From NCBI GenBank assembly GCA_016187565.1, contig JACPJR010000034.1, forward strand, positions 1 through 53,605: DNA of 53,605 bases, written 5' to 3'. This document shows positions 1 to 53,605 of the stretch, in pieces. Position 1 is the stretch's first letter, and each line of letters begins with the position of its first letter. A program made the position numbers and the translations under genes. The notes below the pieces were generated by a model. That model was not told where the DNA came from, made no database searches, and worked only from the letters and a program-made list of their open reading frames with translations. The stretch comes from Candidatus Woesearchaeota archaeon (GTDB lineage: Archaea > Nanobdellota > Nanobdellia > Woesearchaeales > JACPJR01).

Positions 1-1448
1 ATAAGAGACACCGTACCATTCGCTAGGCCAACAACTATTTCTTTTTCTGCATCACCATCAGTATTAGCAACAACTGGAGGACCATTGGCTGCATCACCAA
101 CAAATAATTCTCCGATCTTGTTCTCTCGTAGTATCTTTCCTTCTTTGTCTGTCTCAATCACAAATAACCATCCCTCAGGATGCTCAGGCGTGCCATACAC
201 ACTAAAGAAAACCGTCTCAAGATCACCATCATTATCCATATCAGATACAACAGAACGAGAAAACAGATCCTCATTCCCGCCAACCAGGAATAGAAAATCC
301 AACTGCTCAACATCTTTCGAGTTTTGCATATCACCTTTGAGTAAAGTAAAACCCGTTCTTCTATTATCGTGCTGGTAGGTGGGCCAGTCAAGCTGGAATG
401 CTTTTTGTAGATTAATTCCCTTGTACCTAAGAAATGTCTTTGGATCAAAGATATCATCACCTGTTTTTTTGAAAATGTCTTCTATCTCGTAAGGCTTCAA
501 AGCCGGATCAAATTGTTTCATTAAGAGAACAGCTCCTGTAACATGTGGTGCTGAAAAGGAAGTACCAGATGTCCAAAAGCCAAAACCAATATCATTAAAG
601 ATATTTGAAAAACCTCCTCCTTCCTTTGTTGATCTTATTTTTTCTCCAGGAGCTACCAGGTCGAGATTTTCTCCTCGATTTGAGAATTCTGATATTCTCT
701 TCCAACTTGAATAGGAACCAACAGAAGTTACGTTTGGAAGACAGCTTGGATAATAAAGACCATCAATAAATTCTCCATTCCCAGAAGCAACTATAACGCT
801 GATTCCATTTGAGACTGCATTATTTATCTCATCTTGAAGATGATAATAATCTGTACAATTTTCATTTAAACCAGAAGTGGCATTTGGAAGACCAACACTC
901 ATACTGATCACAGCAATACGGTACTTTGTTGCATTATTTATGCACCATTGAAGACCTTTTTCAATATTGGTAAATCCAAAATCAAAGTATGCTTCCTTGG
1001 TGTCAAAACCAGCACTCCCATTGTCTTTTTCAACCTTAATAGCTATTATCTTTGACTCGGGTGCTATGCCCAGGTATTTGTCATCATCAGATGAAACGAT
1101 ACCAGCAACATGGGTCCCATGATGTAAAAGTTCTGAGGGGATTGGATTATTGTCATTATCACCAAAATCATAGCCACCTATGACCCGACCACAACTTCCA
1201 TCATTAATATTAGTCGTAAAGTTGCATCCTCCCAGATTTGGGTGAGTATAGTCAATTCCGTCATCTATAATACAAACGGCAAAATCTTTTCCCCTAATGC
1301 CTGCTTCGTTGATTATATCAGCATGAATTTCTTTTCTACTCTTATCTAATCCACTTACCTCCTTTGGGGTTATTAGTAGCATTAAAGAGAAAAAAATCAC
1401 AACAAAAACAATTACACCAAATCTTGCACCCGCTCTTTCCGCGTTCAT
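1..1448 (-). CDS. Subtilisin-like (S8) serine protease, secreted, C-terminus cut by window edge
   Basis: The ATG at 1448 follows a clear GGAGAG ribosome site. An N-terminal hydrophobic segment (about residues 11-27) is a signal peptide or membrane anchor. The catalytic triad is visible: Asp62 in IDDGID, His110 in HHGTHVAG and Ser297 in GTSFSAPH, with the oxyanion-hole Asn in an ASGNG motif. After the protease domain comes a segment with an FG-GAP/VCBS-like calcium loop (SDMDNDGDLE), so a beta-propeller-like region probably follows. The reading frame is open at base 1. There is no obvious long propeptide between signal and catalytic domain. It is the last gene of a three-gene minus-strand group and starts just after the stop of the small membrane protein. 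Role inferred: extracellular or surface proteolysis. Family assignment is secure; substrate unknown. Confidence 0.93.
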   Translation of the reverse strand, partial: MNAERAGARFGVIVFVVIFFSLMLLITPKEVSGLDKSRKEIHADIINEAGIRGKDFAVCIIDDGIDYTHPNLGGCNFTTNINDGSCGRVIGGYDFGDNDNNPIPSELLHHGTHVAGIVSSDDDKYLGIAPESKIIAIKVEKDNGSAGFDTKEAYFDFGFTNIEKGLQWCINNATKYRIAVISMSVGLPNATSGLNENCTDYYHLQDEINNAVSNGISVIVASGNGEFIDGLYYPSCLPNVTSVGSYSSWKRISEFSNRGENLDLVAPGEKIRSTKEGGGFSNIFNDIGFGFWTSGTSFSAPHVTGAVLLMKQFDPALKPYEIEDIFKKTGDDIFDPKTFLRYKGINLQKAFQLDWPTYQHDNRRTGFTLLKGDMQNSKDVEQLDFLFLVGGNEDLFSRSVVSDMDNDGDLETVFFSVYGTPEHPEGWLFVIETDKEGKILRENKIGELFVGDAANGPPVVANTDGDAEKEIVVGLANGTVSL

Positions 1449-1449
1449 A

Positions 1450-1725
1450 TTACTTTCTCTCCTGTTTAATAACGTTCCTCAAAAAAAGAAATAATAAGAT
1501 TAGAAAAAACCATACTAATCCAAAAGAGATAAAGTATTTTATAGATAATAGTATAAACGAAGCAGTACAGTCACTTAACATTTGATAAAAAAATAACGAG
1601 AATTTATTAACACAAAAAATAGACCGAATATATATAATAGTAAGGAAAGTCGTTATTATTGTTAATATTAACCATATCAACAAATAATGCTTGGATTTAT
1701 TTTTAAAGATTGTAGTAAGCTTCAT
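1450..1725 (-). CDS. Small membrane protein, 91 aa, unknown function
   Basis: A short basic N-terminus is followed by three strongly hydrophobic stretches (about residues 14-34, 43-63 and 65-84) and a basic C-terminal tail, so it is a predicted three-pass membrane protein. The start has a GAGGTGA ribosome site inside the end of the upstream gene and lies two bases after that gene's stop codon. Its own stop is immediately before the start of the subtilisin-like protease. This tight packing is the main argument that the gene is real. I recognise no family. It could assist membrane anchoring or export of its two secreted neighbours, but that is only inferred from position. Confidence 0.6.
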   Translation of the reverse strand: MKLTTIFKNKSKHYLLIWLILTIITTFLTIIYIRSIFCVNKFSLFFYQMLSDCTASFILLSIKYFISFGLVWFFLILLFLFLRNVIKQERK

Positions 1726-1727
1726 GG

Positions 1728-2279
1728 TTACTTTTCACCTCTCTTTACTTCCACCTGAACAATATCATAGGCTTCGAACGGCATGTTACAGAACCGTCGA
1801 TGATCACAGAAATTAAAGGTAATGGATGCAACCTGTAAAGAAACATCCTCATTCAAGGTAAAGACAGAAGGCTTGCTGGCATTGCTCTGCCTCGGGTCAT
1901 ACAATCTCTTGGTGGGCACGCCGTTAATGCGGAAGAAACAAGCCTTGGTGTTGCGATCACAGTACAGCAAATCAATAACGTATTTTTCCTTATCAATGAT
2001 ATAGCCACGTTGAGTATCCAGGCGTGCACCAATCTTCATGCTCGTTTTATCATAAGAATCAAACTCTTTGTACGTCAGATTCGTGAAGTTCTGGTGCACT
2101 CTAAAGTACTCCTGGATAGAGGGGGTGTGAATAGTCTGATTATGAATGGTTCTTGCAAAAGGAAGTTGAGAAGGATCTGGAGAAAACGGCGTTAAAATTG
2201 ACGAAGGATCAAGCGCAGCGGTGAAAACTATGCTTAGGAATAAGCTCGTTATAAACCATAATATCATGCTTTTTTTCAT
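1728..2279 (-). CDS. Secreted protein, 183 aa, unknown
   Basis: The N-terminus (Met-Lys-Lys followed by about 18 hydrophobic residues ending near TAALDP) is a typical Sec signal peptide. The rest is polar with several Asn-X-Ser/Thr sequons and four cysteines in the second half (near 'LLYCDRNTKACFF' and 'FNFCDHRRFCNM'), suggesting disulphides in an extracellular fold. The ATG is preceded by a GGGGGT ribosome site. It heads a three-gene minus-strand operon with a three-pass membrane protein and a subtilisin-like protease. I do not recognise the family. It may be a substrate, inhibitor or partner of the protease, but nothing in the sequence shows this directly. Confidence 0.75.
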   Translation of the reverse strand: MKKSMILWFITSLFLSIVFTAALDPSSILTPFSPDPSQLPFARTIHNQTIHTPSIQEYFRVHQNFTNLTYKEFDSYDKTSMKIGARLDTQRGYIIDKEKYVIDLLYCDRNTKACFFRINGVPTKRLYDPRQSNASKPSVFTLNEDVSLQVASITFNFCDHRRFCNMPFEAYDIVQVEVKRGEK

Positions 2280-2396
2280 GGTACAAACCCCCGAAACAAG
2301 AGAAAATGCATACTTATTTATCTGCCTTTTGGTTAAATCGGCGGAAGACTTCCGGCTGATGGTTAGAACGAGGATAAAAACGGCAGAAAGAACTAG

Positions 2397-2879
2397 CTAC
2401 CACATCTCATAGGTTTGGTAATGTTCATTGTACAAAAGTGCTTTCGTCATGCGTTCTGCGTAGGCCTTTACATTTTTTCCTGATTTACCTAATATAATAA
2501 ATTCCCAGAGTACACCCTTCTTTACCTTACGGATCTCGTGCATGCCTAATCGTTCTTGCAGTGTTTTCAACAATCCCTGTGCATCATCTTCACGTGCAGT
2601 TATTAAAACAACCGGTGTCTGAGTTTCAGGATGTTTATCACGGATCAAGGTTGTTGTTGCACGGTGCTTGTTCACATTTACCAACACATCCGTTGTCTGT
2701 AAACGCTTGCTGAAGGCTTCATAATGCTTCTCATCTCCATCAACGGTAAACAAATAGTAGTCTCTCCGTTTGAGTTCTTTAAGATCAGTATAGCCCATAC
2801 GCTGCAAGGTCTGCAAGGTCGTCAATGCAGTGGTGTCAGGAACAACGAGTTCAACGGTTAAGATGATATACATGGGCAT
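2397..2879 (-). CDS. purS: PurS, tandem-duplicated (FGAM synthetase small subunit)
   Basis: PurS bridges PurL and PurQ in the formylglycinamidine ribonucleotide (FGAM) synthetase complex of de novo purine synthesis. A usual PurS has about 80 residues; this one has 160. Residues 1-75 carry the PurS pattern (YIILTVELVVPDTTALTTLQ...). Residues 88-160 look like a second, diverged copy (VVLITAREDDAQGLLKTLQE... ending in YETYEMW-like residues). PurS normally acts as a dimer, so the fusion may be a single-chain dimer (inference). The gene lies 21 bases after purQ with a GAGGATAACC ribosome site before the ATG at 2879; a second in-frame ATG at 2873 is possible. It is the last gene of the purLQS operon. 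Identity rests mainly on context plus the first-half similarity. Confidence 0.82.
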   Translation of the reverse strand: MPMYIILTVELVVPDTTALTTLQTLQRMGYTDLKELKRRDYYLFTVDGDEKHYEAFSKRLQTTDVLVNVNKHRATTTLIRDKHPETQTPVVLITAREDDAQGLLKTLQERLGMHEIRKVKKGVLWEFIILGKSGKNVKAYAERMTKALLYNEHYQTYEMW

Positions 2880-2900
2880 GGTTATCCTCTGCTTTGTTCT

Positions 2901-3680
2901 CTACTTTTTTTTGGTAATCCATTGCTTGAGTGATGCAAAAATAGCACTTGCGGGTGCAAGTTGTTCTGTTTCTTTGAAGGACTTACCCTCATGTTCTGGC
3001 AGTTGTTTCCACCACGTAGATCGTTCTGGATGGGGCATGAAGGCAACGATATTTCCTTCTCGATTGCAAAGCCCTGCAACGTTCTCTGTGGAACCATTCG
3101 GGTTAATCGGAAACTCATCAAGAGCATTCCCCGTCTCATCACAATACCTAAAGACAATCTGATTATGCTTGGCAAGAGAGGAAAACAAATCAGGATCATT
3201 GGAGACAAACCTTCCCTCACCATGCGCAACCGGAAGGGGAAGGACAGTATGTTCCTTTATCGCACAACTTGCTGCTGACTGTTGCTGTTCAGAGATTATC
3301 CTCACCCATGTACAGTAATATCCAGCGATTTTTGGATTACGATTAGGAGCCAAGGCAAGCTTCACGGTTCCATCAGTCCCAGGAATAAGACCAGACTCCA
3401 CCACAATCTGAGCACCATTACAAATACCAAACAACGGTTTTCCTTTTTTTGTCTCTTGCTTGAGGATATCCATGACAGGATCCTTAGCTGCAATAACCCC
3501 TGCACGAACCCTGTCCTCATAACTCCAACCTCCGGGAATAACATACCCATCATACGTCGATAAGGTTGCTGGATCATTCCATCGTACAATCGTGGCGTGA
3601 AGACCAACCGCTTCAAGAGCTCGTTTTGTTTCCTCTTCACAATTCTGTCCTGCAAACCAGACAACAGCGATGCGTACCAT
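2901..3680 (-). CDS. purQ: FGAM synthetase glutaminase subunit PurQ
   Basis: PurQ is a class I glutamine amidotransferase that supplies ammonia to PurL for FGAM synthesis. The nucleophile Cys87 lies in GICNGAQ, and His residues of the triad are visible in 'AHGEGRFV' and 'MPHPERSTWW'. The N-terminus (VVWFAGQNCEEET) matches the family. An open frame extends 11 codons further upstream, but the ATG at 3680 shares one base with the purL stop (TAATG), which is typical translational coupling, so I use it (259 aa). The extra residues compared with bacterial PurQ (about 225 aa) fit archaeal and duplicated-insert forms. No key residue is missing. Confidence 0.95.
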   Translation of the reverse strand: MVRIAVVWFAGQNCEEETKRALEAVGLHATIVRWNDPATLSTYDGYVIPGGWSYEDRVRAGVIAAKDPVMDILKQETKKGKPLFGICNGAQIVVESGLIPGTDGTVKLALAPNRNPKIAGYYCTWVRIISEQQQSAASCAIKEHTVLPLPVAHGEGRFVSNDPDLFSSLAKHNQIVFRYCDETGNALDEFPINPNGSTENVAGLCNREGNIVAFMPHPERSTWWKQLPEHEGKSFKETEQLAPASAIFASLKQWITKKK

Positions 3681-6094
3681 TATTCCAGAGCCTCCTTGAC
3701 GCCATTTGTCCAACTTGCCCGTAATGCTTTGAGAGAAAGCCTTACTCGTTCATCACCATTGAACTCAATGGTAAGAGAAGGATCTGCAACTGTTTCTCCA
3801 ATCTTGATAAGATCAACACCATACTGAGCACAGATTTTTTCTACTGCTCGTAGATGCTCATCAGCAATCTCAAGAACAAATCCCGGACTTTCACTAAAGA
3901 GAATACGATCAAGACGTTCTTGATCATTCAGAGAGAGCCCCACACCGATGTTTCCATCTGCATTTCCGCCAAGCATCATCTCAGTAACACTCGTAACAAA
4001 GCCACCATCTGAGATATCATGGCAGGCAAGGACCAATCGTTGATCAATCGCATCAATTACCGTATACACCATGTTCCGATGAAGGGTAAAGTCCAATTGG
4101 GGAAGCTGTATGCCTGTTTCCTGATGCAAGCCATAATAACTACTCCCACCAAGCTCCATCATACGGGGTCCAATGAGATAAAGACCAGAACCAACCTGCT
4201 TTAATTTCATGGTTATGGCCTTGCTGTAATCCTGCATAATACCAACCGCAGCAATAATGGGACTCGGATCAATGCTCTTGCCTTTTGAACTTTCATTGTA
4301 AAAACTGACATTTCCAGAAACAAGAGGTACTGGTGCTTTTGTTCCCTTTAACCAGAGTTGGGTAGCAGCATCTGCAATGCCCTTAACACCTTGGGTAAAG
4401 TACCAGAAACTTTCTGGATCCTCGGGATTCCCATAGCACAAACAATCAGTTAAGGCAGCCGGTGTTGCACCAATGGCTGCAAGATTACGCATACTCTCAG
4501 CAACTGCATGGGCAGCCCCCCCGTAGGGATCAAGACGATTATACACAGGATTGCAGTCAGTGGTTAAGGCAACGCCAACTGATTTTCCGGGCAAGGGAGC
4601 AAGGAGTCCTGCATCTGCCTGTCCTGTACCAATAACCGTGTTTCCCATAACATTGGTATCATAATGCTCATAGATGGGTGATTTAGAAGCGATGTGTGGC
4701 AATCGTAAGAGCTTCAGAATAGTGGCATTGTAGTCCTCAGGTTCAGCAATCTCAGGTTCTGTATGTTTTTTTGTTGGCTCTTTTATCGGACGATCATAGA
4801 GTATAGGAGTGGTAATAACCTTTGCAGGTGCATGGCAGACAACGGTTCCTTGGTGCATAAGGATGTAATCCTTACTTTTTGTTACGTTTCCAATGACGGT
4901 TGCTTGAGCACCCTCACTTACTTGAGGTAGGGCAAAATCTTCATTGTAAATCCGTAAGACAACAGGAGTAAAGGATTTTGGTACAACCCAGGTAAACCGT
5001 TCCTGGGTTTCAGCACAGGCAATAATGTAGGGAGGCAATCCTGTGATAGAGACAGGTACTTTATCGAGGTCGATGATAGCTCCATAGCCACCTGCATCAC
5101 ACAGCTCTGCGGTTGAACACATGATACCACCAGCACCCATGTCCTTAAAACCAACAGTAATTCCCTGTTTTTTTATTTCATTAAATACCGCATAGGTTGC
5201 ACGAATAAGCATGTTCTTGAGAAAGGGATCAGGAACTTGAACGGCCCCTTTATTGCTCTGCTCATGTTCTTCTTGTAAGACCACTGAAGCAAAGGAAGCA
5301 CCACCAAAACCACTGTTATCAGTAGCTTTTCCAACAATGATAATATCATATTCTTCCTCACCTGAGCCAGGAGGAGCTTGAGAATGGATAATCTCATCAG
5401 CCTTTACAATGCCCAGACAAACAACATTAACAATACAATTCTCATTAAAACTCTCATTAAAATAGACATCACCGGCAAGATTAGGAATACCTACAGGATT
5501 GCCATATCCTGCAATGCCGTCAACAACTGCATTCGCAATGTACTTTGTTCGTGCCTGTTGCTTTCCTTCGGGATCACCGAATCGCAAAGGATCTGCTGTT
5601 GCAATAATCTTGGCTCCCATACAGAGCACATCACGAAGAATACCTCCAATACCTGTTGCAGCTCCTTCATACGGAACCACTTGACTCGGATGGTTATGAC
5701 TTTCATGACCAATAACCAAACCGTATCGTTCATGAGCAAAGACACCAAGTTCAATAATTCCTGCATCCTCTGCAGGCCCAAGGATAACGTTTTTTCCGGT
5801 TGTGGGTAAAAGCTTAAGCCACTTTTTGCTACTCTTATAAGAACAGTGCTCGCTCCACTGGATGTTAAACATGTGGAGTTCAGTAAGGCTAGGATTTCTC
5901 CCAAGAAGGGCTATAATCTTCCGTGTTTCCTCAAGTGTTAAAGAAATTCCTTGCTGTTTCAGATACACCTTGAGATTCTCATCCGAAAGGGTATCCAACA
6001 AAAGAAGATTTTCGGGGAGTTTTGCAGGAGATGCTGATGAAGATTTTGACAGAGGTTTTGCAGAAACAGATGGAGTATTTCTCGACGTTCCCAT
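3680..6094 (-). CDS. purL: FGAM synthetase large subunit PurL
   Basis: PurL is the ATP-dependent synthetase that converts FGAR to FGAM using ammonia from PurQ. The 804-aa frame carries the family signatures: 'IQWSEHCSYKSSKKWL', 'ESHNHPSQVVPYEGAATGIGGI', 'KDMGAGGIMCSTAE', 'VALTTDCNPVYNRLDPYGG' and the C-terminal half 'HDISDGGFVTSVTEMMLGG'. It is the small archaeal/Bacillus-type PurL that needs separate PurQ and PurS, both encoded next. The first 30 residues are a Ser/Ala/Lys-rich, low-complexity extension, so the true start may lie slightly downstream. A TATA-like TTAATAAAG about 25 bases before the ATG at 6094 suggests a leaderless transcript starting here. Only 26 bases separate it from the upstream Lrp-type regulator. 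Confidence 0.96.
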   Translation of the reverse strand: MGTSRNTPSVSAKPLSKSSSASPAKLPENLLLLDTLSDENLKVYLKQQGISLTLEETRKIIALLGRNPSLTELHMFNIQWSEHCSYKSSKKWLKLLPTTGKNVILGPAEDAGIIELGVFAHERYGLVIGHESHNHPSQVVPYEGAATGIGGILRDVLCMGAKIIATADPLRFGDPEGKQQARTKYIANAVVDGIAGYGNPVGIPNLAGDVYFNESFNENCIVNVVCLGIVKADEIIHSQAPPGSGEEEYDIIIVGKATDNSGFGGASFASVVLQEEHEQSNKGAVQVPDPFLKNMLIRATYAVFNEIKKQGITVGFKDMGAGGIMCSTAELCDAGGYGAIIDLDKVPVSITGLPPYIIACAETQERFTWVVPKSFTPVVLRIYNEDFALPQVSEGAQATVIGNVTKSKDYILMHQGTVVCHAPAKVITTPILYDRPIKEPTKKHTEPEIAEPEDYNATILKLLRLPHIASKSPIYEHYDTNVMGNTVIGTGQADAGLLAPLPGKSVGVALTTDCNPVYNRLDPYGGAAHAVAESMRNLAAIGATPAALTDCLCYGNPEDPESFWYFTQGVKGIADAATQLWLKGTKAPVPLVSGNVSFYNESSKGKSIDPSPIIAAVGIMQDYSKAITMKLKQVGSGLYLIGPRMMELGGSSYYGLHQETGIQLPQLDFTLHRNMVYTVIDAIDQRLVLACHDISDGGFVTSVTEMMLGGNADGNIGVGLSLNDQERLDRILFSESPGFVLEIADEHLRAVEKICAQYGVDLIKIGETVADPSLTIEFNGDERVRLSLKALRASWTNGVKEALE

Positions 6095-6120
6095 AGCAAC
6101 AGGTAACTAGACCTGCTTTA

Positions 6121-7197
6121 TTAATGTTTTGCTGGTACTTTTTTCGTAGGTTTGTCCTCGACAGTTCCCGGAAGGACAGCGTTCTGAATAATGAACGGAA
6201 GGCTGGTAAAGTAGTGCTCGCGGTACTCACCAAATGTTTGATAAGTAATGATGATATCCACAAAAGTCTTCTGGATTTCTTTGATCAGTTTATGGGCTTG
6301 GCTCATATTTTTGGTGACGATATAGAGCATCAAATCCCAGTCTCCAAGGACTTTGACTGCTCGTATAATCTCTGGTTTTTGAGAGATATACTCTTTAAAT
6401 TTCAATTCATGAGGAAGATCAAAGGTTTTGACATCGATGCACAAGGTCTGCCAATGATAACCAAGACGGGAAAGACAGGGTAAGATGGTAAACTGGCGAA
6501 TAATGTCCTGTGCAAGGAGTTTTTTCATGCGTAATCTTACGGTATCTGGGCTGAATCCGAGTGCAGCAGCGATGGTATACGTTGAAGCCCGTGCATTATC
6601 CGCAAGCTGTGTCAGAATAAGATAATCCTTGGCATCAAGCTGTTTGAGGATTACTTTCTTGGGTTTAAGCATAACCTTTTCCTGCACGTATGTTTGAGGA
6701 AACTGGATGGATTTAAAGCCAGTAATGATCTCAAATTTATGTTTTTCAACGATAATATCGGTAAATGCTTTCGTGAGGTCGGTAAGAAGAGCATCAAATT
6801 CCTGGACATGACGGGCAACAAGGATCCATTCAAAGTCCCAACGGTCACTGTACTCAATCAATCCTTTGGTATGGGGATGGGCTAAAAAAGCATCCATAAG
6901 TTCCTGTCTTCGTTCAAGGTTAGCCTCGTTAATGACGAAAAAGACATGATAGGTTGCATAGCCAAAGTCACGCAAGTCTACGACGGGCAGGAATTGCAGG
7001 AGTATTCCCTTTTCCTGTAAGCGTTTTATCCTATAAAATGTTCCTTCTTTCGAGAGCCGAATTTGTTTGGCGATTGCCGAAATGGGCATCCGGGCATCCA
7101 TCGAGAGTAATGCGAGAATTTTCTCGTCCTTAACATCGAGAGAGATGGCTGTATCAATGGTCTCATCTATCCGATAGACAGGCAAAAGTTGGGTCAT
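6121..7197 (-). CDS. Two-module Lrp/AsnC-family transcription regulator
   Basis: The 358-aa protein has two Lrp-like units. Unit 1 (about 20-165) has a winged helix (DARMPISAIAKQIRLSKEGT) and a RAM-like alpha-beta domain. Unit 2 (about 190-335) repeats this (LADNARASTYTIAAALGFSP, then a second RAM domain). Ordinary Lrp proteins have one unit of 140-160 residues, so this is a fused pseudo-dimer. A 20-residue basic tail follows. The ATG at 7197 lies about 25 bases after a TATATATA box with an A-rich BRE, giving a leaderless start. It sits directly upstream of purLQS on the same strand, so it may sense an amino acid or purine precursor and control that operon (inference from position). Confidence 0.88.
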   Translation of the reverse strand: MTQLLPVYRIDETIDTAISLDVKDEKILALLSMDARMPISAIAKQIRLSKEGTFYRIKRLQEKGILLQFLPVVDLRDFGYATYHVFFVINEANLERRQELMDAFLAHPHTKGLIEYSDRWDFEWILVARHVQEFDALLTDLTKAFTDIIVEKHKFEIITGFKSIQFPQTYVQEKVMLKPKKVILKQLDAKDYLILTQLADNARASTYTIAAALGFSPDTVRLRMKKLLAQDIIRQFTILPCLSRLGYHWQTLCIDVKTFDLPHELKFKEYISQKPEIIRAVKVLGDWDLMLYIVTKNMSQAHKLIKEIQKTFVDIIITYQTFGEYREHYFTSLPFIIQNAVLPGTVEDKPTKKVPAKH

Positions 7198-7357
7198 TCT
7201 TTTAACTAAAACGAATGATCTATATATAATTTTCGGTATTGTGCTGAATCAGAAACGAAGTTTTTATTTATATCTTATACTTTCTTAGATACATCATTGA
7301 TTAATAATAACGAAAAACAAAAACTTTATATAGATGTTATCACTAAGGGGTTACACT
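7198..7357. promoter_or_regulatory. Divergent promoter region between the Lrp regulator and the plus-strand coiled-coil operon
   Basis: The 160-base gap holds two archaeal promoters. On the minus strand, ATTATATATAG centred near 7226 lies about 27 bases before the regulator ATG. On the plus strand, CTTTATATAG near 7324-7333 has an upstream A-rich stretch after CGAAAA (BRE-like), and lies about 28 bases before the ATG at 7358. No long inverted repeat is evident, but the Lrp protein could autoregulate here. Confidence 0.6.
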
Positions 7358-8707
7358 ATGAAACGAAACACTGCATTCGAAACGTCCTCAACTGGACTAC
7401 CTGGAAATACTGATACTGATGGAAACATGCCCGCGGGAAGAGATGGGAATGACCCTTGTTCTCCTCCAGAAAGAGTACGGTCTATGTACCGGCTTGGCGA
7501 CCGTCTGTATAGCTCAGCACCTCTTCGACATCTTGGAGCAACAGGTATTGAAATTGCTGTTCTTAATGGCGTAATTCATGTCACGTTCCCTGATATCGTT
7601 GATGATGCTCGCCATGTTGTGTATGATCTCCGGCATAGCGGAAGAACCGTTGGAGAAATGCTTCATGGCGGTCCTGAAGGAATGCGAAGCATAGAAGTAA
7701 CTATTGATGAGGCACTCCAAACCTTGTACAGTACTTCTGCAAATGATCCTAGGTCAGCACAGTTACGTGAGCAACTACTCGACCAAGAGGGTTTTACTCG
7801 TGAATTAGCAACGATCTATCAACAGAATGAGACGCTTACAACACAGGCACAGCGATTGCTCTTACAATTGGGAGGAGCAGTAAGTCATACCAATCAACTA
7901 GGAACAGATATACGAGATGGTTGGAGTGACAGCTCTCTGCCTGGACATGGGATCGTAGGATGGTGGAAGGATAATGTTGATGCACGCCTTGAAAAGGGCC
8001 GGGCACAGCTTGAACAAGGTCGAGGAAGAGACGGATACCAAGGATTAACACAAGAACAGGCAGTAGCAGAAGCGAAAGCACGATCAGAGCTGATCAATAC
8101 CTTTTTTAATGAAGTTGCTCCTGCATATGATGCACGGGAGAGAAATGAAGATACGGTTCGGCAGTTGTACGATAATGCGCGAGCAGAAAATCAAGCCCTC
8201 GGAACATTATTCCCACGCATTAGTACCTATGCACAAGATGCAGTTACCGGAACCGTACGAAACACCTATAAGGTTGAACAGAGTTTGTGGGAAAAGGCAA
8301 GGAAAGGAACCGATATAACCATCGATGATGTTGCAGGAGCACAAAAGGATGTTCATAACTATACGCAACAAGTTGAGCAAACCAGGGAAGCAGTAGGAGA
8401 TGAGGTTCCTCTTCAGGATTACCATGGTGGACAATTCCTTGACTACACGGTTAATGGACCAATGCTTGCAGCAGTAGCTGTTTTAGGAGGAAAATTCCTT
8501 GTCCGAAGGATTCCTTTTGTCGGAAAACCTACTGATAATGGCATCACCCGTCTAGTAGCATATCCACTGAAGCTTGTAGGAAATGGTATGCATGCTGCCT
8601 ATGATGCTATCCATGATAGAATTGTCGATCGCTATAGTGGTCATAAACCACAGGAAAGTCCTAAACTACAAGAAACAGGAGAACAAACAGGAGGCAACCA
8701 ACCATGA
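7358..8707 (+). CDS. Coiled-coil protein of unknown function, 449 aa
   Basis: I do not recognise this protein. A frame is open from 7334, but the ATG at 7358 has an AAGGGG ribosome-like site and the correct TATA spacing, so I use it. The N-terminal 40 residues are Gly/Asp/Pro-rich and disordered. Residues about 45-110 look like a compact folded domain; residues about 130-350 are helical and rich in Glu, Gln, Arg and Ala, suggesting extended coiled coil. Near residue 370 a hydrophobic stretch (MLAAVAVLGGKFLV) could be a membrane or amphipathic helix. The C-terminal tail is polar. It overlaps the next gene by ATGA, so it is cotranscribed with a CBS-domain protein and a second unknown protein. 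A structural or membrane-associated scaffold is a guess. Confidence 0.8.
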   Translation: MKRNTAFETSSTGLPGNTDTDGNMPAGRDGNDPCSPPERVRSMYRLGDRLYSSAPLRHLGATGIEIAVLNGVIHVTFPDIVDDARHVVYDLRHSGRTVGEMLHGGPEGMRSIEVTIDEALQTLYSTSANDPRSAQLREQLLDQEGFTRELATIYQQNETLTTQAQRLLLQLGGAVSHTNQLGTDIRDGWSDSSLPGHGIVGWWKDNVDARLEKGRAQLEQGRGRDGYQGLTQEQAVAEAKARSELINTFFNEVAPAYDARERNEDTVRQLYDNARAENQALGTLFPRISTYAQDAVTGTVRNTYKVEQSLWEKARKGTDITIDDVAGAQKDVHNYTQQVEQTREAVGDEVPLQDYHGGQFLDYTVNGPMLAAVAVLGGKFLVRRIPFVGKPTDNGITRLVAYPLKLVGNGMHAAYDAIHDRIVDRYSGHKPQESPKLQETGEQTGGNQP

Positions 8708-9102
8708 TTAAATCAGAACATCTGACTGATGCAGTTATTTGCAGAGAACAAGAAAGCGTGCTTGAGGTGTCACGCATTTTACGAGATACCCAACGACGTC
8801 ACCTTATTGTACTCAATACTAAGGATCAACCTGTAGGAGTTATTTCAAGCGTTGATTTAAACAACAGGGTCCTTGCAGAAGAAAAAGACCCAAAGAAAAT
8901 ACAAGCCCATGAAATAATGACCAAGGGAGTCAGAACAGTATCCTTACAGGACACCTATGAAAAAGCATTCCAGATTATGATTGAGCTTGGCACGTATTCC
9001 ATTCCGGTCTTACGCCAGGGAAAATTACTGGGCGTACTTGAATTCACCAAGGCATTTAAACTCAAGGAACTGGAGGCAGCAAACCATGCACAGCATCCGT
9101 GA
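8704..9102 (+). CDS. Two-CBS-domain protein
   Basis: The 132-aa protein is a stand-alone Bateman module: CBS1 about residues 1-60 (LTDAVICREQESVLEVSRIL, then HLIVLNTKDQPVGVISSVDL) and CBS2 about 65-125 (IMTKGVRTVSLQDTYEKAF, then SIPVLRQGKLLGVLEFTKA). CBS pairs usually bind adenosine nucleotides and act as energy or ligand sensors. The start overlaps the preceding stop as ATGA and has a GGAGG ribosome site. The gene's end overlaps the start of the next gene by 17 bases. It is therefore the middle gene of a translationally coupled trio; it probably regulates or binds one of its neighbours (inference). Confidence 0.92.
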   Translation: MIKSEHLTDAVICREQESVLEVSRILRDTQRRHLIVLNTKDQPVGVISSVDLNNRVLAEEKDPKKIQAHEIMTKGVRTVSLQDTYEKAFQIMIELGTYSIPVLRQGKLLGVLEFTKAFKLKELEAANHAQHP

Positions 9103-9694
9103 TCTCTTTACCTACATGCCTGCAAAGCGCGAAGAACTGAGCGATTACATTACTCGTTACTACAGCGATGTTGGAAATATGGTTGCGAGTAACCCAGCAT
9201 ATCGCAACACCTTGGAAACTGCGGTCAGTGAATCATTCGATAAATACAAAAATCACTTTGGTGGATTAACTGCAAAATTAAGTGGCCTAGGTCATGCCAT
9301 AGGATACAGTGCAGACGCCTGGTTTTTGGCAACTGGTGATTTCATCGGTGCGTTAGGAGGAAAGTTCTTGAACCTCTTGGCACAAGTACCCCAGAAGTCA
9401 TACGCCTTAGTCTATGGCTTACGAACAGGAGATTATCGAGGAGCTGCACAGAATATCCTTGAAGGATTAGTAAGCTATGTTCCTGGACTAACCTTTGTTG
9501 ACCAGGGCTTGGGACGCATTGCACAAAAAGCCATGGTACGAGATGCAGTCTATCGCTTTGAAAAGGCAACAGGAATGTATAAAGGATGGACTACAAAATT
9601 GGCAGACACGCTGAAAGATAAGTACCGTGATGTCAAAGATCGAAGCAAGAATGTTTTTACGCCAGCCTATCAACCAGCATTCCAGCAGGCGTAA
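9086..9694 (+). CDS. Unknown protein, 202 aa
   Basis: The frame is open upstream from 8981 inside the CBS gene, but the ATG at 9086 has a good GGAGG site 8 bases upstream and the upstream part is only the CBS gene read in another frame. The protein begins with a helical, charged segment. Residues about 60-145 are rich in Gly, Ala and Leu with moderately hydrophobic stretches (GLGHAIGYSADAWFLATGDF, FIGALGGKFLNLLAQV, GLVSYVPGLTFVDQG) that could insert into or lie on a membrane. The C-terminus is basic (KDKYRDVKDRSKN). I recognise no family. It is the third gene of the operon with the coiled-coil and CBS proteins; all three may act as one complex. Confidence 0.8.
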   Translation: MHSIRDLFTYMPAKREELSDYITRYYSDVGNMVASNPAYRNTLETAVSESFDKYKNHFGGLTAKLSGLGHAIGYSADAWFLATGDFIGALGGKFLNLLAQVPQKSYALVYGLRTGDYRGAAQNILEGLVSYVPGLTFVDQGLGRIAQKAMVRDAVYRFEKATGMYKGWTTKLADTLKDKYRDVKDRSKNVFTPAYQPAFQQA

Positions 9695-9795
9695 GATAGA
9701 TTTATATACGTCCAGCCATTCTTTGCCGTGAAGAGACACTCCACGATAGGTTCAGAAACAGTAAATGAAAACGCGGAGTCAAAAAAGGTGAGATT

Positions 9796-10164
9796 ATGGA
9801 AAATCTCTTCAAATGTACCAGTTGTAAAGCTGAATTTCCTTTTGAACGCATGAGATACACAAACACCAATCGTCTGGTGTGCATGACCTGTTATACAGCA
9901 ACAACGCCAAGTATGGGCAAAAGAACAACTCCTTCTCTACAACCTTCTTCTCAGATAAAGTCAGTAGCAAAACCTTCGCCAAGTAAACCTATAATTCCTC
10001 CACCAGCAACACGGTATCGCTGTTGGCAATGCCAGTATAAATTTACTATCAAAAAAGGTTCACGGGTAAAACAGACCTGCCCGTACTGTGGCAGTACCAG
10101 AGTCAGCGAGGACATCACCTCATCACAAGTGCTCAAGGACGTTGCTGACTTAACGCTTGAATAG
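9796..10164 (+). CDS. Double zinc-ribbon protein, 122 aa
   Basis: Two Cys4 clusters are visible: the N-terminal one with CTSC and, 16 residues later, CMTC (residues 7-10 and 28-31), and the C-terminal one with CWQC (about 77-80) and CPYC (about 96-99). A Ser/Pro/Lys-rich linker joins them. Such proteins may bind nucleic acid or proteins, but a specific role cannot be read from the sequence. The start has a GGTGAG site, and TTTATATACG near 9700 provides a promoter with a leader of roughly 65 bases. It is a separate unit from the upstream trio. Confidence 0.82.
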   Translation: MENLFKCTSCKAEFPFERMRYTNTNRLVCMTCYTATTPSMGKRTTPSLQPSSQIKSVAKPSPSKPIIPPPATRYRCWQCQYKFTIKKGSRVKQTCPYCGSTRVSEDITSSQVLKDVADLTLE

Positions 10165-10270
10165 GAACGTTAAATCCACGTACGTAAAACACCTTACGCA
10201 GAAGTAAATAATCCTTAGTGTTGTTGTCATAATCCTGTACACGATTTTTTAGGTGGGGAGGGGGAGAACA

Positions 10271-11785
10271 ATGGTAATGGTAAGGACTGAAAAAACAAAC
10301 CTTGCATTGGTAACACCAGAATTCTATGGCAGAGCAATGGTCGGTGGCTTGGCAATGGCAACCTTTGGATTGGCACATGCCTTACAAGGGAGAAATTATG
10401 ATATGCGCGTGTTTCTTCCAGCGTATGAAAGAACACCACGCAATGAAAAATTTTTATTACAACCTCAAAAAGGGGATCCCCATAAGGACATTTTTTCAGC
10501 AATACCTGTCCACAATGTTGAGGGTGCTCAGGGACATTTTTCCGGAGGACCCGTTTCCTACACTGAACGTCCTAGTACCATTGAAGAAGTAGCTTACAGG
10601 GAAAGTAGCCGTGCAGCGTTTCATGCAGCAGTCGAATTTGCCGAAAGAACGGTCAGAGCACTTGAGGAACTTGCTGCAGGAGATCCTTCCTGGAAGCCCG
10701 ATGTTGTCCATGCGCATGACTGGTATGCTGGCCCAGTTGCTTATTTCTTAGCAAAGAGTCCAACTCTCTCAAGGGTTCCAACCGTGATAACGGTTCATAA
10801 CGCAAGCTATATTGGCGAAGTTCCCTGTCCCCCTCCTCAAGAAGATAGTTCTCAAGGAGAACTTCTCAAAAGACAACGACAAGCACTGCAGATTGATCGA
10901 GACTTATTCACCAGTCTCCTTGAACTGAGTATTCATTTTGCCGATGCAACAACAACCGTAAGTCCGGCCTATGCAAGAAGAATTCTGGGAAATGAGAGTG
11001 ACATTGATGGTCGTGTAGCAAGACGAATGCGAGAGAATGGTATGGAAGCCATTCTCAACGGACTAGATTATGAGCTCATGAATCCACAAACAGACCCTTA
11101 TACTTTTCGTTTTGATCCAACAAATATAGAATCAGTAGGATATGGCAAAGGCAGAAATAAATACGATCTGCACCGAAAACTGGGTATTTCTCCTGATGGA
11201 CAGAAAATGCAAGTCACGCTGATGGCACGACTTGAAGAGCAAAAAGGAATTGATGTGGTCATGCAAGCGATGAGCGAACTTGCAACCATCGATGGCATCT
11301 CTCTCCTTATTGTTGGTGAGACCGGTAATGATCGACTACGAGAACAGCTTCAACAGATGAACGGAAATATGAAAGGACGTCCGTACTTTGCTCCTCCAGA
11401 ACTGCAACATCTGGTATTGGCAGGGAGTGATGCCATCCTCCATCCATCAAGAAACGAGCCTTGTGGATTAGTTGTTCTGGAAGGGATGCGCTATGGTGCA
11501 TTACCTATTGTTACTGGGGTGGATGGGCATGTGGATACCGTCGTGCCTTTTGACGGTCAGCAGGGATATGGGTTTATGGTTCAGCAACTCACCCCAGAAG
11601 GTATTGTTCGTGCGGTAACCCAAGCACGAGACGCTTTCAAGCAAGGAGAGCCATGGAGAAGAGCACTCGGTAATGTTCTTCGTGAAGACTTCTCATGGGA
11701 TGGTACAAGAGATCCCGTAGGAAAGTATATTGAGCTTTATGAACGAGTTAGAGCACAAAAAGCACCGAAACAAGCGGTTTCGTAA
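10271..11785 (+). CDS. GT5-family glycogen/starch synthase-like glycosyltransferase
   Basis: The 504-aa protein has the two-domain GT-B layout. The N-terminal domain contains a glycine-rich loop (FYGRAMVGGLAMATFGLAHA) in place of the canonical KTGGL. It also has 'DVVHAHDWYAGPVAYF' and 'TVITVHNASYIGEV'. The C-terminal domain contains 'MARLEEQKGIDVVMQAM' and the nucleotide-sugar binding 'HPSRNEPCGLVVLEGMRYG' followed by 'GVDGHVDTV'. These match GlgA-type synthases that extend alpha-1,4-glucan from ADP- or UDP-glucose. The Lys of KxGG is replaced by Arg-Ala, so donor or acceptor may differ. A frame is open from a GTG at 10253, but the ATG at 10271 follows GGGGAGGGGG, a strong ribosome site. No other glycogen gene is adjacent. 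Confidence 0.88.
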   Translation: MVMVRTEKTNLALVTPEFYGRAMVGGLAMATFGLAHALQGRNYDMRVFLPAYERTPRNEKFLLQPQKGDPHKDIFSAIPVHNVEGAQGHFSGGPVSYTERPSTIEEVAYRESSRAAFHAAVEFAERTVRALEELAAGDPSWKPDVVHAHDWYAGPVAYFLAKSPTLSRVPTVITVHNASYIGEVPCPPPQEDSSQGELLKRQRQALQIDRDLFTSLLELSIHFADATTTVSPAYARRILGNESDIDGRVARRMRENGMEAILNGLDYELMNPQTDPYTFRFDPTNIESVGYGKGRNKYDLHRKLGISPDGQKMQVTLMARLEEQKGIDVVMQAMSELATIDGISLLIVGETGNDRLREQLQQMNGNMKGRPYFAPPELQHLVLAGSDAILHPSRNEPCGLVVLEGMRYGALPIVTGVDGHVDTVVPFDGQQGYGFMVQQLTPEGIVRAVTQARDAFKQGEPWRRALGNVLREDFSWDGTRDPVGKYIELYERVRAQKAPKQAVS

Positions 11786-11820
11786 GTCCCTTTATATAAG
11801 AGAGAATTCAACCGTTTATT

Positions 11821-14800
11821 TTAGCTAGGGCTTACCACTGACTCGTTTTCTTCTTCACTCTTTTCTTTGTTTTCTTCACGGACTGAACCAAAGCTCAGCA
11901 GAGGATCTTCATTATCCGGATAGGAAAGGGTTGGATCCAGTAAAGGTTGTGAAGAGCTTTCTAAGCTACTTAATGACTTGACATAGATCAATTGAACAGC
12001 ATCGGCAAGGACATAACCATTGGCCTCATCGCTAACGAGTACTCCCTCAGTTTGGCTATTATCAAATTCATATTGGCCAAGGTAGATCCATTCATTTCCT
12101 AGTGTAGAGAGATTACGGATGATCCATGGAGAAACACCATTTCGATGATAGATTTGGTAGTGCGCATTCTTAGCCATAAGACCAAGATATTGATGCTCAA
12201 ATTTCCAAACATAGACATCATAGGTTGCGGGAGGAACAAGATCATCAACAAGCCATGCTGCTTTCTCTAGCCCTGTTCCTGCATCATTATAGCGAGTATT
12301 TCCTGCATAAGCATTCGTAATCGTAATAAGATTCCATGCGCCAGCAACAATAACAAATCCAGGATCTTTATTATCAACAATATAAACCAGAGGGAGATCA
12401 AGCACGGTTACATTCACCAGTTCACTCACCATGAATTCACCATCACTTACGGTAATTAAAAAGGTATAATTCCCTGCATCATCATAACTGGTATTCCAAG
12501 TAAAGACATTGTCCTGTTGTACAAAGCGGCTATCATTGATCATAAAAGAAAGGGTATCATTCTCTGGATCAGTAGCATTCACTTGTATCATTACTTGTTG
12601 GGTTTCATTAATGGTAATCGAGGAGAGTGGTTGGAGGTACGGTGGGCTATTTTGGGTCATATCAACAACAGTAATACTGATAACTTCTTGATCAGTTGCT
12701 GTCCCATCAGTGACATTAAAGGTAACAACATAGACACCAGAGTCATTACTTGTTGGAGTCCAGCTGAATTCGCCAGTTATAGCATTAAAGCTAACATCAC
12801 TGGGAAGTACTTCAGCAGCGTCAGTCCCAAAGACAAGGGGATCATTATCAGCATCAATTGCATGAAGCGCAAGGAAAAGAGTTTCTCCCTCAACAAGAGA
12901 TTGATTTCCAAGAGGATCTAAGACTGGAGCTCGATTACGGAACGAGGTCTTAATAAGGTGGTAGCTTTTCTGTGTGTTATAGTAATAAAGCTGGAGCTTG
13001 ATGAAATGGTTGATGTGATTACTTAAGAGATAAGTAATATCTTGCTGAAGATTTGCCGGATACACATTTTGTGTATCATAACTCGTGGCACTTTCAGTTG
13101 CATAATCATAGACCACAAGATTGGTTACTTCTTCTATTGGAGTAATTAAGAGTCGCTCATTCTCTCCAAAGAAAGTGTACATCTCTGAGCCCCAACTATT
13201 AAAAGGACCATCTGCACTGGGGTAAGCGCCTTCTTCAATACCACCGTCAGGGGAATATTTTACTAAGTGGAAATTTCGGAGCACATCATACTGATAAAGG
13301 CTTATCTGAACAAGGTGATTGGTAAACGCATCAAGATAAGGGGTGATGTCAAAGGTATCATAAGCATTCTGTCTACTGATGTTAATCCTTTTTTCAAATC
13401 CTCCATTGTAGTCATAAATCCGTATGTTATTAAATTGTTTTTCTGCGGCAACAACATAGCTTTCTCCTATCTGTGGAACCGTATACAATGAACTTGACCA
13501 GGAATAGAATGAACTTCCTGGCTGGTTACCATCAGCACCTTCAACAATGCCTCCTTCAGCAGTTCGTTTCACCAGATGGAAATTACGTTCAGTAGCACCA
13601 TTCAAGGCTTTGATCTGAATAAACTTATTTTCATATGCCGCAAGCAAAGGGGTAATGTCACGAAGCATGCCACGAGGAATGCTTGTTGGGAGATCATAAT
13701 ACTGCCAATATTCATCATCATAATCATAGACGCCAATTCTAGTAACCATACTGTCAGGTGCAATGGCCAATCGTTCTCCGTTTCTGAAGAAGGTAAACAT
13801 ATAGGAAGACCATAAGCTAAAGGAACTGCCATAGCTAGCATACCCACCTTCAATAAAGTCGCCACTTGCTGTTTTTTTAACGAGATGGAAATTTCGTGGA
13901 ATATTATTGAAATAAACATTGAGCTGAATAAGATGATTATCATATCGAGAAAGATTACTCAAGCGAGTAAGTTCAACAGCAGTTCCTCCATGATAATTCT
14001 GACCAAGAGGATAGGTGTAGGATTGATCATCGCTGTAATCATAAACGGTAAGTGTATTAAAGTAGTTATCAGCGGCAATAGTCAGTTCATCATTGGGTTG
14101 GAGAACCGTATACAAGTTGTTGGACCATGAATAGAAGGAACTGCCATAACCTGCTCCTGCTCCTTCAACAATACCGAGGCCATAGCTTTGCGCATCAATT
14201 GCTGGGCCTTCTAACCCAGCTTCAGAGGGGAAATACCCTTGCGTGTTTTCATCATCGTAATAAAAGCGATATGCTAGTGTTTGATTTCTATCAGTTACTG
14301 TTGGTAAATAAGTAAATGTAACCTGAGCTGGAGAATCTATGTTTTGTGTAGCAACTGTTTTCCACCAACCATTGGTTAAAATTTGGAGCGATAAGGTAAA
14401 AGGCCTCTCTTGTTCTGCAACAGTTAGTTCATAAGTAAATTCATCACCCCACCCTCCTTGCAAAGGCGTTACTGAAGCATTCAAAAATACCGGCGGCAAA
14501 CGCAAAGAAGGATTAGCTATTGTTGTTTTCACGAGATGGAAATTGTTCTTCTGTGTACCATCATAGATATTCAACAATATGAATGATCCTTTTTGTTCAG
14601 CAATGAAATTAGTGATGTCAATAAGCTTTGCAGCAGGATAATCGTTTCGTAAGGAATAATTAAACCAGGTATTCGTACGGTAATTAAAGATCTGGACCAT
14701 GTTTGTTGTTCTGTCTGGAGCAACAAGAATGCGCTCGTTTGTCCTAAAAAGAGTATACATATCCGAACTCCAACTATTGAACGGGCCATCGCCACTTGGG

Positions 14801-17800
14801 TAAGCACCTTCTTCTATTCCACCCTGAGGAGAATATTTGACCATGTGGAAATTACGCCATGTATCATACTGATAAAGACTAATACTCACGAGACGGTTAC
14901 TAAAAGAAGCGAGATAAGGAGTTATATCAACTGCTGCGTATGCTTCTTGTCTGGTAATATTAAATTGACGTTCATTGCCCGTAACATAATCATACACCCG
15001 TATATTATTAAAGAAATTATCCGGAGTAACGAAATAGCGCTCTCCTTGTTGGGCGACGGTATATAATATACTTGACCATGAATAGAATGAACTTCCTGGC
15101 TGGTTGCCATCAGCGCCTTCAACAATACCTCCTTCAGTAGTTCTTTTTACCAGATGGAAATTACGTTCAGTAGCTCCATTCAAGGCTTTGATCTGGATAA
15201 ACTTGTTTTCATATGCCGCTAGTAGTGGCGTGATGTCACGAAGCATACCACGGGGAATGCTTGTTGGGAGATCATAATACTGCCAATATTCATCATTATA
15301 ATCATAGACGCCAATTCTCGTAACTGTACTGTCAGGCGCAATAGCCAATCGTTCTCCGTTTCTGAAGAAGGTAAACATATAGGAAGACCATAAGCTAAAG
15401 GAACTGCCATAGGCAGCATAGCCGCCCTCAATGAAATCACCACTCTTGGTTTGTTTGATCATATGGAAATTTCTGTAGGTGGTATCATAAAACGCTTGGA
15501 TGGTAACGAGGTGGTCCTGATGATTTTGGAGAGCACCAGTAATGTCAATTTCTGTACCAGCAGCATAGGTCTGATTAAGCATGTATGAATAGGAGAGATC
15601 ATCAACCATGTCATACACTTGAATGAGATTAACCGTATCACTAGCTGCTATGATAAATTCATCTCCCTGCTCAACAACCGTATACAAGGTGTTTGACCAT
15701 GAATAGAAGGAACTGCCATAACCTGCTCCTGCACCTTCAACAATGCCTAAACCATAAGGAGTGTTATCAAGGACAACGCCTTCAAGTCCGATCTGTGATG
15801 GATAATATCCCTGCTGAACCGTAAGATTATTCCAGATTTCCGTATAGAAGAATCGATAACGTGTTGTTTGATTCAGGTCAACAGCAGTGAAATTATAGGC
15901 AAACGTGATATTTCGATCGGTACACCAAGAGCAAAGCAGACTACTGGTATTTCTCCACATCCCATTAGCGTATACTTCTAACGTGAGGTAAACATCTCCT
16001 CCCTCTCTATCCATCACTCGTGTCTGATAAAGATACTGATTGTTCCATGAGCCAGAAGGCGGAGTTACTTGTGAGTTTACAAAGGATGGTTTTTCATTTA
16101 TCTGAACCGGAAGTAATGGAGACGCACGATTGTTGGTCTCATTTTGTTCAGTAAATGTGTTCAGTGGATCAAGAACAACAATGATGGTGTGATTTCCAGA
16201 AACCAATGTCCAGTTGTTGAGATATTGTCCTGAAGGTGGAAGGATCACTGTTTGTGAGCTGTTTGGCGAAAGTAGTGGAACGACAAGTTCTCCAAGAAGC
16301 GACGATGATCCATTCGGAATATTGGGGAGATCATACACCAGAACAGGCACATTGGATAAACTTGCTGATCCTTTATTGTGGATGGTAATATTGATGGTTA
16401 CAAGCTGTCCCTGTACAGGTTCTGGAGTTGAAAATGAAACATCAGTATTACTGATCAAAAGATCAGAAAGGAGATTTACCGCAAATTCCTGACTGGCCCT
16501 ATTGTTGACTTCACTTTTTTCTTCAATAATGTTCAACGAATCAAGAACCACAGAGATCTCATGTAGTCCCTCACTGTTGTTCCATGGAAGAGAAGCAACT
16601 TTACGTAAACTTTGCTGTTGGGATCGTGGATCTAATGCTCCGGTGATAAGAGCAGCATCGCCACTCCATCCACCAACATCTTGACCATAATCACCATTTG
16701 ACCACTCAAGATTTCCTTCGGAATCGTAGATGTAGATCCATCCTGATTTGTCCCCAATCATCAATTCACTATCGCCATCATTGTCATAATCTCCAAAAAG
16801 AGGAGACGTAGGATTTTCCTCTAAAGATGGCAGTTTAATGTCTCTTTCAAGAACATAGCCATCATTACCATCAGATTCGTAAACCCACACATGCCCATCT
16901 TCATCCAAAGCACGAGAAGATCCAATTGCTATCTCGTCTTTTCCATCTCCATCCCAATCAGCAATGCTTGTTGGAGAGAGATGTCGACTAAATCCATTTT
17001 CACCTGGCAGACTCATCCATTCTTGACGGTAGTATCCTGCGGAAATGTATTGATAGACAAACACTGCACCTTTGTTATTTTCAGCGTAATGATCACGATC
17101 TCCTGTCCATATTTCAATGTTCCCATCATTATCAGTATCACCAAGGGCAATTCCCTGAAGATATCCGCCAAGATCTTCGCTTACCCATTCTCGCACATAG
17201 ACTCCATGATCATACCCATACACCTGAAGCTTTGCATTAGTATCACGATATTCATTAAAGATAATCTCCATGGTTCCATCATTATCGACGTCTTCAACAG
17301 CAAGCGAATGAATGTTCTCTGTATCTTCTGCTATGAATGTGGATTCCCGGATAAAGGTACTTCCATTCCATCCCCAGATTTCAATTTCATCAGGGCTTGG
17401 TCCTTGATCAGCAATGATCATTTCAGCAATCCCATCATTATCGACATCGCCGATGGTAATTCCTCCTTCCGAACTTAGTCTATCCACGGTTGCATTAAAC
17501 ATATTTACTAAAGGATAAGCTCCAGGGTATCTGAAAACATAAAAGGTACTCGTACCTCCACAGGAGAAAATAAGTTCAGGATTCCCATTACTATTAACAT
17601 CACCAAGTGCAAGTGCATTACACCAATTACCTGGATTATAGCTCCACAATGTTGTCTTATTCACCGGATCTATAATCGTAATCCCATTCGCATAGCTGCC
17701 TAAAATAAGTTCGCTATTTCCATCCCTATCCAAATCAGTGTTGCTCTTAAACCAAGGTTCGCTATCAAGTTCCTCAACTATGCTCCTTCCGATCAATGTT

Positions 17801-20800
17801 CCATTCTCAGGAGTACCATCATAAAAGTCAAGTGAGAGGTTATAGGCAGTATCTCCGCCATTGTTCGCAACAGTAGCCAAAAGCACACCAGTTCCTGGTA
17901 CAATCAGCTCAGGCCCGAGTATCAGCTCTGGTTCAACCAGTGCATACTTTCTCACAACCAAAGCATCAATCCAGCCCGTGTCAGATCCTGCTGTTGTATT
18001 TGCATTTTTCTCGTAGGCAAATCTCAGAGTTTTTAGTCCTTCAGTCAGGCCCTTGCTCACCTTTGTCCACGAAACTGTTCCTGAAATGCGCTCTTCATAG
18101 CCACCTATTCGACTGCATGAGATATTCTGCACACAATAATAGAGGAAATCTTGGTTCTGTTCAGAAGAAACTGACCAATAAAAGACAAGAGATGCAGGCA
18201 GGGAAAGATTCAACTGCTTCTCAATCCATGAAATTTGTCTATCAGCAATATCATTATTCCCTGAGGAGAAATTTCCTTCATATTTGGTGGAGCTGTATTT
18301 TCTCCAATAGGGTGAGACACTTCCTCCCAATGTCCAATAGCTTGTATTAATCGGGCCTTCTTCCCAATTCTCAAAGATATCAAAAACATCTTTTCCATTA
18401 CTTTGACCAGTTGCCGAATTATTCCCGTATGAGAGAGCAACGGTCAAGGTACTGTTGGCAGAGAGGCGAGGGATTTTAAACCAAAGACGAGTATTATTGG
18501 TATTACATCCTGACTCAAGCCAATAGCTTAATGGCTGGCCTTCCATAGTCGCTATTCGTAGATCACCACAATCTTGACGTAGGACATCCCTACTTACAAG
18601 GGTTGCTGTATCCAAAGAAACAGCTACTGGATAGTCAAGCAAATCACGGCCCGAGATCTCATGCAATGTTACTATCCTTTGGAGCAAGAACATTCCCTGA
18701 ATGTCCCTTGCTTTTAGCGAAACATCAGGAAGAATTGAAAACAGCGTGGTAACTTGATTATTACTTTCATTTTTTTCAGTAATTTCATATAAGGGATCAG
18801 CAAAGACAGTAATGTTATGATTTCCTAACGAGACATTAGACCAAGCTATAGGAACAGAGACCTCTTCTCCTGGACGTAGCTTGGTGATTATTACGGTACC
18901 AATGATCGTTCCATTTTCCATACTTCCGTCATGGGCACGGACTCTAACATAAGGAGCATCTCCCTGACCGGAGTTACGAACTCTTGCTCTGATAACCGTT
19001 GACTCACCAATAAGGAGATCCGGATTTGAAAATTGAAGATCAGCATCAATGGTTAAATCTGGCAAGGAAGAATTCTGCATTTTGGTGTTTACTTTAATCA
19101 GATGATAACTCTTTTGACTACGCTGATAGAACACCTGAAGCCGTATAAAATGCTGTGTATGTTCTCTAATTATTTCTGTTATATCCACTAATGCATATTT
19201 CGGATAAACATTTAGAAGACTATAGTTGTACCATTGATTCGAGGAGTAATCATACAGGTACACTCGGTCAATAAAGTCATTCGGTGTAATAAGGATTCTC
19301 TCATCTTCTCGCAAGAGGGTGGAGAAATCAGTACTGTATCGAGAAAATGATCCACTATCATCAGGGTAAGCGCCTTCAACAATGCCTCCAGCCGGACTTA
19401 CTTTAATCATATGGAAGTTACGATCGGTTGAGAACTGAGCTGCCTTAATTTGAACGAAACGATTAGCATAAAGCTCTGAGGCTTTACTGATATCAATGAC
19501 TTCACCAGGTCCATAGGTTCTGTTCAGACGGAACTCTTCCCAAACATTAGTGATATAATCGAGAATTTTAATTCTGTCAATAGGATCCGGTCCTGCAATG
19601 TAAACTTGATCTCCTTTTTGTGGGGTTGTATACAGGTAGGTATACCATGAGTAGAATGAACTCCCCGGTTGGTTGCCATCAGCACCTTCAATGATTCCTC
19701 CCTGATTGTTTCTCTTGATCAAATGGAAATCTTTTTGGTTATTATCATCATACACTTGGATCTGGACCAATGCATTTTCATACTCTCGTAAGGTTTTGGA
19801 GATTTCCACTAATCGTTGTGCAGATGCAGTTTCACCAAGGAAGTAATATCTCCATTGGCCACTACTGAGATTATATACACCAACCTTGTTAATGTCAGCT
19901 TTCGGTGCAACATACAGACGGTCGTCTGGCAATACCATAGTGTAAGCATACCCCTGCCAGTTAGTAAAGGATCCACCGTAACCGGGATATCCTCCTTCTT
20001 GGATTGCACCTGTTTCAGTCTCTTTAAGCATATGGAAAAGCTTGACACTGCTTTGAAACATCACACGAAGCCTGAGGAAATCATCAAGGTGATGTTGAAG
20101 GAAAGGTGTAATATCAATCTCCATCCCTTTTTGGTAAATCCTACCTAGTTGATAAGTAGAGGTATTATCATAATAATAATCATATACTTCCAGGGTGTCA
20201 ATAGGTTCACTGGCAACAATAAAGATACGGTCATTTGTCTGAATAGCAGTGTAGAGATCATCATCCCAGGTGTAAAATGAACTGCCATAGCTTGCTCCTC
20301 CTCCCTCAACGATACCTCTCCCATAGCTACTGTTATCAATGTAAGGACCAAGAGTGCCATCAAGACTAAGATAATAACCTTGGCTATCATTTTCAGAAAA
20401 CAAGAAACGATACTGTGTTGTTTGATTTCGATCAACAGGAGTGAAGGTGTGATTAAAACTAACTATTCCTCCACGAGTGAACTGAGTTGCTACCTGTTGC
20501 CATTGATTATTAGTCAGAATTTGGAGGCTGAGATTCATACCTTCTGCATGAGGAATTGCCTCAACCGTGTAGGTATAGTCATCATTCCAAGATCCAGAAC
20601 TTGGAAAGACAGATGCATTCTGGAGAATGGACGTTTCATTAGAGGCCTGTTGCAACAAAGGAACTCGCTTAATAAGATGATAATTCTTTTTGCTTGCACC
20701 AAAATAGGTTTGTATGGTTATGAGATGATTTTCGTGGTCTAAGAGATAAGAGGTAATGTCCATAATCTGGTAAGCAGGATATGTATTAGAGAGCGTGTAA

Positions 20801-23800
20801 CTATACCATTGATCGTCACTGTAGTCATAGATCTGAAGCAGATTGATAGATTCATCAGGAGCTAAAAGCAGACGTTCATCCTTTCCAAAAAAGGTAATTA
20901 AGTCGGAAGACCAAGAACCAAATGAAGCATCAGTGTTTGCATAACCACCTTCAACCATACCCCCATTCGGTGATTTTTTAACCATGTGGAACATGCGAGC
21001 AGCACCATCTCTGAGCGCACGGATTTTTATGAGGTGAGTCGTATGATTCTCAAGAAAAGGGGTTACATCAAGACTCATACCACGCTTTGTGGTCTCATTT
21101 AATGAATAGGTATAAGCACGATCATATCCGTAGTCGTAAATCTCAAGCGTATTTACCGTGCTATTCGGAGTTACGTACAGTGTATCACCGACAAGAGGCA
21201 CAGTATAGAGTGCAGTTGACCAAAGCGAGAATGAACCCCCTTGTTGAGATCCCTCTGCACCTTCTACGATACCGCCTTGCTGAGATTTTTTGATCATATG
21301 GAAATTTGTTTCAACATCATCCTGAAGAACTTTAATCTGAACAAAGTGATCAGTAAGACCTACTAGATAGGAAGTGATCTCAATAGCTTTTCCCCGAGGT
21401 AAGTAGGTAGCGTTTGCACCTGCACCGGCATCACCAATGTTAATAAGGTCAGCATAATACCACTGATCATTGGCATAATTGTATATCCCGAGTTTATTGA
21501 CAACACTATCAGCAACAACATACAACCGCTCTCCAGGAAGAAAGAGCGTCTGCGCAGTTGTATCCCATGAAGTAAATGCATTTCCATACCCTCCATAAGC
21601 TCCCTCTACCATCCCACCTTCCTTGGTCGTCTTGACCATATGGAAACTCCGCTGAAGCGTTTCATAAAAAACCTGGATCTGGACGAAATGGTTCATATGC
21701 GCTTGTAAAGGTAGGGTAATGGATGTTCGCTCTCCTCTCAATGAGGTAGCATTCAAACGATAATAGAACCACTGTTCACTCAAGTAATCATAAACAGCAA
21801 TGCGATTTATTGAATCTGAAGCAGTTACGAAGAATTCATCTCCCTCTTGAACAAGCGTGTATAATTGATTAGACCACGAATAAAATGAGCTGCCATAAGT
21901 TGCTCCTGCACCTTCAACAATACCAAGCTGATTGTCCTCATCATTTATTTGAGGGCCATCTAATCCAGGCTTTGAAGGGAAGTAACCACTATTGATAACA
22001 CCACTGGAGTAATTTTGACTACGAACCTCGTCACTATAGAAAAAGCGGAACTTGAGGGACTGGTTTCTTTCTACTGGTGTAAAGGATGGAGAAAAGGTAA
22101 GTTCCTGCATTTGACCACAGGCTCTACAGGTCAATGTACTTATATTCTGCCACCACTGGTTTGCAAAGATCTGGAGCAAGACTTGGACATTATCAGCCTC
22201 TGGATCGGTTACATTAACGGTAAAGGTATAGGTATCATCCCACGAGCCATTTTCGGGAGAAAATGAGGGATTTATGAACACTGGAGGAAGATCTTCAGAA
22301 ACATTAATCAAACGACGAGCAACATTATTGGTTTCATTGATCTCATTGATGCGGTTATCAGGGTCAACAGACACATACACTTGGCTTGTCCCGTTAGGGA
22401 GGCTGGGTTGTACGATAATAGATAAATTAACCTCTCCCTGTGCAGGAATTAACTCGAGAGTTCCCGCACCTATTGAAATATTCAATGAAGGGTCTCCCTT
22501 GAAAAGGCCAACAGGTACAGAAGAAACATTCGATGTGCCTGTATTGTGAATCGTTGCTGTAACCCACAAAGGTAAACCCTCTCGTGGAGTCTCATTTGAA
22601 AAGAAAATATCTGACGGTGTAAGGGTAAGATCAATGTAATCAAAATCAGTTGTCTTAGTAAAATCAACCCATGTTGTGCCATTAATAGATGCTTCAACAT
22701 TAATGCTTCTGCCTGTTCCCGCATATACCCCATTGACGACCATGTTCCAGTCAGTGGGATCATCAATATTAACGGTATACGTTCCTGAATCAAGCATGGG
22801 AACAGCGTAATCACCATTTTCATCCGTAGCATAAAATGGCGTTTCAAATCCTGAAAGATACACTAATTCATCTGAAACACCTCCACCGGATTGGTTGATT
22901 ACTCTGCCTGCAATAATAGCAGCATATTCGAGCACTGAATCAACCAAGGTAACTTGATCCTCAGCGACGGTAATGTATCCAGCGCTATTCTTAAGGGGAG
23001 TCTGAACCGGAGGAATAATATCAATGGTATATGCTCCTGGAATAACTCCAGTGAAGTTATAAGTTCCATCTTGTGTGCTTACTACTGAATAAGAGTTTGA
23101 TCCAGCCATTTGGATACGTGCTGCAACAACAGGGCTTCCATTAAGGGCTCGAACCATACCTCGAACCATCCCACCTGAAGGTAAGGAGATGTTGAGATAC
23201 GTTATGGAACGAAGGGATATCATCGTTTGATTTGATACTGACAAGAAATTACTTCCTTCGGGAGGAAGAGCAATAAGGGTGTACGTTCCATTAAGAAGAT
23301 TCGATAAGGTAAAGAGTCCATTCTCATCAGAAGTTACTGATTGTGACGTTCTTCCCAAAGCACGAAGTGTAGCATTCGGTATGGGCACATTATTTTCATC
23401 AAAAACAATACCGCTGAGATTACCTCCTGCTTGGAAACTGGTAATATTATATATCCTTGTTTGATATGGCTGGTCTTCATTATCGATTTCTTCTGGAATT
23501 GAAAGAACAAGACGAGTAAGGTTGAATGATCCAGAACCAGCGGCAGCAGAAAGTAACATACCATCAAATTGCAAACTCAGACCATATATTCCTCGAGGTA
23601 AGAATGAAGAGTTCGCTCCACTTGTGAGATACTTCCCCTTTTGATCATACAAGATACCAGTAAGGGTATAATTTCCTGCTTTGGTTACGTTGATTCCAGT
23701 TTTTACAATAAGGACATTGTACAGAAGATCTCCATCACTATCTAATCCATAGTCCTGGTAATTTCCTATAAAAAATGCAGGAGGCCGTTGGAATGCCGTG

Positions 23801-26800
23801 TAGTTATATGCAGAAGTTACTGCAGGACTTGTTTCTCGGCTAACTAGAACACCATTTTGATCAAAGAGACGAAAGTTACGCAAGGTATAGGGGCCGTTTA
23901 GAGAATACTGCCAAAAGGTATAACCATTAAAGTATAGGGTGACATTACGGATGCCTTGGTCAAGATATACAACTGCTGATGCGTCAGCAATATGTTGTTG
24001 ATCTTTGAATAAACTTCCCACAAGGGTATAATTCATTGGCTCACTTATGTTTACCAAAACATCAGTAGCAAGATAATTAGAGAGATTATCTCGGTCGTTG
24101 TCTATTAATCGAATACCTGATATGTTCATGCCTTGAACAATGACTACGGTGGTGGTAGCAACATTATTACCCTCATCAATCTCCAAAAGTCTGTTGTCTT
24201 CATCAAGTATTGTAGTAATCTGATGCATTCCCTTTGTTGTAATCCAGGAGAATGAAATTGGCGTGTTGTTATTAACCATCAATGAGGAAAGGGTTGTATT
24301 CAAAAGAAGTCGTGTTTCTGTACCAAGAGTACCGTCAGCACTAGTTTTACTTAAAGAGTCTGCCACTAAAGAATCTACTCCTGAAGAACCCTGTGCCAAA
24401 GAACTCTCCGAGATCTCATACGTATCATAGACCAAGATACTGATATCGCGGGCAAGAGCATTACCCTTGTTCAGCAGAGAAAGGGTTATGGTCTGATTTC
24501 CTTCAGCAGTATTCGCAAAGAGTATGTCTTCTGATGTTACAACAAGATCAGCAAAAACTTTACTGACACCTCTCGCTTGGTTATTGTTTTGATTTAATTC
24601 TTGCAATGTTGCCAAAGGATCAATAACACCATAGACGGTTCGGAGGCTTTCATTCAGTGATGATACATTCCATAGAACCGAGATAGTTGTAGAGTGGTTA
24701 GCATCAAGCGAAGGAAGGTTATTTTCTGCAATGAGGTGATCATCACTTATGTTGCTATCATAGAAACGGACAATAACCGGGGATGCAGTAATTGTTCCTA
24801 TATTTTCTATTTTTGCGCTTACATTAATTGTCTGATTCTCCAAATACGTCACGTGAATTGAGGATAGAACAAGATCTGGAAGGATAATAAAGGTGTTTTG
24901 TTCATTATTGGATTCATTTTGCTCAATGATACTATCATATGGATCGACAACAAAACGAAGAAGATGCGACGCGTTGAGAAGTGGTATGGTCCAGTCAAGA
25001 GAAAGAGTGATGTTCACTCCTGCTTGCAACATACTGATGTTTTTTTCTTCTAAAAGAGTCATATTATCAAAGAATGCCACACTAATATTTTCTACAAGAA
25101 GATCACCAAGATTGGTAATGGTTGCATTAAAAGAAACTGTCTCTCCGAGCTCTGGATTTTCGTTTGAAGAACGTAGACCCTCATCCAGAATACCAACATC
25201 AGTATACCGTTCATGGTTAAGAACATAGAGATGGCTTGCATTAAAATGTGGCATGGGAAGCGTGATATTGGTTCCCTCGAAGGTTTCATTGACGATAGTA
25301 ATGTTTGTTTTGAGATAGGATGTCCATATCATACCAGCAGAATCAATTCCTAAAGTCATTGCAGATTCAATCTCATGATCATGAGTTAGCTGTTTCTGAG
25401 TGCTCCAGTAATTATAGCGTGGATCATAGACAGAGTAAAAAAGGTCTAGTCCTTGCTCAGAAAGGCTTTCCCACATTGCCACAAAACGATCTCCTCGATC
25501 TGGAGCAACACGAAGTTCATTTATTCCTGTAGAAAACGTAGTTATTTGTTGTGGCATTGACCAGTTGTCATACTGACCTTGGTACTGAGTGAAGAAAAGC
25601 CGTTGGATCGTTGCATTGGTGGTAAGATTAAGCTCATTTATTGCCCAAAGAACATCTGCATTGTTTTTCGTATCATAGAAAACAACAGGCATTACATCCT
25701 CATAATTATTAACGGTTAATTGACGGGGCAATGACCATGTTTTTTTGTAACTTGCAAAGAAAAGTTCTCTGTCCTGCTGACTAGTAAGATTTCCATCCGT
25801 GTCTTGAGACCAAACAAGCAAAGCATCAGTTCCATTAAACCCAAAGCTTGGTCGAGCATCTATACCGATGCCATGGAGAGCTAGGCTTGGTGTTGTCCAG
25901 TTGAATCCATTCCAAAATGTAGCGTAAACATCTTCAACAAAAGGAATATCTTCTCCGATAAGACTAATGTTATTATCGGTGTCTTGTATCCACAGAAGCA
26001 TGAGATTTCCCTCAGTGTCAGACGCAAGAGAAGGAAGAAAATCAAGGACATTGTTCTGCGTTAAAGCACTCGGTTCACTCCATTGTAGGGTTGTAGGATC
26101 AAAGAGGGCATAATAAATTTCTAAGTACGGGAAGGTTTCAGTAGGTGTTATGTTAACAGGCAGATTTTCGTTAGCAATAACGGTCCATACAGCAATTCCT
26201 TTACCATTTTGATCAAAGCTGACAACTGGTCCAACATCAGTAATAGTGTTATTAGTTATAAAAGAGGCATTACTCCATGAAAGACCATTCCACGAGGAAT
26301 ACTGTAATTCAAAGCTCTGGGAGAGATTTTTTGCAGGATCATCATAAACCCAGACCAGGAGTTTTGAGTCATTCCTACTTACTGCAAAGGATGGGTTTGC
26401 ATAGGGAAATATGTTTTCGATAATACTTGTTTCAGTTGTCGAGCCAGAAGTGTCAGTAATCGTTTTCAGCTCAGTTGCCCTGAATAAAGAGTAATCATGA
26501 TGGATATATTCTCGTTGGAGTGGAGTCCATGCACTCACATCACTGTCATAAAAAAAGCCAGCAAGTGTTTCTGGATACTTCCATGACCATACCCAGCGCA
26601 TTTCCTCACTCACCCACATATAGGTTACTTTAGCCCTTACCCATAGTTCAGCAAGAAATTCTTTTAGATAATCACACCCATTGCAAAACTGGAAAGTTCC
26701 TGAGGGTTTTCCTCCCAATCCTCCTTCAACTTGTGCAAGACCTTCAGTACCAACACGAGCAACCCCTTCAACAGAAGAACCTGTATGAACTTCTCCAGAC

Positions 26801-29325
26801 TTAAAGTCAAGTGGCATATCAGGACCTGATGCACCCCATACTGCTCCGCCCCCAAGCTCTGGCTGAATAATAACAGCAAATTCTGCAATCCACCAATTCC
26901 ATGGATATTCAAACGAAGTCCAACCAGTAACGTCAATTCCTAATTCATCAAGGTAAATTTGAGGGCTGAGGTTTAACTCACCTGAGGCCATGATGTCAAT
27001 GCCCATTTCCCGTTTTGGACTTGTTCCACCAACATCTACTGAAACCGTTCCTCCTCCCTCTACAAGCCCTAATCCTAAAGTGTTGTATGCAGCCTTACCC
27101 TCTACGTCCAGCTTCAATCCATATGCCCCACCAATAATCGGAATCTGCTCGGGAACGTCAAATGCTACATCAACTGCTGGATCAGGAAACTGCATGTGGA
27201 AGAACTCAAAGATAAGACCATTATCATAAAGTGTAAAGGGAGGATAAAATGCTGGTGTTGGTGAGTAGGTCATTAACCATGTATGAACACCTGTCGTATA
27301 GACCATGGAGACATAAGGCTCTGAACGTACTTCTTCTCCATCAATGATTTCAGTAGCAACCACTTCTAGCCAGTTCTCACCCAAGACAAGATCAAGCCCG
27401 GTGTCATAACTTTGGGTAGCTGCATAGTCTCCTAAAGGAAGAGGACTGCCGAGACGAGCAGGTTGGGAAATAGTTACTCCGTTAAGCGTATATTCAATAC
27501 GAAGGGGTGCTGCATCTTGCTGTGTCCACTCTACATATGTATCAAAATTATTGATGGCACTGACGGCATACATAAATGCTCCTGTATAGCGTGATTTTAC
27601 TGCAGTAATCTTTGGTTTATGACGAGTAATCTGTACTGAAGTTTGTGCAGGAGCATACTCACTTGCTGAACTTTCCATATGTGCAATACCTTCTTGAGTC
27701 ATGGAAAGAAATGATGCTCTTGCACTACCATTTTCATCAGTGATTGCTTTCTGTGGTAAAAGTATGCCAAGAGGTTCCGGAGAAGTTATTTCTGCAAATG
27801 TTACCATTACACCGGGCTTTGCAATTTGAGCACCATGTAGATCTTTTAATTGCGCAACAATGGTACTGGTACTATTAATAGATACCTGAGAAGGCTTAGC
27901 ATTGAGTGAAATAAATGCTGACGAATTTATTACTATCAAGAATGAATCACTTACCTCAAAACTAGTAGGTTGGGGCCAGCAAGTTCCAGAACATGCCCTT
28001 CCCGTTGCAAGAATAGTGAAATTATGATCATTGTTAGTAGGTTCGGGAATAACCACGTTTATATCAAAATAACGCTGACCCGTGCCAGACATAGAAGCTC
28101 TTCCAAGATAATGCCAATCTATATCACTCTCATATTTTCCAAAAACCGTGAAATAATACGCAGGGCAGGAAACCATTCCATAATATTGAAGATGAATACT
28201 TACCGTTTCGCTAGGAAAAGCACTTTCTGGTCCATTTGCATCAAATCCTGAAATATAATATCCGTCAATAATAGGATTATCGCTGTTTTTAGAGGTATCA
28301 CATCGCCAGCCTCCAAGCGTTAACTGTAGTCCCCGTGTTCCTGTACCTCCTTTTTCTTCGATGTAATCAAGAAATTCTTTAAACACCGTAAAGCGTTCAG
28401 TATCGCCAGCTATGATTGATGGATGAACAACAACAAAGAAATAATGTTCCCACATCGTTATCTCATCATAACGTTTCTTGAGCAACGTAAGATATTCTTG
28501 CGCAGTAGACGAGTGTGCTTGAAATCCAAAAGAGGAGGTCTCAAATGGACCTTTTAGGCTTCCCTTTAATCCTAAATATAATTCATCGGGTGGAGAAAAT
28601 AAACATACCTGACAAGTAACATTGTTGGTTTCATTCTGAGGAAAAAAATAGGTATCAACTAAGGGCACTTCACGATTATTCGTTTGAATGGTTGAGATAG
28701 GCATAATCAAGAAATTATAATCAGTGTAATAAGGAAAACGGTAACTGTCTGTTGTAGCAATGAAGCCTGTATTCATTTGAAAATCAAGATCTTGAAGGGC
28801 CTTAAAGGTATCCCTATTCTGTTGAAACTGTTGTGGCCTAAATTCTCGATACGGAAGCTGAACACCAAGCGCATCTTCAATAGCCATGAGCGAACGATTA
28901 ATGCGTTCACGCTGGGTAGGATAATCAAACAAGGTAAGATCCTCTCCCTTTTGCCAACCGCCAACAGCAATTTTATGTCCTCGTGCATACACTTCGCGTA
29001 CAGTGTCTGGATGACGTGAGGCAAACTCTCCAGTAACATACACCGGAACACGCCATTCATGTTCTTCCACTACATCAAGAAGTTGAAAAATATATTCATT
29101 GTCTAATTCATCCTCCAGATCAACCTGAATAGTCACATACAGCGGCTTGTGGTCAGGACTTTCGAGAAAAATAATGGTCTCGTTTGAAAGTGCTAACAGT
29201 GGAGGTGGAACAGCGGTTGTATAGGTCTGTGCAAAGGCTGAGGGAATGATGGTAAGAAAAAAAACTACAATTAATAGCGTACAAAAAAGATCATACTTTG
29301 CTAAATACTTCCTTAATCTATTCAC
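11821..29325 (-). CDS. Giant secreted multidomain repeat protein, about 5834 aa
   Basis: The GTG at 29325 follows GGGGGTTTG, so I prefer it to the in-frame GTG at 29340. A signal peptide ends near AFA-Q (residue 32). Order, by base: degenerate NodB-like deacetylase domain (29150-28330); a cysteine-containing domain shared with the neighbouring giant protein (28310-27920); bacterial Ig-like domain; W-rich beta-propeller (26450-25290); three CARDB domains (25200-24150); two modules shared with the neighbour; three carboxypeptidase-regulatory-like domains (23420-22660); CARDB; two repeat blocks (22300-19085); CARDB; DUF2341 (18680-17930); FG-GAP propeller nested in a CARDB (17910-16470); CARDB; two more repeat blocks (16105-12925); two cadherin-like domains; a golvesin C-terminal-like domain (12395-11970); an acidic tail. 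There are many N-glycosylation sequons and no C-terminal membrane anchor. Probably a surface fibre or adhesin; this role is inferred from the domains. Confidence 0.92.
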   Translation of the reverse strand: MNRLRKYLAKYDLFCTLLIVVFFLTIIPSAFAQTYTTAVPPPLLALSNETIIFLESPDHKPLYVTIQVDLEDELDNEYIFQLLDVVEEHEWRVPVYVTGEFASRHPDTVREVYARGHKIAVGGWQKGEDLTLFDYPTQRERINRSLMAIEDALGVQLPYREFRPQQFQQNRDTFKALQDLDFQMNTGFIATTDSYRFPYYTDYNFLIMPISTIQTNNREVPLVDTYFFPQNETNNVTCQVCLFSPPDELYLGLKGSLKGPFETSSFGFQAHSSTAQEYLTLLKKRYDEITMWEHYFFVVVHPSIIAGDTERFTVFKEFLDYIEEKGGTGTRGLQLTLGGWRCDTSKNSDNPIIDGYYISGFDANGPESAFPSETVSIHLQYYGMVSCPAYYFTVFGKYESDIDWHYLGRASMSGTGQRYFDINVVIPEPTNNDHNFTILATGRACSGTCWPQPTSFEVSDSFLIVINSSAFISLNAKPSQVSINSTSTIVAQLKDLHGAQIAKPGVMVTFAEITSPEPLGILLPQKAITDENGSARASFLSMTQEGIAHMESSASEYAPAQTSVQITRHKPKITAVKSRYTGAFMYAVSAINNFDTYVEWTQQDAAPLRIEYTLNGVTISQPARLGSPLPLGDYAATQSYDTGLDLVLGENWLEVVATEIIDGEEVRSEPYVSMVYTTGVHTWLMTYSPTPAFYPPFTLYDNGLIFEFFHMQFPDPAVDVAFDVPEQIPIIGGAYGLKLDVEGKAAYNTLGLGLVEGGGTVSVDVGGTSPKREMGIDIMASGELNLSPQIYLDELGIDVTGWTSFEYPWNWWIAEFAVIIQPELGGGAVWGASGPDMPLDFKSGEVHTGSSVEGVARVGTEGLAQVEGGLGGKPSGTFQFCNGCDYLKEFLAELWVRAKVTYMWVSEEMRWVWSWKYPETLAGFFYDSDVSAWTPLQREYIHHDYSLFRATELKTITDTSGSTTETSIIENIFPYANPSFAVSRNDSKLLVWVYDDPAKNLSQSFELQYSSWNGLSWSNASFITNNTITDVGPVVSFDQNGKGIAVWTVIANENLPVNITPTETFPYLEIYYALFDPTTLQWSEPSALTQNNVLDFLPSLASDTEGNLMLLWIQDTDNNISLIGEDIPFVEDVYATFWNGFNWTTPSLALHGIGIDARPSFGFNGTDALLVWSQDTDGNLTSQQDRELFFASYKKTWSLPRQLTVNNYEDVMPVVFYDTKNNADVLWAINELNLTTNATIQRLFFTQYQGQYDNWSMPQQITTFSTGINELRVAPDRGDRFVAMWESLSEQGLDLFYSVYDPRYNYWSTQKQLTHDHEIESAMTLGIDSAGMIWTSYLKTNITIVNETFEGTNITLPMPHFNASHLYVLNHERYTDVGILDEGLRSSNENPELGETVSFNATITNLGDLLVENISVAFFDNMTLLEEKNISMLQAGVNITLSLDWTIPLLNASHLLRFVVDPYDSIIEQNESNNEQNTFIILPDLVLSSIHVTYLENQTINVSAKIENIGTITASPVIVRFYDSNISDDHLIAENNLPSLDANHSTTISVLWNVSSLNESLRTVYGVIDPLATLQELNQNNNQARGVSKVFADLVVTSEDILFANTAEGNQTITLSLLNKGNALARDISILVYDTYEISESSLAQGSSGVDSLVADSLSKTSADGTLGTETRLLLNTTLSSLMVNNNTPISFSWITTKGMHQITTILDEDNRLLEIDEGNNVATTTVVIVQGMNISGIRLIDNDRDNLSNYLATDVLVNISEPMNYTLVGSLFKDQQHIADASAVVYLDQGIRNVTLYFNGYTFWQYSLNGPYTLRNFRLFDQNGVLVSRETSPAVTSAYNYTAFQRPPAFFIGNYQDYGLDSDGDLLYNVLIVKTGINVTKAGNYTLTGILYDQKGKYLTSGANSSFLPRGIYGLSLQFDGMLLSAAAGSGSFNLTRLVLSIPEEIDNEDQPYQTRIYNITSFQAGGNLSGIVFDENNVPIPNATLRALGRTSQSVTSDENGLFTLSNLLNGTYTLIALPPEGSNFLSVSNQTMISLRSITYLNISLPSGGMVRGMVRALNGSPVVAARIQMAGSNSYSVVSTQDGTYNFTGVIPGAYTIDIIPPVQTPLKNSAGYITVAEDQVTLVDSVLEYAAIIAGRVINQSGGGVSDELVYLSGFETPFYATDENGDYAVPMLDSGTYTVNIDDPTDWNMVVNGVYAGTGRSINVEASINGTTWVDFTKTTDFDYIDLTLTPSDIFFSNETPREGLPLWVTATIHNTGTSNVSSVPVGLFKGDPSLNISIGAGTLELIPAQGEVNLSIIVQPSLPNGTSQVYVSVDPDNRINEINETNNVARRLINVSEDLPPVFINPSFSPENGSWDDTYTFTVNVTDPEADNVQVLLQIFANQWWQNISTLTCRACGQMQELTFSPSFTPVERNQSLKFRFFYSDEVRSQNYSSGVINSGYFPSKPGLDGPQINDEDNQLGIVEGAGATYGSSFYSWSNQLYTLVQEGDEFFVTASDSINRIAVYDYLSEQWFYYRLNATSLRGERTSITLPLQAHMNHFVQIQVFYETLQRSFHMVKTTKEGGMVEGAYGGYGNAFTSWDTTAQTLFLPGERLYVVADSVVNKLGIYNYANDQWYYADLINIGDAGAGANATYLPRGKAIEITSYLVGLTDHFVQIKVLQDDVETNFHMIKKSQQGGIVEGAEGSQQGGSFSLWSTALYTVPLVGDTLYVTPNSTVNTLEIYDYGYDRAYTYSLNETTKRGMSLDVTPFLENHTTHLIKIRALRDGAARMFHMVKKSPNGGMVEGGYANTDASFGSWSSDLITFFGKDERLLLAPDESINLLQIYDYSDDQWYSYTLSNTYPAYQIMDITSYLLDHENHLITIQTYFGASKKNYHLIKRVPLLQQASNETSILQNASVFPSSGSWNDDYTYTVEAIPHAEGMNLSLQILTNNQWQQVATQFTRGGIVSFNHTFTPVDRNQTTQYRFLFSENDSQGYYLSLDGTLGPYIDNSSYGRGIVEGGGASYGSSFYTWDDDLYTAIQTNDRIFIVASEPIDTLEVYDYYYDNTSTYQLGRIYQKGMEIDITPFLQHHLDDFLRLRVMFQSSVKLFHMLKETETGAIQEGGYPGYGGSFTNWQGYAYTMVLPDDRLYVAPKADINKVGVYNLSSGQWRYYFLGETASAQRLVEISKTLREYENALVQIQVYDDNNQKDFHLIKRNNQGGIIEGADGNQPGSSFYSWYTYLYTTPQKGDQVYIAGPDPIDRIKILDYITNVWEEFRLNRTYGPGEVIDISKASELYANRFVQIKAAQFSTDRNFHMIKVSPAGGIVEGAYPDDSGSFSRYSTDFSTLLREDERILITPNDFIDRVYLYDYSSNQWYNYSLLNVYPKYALVDITEIIREHTQHFIRLQVFYQRSQKSYHLIKVNTKMQNSSLPDLTIDADLQFSNPDLLIGESTVIRARVRNSGQGDAPYVRVRAHDGSMENGTIIGTVIITKLRPGEEVSVPIAWSNVSLGNHNITVFADPLYEITEKNESNNQVTTLFSILPDVSLKARDIQGMFLLQRIVTLHEISGRDLLDYPVAVSLDTATLVSRDVLRQDCGDLRIATMEGQPLSYWLESGCNTNNTRLWFKIPRLSANSTLTVALSYGNNSATGQSNGKDVFDIFENWEEGPINTSYWTLGGSVSPYWRKYSSTKYEGNFSSGNNDIADRQISWIEKQLNLSLPASLVFYWSVSSEQNQDFLYYCVQNISCSRIGGYEERISGTVSWTKVSKGLTEGLKTLRFAYEKNANTTAGSDTGWIDALVVRKYALVEPELILGPELIVPGTGVLLATVANNGGDTAYNLSLDFYDGTPENGTLIGRSIVEELDSEPWFKSNTDLDRDGNSELILGSYANGITIIDPVNKTTLWSYNPGNWCNALALGDVNSNGNPELIFSCGGTSTFYVFRYPGAYPLVNMFNATVDRLSSEGGITIGDVDNDGIAEMIIADQGPSPDEIEIWGWNGSTFIRESTFIAEDTENIHSLAVEDVDNDGTMEIIFNEYRDTNAKLQVYGYDHGVYVREWVSEDLGGYLQGIALGDTDNDGNIEIWTGDRDHYAENNKGAVFVYQYISAGYYRQEWMSLPGENGFSRHLSPTSIADWDGDGKDEIAIGSSRALDEDGHVWVYESDGNDGYVLERDIKLPSLEENPTSPLFGDYDNDGDSELMIGDKSGWIYIYDSEGNLEWSNGDYGQDVGGWSGDAALITGALDPRSQQQSLRKVASLPWNNSEGLHEISVVLDSLNIIEEKSEVNNRASQEFAVNLLSDLLISNTDVSFSTPEPVQGQLVTINITIHNKGSASLSNVPVLVYDLPNIPNGSSSLLGELVVPLLSPNSSQTVILPPSGQYLNNWTLVSGNHTIIVVLDPLNTFTEQNETNNRASPLLPVQINEKPSFVNSQVTPPSGSWNNQYLYQTRVMDREGGDVYLTLEVYANGMWRNTSSLLCSWCTDRNITFAYNFTAVDLNQTTRYRFFYTEIWNNLTVQQGYYPSQIGLEGVVLDNTPYGLGIVEGAGAGYGSSFYSWSNTLYTVVEQGDEFIIAASDTVNLIQVYDMVDDLSYSYMLNQTYAAGTEIDITGALQNHQDHLVTIQAFYDTTYRNFHMIKQTKSGDFIEGGYAAYGSSFSLWSSYMFTFFRNGERLAIAPDSTVTRIGVYDYNDEYWQYYDLPTSIPRGMLRDITPLLAAYENKFIQIKALNGATERNFHLVKRTTEGGIVEGADGNQPGSSFYSWSSILYTVAQQGERYFVTPDNFFNNIRVYDYVTGNERQFNITRQEAYAAVDITPYLASFSNRLVSISLYQYDTWRNFHMVKYSPQGGIEEGAYPSGDGPFNSWSSDMYTLFRTNERILVAPDRTTNMVQIFNYRTNTWFNYSLRNDYPAAKLIDITNFIAEQKGSFILLNIYDGTQKNNFHLVKTTIANPSLRLPPVFLNASVTPLQGGWGDEFTYELTVAEQERPFTLSLQILTNGWWKTVATQNIDSPAQVTFTYLPTVTDRNQTLAYRFYYDDENTQGYFPSEAGLEGPAIDAQSYGLGIVEGAGAGYGSSFYSWSNNLYTVLQPNDELTIAADNYFNTLTVYDYSDDQSYTYPLGQNYHGGTAVELTRLSNLSRYDNHLIQLNVYFNNIPRNFHLVKKTASGDFIEGGYASYGSSFSLWSSYMFTFFRNGERLAIAPDSMVTRIGVYDYDDEYWQYYDLPTSIPRGMLRDITPLLAAYENKFIQIKALNGATERNFHLVKRTAEGGIVEGADGNQPGSSFYSWSSSLYTVPQIGESYVVAAEKQFNNIRIYDYNGGFEKRINISRQNAYDTFDITPYLDAFTNHLVQISLYQYDVLRNFHLVKYSPDGGIEEGAYPSADGPFNSWGSEMYTFFGENERLLITPIEEVTNLVVYDYATESATSYDTQNVYPANLQQDITYLLSNHINHFIKLQLYYYNTQKSYHLIKTSFRNRAPVLDPLGNQSLVEGETLFLALHAIDADNDPLVFGTDAAEVLPSDVSFNAITGEFSWTPTSNDSGVYVVTFNVTDGTATDQEVISITVVDMTQNSPPYLQPLSSITINETQQVMIQVNATDPENDTLSFMINDSRFVQQDNVFTWNTSYDDAGNYTFLITVSDGEFMVSELVNVTVLDLPLVYIVDNKDPGFVIVAGAWNLITITNAYAGNTRYNDAGTGLEKAAWLVDDLVPPATYDVYVWKFEHQYLGLMAKNAHYQIYHRNGVSPWIIRNLSTLGNEWIYLGQYEFDNSQTEGVLVSDEANGYVLADAVQLIYVKSLSSLESSSQPLLDPTLSYPDNEDPLLSFGSVREENKEKSEEENESVVSPS
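12925..14505 (-). repeat. Repeat block 4: lead-in domain plus four ~95-aa modules
   Basis: Lead-in (FLNASVTPLQGGWGDEF ... TVTDRNQTLAYRF) then four modules opening 'GIVEGAGAGYGSSF', 'GDFIEGGYASYGSSF', 'GGIVEGADGNQPGSSF' and 'GGIEEGAYPSADGPF'. It is the C-terminal block, followed directly by two cadherin-like domains. Confidence 0.88.
14515..16105 (-). repeat. Repeat block 3: lead-in domain plus four ~95-aa modules
   Basis: Lead-in (SFVNSQVTPPSGSWNNQY ... TAVDLNQTTRYRF) then four modules. It is offset from block 4 by 1578 bases (526 codons) at aligned sites. Its second module and the start of its third are nearly identical in DNA to block 4 (about 15070-15430 against 13490-13850), indicating recent duplication or gene conversion. 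Confidence 0.88.
19085..20625 (-). repeat. Repeat block 2: lead-in domain plus four ~95-aa modules
   Basis: Same architecture as block 1, directly following it: lead-in (SVFPSSGSWNDDYTY ... TPVDRNQTTQYRF) and four modules opening 'GIVEGGGASYGSSF', 'GAIQEGGYPGYGGSF', 'GGIIEGADGNQPGSSF' and 'GGIVEGAYPDDSGSF'. Modules end in FHMLK, FHLIK, FHMIK and YHLIK. It is the most diverged of the four blocks. Confidence 0.85.
20660..22300 (-). repeat. Repeat block 1: lead-in domain plus four ~95-aa modules
   Basis: The block encodes a lead-in domain (PPVF...GSW...TPVERNQSLKFRF, ending in GLDGPQ) and then four modules. Each module runs from an EGG/EGA turn through SFYSW, LYT, IAVYDY and DITxxL to FHMIK/FHMVK. 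Alternation of 'GIVEGAG', 'GMVEGAY', 'GIVEGAE' and 'GMVEGGY' openings marks positions 1-4. This is the N-terminal block of the giant protein. Confidence 0.85.
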
Positions 29326-29340
29326 GCAACAAACCCCCAC

Positions 29341-29576
29341 TCATTCCCCTGTGAAAACAATCGACGATAAACGGTAACTAGAATAAATCACGGATGAAGG
29401 AACTATAAATATGTTTCGAAATCAACAAAAAACAGCAAAGCGAAATAATTATATAGTAGCTTTCCTATTACCTAAAAAGGGGGAATGTTGCGAGTGTTTA
29501 TTTTATTCACTTTTTGGGCTTAGTTTTTTGATCAGATCTAGTCATACAGAGCCGTATTAAGCGATGTTATAAAGGG
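29341..29576. promoter_or_regulatory. Divergent promoter region between the two giant surface genes
   Basis: The gap of about 240 bases is AT-rich. On the plus strand AATTATATAGTAG near 29447-29457 is a good TATA box, giving a leader of roughly 100 bases for the 2175-aa gene. On the minus strand CATATTTATAGTT (29415-29403) is a candidate TATA for the giant gene, with a leader of about 55 bases. Both genes have G-rich ribosome sites (GGGGG before the GTG at 29325; GGGGTGG before the ATG at 29586). Joint control of the pair is likely. Confidence 0.5.
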
Positions 29577-29585
29577 GTGGTAAGA

Positions 29586-32500
29586 ATGGATAAACTGTTC
29601 TCTGAAAGAGCATATCCTATTTCGATGTTAAGGAAAAAAACTTTTTTCTCACTTTTAATTTTAATGATTCTGATGATTACTGTTCTTACTATCACTGCTG
29701 AAATTGATACTGTTGACCGGAATGGAAATGAAGGACTACAAGACGGAATCCACGAAAAAAAGATTCTCCAACAAAATGCCTACCAACAATTTTCAGAAGT
29801 CTTACCCTCGAAAGCTATATTGCCTCAAAAAAACGGAGTATGTAACAGACATGACAGAGACATTCTTCCTCCTTTCAACAGCAACGCTGACAACGACACA
29901 GAAAGAATCTATAGCTCAGTAGATGAAATACAGCAAAGAAAGTTAACAACAAATATCATAAATCTCCAAATTGATCTTGAAGATGAACATGATGCGAATA
30001 TATTACCAAAACTCTTAGAGATGCTGCAGTCAGAAAAGGTATTAGTAACATTTTTCTTCACGACTGATTTTATGCAGGCATATCCCGAAGCAATCACAAC
30101 AATTATGGATGATGGACATTCTATTGGTTTACTTATTACTGAAGATATCTCATTGATGAGCTATGAAAGACAAGAAACGTTCATGGCTCAGAAACTAGCA
30201 GTGTTAACAGAAGTTACATCGTTTCCATCAGAGAAGATCGTGAAGCATATAAAAATTAAGTTATTAACACAGAATGCAGACACCTACCTTTTAATGAAAA
30301 AAATGGATGTTCAGTATCTTACGAGTCAGTTTAATGATCCTGCACTCTGTGAAATCAATGATGGAGAACTCCAAGGAAGTTGTGGATATTGTCAAGCACT
30401 TAAGGGAAAGATTACGCATGTTTATCCAACGGTTTATGGATTCTGGGCAGTACCAGTATCTTCAATATCAATGTCCTCTGAAGGAAGCGAAGATAAAATA
30501 GTTCCACTCATGCAAGAAGAAATAGCTGGCACCTTCTTCGATACTGTCTACCAAACCTATAAAACAACCGTCGCGACGCAAGAACACGTTGCACTGCGAT
30601 TTATTACTGCATCACTGAAAGCATCTGAAGCAATAACAGAAAAAGAAGAGTTTCATGAATTGACGGTGAATGTCAGGGCATCAGGAGGGCTGATTAAGCC
30701 ATTTCAAGAAGGCCTTCTCCTGTCAGATGAGCAAAATGATATTTCCTCACTCAATATCACCGGTGGACCACGAGGAATCTGTGGTAGTCAAAATATCACT
30801 GGAGGGAGTAACAATACCTTTGACATAACTGTTGAATACACAAATGCACTGTACTGCCCAACCTATTATTTTCGTATCTATGGAAAACTCCCGGAAGAAC
30901 AAGAATGGGATCTTTTAGGCGAATATCAAGAATTTTCCTCACTCGGAACGCACAGTTTTACGCAGACTGTTACGACACCACCTCTTGTGTCCAACAGTAC
31001 ACATTACGAAGTTATGGTCGTTGGCCAAGACTGTAAAGATGGTCCCTGTTGGCCAACACCAATTTCCTACCAGATGAAAAGTTCAGCAGAAATACCCTTG
31101 TATGATTTTCAAATAATTAATATTAGTATTGAAGGAACAAGCAGCAAAAATAATCCAGAAACAGGAAACATTGTTACGCTTTCAGCAAACCTAAAAGGAG
31201 CGCCCTATGCATTAGTAAGTTGGACTGTTGAATCAGTGGGAAGCAGATTGACAACCTCACCTCATGGATCCAGTAAAGCTCACCAAAATTTACCTATAGC
31301 TCCACAAAACACCGGTAACCCTCTCAAATATACGCCGAACATTGATACTCATGGTGCAAAAACAGTTATAGCCAAAGTAACGTGGAAACAAGCTAATGTT
31401 ACCTGTCAGCAAGAAATGGAAAAAAATGCCCTTTTGTATTTCAAAAAGGATGGAAGTGATTATAATGCATTTAATGGTGATCCCAATTGGTTTGGGTATT
31501 GGTCACTGCATGATGATCAAGCAGTTACTGCTGAGGGCTTTGATCACCAAAATGGGTATTTTAAATATGATCCCGGCTATAATGGGTGGGGATATACTAA
31601 TTTTCAAAGTATATCGTTAGGTAAACAAGCACCGCTTGGATGTGGAAAAAATGGTGGTTTTTTTTCCTTTCCTAGCATGGGGATTTCTATAGATCATACA
31701 GGCTCAGATTGTGTTTCGTTAACCCTCGGGCATGAAACAACGCATGTTGATGTGTATAACAACTGGCTTCCTGGCGGGATTTGGAACGGAAGACCGGATA
31801 CAGACTGTGATGGAATTCCTGACATTGAAGAAGCAAGTTTGCAGGGTTTTGATCCGAATTCTCCAGATTCTTCTCAAGGAAATTATTTTATCAGTGGAAG
31901 TACGACCGTCCATTTTCTCAAACCAGATCCTAATCATCCATGTGCAGGAAGTAGGGTTAAATCAGTAGATGGAGAGATTTATGCTGATCTAAAAGGCCAG
32001 GTCTTGCATAGCACCTACAGTCGAGACTGGGCACAGCCAGGGAAACAATCCATACCTGCTTATCGAAGAATATCACAAGAAACAGGAAATAATGCAACCT
32101 TTACTGGCTTATTCCGAGATTTTGGTCTCGATACCAACCTTAACCAATTATTTGACGTTCTCACCCTCGACGCTGGAGTTGATGTTAGGTCAGCAGGAAA
32201 CTACTCTTTTGAGGCTTTACTCGTAGACCAGAAAGGACAAAAGTTTGGTGCACAGCCTTTGTTGATTTACTTGGAAGAAGGTAACCAAACCATTCAATTA
32301 TCATTTGATGGACAAGCCCTACGAAAGGCAAACGTTAATGGAACCCTTAACGCAACAGTCCGCTTATTCGGTGATAATCTTGAAGAGACCACTACGATCA
32401 ACACGGGAACATATCAAGCCGTACAGTTCGAATGGTTACCGGCTGAAATCCTCGGTATAACACAAGAGACTACACCTGATCAGAATACTAACTCGCTTTA

Positions 32501-35500
32501 TGACTCGCTTATTCTTAGCGTTGATGTTGATGTGCATGAACAAGGGATGTATACACTTCGAGGCTTTTTAGCTGACGGTGTTAGTGTTGCAGAGCAAACA
32601 GCGACACTCTTACCCGGAGTTAGCACTATTAACTTAACCTTCGCTGGAGTATCACTAAGAGCTTCAAGAAGCAATGGACCCTATCAATTAGGACTAGTAA
32701 GCCTTACTAATGAACTGTTTACTGAAGTGGACGTTGCCTATGATATCTACGAAACCTTGGCTTATCAGTACACCTCGTTTGAAATGCCTCGAGTTGAGTT
32801 TAGAAGTAAACCACTGGAATTCGGTGTTGATCTTAACGCAAATAGATTGTATGATATCTTACGGCTGAAAACAACAGTTGCTGTTAACCGTTCAGGAACT
32901 TACTTTTTTTCTGCTCATCTTTGGAATAAAAATGCTATACCTATCTCTCTAGCAACAAAGACCAAAAGTTTATCAGCAGGAACGCAATCTGTTGATCTTG
33001 ATTTTAATGGATTTGCTATTAGTAACTCAAAACGTCATGGACCTTATCAAATTGTTTCGTTAACCGTTTCAGACACTAATGGTAGTATCCTCAATGAATA
33101 CCCTTTACCTATTAACACAACATCCTATCTTTATTCGGACTTTGATGCCTTTGGTAAGATTAGTGGATTCACCTTGTATAACAAAACTCCGGTAGAGAAT
33201 GTTGAGGTAAGTGTGAGTGGTCCAATAATAACCTCAGCTCAGTCTGATGTATCTGGGAGATATGTTATCGAGAATCTTCCTGAGGGTACTTACACCCTTA
33301 CTGCGTATCCTCATCCAGAATCTAATCTATATCCAACAACAAAGACAGATTACTTTGTGTCTTCGGGACAGGAACGTGTACTTAACTTTTCACTGAGTGC
33401 AGCAGGAAGCGTCAAAGGTAAAGTCACTGATCAAAATGGTTCTCCGGTAGTAGGTATTTTTCTCTATGAAGATGTTTTTGAGCCTCCACAATATCCTACT
33501 AATGTGACAGGGGAATATATTATTCCTTACTTACCTGCTGGTTCTACAACCATTAAAATTGCTGAAGGAACGTGGTACATCTTAGTGAATGGCGAATACT
33601 TTGGCATAGGGGATGGTGTTTTGGTTGATATCCTCGCGAAAAATACAACGATTGTTGAGTTTACCCAACAACTTCCAGCAAATTGTACTGACGCTGATAA
33701 TGACAGTTTCTTTGGTGGCTGTTCTATTCTTCCAGATTGTGATGATACAGATCCATCGATCATTGGGCTTAGAGATGATTTATACCTTAACCACAATGTA
33801 ACCTTATGCACCGATGGATACTCTCTTGATGATGATGGTACACTGGGAATTATACGGTTTAATGCCACTGGAATAACACTCAATTGTAATGGAAGCATTA
33901 TCCGTAGTATACGACTAGAAGAAGGAACTGGGATCTACACGCAGAAAGATAATTCGAAGATTGAAGGTTGTACATTTGTGAATTATGATGTAGGAATTGG
34001 AGCCGACTATGCACAGAATATTTCATTGTCACTGAATACGCTTATAGGAAATGATGAAGGCATATCATTATATCGCTCAGATGGATATATTGTGCAAAAC
34101 CTTACGTTGTATTATAACGATGTGAGCATGACTATCGAATCCTCAGATGATGGTCTTGTAACCAAAAGTAATTTCACTACGAATAATCAAGGGATTGATC
34201 TTTCTTCGAGCAACCGCGTTATGATTCTCTCCAATCGTTTTGATAATGTAAATATGGACCTTTTGATTGATGTTTATTCCCAACAAACGGTTGTCGGTGG
34301 GAATGGCTTTTTTGGTAAAGGTGTCATTGATGATTCGGGAAGCACGAATTATTGTGCAATGCCAAATTATTTTGCACCAGGTGCAAATGTCCCCTATGGC
34401 GCTCAGGTCTGTGGATGTACTGATGCTGATGGTGACACAACTTACGCTTACAATGTAAGCTGTACTCTCGGTAATGACTGCGATGATACCAATGCGTCAA
34501 TCATTGGCCTTAACGATGATCTTTATATAAATCGTAATTCAGTTCTTTGTAGTGCAAACTACTCAATAAAGGATCAAGGGGTTGGTGGTGTGTTCATCCT
34601 CAATACAAGTGGTATTACCTTAGACTGTAATGGAAGTAGTATTATTGGTCAAAACCAGGACGGATATGGGATGTATGTAGAAAGAAAATCAAACATCACT
34701 ATTAAAGGATGTACCTTTCAAAATTATAGGAAGGGGATTCTTGCAGAAAGCACGTCCAATATTTTGTTTCTCTTAAATACCCTTACAGGTAATTACCAAG
34801 GATTATCTTTGGATAATGCAGATCGATTCGTTGTGCAAAATCTTACTGCTATTGGTAATAATTATGGCATTGATCTTTCCTATTCAGATAGTGGAACAAT
34901 AACCAAGAGCGAATTTACCAATAATAATTACTATGGAATTGATATTAATTCTGGAAGTCAAATAACTGTCCTTTCTAACTATTTTGATAATCCAGCTGTA
35001 GATCTCTTCATAGAGGCTTATGTTGAAAGAGCAACGGTTGGGGGTAATGGTTTCTATGGTGGTGGTATTTATGATGATTCGGGAAGCACTGATTATTGTA
35101 CGCAAAGAAATTATTTTGCACCGGGTGCAAATGTCCCCTATGATGCTCAGATCTGTGGATGTACTGACAATGACGGTGATGGAACTTACGCTTACAATAT
35201 CAGTTCATGTATTATTGGTAATGACTGCGATGATACTAATGCGTCGATCATTGGCCTTAAAGACGATTTTTACCTCAACCAGGATGTTATCCTATGCAGA
35301 GGAAATTACACTCTAGAAGATAATGTAGCCTCAGGGATTTTGATATTTAATGCAACTGGCATTACCCTTGATTGTAATGGCAGTACCATCAAGACCAGAG
35401 ATCCAGGAGATGGAGTTGGTATCTCTATTTATAGAAAAGGAAATGCAAGTGTTAGAGGATGCACTCTCTCAAATTTCGCTATTGGAATCTCTGGAGACTC

Positions 35501-36113
35501 TGCAGATAATATTTCCCTTAGTTCCACTACTATTAAGAATTTTGGTGGGTCTACTGGTGTTGATATAGATTCGTCGTCTAAGTTCAGTATTCGCAATGTT
35601 ACGGTAACCGGTGACTTTTATACGGGTATAAATATTTACTACTCAGATAATGGAAGCGTTATTGATAACACCATAGCGGGTAGCAATGACTACGGAACAG
35701 GAATAGAGCTTTATGATGTTTCACAGATCGTTATGAAACGTAATAACCTAACTGGAAATGATGTTGGGATAGGGTTAACAGTTGTTGATAGAGCTATTAT
35801 TGAGGCAAATGAGATTTATGGAAACAGTGAAGGCATAGATGTATGGTATCTGCTCACCAATAGTAGAATAGTAAATAATAACCTCTATGATAATGTGTAC
35901 TATAATTTTGTCAATGAGGATTCTAGAGATATAACTGCTGAAAATAATTGGTGGGGAACTACCACTCGTGGTATTATTGTATTATCCATTTATGATTATT
36001 ATGATGACTCTGGTTTAGGCATTGTCGATTTTGAGCCATATTTGTCTGCACCGTACAACCCCTTCATCAAAAAGCAAGAATGTTATTTTGAAAACAATAC
36101 TATTACCTGCTAA
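29586..36113 (+). CDS. Large secreted protein with zincin motif and C-terminal beta-helix repeats, 2175 aa
   Basis: The ATG at 29586 follows GGGGTGG; an in-frame GTG at 29577 is weaker. A hydrophobic signal segment spans about residues 17-38. Order: degenerate NodB-like domain (about 125-360); a cysteine-containing domain ending CKDGPCWPTP, paralogous to one in the divergent giant protein; a region with HETTH (residues 716-720), a zinc-metalloprotease HExxH motif; a Ca-binding DTDCDGIPDIEE loop; three ~110-aa modules (about 840-1190) also found in the giant protein; two carboxypeptidase-regulatory-like domains; and three C-terminal units (33680-36110). Each unit has a MopE-like Cys/Asp metal-binding loop (DCDDTDPSIIG) and a right-handed parallel beta-helix. 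The beta-helix repeats resemble NosD/pectate-lyase folds that bind polysaccharide. No C-terminal anchor. Catalysis is possible but unproven. Confidence 0.9.
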   Translation: MDKLFSERAYPISMLRKKTFFSLLILMILMITVLTITAEIDTVDRNGNEGLQDGIHEKKILQQNAYQQFSEVLPSKAILPQKNGVCNRHDRDILPPFNSNADNDTERIYSSVDEIQQRKLTTNIINLQIDLEDEHDANILPKLLEMLQSEKVLVTFFFTTDFMQAYPEAITTIMDDGHSIGLLITEDISLMSYERQETFMAQKLAVLTEVTSFPSEKIVKHIKIKLLTQNADTYLLMKKMDVQYLTSQFNDPALCEINDGELQGSCGYCQALKGKITHVYPTVYGFWAVPVSSISMSSEGSEDKIVPLMQEEIAGTFFDTVYQTYKTTVATQEHVALRFITASLKASEAITEKEEFHELTVNVRASGGLIKPFQEGLLLSDEQNDISSLNITGGPRGICGSQNITGGSNNTFDITVEYTNALYCPTYYFRIYGKLPEEQEWDLLGEYQEFSSLGTHSFTQTVTTPPLVSNSTHYEVMVVGQDCKDGPCWPTPISYQMKSSAEIPLYDFQIINISIEGTSSKNNPETGNIVTLSANLKGAPYALVSWTVESVGSRLTTSPHGSSKAHQNLPIAPQNTGNPLKYTPNIDTHGAKTVIAKVTWKQANVTCQQEMEKNALLYFKKDGSDYNAFNGDPNWFGYWSLHDDQAVTAEGFDHQNGYFKYDPGYNGWGYTNFQSISLGKQAPLGCGKNGGFFSFPSMGISIDHTGSDCVSLTLGHETTHVDVYNNWLPGGIWNGRPDTDCDGIPDIEEASLQGFDPNSPDSSQGNYFISGSTTVHFLKPDPNHPCAGSRVKSVDGEIYADLKGQVLHSTYSRDWAQPGKQSIPAYRRISQETGNNATFTGLFRDFGLDTNLNQLFDVLTLDAGVDVRSAGNYSFEALLVDQKGQKFGAQPLLIYLEEGNQTIQLSFDGQALRKANVNGTLNATVRLFGDNLEETTTINTGTYQAVQFEWLPAEILGITQETTPDQNTNSLYDSLILSVDVDVHEQGMYTLRGFLADGVSVAEQTATLLPGVSTINLTFAGVSLRASRSNGPYQLGLVSLTNELFTEVDVAYDIYETLAYQYTSFEMPRVEFRSKPLEFGVDLNANRLYDILRLKTTVAVNRSGTYFFSAHLWNKNAIPISLATKTKSLSAGTQSVDLDFNGFAISNSKRHGPYQIVSLTVSDTNGSILNEYPLPINTTSYLYSDFDAFGKISGFTLYNKTPVENVEVSVSGPIITSAQSDVSGRYVIENLPEGTYTLTAYPHPESNLYPTTKTDYFVSSGQERVLNFSLSAAGSVKGKVTDQNGSPVVGIFLYEDVFEPPQYPTNVTGEYIIPYLPAGSTTIKIAEGTWYILVNGEYFGIGDGVLVDILAKNTTIVEFTQQLPANCTDADNDSFFGGCSILPDCDDTDPSIIGLRDDLYLNHNVTLCTDGYSLDDDGTLGIIRFNATGITLNCNGSIIRSIRLEEGTGIYTQKDNSKIEGCTFVNYDVGIGADYAQNISLSLNTLIGNDEGISLYRSDGYIVQNLTLYYNDVSMTIESSDDGLVTKSNFTTNNQGIDLSSSNRVMILSNRFDNVNMDLLIDVYSQQTVVGGNGFFGKGVIDDSGSTNYCAMPNYFAPGANVPYGAQVCGCTDADGDTTYAYNVSCTLGNDCDDTNASIIGLNDDLYINRNSVLCSANYSIKDQGVGGVFILNTSGITLDCNGSSIIGQNQDGYGMYVERKSNITIKGCTFQNYRKGILAESTSNILFLLNTLTGNYQGLSLDNADRFVVQNLTAIGNNYGIDLSYSDSGTITKSEFTNNNYYGIDINSGSQITVLSNYFDNPAVDLFIEAYVERATVGGNGFYGGGIYDDSGSTDYCTQRNYFAPGANVPYDAQICGCTDNDGDGTYAYNISSCIIGNDCDDTNASIIGLKDDFYLNQDVILCRGNYTLEDNVASGILIFNATGITLDCNGSTIKTRDPGDGVGISIYRKGNASVRGCTLSNFAIGISGDSADNISLSSTTIKNFGGSTGVDIDSSSKFSIRNVTVTGDFYTGINIYYSDNGSVIDNTIAGSNDYGTGIELYDVSQIVMKRNNLTGNDVGIGLTVVDRAIIEANEIYGNSEGIDVWYLLTNSRIVNNNLYDNVYYNFVNEDSRDITAENNWWGTTTRGIIVLSIYDYYDDSGLGIVDFEPYLSAPYNPFIKKQECYFENNTITC
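33680..36110 (+). repeat. Three tandem MopE-loop plus beta-helix units
   Basis: Each unit carries a cysteine/aspartate-rich loop (ADNDSFFGGC, ADGDTTYAY, NDGDGTYAY), then CDDT(D/N)xSIIGL(R/N/K)DD, then beta-helix turns with GITL(N/D)CNGS and ending 'DDSGSTxYC...NYFAPGANVPY'. Units 1 and 2 align at an offset of 744 bases (248 codons), with long near-identical DNA around the unit junctions (34330-34530 and 35075-35270). The third unit ends differently, in a terminal beta-helix cap. Confidence 0.85.
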
Positions 36114-36185
36114 TCGACGAGATAACGGTAACAGTTCGAAGCAGACTGGACAGAAGCTAGAAGATGATTCAATTTAGGTAGAATA

Positions 36186-37481
36186 TCATGCAGTATGCGT
36201 AACTAACTTTACCACGTCCTTAACATTCAACAATTGTTCTTTTCCTGTCCTCATGTCACGTAACTTTACTTTTTGCTTTTGAAGCTCGTCTTCACCAACA
36301 AGAATAACATACGGGATCTGGTAACTGTCTGCATACTCTAAGTGTCTACTCACTCCTTTTTTGCCGAGTGCAATGTCTACATGAATATCCTGTTGACGTA
36401 ATTCCTGGACAATACGAACCGAGGCTGCCATAGTTCCTATGGGGATAACATAAACCTGCACAACGCTTTTCTTTATACCATGTTGCTGCTGCATGACCAG
36501 TGAGATTGGTTCAATACCAAATGAAATACCAACCGCAGGATACGCTTGCTTGGTTCCTAAAAGGTTACCAATCATCTCATCATACCTACCACCACCTGCT
36601 AAGGAACTCTGGAAGGTTCCATCAGGAACAAAAGCCTCAAAAACCGTACTCGTGTAGTACGCCAAGCCCCGAGCAAGCGTTACATCAAGGACAAGAGATT
36701 TGATGCCAAAGAAGTCAGCAAAACAAAACAATTCACGAAGTTCATGAATTCCCTGCTTTCCTTGTTCATCTTTTAACTTTCCAGAAAGTTCATCTAACAT
36801 TGCCAATGGTTCTTTTGCAGTTACTGAAAATAAAGAAAATATCCGCTGCATCATTGCTGGTGTCAATTGATGACGCTGTAGTTCTTCTTTGACGCCAGCC
36901 TCACCAATCTTGGCTAGTTTATCAATACTAAGAATGGTAACCTCTAACAGAGACTTTGGAACCCCTGCCTCTACCAAAAGCCCGTCCAAGAGTTTACGGT
37001 TGTTCACTTTTATGGAAACCAAAATACCAAGCGTTGTAAAGGCTTGCTCAGTTAATGCCAAGAGCTCTGCATCAGCAATCATACTCGTGGTACCAACCAC
37101 ATCAACATCACACTGCCAGAACTGTCGCATCCTTCCTGCTTTAATGGGTCCATCCCGAAAAACAGGTCCCATCTGATAACGTTTGAAGGGCAATTTCACG
37201 TTCGGATGCATGGTAATATAACGCGCAAGAGGAACCGTAAGATCATAACGCAAACCTAAATCTCTGCCACCTTGATCCTTGAGTTTAAAAGTCTCTTTCA
37301 AAATTTCTGAGCCACCAGTATATTTTGATGCCAAAACATCAACGCGCTCAAGACACGGTGTTTCAAGCGGATTGTACCCATACGATTCAAACAAACCCTG
37401 GAGCACAAGAAAAACATGCTGCCGGGTAATCATCTCTTCAGGGGTAAGATCCTTTGTTCCTTTAGGTATGGTAATGTCCAT
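36186..37481 (-). CDS. hisS: Histidyl-tRNA synthetase
   Basis: This class II synthetase charges tRNA-His. Visible motifs: N-terminal 'IPKGTKDLTPEE', motif 2 'RYQMGPVFRDGPIKAGRMRQFWQCD', the histidine-binding 'LARGLAYYTSTVFEAF' and motif 3 'GGGRYDEMIGNL...AVGISFGIEP'. The C-terminal anticodon-binding domain begins near 'VVQVYVIPIG'. Start choice: the frame also has a GTG at 37499; I prefer the ATG at 37481 because it matches the family start, but the TATA box (TTTATAAA, 37528-37535) would fit either. The 3' end faces the large secreted gene convergently. Length about 431 aa is normal. Confidence 0.95.
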   Translation of the reverse strand: MDITIPKGTKDLTPEEMITRQHVFLVLQGLFESYGYNPLETPCLERVDVLASKYTGGSEILKETFKLKDQGGRDLGLRYDLTVPLARYITMHPNVKLPFKRYQMGPVFRDGPIKAGRMRQFWQCDVDVVGTTSMIADAELLALTEQAFTTLGILVSIKVNNRKLLDGLLVEAGVPKSLLEVTILSIDKLAKIGEAGVKEELQRHQLTPAMMQRIFSLFSVTAKEPLAMLDELSGKLKDEQGKQGIHELRELFCFADFFGIKSLVLDVTLARGLAYYTSTVFEAFVPDGTFQSSLAGGGRYDEMIGNLLGTKQAYPAVGISFGIEPISLVMQQQHGIKKSVVQVYVIPIGTMAASVRIVQELRQQDIHVDIALGKKGVSRHLEYADSYQIPYVILVGEDELQKQKVKLRDMRTGKEQLLNVKDVVKLVTHTA

Positions 37482-37527
37482 TGCGGGATCGAACAACACG
37501 CATTATTTAAATGTTTCTTCACCAATG

Positions 37528-37535
37528 TTTATAAA
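37528..37535. promoter_or_regulatory. Symmetrical TATA box shared by tRNA-Pro and hisS
   Basis: TTTATAAA is a perfect palindrome. On the plus strand it lies 28 bases before the tRNA 5' end; on the minus strand it lies about 29 bases before the GTG and 47 before the ATG of hisS. It probably serves both directions. Confidence 0.55.
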
Positions 37536-37563
37536 TGACTCACCGTTCCATAATCCACTAGCT

Positions 37564-37656
37564 GGGGCTGTGGTCTAGCTTGGACTATGATACGTGCCCG
37601 GGGCGCACGTGATCCCGTGTTCAAAAGAAGATTAACTGAAAGTCACGGCAGCCCCA
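37564..37656 (+). tRNA. tRNA-Pro (anticodon GGG) with a probable T-loop intron
   Basis: The acceptor stem is a perfect 7 bp (37564-37570 with 37649-37655), discriminator A37656, no encoded CCA. D-arm has three pairs with a 13-22 mismatch and the conserved A14, G18-G19 and A21. Anticodon stem CGTGC/GCACG (37593-37597, 37605-37609) closes a loop with GGG at 37600-37602 (Pro, codon CCC). The T-stem CCGTG/CACGG (37615-37619, 37644-37648) is perfect but closes a 24-base loop rather than 7. Removing 17 bases gives a TTCAAAT loop, so an intron is likely. Position 33 is C rather than the usual U. A T-run follows the gene. The tRNA is transcribed away from hisS. Confidence 0.9.
37626..37642 (+). other. 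Probable 17-base tRNA intron between positions 59 and 60
   Basis: The bases fit a bulge-helix-bulge splice site. The 4-bp central helix is TTCA (37620-37623) with TGAA (37637-37640). It is flanked by the 3-base bulge AAA (37624-37626) and the 3-base bulge AGT (37641-37643). Cutting after the second base of each bulge removes 37626-37642 and leaves a standard 7-base T-loop. The outer helix is the T-stem; the inner helix is weak, so it is a relaxed motif. Confidence 0.72.
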
Positions 37657-37710
37657 TTTTTTTAACTCTTCTCAAAAAAAGACAAATAAAGAATCGATCT
37701 TCTTTATGAT

Positions 37711-38175
37711 CTATTTTTTCTTCTGGAAGAACCAATTTCCTTCAGTATCAACCCGTGCCATGGCATCTCCCTCAAGATACGCCTCAGTTGTTGCTACATC
37801 AAAGTTCAGCCCGTCAGCCTCTAAAAAGATAACGCCTCTCCTACTTGTTAGACAACCCTGCTCTTCGTACCATGTTCCTTGCATTGCTTTGATAGTTCCA
37901 TGATAGAGGCAAAGCGTAAGGTCTTTTCCTGCAATCATGACCGTGCCATCACCATAGAACAACAACGTTCCATTTCCCCAAGCGCGATACTCACCATGAC
38001 CCTGATAGGTATCAGCATACGTAAGAGGCAGGAGAAAAAGAAGCCCAACGAACATACCAAAAATGACAGGGCTATAGGTAAAGCCACGATGACATAAACG
38101 CTTATTCTTTGTGCATATCTGCTGCTTTTTGTATAGTTGGTTACGAAAGTTGTGTGGGTTGTTTATTATTGCCAT
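37711..38175 (-). CDS. Putative small secreted or membrane-anchored protein, about 155 aa
   Basis: A basic N-terminal region is followed by a hydrophobic segment (SPVIFGMFVGLLFLLPLTYA, about residues 35-54) ending at a plausible signal-peptidase site, so the mature part of about 100 residues would be outside the cell. The mature part begins with alternating Gly/aromatic residues (GHGEYRAWGNGTLLFYGDGT), suggesting beta strands, and has two cysteines. Start uncertain: ATG at 38175 (used), GTG at 38181, or a Met just before the hydrophobic segment, which would give a conventional signal peptide. I do not recognise a characterised family. It is alone, between the tRNA and purE, with a gap of about 155 bases before purE. 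Confidence 0.65.
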   Translation of the reverse strand: MAIINNPHNFRNQLYKKQQICTKNKRLCHRGFTYSPVIFGMFVGLLFLLPLTYADTYQGHGEYRAWGNGTLLFYGDGTVMIAGKDLTLCLYHGTIKAMQGTWYEEQGCLTSRRGVIFLEADGLNFDVATTEAYLEGDAMARVDTEGNWFFQKKK

Positions 38176-38332
38176 ACCCACTGAGAAAAATCAGAGATTA
38201 ATAGGTGTTTGCAGCATAAAAATAAGCGAACTATTGCAAAGAGTGAAAAGGATACACATTCGTCGGAAAGGTATCAGAAAGAAAAAACAATGCCGAAATT
38301 TTTACAAGAACGCTGAAAATCCTACCCGACTA

Positions 38333-39115
38333 TCATTTCTCAAATGCTTCTGCTAATTTCCTTCGATAGGCATGAAGCTGCTGGTCATATTTTCCAGTCA
38401 TGCTCATCACTTCGATTGCAGCCAGAGCAGCATTTTCTGCTCGGTTAAGACCGACCCAAAATCCCTTCTCAGTCAGTTTTAGAAGTGAAAGAGCATCTTG
38501 TGCTGTTGCTTGCTCATGCAGCGGAACATTGATAACCAACTGCTTGGATGCATTTTTCACGAAAGTAAATGAAGACAATGGTGAGAAATGAATGATCAAT
38601 GATAGAGGAGCTATTGCCTCAGTTTCTCGGTTTCTTATTGAAAATGGCACACCAAATTGCTGAAGTATGTCAGTACATGCGGTTACTCGTTCATGTGTTG
38701 TTTCTCCAGACAACACCACCTGCTCATACTGCTGGAAAATACACTGCAGATCAGTAAGATCAGTACCACCATCTACGCCACGACCAAGAACAGGAACACC
38801 TGCAGGCATTTGATGGACAGAAAGGAGTGCATCTAGGCCATGGTAATTTCCATGACACGGAACGCCAATGACCGGGCGTATGGTTTTTGCTGCCACAACA
38901 CCAGGCAAGTGTGCAGCTAGCCCTGCACCTGCAATGATTGCGTTGTATCCTTGCTCTTTCTCAAGAATTCTACCCAACAACAATGGTGATTTATGGGCAG
39001 ATGCCACGATAAGTTTTGCCGCAATATGTTCTTTCGCGCAGCAATGAAGTATCTTGTTATAGACCTTATTATCAGAAGAAGAACCAAAAATAATGAGAAC
39101 GTCAGGTGTTTGCAT
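38333..39115 (-). CDS. purE: PurE-type AIR carboxylase/mutase, tandem with degenerate second half
   Basis: PurE acts on aminoimidazole ribonucleotide (AIR or N5-CAIR) in de novo purine synthesis. The first half has the family motifs: 'IIFGSSSDNKVY', 'VASAHKSP', 'AGAGLAAHLPGVVAA' and 'IGVPCHGNYHGLDALLS...QMPAGVPV'. Residues about 145-260 look like a second copy that keeps the helix after the GSxSD position (VTACTDILQQFGVPFSIR) and the C-terminal helix (ENAALAAIEVMSMTGKYDQQ) but lacks the catalytic loops. Thus one active and one structural half is likely. Which PurE class it is cannot be settled by eye. It starts 9 bases after rps3ae with GGAG overlapping that gene's stop, so the two are in one operon. 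Confidence 0.88.
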   Translation of the reverse strand: MQTPDVLIIFGSSSDNKVYNKILHCCAKEHIAAKLIVASAHKSPLLLGRILEKEQGYNAIIAGAGLAAHLPGVVAAKTIRPVIGVPCHGNYHGLDALLSVHQMPAGVPVLGRGVDGGTDLTDLQCIFQQYEQVVLSGETTHERVTACTDILQQFGVPFSIRNRETEAIAPLSLIIHFSPLSSFTFVKNASKQLVINVPLHEQATAQDALSLLKLTEKGFWVGLNRAENAALAAIEVMSMTGKYDQQLHAYRRKLAEAFEK

Positions 39116-39124
39116 GACGCGCTC

Positions 39125-39898
39125 CTATTCCTCTGCTTCCTCCTCCACGTCTTCAACCACTGTTTTGGAGGTTTTTCGTTCGGTAGGTTTTTCCTTACTG
39201 GGATTTACTGATGCCTCACTTTCCTGCTCACTAATTTCGTCTTTTTCTTCAGTAGAAGCGTGTTCGCTTCCTGTTTCCTCAGCCGGTTTTGTTACCGGTT
39301 CTTGTGGAGCAGCATCGCTTGCTGGAGCCTCTCCTTCGTACTGGACAATGCGAATTTCACACACCTTTAGCGGGAAAACCTTGGAAGTAAGATCCTTTAA
39401 CGATCGTTGGAGTTTGTGATTAACGAGCTGAAGAATCAAATCTTCGTAGGTTAACTTATGAACTGCATCTTGTAAGTAAGCATGAGCGGTCTTCCGCAAT
39501 GCAGTTTGGACAGATTTGGTTGTTTTATTTTTAGTGATGAGCAGTGGTTTAAATCGTACTAATTTTTGGTCCTTGGTTTTGCAGAGAAATGATGCATCTA
39601 CCTTATCTTTTGTTCTTCGCACCAATCGTTTGATGGTTGCAGGGATGATTTGATATTTTACTGGTATGGCATATGCATTATCTCCCTCAACTGTCTCGAC
39701 AGCAAAGGTAAGCTTCGTGTTCTGTGCTTTTGGATCACCGGTCATATCCATGAGATTTATTTCAAGCGTTCTTCCTCTCAGTGTGTTTGCCTCGTAGGTT
39801 GGAACCTCTCCAATCTCTGGTTCTCCAAACATCTTTGGCCCATAGATCTTGAACCATCGTTTCTTTCGTATTTTGACTGTTTTTTGTTCCTTTGCCAT
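39125..39898 (-). CDS. rps3ae: Ribosomal protein eS1 (S3Ae) with acidic C-terminal extension
   Basis: This is a small-subunit ribosomal protein found in archaea and eukaryotes. It has the family start (KKRWFKIYGPKMFGEPEIGEV), 'GRTLEINLMDMTGD', 'RLVRRTKDKVDA' and the C-terminal core 'SLKDLTSKVFPLKVCEIRIVQ'. Residues about 200-257 are a long Glu/Ser/Thr-rich tail not found in most homologues, probably disordered. A TATA (TTTATAAAC near 39965, minus strand) gives a leader of about 40 bases. It lies 115 bases downstream of gyrB's stop and forms an operon with purE. Confidence 0.95.
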   Translation of the reverse strand: MAKEQKTVKIRKKRWFKIYGPKMFGEPEIGEVPTYEANTLRGRTLEINLMDMTGDPKAQNTKLTFAVETVEGDNAYAIPVKYQIIPATIKRLVRRTKDKVDASFLCKTKDQKLVRFKPLLITKNKTTKSVQTALRKTAHAYLQDAVHKLTYEDLILQLVNHKLQRSLKDLTSKVFPLKVCEIRIVQYEGEAPASDAAPQEPVTKPAEETGSEHASTEEKDEISEQESEASVNPSKEKPTERKTSKTVVEDVEEEAEE

Positions 39899-40013
39899 TA
39901 TGCATCACAACATTATTGTTTTACTATCCATTCTGGTATAACACGCTAGGAAAAAAGGGTTGGTTTATAAATGTTGGCATCTTGGAAAAGAGATGCTTGG
40001 TCGTTATTCTCCA

Positions 40014-41906
<1,893 letters not shown>

Positions 41907-42006
41907 TCATGTGTTCTGCTTTGTTTTTGAGGATTTTTTGCTGAAAAAAGTTGCTGATAAGAAGGATAAAATCACTTTATCCACACTGCTACTGGCATTG
42001 AGCCAT

Positions 42007-42015
42007 CTATATAAA
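42007..42015 (+). promoter_or_regulatory. TATA box candidate upstream of hairpin pair
   Basis: CTATATAAA lies about 20-25 bases upstream of a hairpin-forming sequence at 42028-42065 on the plus strand. Read on the minus strand, TTTATATAG could instead promote gyrB with a leader of about 85 bases. Direction is undetermined. Confidence 0.4.
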
Positions 42016-42027
42016 GGTTTCGCAACA

Positions 42028-42118
42028 GGTCACGCAGAGTTGAAACGCAATAAAGCGTTGTGACCAAGAAAAACGACGTGCCCCGAGAAATAGGGCAAAC
42101 GGCAGTCTCGGGGCACCT
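42028..42118 (+). ncRNA. Possible structured RNA with two hairpins
   Basis: First element: GGTCAC (42028-42033) pairs with GTGACC (42059-42064); inside, AACGC pairs with GCGTT around an AATAAA loop, with a 10-base one-sided bulge. Second element: GTGCCCCGAGA and TCTCGGGGCAC form an 11-bp perfect stem with a 17-base loop (42078-42116). Neither is coding. On the minus strand the second hairpin is followed by GTCGTTTTTC and could equally be a terminator for the 51-aa gene. No C/D or H/ACA boxes were found. Function unknown. Confidence 0.35.
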
Positions 42119-42126
42119 ACGCGATG

Positions 42127-42282
42127 TTAAGAAGCTTCCTGATAACCTTGCATAAAACCTGCTTCCTCATTACTCATTTCATCGTCATCAAGTAATTCCT
42201 CACGAAATTCTTCGCAGTAAACATCTTCATTTATGTCATGGAAATCGTACATAAAGCCGTGAACCTGTCTCCCCGGACGCAT
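42127..42282 (-). CDS. Small acidic protein, 51 aa
   Basis: The frame is open from 42345, but the ATG at 42282 follows GAGGTGATC, a strong ribosome site, so I use it. The protein is basic at its first few residues, then strongly acidic (YCEEFREELLDDDEMSNEE) and ends GFMQGYQEAS. I do not recognise a defined function. It has its own minus-strand TATA (GATATATATAAAC near 42330), divergent from the AbrB-PhoU gene. A strong hairpin lies just after its stop. Confidence 0.65.
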   Translation of the reverse strand: MRPGRQVHGFMYDFHDINEDVYCEEFREELLDDDEMSNEEAGFMQGYQEAS

Positions 42283-42347
42283 GGTGATCACCTCTCTTTG
42301 CTTAGTAAAGGTTATGAGCATTAGGTTTATATATATCTTGAGCATAT

Positions 42348-42370
42348 AGTATATATACTTGTATATACTC
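42348..42370. promoter_or_regulatory. Palindromic AT-rich site in divergent promoter region
   Basis: AGTATATATACT (42348-42359) is a perfect 12-bp palindrome, followed two bases later by a partial repeat TATATACT. It lies between the small acidic gene and the AbrB-PhoU gene, overlapping the plus-strand TATA region, and could be an operator for the AbrB-type protein (inference). Confidence 0.4.
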
Positions 42371-42422
42371 TTACCTTTTCCGAGAGCAACCTAATGATTA
42401 TGATTTCAGAAGACCACAAAAC

Positions 42423-43370
42423 ATGCATGCAATAAGACGTATTATCGGCTTTGGCAAGAGCTCGTATGTCGTATCATTACCTAAGAAATGGGTACAAGAT
42501 AATCACCTCAACAAAGGGGATACGCTCCATCTTATCGAGCAGAGTCCTCACTTGGTTATTTCTCCTGCTGAGCAAATACCTAAAGCTATTGAACGACGAC
42601 AAGATATCAATGTTGATGGTAAATCCATGGGCGGGGTAAAGGCAGAGATCATAGCGGGATATGTGAGTGGTAATGATATCATTGTCATTGCGGGAAAACA
42701 ACTCGAATTATATGTGCGTGAGATTAAGAGTACCATCCGAAATTTAGCAGGACTTGAAATTTTAGAGCAGACCCCGGAAAAAATCATTGCAAAGGATCTG
42801 CTGAACCTCCAAGAGGTTTCGTTGCAACATTCTGTCAGGAGAATGGATATTATTGTGCGGAGTATGCTCCAAGATGCTGCTGAGCCATGGACAACAGATA
42901 ATTATGCGAGTATTGCAGAGCGAGATATTGACGTTAATAGGCTTCATTTTCTCAGTCATCGGGTGATCAACAAAGCATTGATTGATCCTCGCATTGCAAA
43001 ATTGATGGAAAAAACACCCTTTGAACTCCTCCGTCATTGGCACATTATTGTTTGTTTGGAAAAAATAGGGGATCAGACAAAACGGATGAGGAGGTATTTA
43101 CATCCATCTGGGCTCGATAAAGAAACTGCTGTTGCACTCTGCCAGAAACAGAGAAATCTCTTCGAAGAATACAACCGAACCATGCAGGCCTTTTACAAAG
43201 ATGATAAAGAAAGTGCTCTTGCCACCGAGCTCAAGAATAAGGAAATTATTTTGGACCTCAACACCTTTCTTGAATCTCACTACAATACTTCAACCATACG
43301 AATCATTGAGATCATGAAGAGCACAGCAAGCAGCATCAAACACATTGCCCGTTTTACCTTGGAACATTAA
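42423..43370 (+). CDS. AbrB-PhoU family regulator, 315 aa
   Basis: Residues 1-50 form a SpoVT/AbrB-type DNA-binding domain (IIGFGKSSYVVSLPKKWVQD, then GDTLHLIEQ). Residues about 110-315 are helical with PhoU-like signatures (SVRRMDIIVRSML near 140, HIIVCLEKIGDQTKRMRRYL near 210). Archaeal proteins with this order are annotated as phosphate-uptake regulators, but this window has no phosphate transporter, so the target is unknown. The start ATG at 42423 lies about 55 bases after the plus-strand TATA candidate. Alternative functions such as metal or general regulation cannot be excluded. Confidence 0.85.
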   Translation: MHAIRRIIGFGKSSYVVSLPKKWVQDNHLNKGDTLHLIEQSPHLVISPAEQIPKAIERRQDINVDGKSMGGVKAEIIAGYVSGNDIIVIAGKQLELYVREIKSTIRNLAGLEILEQTPEKIIAKDLLNLQEVSLQHSVRRMDIIVRSMLQDAAEPWTTDNYASIAERDIDVNRLHFLSHRVINKALIDPRIAKLMEKTPFELLRHWHIIVCLEKIGDQTKRMRRYLHPSGLDKETAVALCQKQRNLFEEYNRTMQAFYKDDKESALATELKNKEIILDLNTFLESHYNTSTIRIIEIMKSTASSIKHIARFTLEH

Positions 43371-43427
43371 TTTCTGAAAAGTACTTTCACCTGAAATGAA
43401 TCTGGATACAAACATTTATATACCCGT

Positions 43428-43445
43428 AGTTTAAATATTTAAACT
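43428..43445. promoter_or_regulatory. 18-bp perfect palindrome, probable operator of the HTH-nucleotidyltransferase pair
   Basis: AGTTTAAATATTTAAACT is a perfect palindrome. It lies directly after the TATA box (CATTTATATACC, 43414-43422) and ends just before the GGGAG ribosome site (43446-43450) of the gene at 43456. This position would block initiation, so autoregulation by the downstream winged-helix protein is likely. Confidence 0.7.
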
Positions 43446-43455
43446 GGGAGTTTAT

Positions 43456-44049
43456 ATGAAAGAAATAACCAAAACGGAAATGGATATTGTACTAAAACTT
43501 GTAAAAAGTCCAGAAGTAGATTATAATGCGAATAGTCTTGCAAAGGTTGTGGGAATCACTGCTATGGGTGCACTTAAAATACTAAAACGTCTGGAAAGCG
43601 AATCAATCTTAACATCAAAAAAAATAGGAAACGCTGTAATCTATCATATAAACCCTGAAAGCTCCTATGCTCATCGCTATGTAGGATTAATATTATCACG
43701 AGAATCTCGCCATACTACCCTAACAGTAAAAAGATGGGTTCAAGAACTAAAAAAAATAAAAAACGCTAGTCTTGTCATCCTTTTCGGTTCGGTATTAGAA
43801 AAAACAAATCCCAATGACATTGATGTTCTTCTTTTGACCGACCAAAAGCATTTTCCTCAGTTACAAAAAGAAATAAAAGAACTCAATGAAGCAAACATTA
43901 AAATGATCCATCCAATATACCAAACGTTTAATGATTTAGTCAACAATATTAAAAAAAGGGATAAACCTCTGTTAAATGCCATAAAGGGAATAATCGCAGT
44001 TGGTGAGGAGAAGTTTATTAAGGTATATCATGAGTCACGCAAAGAATAA
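43456..44049 (+). CDS. Winged-helix plus MNT nucleotidyltransferase fusion
   Basis: Residues 1-70 form a MarR/ArsR-like winged helix (VDYNANSLAKVVGITAMGALKILKRLE, first 20 shown as the recognition region). Residues about 100-190 carry a minimal nucleotidyltransferase pattern: Gly-Ser in 'LVILFGSVLEKT' followed by the acidic pair in 'PNDIDVLLL'. MNT proteins can adenylylate a partner toxin. The next gene, overlapping by 20 bases, encodes a HEPN-like protein, the usual MNT partner. A DNA-binding head on the MNT fits autoregulation through the upstream palindrome. The ATG has a GGGAG site five bases away. A toxin-antitoxin role is inferred. Confidence 0.85.
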   Translation: MKEITKTEMDIVLKLVKSPEVDYNANSLAKVVGITAMGALKILKRLESESILTSKKIGNAVIYHINPESSYAHRYVGLILSRESRHTTLTVKRWVQELKKIKNASLVILFGSVLEKTNPNDIDVLLLTDQKHFPQLQKEIKELNEANIKMIHPIYQTFNDLVNNIKKRDKPLLNAIKGIIAVGEEKFIKVYHESRKE

Positions 44050-44509
44050 ACTCCGCTGGTGCTTGAATAAAGCAAAGAAAGAACTACAAGACGAGAAGAA
44101 ACATCGAGGCCTCGTTGAAGTAATCCCAAACATGGAAACAGCGAGAGATCATTTAGCAAAAGCAGAACATAATCTTAAAGTCACTTTTTACCTTCAAAGA
44201 GGAGGATTTACCGATTGGTGCTCAAGCAGCCTATTTTACACAATATATCATTGTTTCCTTGCTATTTTGGCAAAGGTTGGTTATGAAAGTAGAAATCAGG
44301 AATGCACGTTTGCGGTGATTGCCAATTTAATCGAAGATGGCAAAATTACGCTTGAACAGAGTGATCTGGAAAAAGTAAGCTCTATGAGCATAGCAGAAGC
44401 ACAAGAGTCTCCCCATTCAGCAATAAGTATTCGAGAAGAATATCAATACACCACTAAAGTATCATTAGAAGATGAAGAATATCAAGAGCTATTACAGCTC
44501 GCAAAGTGA
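44030..44509 (+). CDS. HEPN-domain protein, partner of the nucleotidyltransferase
   Basis: The start at 44030 overlaps the end of the upstream gene; the frame opens earlier at 44000 but the overlap start has a GTATATC-like weak context. The 159-aa protein is all-helical with the HEPN pattern: 'METARDHLAKAEHNL', 'FTDWCSSSLFYTIYHCFLAI' and a C-terminal 'ISIREEYQYTT'. The classical toxin motif R-x4-6-H is not present; there is an Arg followed by Tyr residues instead. It may therefore be a non-RNase HEPN or depend on another site. Together with the upstream MNT gene it forms a two-gene module. Confidence 0.78.
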   Translation: MSHAKNKLRWCLNKAKKELQDEKKHRGLVEVIPNMETARDHLAKAEHNLKVTFYLQRGGFTDWCSSSLFYTIYHCFLAILAKVGYESRNQECTFAVIANLIEDGKITLEQSDLEKVSSMSIAEAQESPHSAISIREEYQYTTKVSLEDEEYQELLQLAK

Positions 44510-44594
44510 ATCTTGGATAAAACGAAATATATACTCCTCGAATAACCTCGAAGAGGCATTTTGAAGAAAAAAGAGAAAAACACACGAATCGAAC

Positions 44595-45707
44595 TTAGTA
44601 CCCTTCATAGACGAGTTCTTTTCCATGACTTCGGAGAACGGTTTGTGGATGGTTACTTTTACGTACCTTGCCAACAAGCTTTGCAGGACATTGTTGTGAA
44701 GTGCAGAGTGACAAGATTCCTTCGACATCATGGGGATTGGCGATAACAAAAAAACCCATGCCCATATTAAAGCGTTGGTACATCTCATAGTCTGAGAAGC
44801 CTGATGCATGTTGCATGAGTGAAAAAATAGGCTGGGGTTCGAGAGGCTCAGTGATAAGGTAATCAAAGCCCGTAATTCGGTTGAAGTTTCTCAACCCATA
44901 ACCGGTATTATTAACACCAACAATACGATAACGACTACCAAGAGTAGCCATAATTCTTACATAGATCATTGTTGGTTCGAGGAGTGCATCGCCAACAGTT
45001 ATTGAAGTGCCTGGAACAAGATCGTGCAAGCGATATTTCCCCTGATACCCTTTCCGGTATTCTGCTCTGGTCTCGAAATCTCCTTGTAATAGTTTTAGTC
45101 GAAGATCGGTAAAACCATTGCTGTGCACTCCAGAACTTGCTAGGGCAATAATAACATCACCATCATGAGGCGTCAGTACAAGACTCTTCTTTTCAATAAA
45201 TCCAATCATCGTTCCTGCAATATCAAACCCATGACCTGGTTTAATTCCGCCGAGAAGTTCATGAACCGATGCAGTTTCTCCCTTACCAAGATTACAATAA
45301 ACCGTGTTATGGAGAACATCGCTTGCATTGGACTGCTCAAGGCCTTTCACGATTCCTTTCATGAGTTCAGCAGTAATGCCTTTCTCTTGGATGACACTTT
45401 GGACTGACATGCAATTCAAGAACAAAAAAGGACTTATCCTTCCAAGGGTTGCTAAATCATTAGCATTCATAGCAACAACATCAATGCCGATAGTATCATA
45501 CTTTTCCATTGCTTGAGCGATAAGGACTTTCGTGCCTGCAGTGTCTGCTGCACACACACAGTAATGCTCAGGAAAAAGATCGCTCTCAAAGATTTCTGCG
45601 AATAAGCCTTCAGTCCCCTTTACTTTGTTCTTTTTCAATGACCGTGGAATCTGTTTTTTGAGCGCATCTACTGCATGACGTTCACGCTCTTGATAATCAG
45701 CATTCAT
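44595..45707 (-). CDS. purM: AIR synthetase (FGAM cyclo-ligase) PurM
   Basis: PurM closes the imidazole ring, converting FGAM to AIR with ATP. The 370-aa sequence contains 'AADTAGTKVLIAQ', 'IGIDVVAMNANDLATLGRISP', 'GIKPGHGFDIAGTMIGFIEK', 'IALASSGVHSNGFTDLRLKL' and 'MGMGFFVIANPHDVEGIL'. It lacks nothing obvious. The ATG at 45707 is about 25 bases after ACATATAAATAAC, so it is leaderless. It is divergent from mutL. Other purine genes (purLQS, purE) lie elsewhere in the window rather than in one operon. Confidence 0.95.
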   Translation of the reverse strand: MNADYQERERHAVDALKKQIPRSLKKNKVKGTEGLFAEIFESDLFPEHYCVCAADTAGTKVLIAQAMEKYDTIGIDVVAMNANDLATLGRISPFLFLNCMSVQSVIQEKGITAELMKGIVKGLEQSNASDVLHNTVYCNLGKGETASVHELLGGIKPGHGFDIAGTMIGFIEKKSLVLTPHDGDVIIALASSGVHSNGFTDLRLKLLQGDFETRAEYRKGYQGKYRLHDLVPGTSITVGDALLEPTMIYVRIMATLGSRYRIVGVNNTGYGLRNFNRITGFDYLITEPLEPQPIFSLMQHASGFSDYEMYQRFNMGMGFFVIANPHDVEGILSLCTSQQCPAKLVGKVRKSNHPQTVLRSHGKELVYEGY

Positions 45708-45827
45708 AGGGCATGAAAAACAGCCACGTTATTTATATGTTGTTATTTTTTGAGCATTTCAGTTTGAAATAAGTGTCATGTGTAGGGGGGCAATACATTT
45801 TTATACTTAAAAGAGCTCTCCACTTCC

Positions 45828-47573
45828 ATGGGCTCAATTCAAATTCTTCCTAATGAGATTATCAACAAAATAGCTGCAGGTGAGGTCATTGAACGACCTG
45901 CTTCAGTGGTTAAAGAACTTCTTGAAAATAGTCTCGATGCACAGGCAACCCAGATAACCGTAGAGGTAAAGGAAGGTGGCAAAGTCTCAATAAAGGTAAC
46001 CGATAATGGCACCGGTATGAGTAAAGAAGATGCTATCCTAGCTATCGAACGTCATGCTACCAGCAAAATCAAAACAATCCATGACCTCTTTGCGATTACC
46101 ACCCTAGGATTTCGAGGAGAGGCATTGGCAAGTATCGGGGCAGTCTCTCTGATGAAGATACAGACAAAGCAAGATCGTGAGCTTGTTGGTACCCAGGTTC
46201 AGGTTGAGGGTGATGGGATTGTAGGGGTTAATGAAGTCGGATGTCCCTCGGGAACAAGCATTGAAGTAAAGGATCTTTTTTACAATACACCTGCACGGAG
46301 AAAGTACCTGAAAAGTACTGAAATAGAGTTCTCCCATATAGCCGATGTCGTTACTCGGTATGCGCTAGCAAACCCGGGGATTTTTTATAAACTTCTGCAC
46401 AATGACAACGAAATCTTTATCAGCCCTGCTACCAATGATATGCTCAGCAATATTGTTTCTATTTATGGTAAGGATGTGGCAAAGGATCTTCTTGCAATCC
46501 ATTTCTCTGGTGATATTGATGTCATGGGATACATCTCTAAACCACAACTAACAAGAAAAGACAAATCACAGCAAAGTCTTTTTATCAACAAGCGATATGT
46601 CAAGAATAGTATCGTCAGTAATGCTGTCCATGATGCCTACCATACCCTCCTCTTTGCTCATCGCTATCCGATCGTGGTTCTCTACATTACCATTGATCCA
46701 ACAACTATTGATGTGAATGTCCATCCACAGAAAACTGAAATCAGAGTGGAGCATGAAAGCTCTTTGTATGCAGCTGTTTTTCGTGCAGTGCGAAATACCT
46801 TACAAGAAAATAACCTTTGGTACACCGCTGAGGGAGGAATCCAACAATCCACACTAACAGTACAAAAACCACAAATTCACCATTCAGGAAAAAAAAGATA
46901 CCCTTTAGAGCATACAGCACAAACTCTACTTCCAAGCGAAGAAAAAAGAAGAATAAAAGAAGAAACCGCTCCCCAACTTCCTGACCAGTTACCTGCACCT
47001 GATACCGAAATTATTGTTTTAGGGCAGATTGGAAAAACATATCTCATTATCGAGGATGCTCAAGGCTTGCAGATTGTTGATCAACATGCGGCTCATGAAC
47101 GAGTATACTACGAACAGTTTATGGATACACAAAAAGAGATAACAGTGCAACAACTTGTCCAACCAAAAATAATAACCGTTCCTCCACACGAAACAGCGAT
47201 CGTAGAACAATATAAGGATCTTCTGCAGACAATGGGTTTTGCCTTAGAACCTTTCGGGATGAACACCTATAAACTAGCAAGCGTTCCTTTTATTCTTGGA
47301 AAGATTCCTCCAGAAACCATTATCCACGACCTTCTTGACAGTCTGCAAGCAAATAGAAACATCAAAGATATTGAAGAACTACGACAGAAAATGGTTGCAA
47401 CCATGGCCTGTCGAGCTGCAATAAAGGCAGGAGACACCTTAACTCCTCCACAGAGTAAGATGCTTGTTACTGAACTCTTTCAGTGCCGAATGCCCTACAC
47501 CTGTCCTCATGGGAGACCAACCGTAATATCATTTACGATTGATACCCTTGAGAAGATGTTTAAACGGAAATAA
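45828..47573 (+). CDS. mutL: DNA mismatch repair protein MutL, endonuclease-competent type
   Basis: MutL links mismatch recognition to strand incision. The N-terminal GHKL ATPase domain has 'IAAGEVIERPASVVKELLEN', 'VTDNGTGMSKEDA' and 'ATSKIKTIHDLFAITTLGF' with 'GFRGEALASIGAV'. The C-terminal domain carries the metal-dependent nicking motif DQHAAHERVYYE and the supporting ACRAAIKAGD and CPHGRPT motifs, so it resembles MutL of organisms without MutH. MutS is not in this window. A TATA (TTTTTATACTT) about 25 bases before the ATG makes it leaderless. MutL is patchy in archaea and probably came from bacteria (general knowledge). Length 581 aa is normal. Confidence 0.96.
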   Translation: MGSIQILPNEIINKIAAGEVIERPASVVKELLENSLDAQATQITVEVKEGGKVSIKVTDNGTGMSKEDAILAIERHATSKIKTIHDLFAITTLGFRGEALASIGAVSLMKIQTKQDRELVGTQVQVEGDGIVGVNEVGCPSGTSIEVKDLFYNTPARRKYLKSTEIEFSHIADVVTRYALANPGIFYKLLHNDNEIFISPATNDMLSNIVSIYGKDVAKDLLAIHFSGDIDVMGYISKPQLTRKDKSQQSLFINKRYVKNSIVSNAVHDAYHTLLFAHRYPIVVLYITIDPTTIDVNVHPQKTEIRVEHESSLYAAVFRAVRNTLQENNLWYTAEGGIQQSTLTVQKPQIHHSGKKRYPLEHTAQTLLPSEEKRRIKEETAPQLPDQLPAPDTEIIVLGQIGKTYLIIEDAQGLQIVDQHAAHERVYYEQFMDTQKEITVQQLVQPKIITVPPHETAIVEQYKDLLQTMGFALEPFGMNTYKLASVPFILGKIPPETIIHDLLDSLQANRNIKDIEELRQKMVATMACRAAIKAGDTLTPPQSKMLVTELFQCRMPYTCPHGRPTVISFTIDTLEKMFKRK

Positions 47574-47583
47574 CAAACGAATC

Positions 47584-48249
47584 CTACTGTTGAATAACGC
47601 TTATTGAATGGTTACCAAACTGATTTTCGAGAGTTACTTGGTCAGTAACCCTATAGCCAAATCTTCTGATATACCGTTCAGGAGGATGATCCCCCAAACG
47701 GGAAAAGGGCATGAGAATCATTCCACCCTTTGATAAATAACTTCGAGAACCATCAAAAAATCGTTCTAATGTTTGCGGTTCAGTTATGTAGATTCCCTGA
47801 ATATCATCCTTTGGCGTTCCTTCTAAAAATGGATGATTAAAAATAATAACATCATAGAGGAACAATGGCAATGAATCAAACAAATTACTTTTGACAACCC
47901 TCATATTTTCTAATCCTCGAGCATTTCTTCGAGCACTTCTCAAGGCAAATAAGGACTTGTCAACAGCAACAACATTCTTTGCTCCTCCACGTGCTACTAC
48001 TACGCCTTGAACACCGCTCCCAGTTCCCATGTCAAGCACATCCTTTCCTCGATAAAGATGCGGATGAAGCACCAAATATTCAGTGAAATGTTGAGCAACC
48101 CAGCTTTGCTCAGGCCCAAGTGTTCCCCTACCAATGAAAATAGGATCAACTCCTAAATAATCAAAAAAAGAGCTAACATAATCTCCATGCTGTAATTTAG
48201 CTTCCAAATCCCTAACAAGTGCCTCTCTCGGTATTTTATCCATATTCAT
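47584..48249 (-). CDS. SAM-dependent methyltransferase, HemK/PrmC-like fold
   Basis: Residues about 65-75 form the SAM-binding motif I (VLDMGTGSGVQGVVVA), followed by the acidic motif II (VVAVDKSLFA) and motif IV 'DVIIFNHPFLEG', where N-H-P-F replaces the N-P-P-Y of amino- or N-methylating enzymes. So a related but possibly altered target is likely. It is the last gene of three. Its ATG overlaps the stop of the aminotransferase gene (ATGA), giving translational coupling; a second in-frame ATG two codons later is possible. Substrate unknown. Confidence 0.87.
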   Translation of the reverse strand: MNMDKIPREALVRDLEAKLQHGDYVSSFFDYLGVDPIFIGRGTLGPEQSWVAQHFTEYLVLHPHLYRGKDVLDMGTGSGVQGVVVARGGAKNVVAVDKSLFALRSARRNARGLENMRVVKSNLFDSLPLFLYDVIIFNHPFLEGTPKDDIQGIYITEPQTLERFFDGSRSYLSKGGMILMPFSRLGDHPPERYIRRFGYRVTDQVTLENQFGNHSISVIQQ

Positions 48250-49340
48250 CTTCTTCCTTTCAATTCTTCACAGATCATTTTTACTCCGGCGATACAATCT
48301 TCCTCTGCAGCAGTTAATGAAACTCTTACATACTGGTTTGATGTTCCAAATGCAGTACTTGGACAAACTGCTACCCTACAATTATTAAGAAGCGATTCAG
48401 AGAAACGGTCAGCATCTACGCCATTCAAATGAAGATACAAGAGCGGAGCACTGTCAGGCTCGGTGAAACAAACAGAGCTTTCTTCTAAAATACCCTTAAC
48501 ATCATCTAACTTTTTTTTATAATCGCTGACTTGTCTATCGAGCATTTCATCTTCGTGATCTAAAACATACCTTGCAACGGTTTGAGTAAACTGAGAAGTG
48601 CATTGGATGGTATCATAAATAAATTGCTCGATCCCATCAAGCAGATCTTTATCATTAGAGATGAGATAACCTACTCTAAATCCAGCCATCCCAAACCCTT
48701 TTGAGAACGTTCCAACGATGACCAATCGATCATTTTCTACTTTCGTTTTAGATTTTTCAAAAGCTAACGGCTCATATGCTGTATCAACGATGAAATACAA
48801 ATCTCTTTCTTTGCAGAACGTTGCCAAATAACCTATTTCCTGCGTGTTAAAACGGATTCCTGTAGGGTTGTTAGGATTACTCAACAACAGTCCTTTCGTA
48901 CAATAATCAATTCTCTCTTCAAGCTCGTCCTGGTCAAACCGCCAGTTTAATGCAGATTTTCTCTGAACCCTCCTGACTGTTGCTCCTCGATCACTAATAG
49001 TTGGGATAAGACAATGTGCCCATTCAGGTTCTGGAATAATGATGTTATCTCCTTGTTTCAATAATACCTGCATGAGACCATGTAACAAAAAACGTGATCC
49101 TGCGCTTACTATAACACTCGCTGCTCCTACACCATACTTCTCGGCTAGTTGAGTTCTCAACCCTTCACTTCCCCGAGGAGAGCTGTAACCAGAGGTTTCG
49201 GGACTTATAGCATCTCTTGCTACGGTAATTATTGTTTTATCCGGAATCTGTGGATCAATGGTATGTAACTCTATTAGTTTTTCTCCCAGAGAAGTGAGAT
49301 GCATTACTGTTTCACAAACTTCCGCAAGTTTGTCCCTCAT
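48246..49340 (-). CDS. PLP-dependent class I/II aminotransferase
   Basis: Fold type I aminotransferase of 364 aa. Visible are the 'SGYSSPRGSEGLR' region, 'SAGSRFLLHGLMQVL', the 'LSNPNNPTGIRF' Asn motif, 'IVDTAYEPLAF' with the PLP-contacting Asp/Tyr, and the Schiff-base lysine in 'TFSKGFGMAGFRVGY'. It resembles aspartate/aromatic or histidinol-phosphate type enzymes; substrate cannot be told by eye. It is the middle gene between two methyltransferases, starting two bases after the first one's stop with a GAGAGGT ribosome site. Such order suggests a small-molecule modification pathway (inference). Confidence 0.92.
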   Translation of the reverse strand: MRDKLAEVCETVMHLTSLGEKLIELHTIDPQIPDKTIITVARDAISPETSGYSSPRGSEGLRTQLAEKYGVGAASVIVSAGSRFLLHGLMQVLLKQGDNIIIPEPEWAHCLIPTISDRGATVRRVQRKSALNWRFDQDELEERIDYCTKGLLLSNPNNPTGIRFNTQEIGYLATFCKERDLYFIVDTAYEPLAFEKSKTKVENDRLVIVGTFSKGFGMAGFRVGYLISNDKDLLDGIEQFIYDTIQCTSQFTQTVARYVLDHEDEMLDRQVSDYKKKLDDVKGILEESSVCFTEPDSAPLLYLHLNGVDADRFSESLLNNCRVAVCPSTAFGTSNQYVRVSLTAAEEDCIAGVKMICEELKGRR

Positions 49341-49342
49341 TT

Positions 49343-50299
49343 TTACCTCTCGAAAACATGTAATTGTATCTGGGAGGGTATGAAGAGTTCTGTCTTAAGA
49401 TTGTATCCCGCAGATCTACAACATTCTTGCAATTCATCTTTCAGATTCTGTCTCGTCTCATCAGGAAGATCAGTGCCAAGTGTTGTTACCGTTCCTTGTT
49501 CCAGACAGTACAAGATTTCAGCAAATGAATGAGGTTTCAGCCAGGAGAATGCTCTGCCAGAGAAGGTTTGTTGTGTAAATCCCTTACTTCGTAGGTATCG
49601 TTCTGCAGGGCTCTGATCACCATGCAACACTTGACTGTTAAATCTCGTAAAGGGAAGTCCTGCTTCAGACCTTAGGTTATGATACCGCTGAAAGAATGCA
49701 ACCACTTGATTAAGATGACCGGGAAGCACCTCATTGCTAAACCATTCTCTGACTTCAGTCAATCGATAATCATGGTGCTCATACATTGCCTCAGTACCAT
49801 GAAACACTGCATTTATTTCCTCACCTAATATGATCTTACCATTAGGAGAGAGGCAAGCGACAAGATTGTCTAATGCATGTTGCCAATGCTCTGATAAAAT
49901 ATGCATCGTGGCAAAACTAAAAACCCTGTCAACATCATGAAGACATTCAAAAAATCCTGCATCCTCAAGAGAAGCATGATGTATTTCTGTATTTTCATAC
50001 CCAACTAAACCTTGAGCAAGCTCCTCAAGCATTGGTTTTGAAATATCCATTCCGACTAATCGTGTTGATGGATGGTTTGCTTGAGCATATGCTGCAAATG
50101 GTACAAAGAATCGTCCATTCCCTGTTGCAGCTTCCAAAACTGTCTGAGGAGCACCTTCAAAAACTCTTACGGTAACTTCATAGATTACCTCTGGTGGAAT
50201 ATACCGACATCTACTATATGCTTCGACACTTGCCTGTCTTTGGTGGACAGCACTAAACTCTTTACCTTTTTCTCGATATGCTTGTTGATAATTTGGCAT
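49343..50299 (-). CDS. SAM-dependent methyltransferase, 318 aa, small-molecule type
   Basis: Motif I 'VLEAATGNGRFFVPFA' and motif II 'LVGMDISKPMLEELA' give a class I methyltransferase; 'DRVFSFATMHILSEHWQHAL' is the typical motif of the UbiE/methyltransferase-11 type. A long C-terminal region (about 190-318) is family-specific. It is the first gene of the minus-strand trio, with a minus-strand TATA-like ATTATTAATAAAG upstream and essentially no leader. A TrmB-type regulator is divergent from it, 86 bases away. Substrate unknown. Confidence 0.87.
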   Translation of the reverse strand: MPNYQQAYREKGKEFSAVHQRQASVEAYSRCRYIPPEVIYEVTVRVFEGAPQTVLEAATGNGRFFVPFAAYAQANHPSTRLVGMDISKPMLEELAQGLVGYENTEIHHASLEDAGFFECLHDVDRVFSFATMHILSEHWQHALDNLVACLSPNGKIILGEEINAVFHGTEAMYEHHDYRLTEVREWFSNEVLPGHLNQVVAFFQRYHNLRSEAGLPFTRFNSQVLHGDQSPAERYLRSKGFTQQTFSGRAFSWLKPHSFAEILYCLEQGTVTTLGTDLPDETRQNLKDELQECCRSAGYNLKTELFIPSQIQLHVFER

Positions 50300-50336
50300 T
50301 TAGCCACAGAAGCATGGTTTTCTTTATTAATAATAT

Positions 50337-50354
50337 TTGTCTATAATCAGACAA
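50337..50354. promoter_or_regulatory. Inverted repeat between the TrmB regulator and the three-enzyme operon
   Basis: TTGTCT, six bases, AGACAA forms an exact inverted repeat in the 86-base divergent promoter region. It lies just upstream of the plus-strand TATA (ACTTTAAATAA) and just upstream of the minus-strand TATA-like sequence. It could be the binding site of the TrmB-family protein encoded at 50386 (inference). Confidence 0.6.
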
Positions 50355-50385
50355 CTTTAAATAATAAGAGCACTTTCTTCATCAA

Positions 50386-51093
50386 ATGGAAGCAACGATA
50401 CTATCAAAAATCGGCTTGTCTGAGGCAGAATCAAAGATTTATCTCACCGTTCTTAAGCTTGGAACCGTTACAGTTAAAGAAATTGCAAAAGAATCCGGAT
50501 TTCATCGCACGAATATTTATGATGTGCTTGATAAACTCAAAGAGAAAGGATTAATGACCTTTCACAAGGTTGGCAAGACCACCAAGTACAAGACTGCTGA
50601 TCCAGAAAATCTGTTTGCGTATCTGAAAGAGAAACAATTGTTTCTTGATTCGCTTATGCCAGATCTGAGGAAGCTACAGGAACTATGCATCGAAGACATC
50701 GAGGTTGAAGTTTATCGTGGAGAAGAAGGGATGAAATCAGCTTGGAGAGACATGATAAAAGAGAAAAAAACACTCTATGGTTTCGGCGTACGAGGACAGC
50801 TAAGGGAATACCTTCCTGAATTTGCAAAGCAATTTCTTCGCGATTTGAAGAAACATAAGATTCGGTATTACGGCATTTATACCCGAGGAGAACGAAAACC
50901 TCCTTGGTACTACACTGAGGTTAGATATGTCCCACATTCTATGAGCTCTCCGGTAGCCACGTTCATTTACGGCAACAAAGTGAACATAAATATCTGGGAA
51001 CCAACATTGATAGCTATCGTCATCACCTCAAAAGGAGTTGCTGAAACCTACCGAAAGCACTTCAAATTATTGTGGAACATAGCAACCAAATAA
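50386..51093 (+). CDS. TrmB-family transcription regulator
   Basis: Residues 1-70 form the TrmB winged helix (ILSKIGLSEAESKIYLTVLK, then ESGFHRTNIYDVLDKLKEKG). Residues about 95-235 form an effector or dimer domain (VYRGEEGMKSAWRDMIKEKK, VNINIWEPTLIAIVI). TrmB proteins in archaea often sense sugars, but the short effector domain here does not show a clear sugar site. A TATA about 25 bases before the ATG indicates a leaderless start. It is divergent from the methyltransferase-aminotransferase-methyltransferase operon and probably controls it. Confidence 0.9.
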   Translation: MEATILSKIGLSEAESKIYLTVLKLGTVTVKEIAKESGFHRTNIYDVLDKLKEKGLMTFHKVGKTTKYKTADPENLFAYLKEKQLFLDSLMPDLRKLQELCIEDIEVEVYRGEEGMKSAWRDMIKEKKTLYGFGVRGQLREYLPEFAKQFLRDLKKHKIRYYGIYTRGERKPPWYYTEVRYVPHSMSSPVATFIYGNKVNINIWEPTLIAIVITSKGVAETYRKHFKLLWNIATK

Positions 51094-51622
51094 TCAAATG
51101 TTTTAACGTATCTATAAGTTTTTTCTGGGTTTTTTTCCCACTTCTTATTGTTCATTAGGCTAAAACGTAATTTCAGTAAAGAGAACTTCAAAGAAAAATA
51201 AAAGAAGATTTATACAGGATTTGGAGTTCCAGATGTTGGCGAAATTAAGGCTGATTATCAGCTGGAATTAGTACAATCTAGTGGTGGTCCAAATAATCCT
51301 TCATTTGGAAGACTGGGTTATATCAAAGGACATCTTCGATTATTGCAAGAAAGAGTGCAACAACATAAACCGTAACACCAAATCCCCCTTCTATTTTTTA
51401 GGACTCCAAATTTATTGAATATAACATATAGGAACCTTGTTAAATGCCTTTTTTTGGCAACAGAATTCTCATAGACGAAAAGTTCGAAAACCCGCCGTAA
51501 ATCCCAGTTGTCGCTGTAGTTTTTTATTATAAATTTTATAATGTATTTTCTGCGTAAGCAGACTAGAATTTAATGAAAATCGGGGCTTGTTTTTAATGAT
51601 ATTTTTTATTTGATCATGATTC
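51094..51622. other. Gene-poor AT-rich stretch
   Basis: About 530 bases without a normal gene. It holds a 57-codon open frame without a start codon (51202-51375), an ATTATAAA/TTTATAAT inverted repeat around 51527-51543, and a small TCTGC-GTAA-GCAGA hairpin (51549-51562) that could end transcription of the AAA+ gene on the minus strand. The rest shows nothing recognisable. Confidence 0.5.
51202..51375 (+). pseudogene. Start-less 57-codon open frame, possible gene remnant
   Basis: The frame from the TAA at 51199 to the TAA at 51373 reads as protein-like sequence (FGVPDVGEIKADYQLEL ... LGYIKGHLRLLQERVQQHKP) with no ATG, GTG or TTG. The composition is more protein-like than the surrounding DNA. 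It may be the 3' end of a lost gene. I do not recognise the family. Confidence 0.35.
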
Positions 51623-52888
51623 TTATTGTGGTAATTTCATTGAACCATTAATTCCCTTTGTAATTTCTGGCATTCCAGCTCCAGTTCTTTCATATTTTGC
51701 CTTTAGTGCAGTTGCTAAATCTTCACAAACTCTTTCAAATGTGATTGATTGATTTAATTCATCATCTGGAATGCTTTGGTTATGCTTTAGTGCATCTACT
51801 AATGTTTTATAGCCTTTATCCGCAAGTAATGCCTTCTTTCTTGCACTTTTATAATTTCTTGAGAATTCTTCTATAAATGCGCCTTGTTCTGCTGGTGTAA
51901 GTTCAGCTAACCTTTGTGCCTGAACATCATCTAATTCCATTATTTTGTACACTCCAACAAAATGTTGCCACATTCTTGCTCTTTGTTCTGGGTTTGGATA
52001 ATCAACAAAATAAGATGTAAGACGACCTTCTCTTGTTAATGCGTCCTCGAATGACTCTGATAATAAATTTGTGCTTAGAGCAATTACTAAACTCCTGTAA
52101 TTTCCGATATATCTTTTTAATGTATCAAGTGGTTCTTGATAATGTTTTGATACTGATTCTGCTCCCCTTCCAGCTTTTTCCGCCAAGATAGATGCTTCAT
52201 CAAAATACAAAAATGAAGGTTTTTGCCTCTGTTGTGCCTCTCTTAGTGCGATCTTAATTTCGCTTTCTAAATTTTTTGCAAAATCTCCAACCCATTTACT
52301 ATTTACTTCAGCAACAGAAACTTCTTTAGAGTAAGCACCAGTAGCTTGATAAACTCCACAAATAGCCCTCAATAAAATGGTCTTGCCTGTTCCCGGTGGA
52401 CCATAAAGAATGACACCGCTATAAGCTGGTTCTTTTCCTTCAAGTAATTCTGGAATAGAAACTCTTGTTACAATATCATCTTTAAGAACATCATCAATAA
52501 AAACCTTGTCTAAAGGAGACAGTACTTTTGCTCTGTATGGATGAGGTTTTGTAGGGTCGTCTATCGCATCTTTAGTTGAAACACTTGGACCAACAACTTG
52601 GTCAATTGAAGTAACTGGTTTGTCTTTAATTTTCCAGTATCTTATTGGTTCAGGTTCTGCAATTTGACTACGTATACCCAAAATATCCTTATCTGAAAGA
52701 CCTAATTGCCGACCACGTTCTTCCCATTCTCTAACTTGCTGGTCATGATATTGTGTACTTTCTCTTATCTTTTGCTCATGATGCCTATAGCTATCATCCA
52801 TCCCTGTTCTTAAATGTGAAAGTGTACTTGCTCTGTCTTGTAATTTTCTACGCAAGATTCCCATTACATCTTCTTTACTTAGTGCCAT
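51623..52888 (-). CDS. AAA+ ATPase, 421 aa
   Basis: The N-terminal 80 residues are charged and helical (QDRASTLSHLRTGMDDSYRH...), probably coiled coil. The AAA+ core has Walker A GPPGTGKT (near residue 165), Walker B 'SFLYFDEAS', sensor 1 'VIALSTN' and the arginine-finger region 'EDALTREGRLTSYF'. The pore-loop region 'NSKWVGDFAKNLESE' resembles FtsH/Vps4-type ATPases. The C-terminal part is helical. A minus-strand TATA (AATTATATAGG) lies about 25 bases before the ATG. It stands alone; lower-GC codon use than the upstream genes suggests accessory origin. Substrate and partner are unknown. Confidence 0.9.
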   Translation of the reverse strand: MALSKEDVMGILRRKLQDRASTLSHLRTGMDDSYRHHEQKIRESTQYHDQQVREWEERGRQLGLSDKDILGIRSQIAEPEPIRYWKIKDKPVTSIDQVVGPSVSTKDAIDDPTKPHPYRAKVLSPLDKVFIDDVLKDDIVTRVSIPELLEGKEPAYSGVILYGPPGTGKTILLRAICGVYQATGAYSKEVSVAEVNSKWVGDFAKNLESEIKIALREAQQRQKPSFLYFDEASILAEKAGRGAESVSKHYQEPLDTLKRYIGNYRSLVIALSTNLLSESFEDALTREGRLTSYFVDYPNPEQRARMWQHFVGVYKIMELDDVQAQRLAELTPAEQGAFIEEFSRNYKSARKKALLADKGYKTLVDALKHNQSIPDDELNQSITFERVCEDLATALKAKYERTGAGMPEITKGINGSMKLPQ

Positions 52889-53003
52889 TCCTATTCACTA
52901 AACCTATATAATTAACTAGTATTTAAATCTTTCTATTTTGTTACTATGTATTAGTAGTTAATATAGTATATTCTCAAGCCCCGTGCGGTGTTGAATAATT
53001 ACC

Positions 53004-53261
53004 TTAGAATTTGGCTAACTCGAATTCTATTTTGAGTTCTTTTAGTATTGTGACTACTTTTGTTATGTCTCCCTTATTTTTCACATGAAGTACCGTTTTT
53101 CTTGATTTATTCAAATCAATTTTTCTTAATAATCCTTCTCTTTCATAATTATAATCATAATTTGATTTATCTCGATAACCATACAATTTTCTTATTATTT
53201 GTGTTCTTTCACTATTGCTTTTTCCTTTCAAATCATACATTATTATCGCTTTTTCTGCCAT
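53004..53261 (-). CDS. Small unknown protein, 85 aa
   Basis: A longer frame runs upstream to 53486, but those residues are the other strand of a transposase fragment; the ATG at 53261 lies about 25 bases after TTATATACTTG, which fits a leaderless start. The protein begins 'AEKAIIMYDLKGKSNSER', is basic in the middle (KSNYDYNYEREGLLRKIDLN) and ends in an alternating helix/strand pattern. I recognise no family; a small winged or RNA-binding fold is possible. It is divergent from the transposase fragment across a 10-bp inverted repeat. Confidence 0.7.
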   Translation of the reverse strand: MAEKAIIMYDLKGKSNSERTQIIRKLYGYRDKSNYDYNYEREGLLRKIDLNKSRKTVLHVKNKGDITKVVTILKELKIEFELAKF

Positions 53262-53293
53262 GGTAATATAGAAAAAGCAACAAGTATATAATG

Positions 53294-53316
53294 TTACGCT
53301 ATTTTGAATAGCGTAA
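53294..53316. repeat. 10-bp inverted repeat with 3-base spacer
   Basis: TTACGCTATT, TTG, AATAGCGTAA is an exact inverted repeat next to the minus-strand TATA of the 85-aa gene and 22 bases before the ATG of the transposase fragment. It may be an operator or part of an insertion-sequence end. Confidence 0.55.
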
Positions 53317-53337
53317 AAGCTAAAAAGAGGTGATTTT

Positions 53338-53505
53338 ATGGCAAAAAGAGAGAGATGGGGAAAGAAATTTGAAGATAAAAGGGACTGGAAAGTAGAGAAT
53401 GAAAAGTATGTTGTAAGAGGGGAGTTCCTGTTTGACCTTGACTTTGTCAAGTCGTGGGGCGAAGAATTGACGTCCTCCCCAACCATAAATGGTGGGGATT
53501 CCTAG
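53338..53505 (+). pseudogene. N-terminal fragment of an archaeal transposase, truncated by an IS200/IS605 element
   Basis: The ATG follows GAGGTGATT. The first 43 residues contain 'KKFEDKRDWKVENEKYVV' and 'RGEFLFDLDFVKSWGEE', which resembles the start of archaeal IS5-like transposases (from memory of the family). After Glu-Glu the frame enters the end of an IS200/IS605-type element and stops at 53505, so only about one tenth of a full transposase remains. Confidence 0.62.
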
Positions 53506-53605
53506 TCAGTAAGTCTTTGGCGTCATGAGTCTCGTGATTTTTTACGTATTCTTTTGCTTTCTCTAGAGTGATGTGTCCAACTGAACCCATAAACTTTCCA
53601 TCACC
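53447..53605 (-). CDS. tnpA: IS200/IS605-type TnpA (Y1 HUH transposase), C-terminal part only
   Basis: The frame enters from the window end and reads 'GKFMGSVGHITLEKAKEYV...', which matches the C-terminal part of IS200-type single-strand transposases (helix after 'xxSVGxxxxExxxxYxxxQ'). The catalytic HUH and Tyr lie outside the window. The frame continues through the element's end hairpin and stops in the older transposase fragment at 53447, suggesting readthrough of the normal stop region. Assignment is by pattern only. Confidence 0.6.
   Translation of the reverse strand, partial: GDGKFMGSVGHITLEKAKEYVKNHETHDAKDLLTRNPHHLWLGRTSILRPTT
53467..53605 (-). mobile_element. IS200/IS605-family element, right end (rest outside window)
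   Basis: An imperfect hairpin (CCCCA/TGGGG with CCA/TGG inside, 53477-53497) sits a few bases from TCAA on the minus strand (53467-53470), as at right ends of this family. It interrupts a transposase fragment on the other strand. The left end lies beyond 53605. Confidence 0.6.

Follow-up and report, generated by a model that had tools for sequence, protein, structure and literature searches.

Host-dependent archaea are believed to contact other cells through giant surface proteins, and to our knowledge the binding parts of such archaeal proteins are mostly unnamed. The window analysed here, a contig of 53,605 nucleotides from a Candidatus Woesearchaeota archaeon, encodes one giant protein with a highly repeated module. 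What is this module, how did its array arise, and what might it do on the cell?

Module array of the giant protein

The N-terminus of the giant protein carries a single hydrophobic signal-like segment, and no further transmembrane-like segments were seen in its 5839 amino acids; the protein is presumably located at the cell surface. Pfam domains along its length included NodB-like, CARDB, CarboxypepD_reg, DUF2341, FG-GAP, Big_9 (Ig-like) and Golvesin_C. Between 12949 and 21927, sixteen modules of 99-110 aa each (typically ~99) were delimited. They are arranged in four blocks, each composed of one lead-in domain and four modules (a 1+4 block). Blocks 1 and 2 adjoin, as do blocks 3 and 4, with ~1000 aa of other domains between the two pairs. 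Modules are named by block (B) and position (M).

11821-29340, minus strand: gene of the giant exported protein (open reading frame, 5839 aa from the first GTG)
28774-29112, minus strand: NodB-like polysaccharide deacetylase domain (Polysacc_deac_1; Pfam E 1e-10)
21943-22302, minus strand: block 1 lead-in (alignment, E 1.1e-44)
21631-21927, minus strand: module B1M1
21289-21618, minus strand: module B1M2, with an 11-residue insertion
20977-21276, minus strand: module B1M3
20668-20964, minus strand: module B1M4
20335-20652, minus strand: block 2 lead-in (alignment)
20023-20319, minus strand: module B2M1
19714-20010, minus strand: module B2M2
19402-19701, minus strand: module B2M3, opening with EGADGNQPGSSF
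19093-19389, minus strand: module B2M4
16105-19092, minus strand: spacer between the block pairs, with CARDB, DUF2341, FG-GAP repeats and CARDB (Pfam)
15769-16104, minus strand: block 3 lead-in (alignment)
15454-15750, minus strand: module B3M1
15145-15441, minus strand: module B3M2, 97% identical to B4M2
14836-15132, minus strand: module B3M3
14527-14823, minus strand: module B3M4
14194-14502, minus strand: block 4 lead-in (alignment)
13876-14178, minus strand: module B4M1
13567-13863, minus strand: module B4M2
13258-13554, minus strand: module B4M3
12949-13245, minus strand: module B4M4
11986-12381, minus strand: Golvesin_C (PF25275), the C-terminal domain (Pfam E 9e-19)

Pairwise identity among the sixteen modules ranged from 24 to 97%. 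Residues E5, G6, F15 and T24 were invariant in all sixteen, as were the histidine and lysine of an FHxxK motif, and W18 was nearly invariant. In a 24-row alignment that also contained the modules of L018, a relative described below, E and F were still invariant, with W, T, H and K conserved at >90%. The layout of sixteen modules and four lead-ins in the original prediction was confirmed. A profile built from three blocks recovered each of the four modules in the block left out (E 1.8e-24 to 6.7e-38); the best score across 200 shuffled copies of the protein, taken as the chance control, was 7.8 bits.

The position of a module within its block had also been proposed to be conserved, and this was borne out. 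Mean identity between modules of different blocks was 46.1% at the same position versus 34.4% at different positions, and none of 5000 permutations of the position labels was as extreme, either with all pairs or after removal of the B3-B4 pairs (0/5000 in both cases). The opening EGADGNQPGSSF, predicted for the position-3 module of three blocks, was found in blocks 2, 3 and 4. The repeats and their positional identity are far beyond chance. One pair stood apart: B3M2 (15145-15441) and B4M2 (13567-13863) shared 97% protein and 91% DNA identity, whereas the remaining same-position pairs of blocks 3 and 4 shared 44-70% protein identity. This pair was thus likely homogenised, with local gene conversion as the likely route, or is under an unusual separate constraint at position 2.

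The protein resembles the giant surface proteins of other DPANN archaea in its thousands of residues, its export, its Ig-like arrays and a proposed role in host contact. Among these are the SPEARE-type proteins of nanohaloarchaea, which pair an Ig-like stalk with a VirB4/TraG-like ATPase domain (PMC10266531). Unlike the SPEARE type, the 5839-aa protein had no ATPase domain detectable with Pfam, and it combines a NodB-like N-terminus with a 1+4 module family that is otherwise unseen.

Fold and family of the module

A family match was accepted at a score above the curated cut-off or at E below 0.001. Searches of Pfam, NCBIfam, PHROGs and PDB sequences returned only short matches below this threshold, in agreement with the earlier failure to place the module in a named family. 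As judged from these sequence comparisons, it belongs to no family named in the libraries. AlphaFold models of a single module (24 sequences) reached a pLDDT of 92-98 across most of residues 21-103, and a 524-aa block (six sequences) was modelled with a mean pLDDT of 88.3 and a pTM of 0.79. Every module in the block model was built from seven or eight strands plus a single short helix located at the DIT motif. The module fold is accordingly a confidently predicted small beta-sandwich, and both the beta-rich character and the structural regularity anticipated for the array were clear in the models. The block scores suggest that the modules hold a defined relative arrangement and are not loose beads. 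The first 15 residues, which contain the EG motif, were disordered when the module was modelled alone; in the block their order improved and they added a strand. This segment therefore probably packs on the neighbouring module.

Structure comparison yielded no close counterpart. For the single module, Foldseek found no PDB match below E 0.02, the best TM-scores being about 0.5, and no match below E 0.005 in the BFVD viral structure library. Weak matches included cupins, double-stranded beta-helix proteins, small jelly-roll proteins and one beta-glucuronidase. The DIT...L...N..I.I pattern of the modules presumably recalls sugar-binding jelly rolls, and jelly-roll or galactose-binding-like carbohydrate modules are likewise small beta-sandwiches, but neither structure nor sequence comparison gave a significant match to them. 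An NxIxVYDYxxxxW stretch weakly matched Kelch proteins among the PDB sequences (E 0.012-0.03), and Pfam Kelch_6 appeared in one of 24 modules (E 0.022), which would fit a Kelch-like or other beta-propeller with two blades per module. However, these matches span just 19-28 residues, each module is modelled as a small beta-sandwich of its own, and the 50 best structural matches contained no propeller. The propeller reading was rejected on these grounds and is highly improbable.

The best balanced structural match of the module was the Anabaena sensory rhodopsin transducer (ASRT; 2ii7), whose topology is an eight-stranded beta-sandwich, with TM-scores of 0.51/0.56. Sugar binding is predicted for the ASRT/ASRAH superfamily (PF07100), whose published extracellular versions come solely as dyads or tetrads, and the extracellular ASRAH tetrads were described as fused to amidases (de Souza, Iyer and Aravind 2009, PMC2739507). 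The modules could thus be divergent ASRT/ASRAH domains, in which case each four-pack would make up a pseudo-tetramer within one chain, comparable to the ASRT tetramer of Thermotoga. Both are beta-sandwiches of ~100 aa in tandem extracellular tetrads with EG at the first strand, their folds being weakly similar at a TM of about 0.5, and each block in the window and in L018 contains four modules, the tetrad number of extracellular ASRAH domains. Moreover, both solo ASRT proteins and subtilases with tetrads of an ASRT-related repeat of ~101 aa, likewise opening with an EG motif, were found in Chloroflexota genomes. Three such subtilases (L051, L053 and L057) carry the tetrad at the C-terminus, with a WYFAEGST repeat ~101 aa long as its unit.

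Against this assignment, the Foldseek E-value was about 0.06, and hhalign gave a probability of 0.1-0.6% against both ASRT and the tetrad relatives, while the positive control, the solo ASRT family against the Chloroflexota tetrad family, gave 97.4%. The two defining residues of the superfamily, a strand-1 tryptophan and a near-invariant strand-2 asparagine, were absent from the modules: only one of 24 (L018:916-1233) started strand 1 with tryptophan, the others having mostly I, M, F or L, and no asparagine column was conserved at the end of any strand preceding the YDY strand in the 24-row alignment. The modules furthermore possess FHxxK and DIT motifs, which ASRAH domains lack, and a lead-in domain of their own. 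No PF07100 match was found in the window's genome. ASRAH membership was rejected because the profile comparison failed despite a working positive control, and we consider it improbable. With no profile match and two defining residues missing, the modules cannot be filed under ASRAH, though by analogy they may work like its tetrads.

A single relative and the history of the blocks

About 2000 genomes were searched, together with 84,980 species in a pattern scan and collections of viruses, phages and plasmids. The pattern scan was queried with the block alignment and reaches close relatives only, so that the distribution found is a lower bound. No modules were detected elsewhere in the window's own genome, in 98 other genomes searched as relatives, or in the viral (three scans), phage and plasmid collections. 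A profile search in other DPANN genomes, which the original prediction had suggested, gave nothing convincing in samples of the same order, class and phylum; the phylum and class samples returned one chance-level match, from the phylum search (G161, L017), taken as chance with its E of 0.003 and internal stop.

A single relative, L018, emerged from the pattern scan of 84,980 species. It is a contig of 4590 bp from the metagenome-assembled genome CSMAG_200, which is labelled Dehalococcoidia. CSMAG is the naming used for genomes in a published catalogue from cold seeps (PMC10491686). The single open frame of L018 encodes a partial M4, two complete packs of a lead-in and four modules, and a third lead-in followed by M1 and a partial M2. 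Profiles of the window modules and the L018 modules matched with a probability of 100% (E 5e-43). In the second full pack, the third module carries an inserted domain of ~117 aa (L018:3052-3420). This insertion sits in the loop before the module's helix, a loop that evidently tolerates a whole domain, and its similarity to a phage baseplate plug in Pfam was weak and did not reach the cut-off (E 0.004). No module was found in other genomes of L018's class (393) or phylum (216). The contig had a GC content of 50.4%, whereas four of the five bin contigs sampled lay at 43-45%, and its tetranucleotide correlation with the sampled contigs was 0.36-0.65. As the composition of L018 differs from that of most sampled bin contigs, its bin host is doubtful.

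In a whole-block tree, the blocks of the window and those of L018 fell on opposite sides (support 100/98), indicating that the blocks multiplied independently in the two lineages from a 1+4 ancestor. In the single-module tree, the position labels required 7 changes versus 14.8 after shuffling, and none of 500 shuffles was as low. All seven M4 modules from the window and L018 formed one group (75/88, 70% of bootstraps). Together with the shared lead-in, the block tree and the M4 grouping are most simply read as one ancestral 1+4 block whose positions were likely already differentiated. An AU test of all window modules as one clade gave p 0.19, by which an independent origin of the modules in the two lineages is not rejected. 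Both the position test and the 1+4 layout of L018 support the earlier proposal that whole blocks duplicated once the four-module unit existed.

We infer that the ancestral block passed between the lineages. The same 1+4 pack on a contig binned as bacterial suggests that whole surface-binding units may be traded between very distant lineages. A more specific scenario is that the 1+4 block is a new intramolecular pseudo-tetrameric binding unit, in which four non-equivalent modules of a new beta-sandwich family close on one another beneath the lead-in, and that it moved whole between archaeon and bacterium in sediment and then multiplied separately. We regard this scenario as rather unlikely.

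Glycosylation, binding and related proteins

N-glycosylation sequons were distributed unevenly along the giant protein. The lead-ins contained 18 versus 6.0 expected (threefold, P 6e-5) and the rest of the protein 107 versus 44 expected, whereas the modules showed no enrichment (14 versus 13.4 expected). In a protein that is exported and glycosylated, this contrast between lead-ins and modules suggests that module surfaces are kept clear of glycans and that the modules probably form the exposed part that binds, which fits binding better than a passive stalk. The contrast could instead reflect a recent arrival of the modules, though the enrichment is seen in the lead-ins belonging to those very blocks.

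We favour, at roughly an even chance, the interpretation that the modules are a new extracellular beta-sandwich family carried four at a time on a giant surface protein that is exported and probably N-glycosylated, with binding as their presumed function. A beta-rich (Ig-like) lead-in would present four modules, which have position-specific identities and would pack on one another in a defined way, each 1+4 block being a unit of folding and duplication. The modules would most likely attach to a repetitive ligand outside the cell, such as a glycan, an envelope polymer or a partner surface, and four blocks would offer sixteen sites and high avidity. One block of ~515 aa represents a small expressible target with which the binding partners of such an archaeon could be sought.

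Alternatively, the modules may be spacers that lengthen the protein without a ligand, as in many Ig-like arrays. Their high copy number and the richness of the protein in spacer-type domains (CARDB, Big_9) agree with such a passive stalk, as do the Foldseek matches of the block model to chains of beta-sandwich domains (LILR, alpha-2-macroglobulin, C3). The LILR and alpha-2-macroglobulin matches, although significant in Foldseek, were rejected as homology, with TM-scores of 0.11-0.19 over the domain string. However, neither position-specific conservation nor near-invariant polar E, T, H and K together with W and F would be expected in a pure spacer, sequon enrichment is missing only in the modules, and the model predicts that the block forms a defined assembly (pTM 0.79). 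We therefore consider a passive stalk unlikely and prefer binding.

The NodB-like domain of the giant protein contains GHKIAVGGW, as read by eye, where the metal-binding histidine motif is expected. With this motif seemingly lost, the catalytic motifs appear degenerate and the domain is probably not an active deacetylase. A divergently transcribed neighbour (29577-36113, plus strand) encodes a 2178-aa protein with NosD/beta-helix repeats. It has a NodB-like start and a 'CPxYYF..GK' region in common with the giant protein (24-28% identity), and on this resemblance the two are evidently a head-to-head pair of paralogous surface proteins. The NodB-like domain of the paralog likewise looks degenerate by eye. 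Another genome of the order encodes a 3336-aa relative of the giant protein's N-terminal region (L072:2706-12716, plus strand), whose NodB-like start is 30% identical over 430 aa and is joined to ThuA-like and subtilase domains. A module search of that genome gave no match. Because this relative shares the NodB-like start in a genome that gave no module match, the modules look like one interchangeable payload within a family of giant surface proteins. In the window itself, a subtilase gene (3-1448, minus strand) lies ~10 kb from the giant protein and is cut by the left end.
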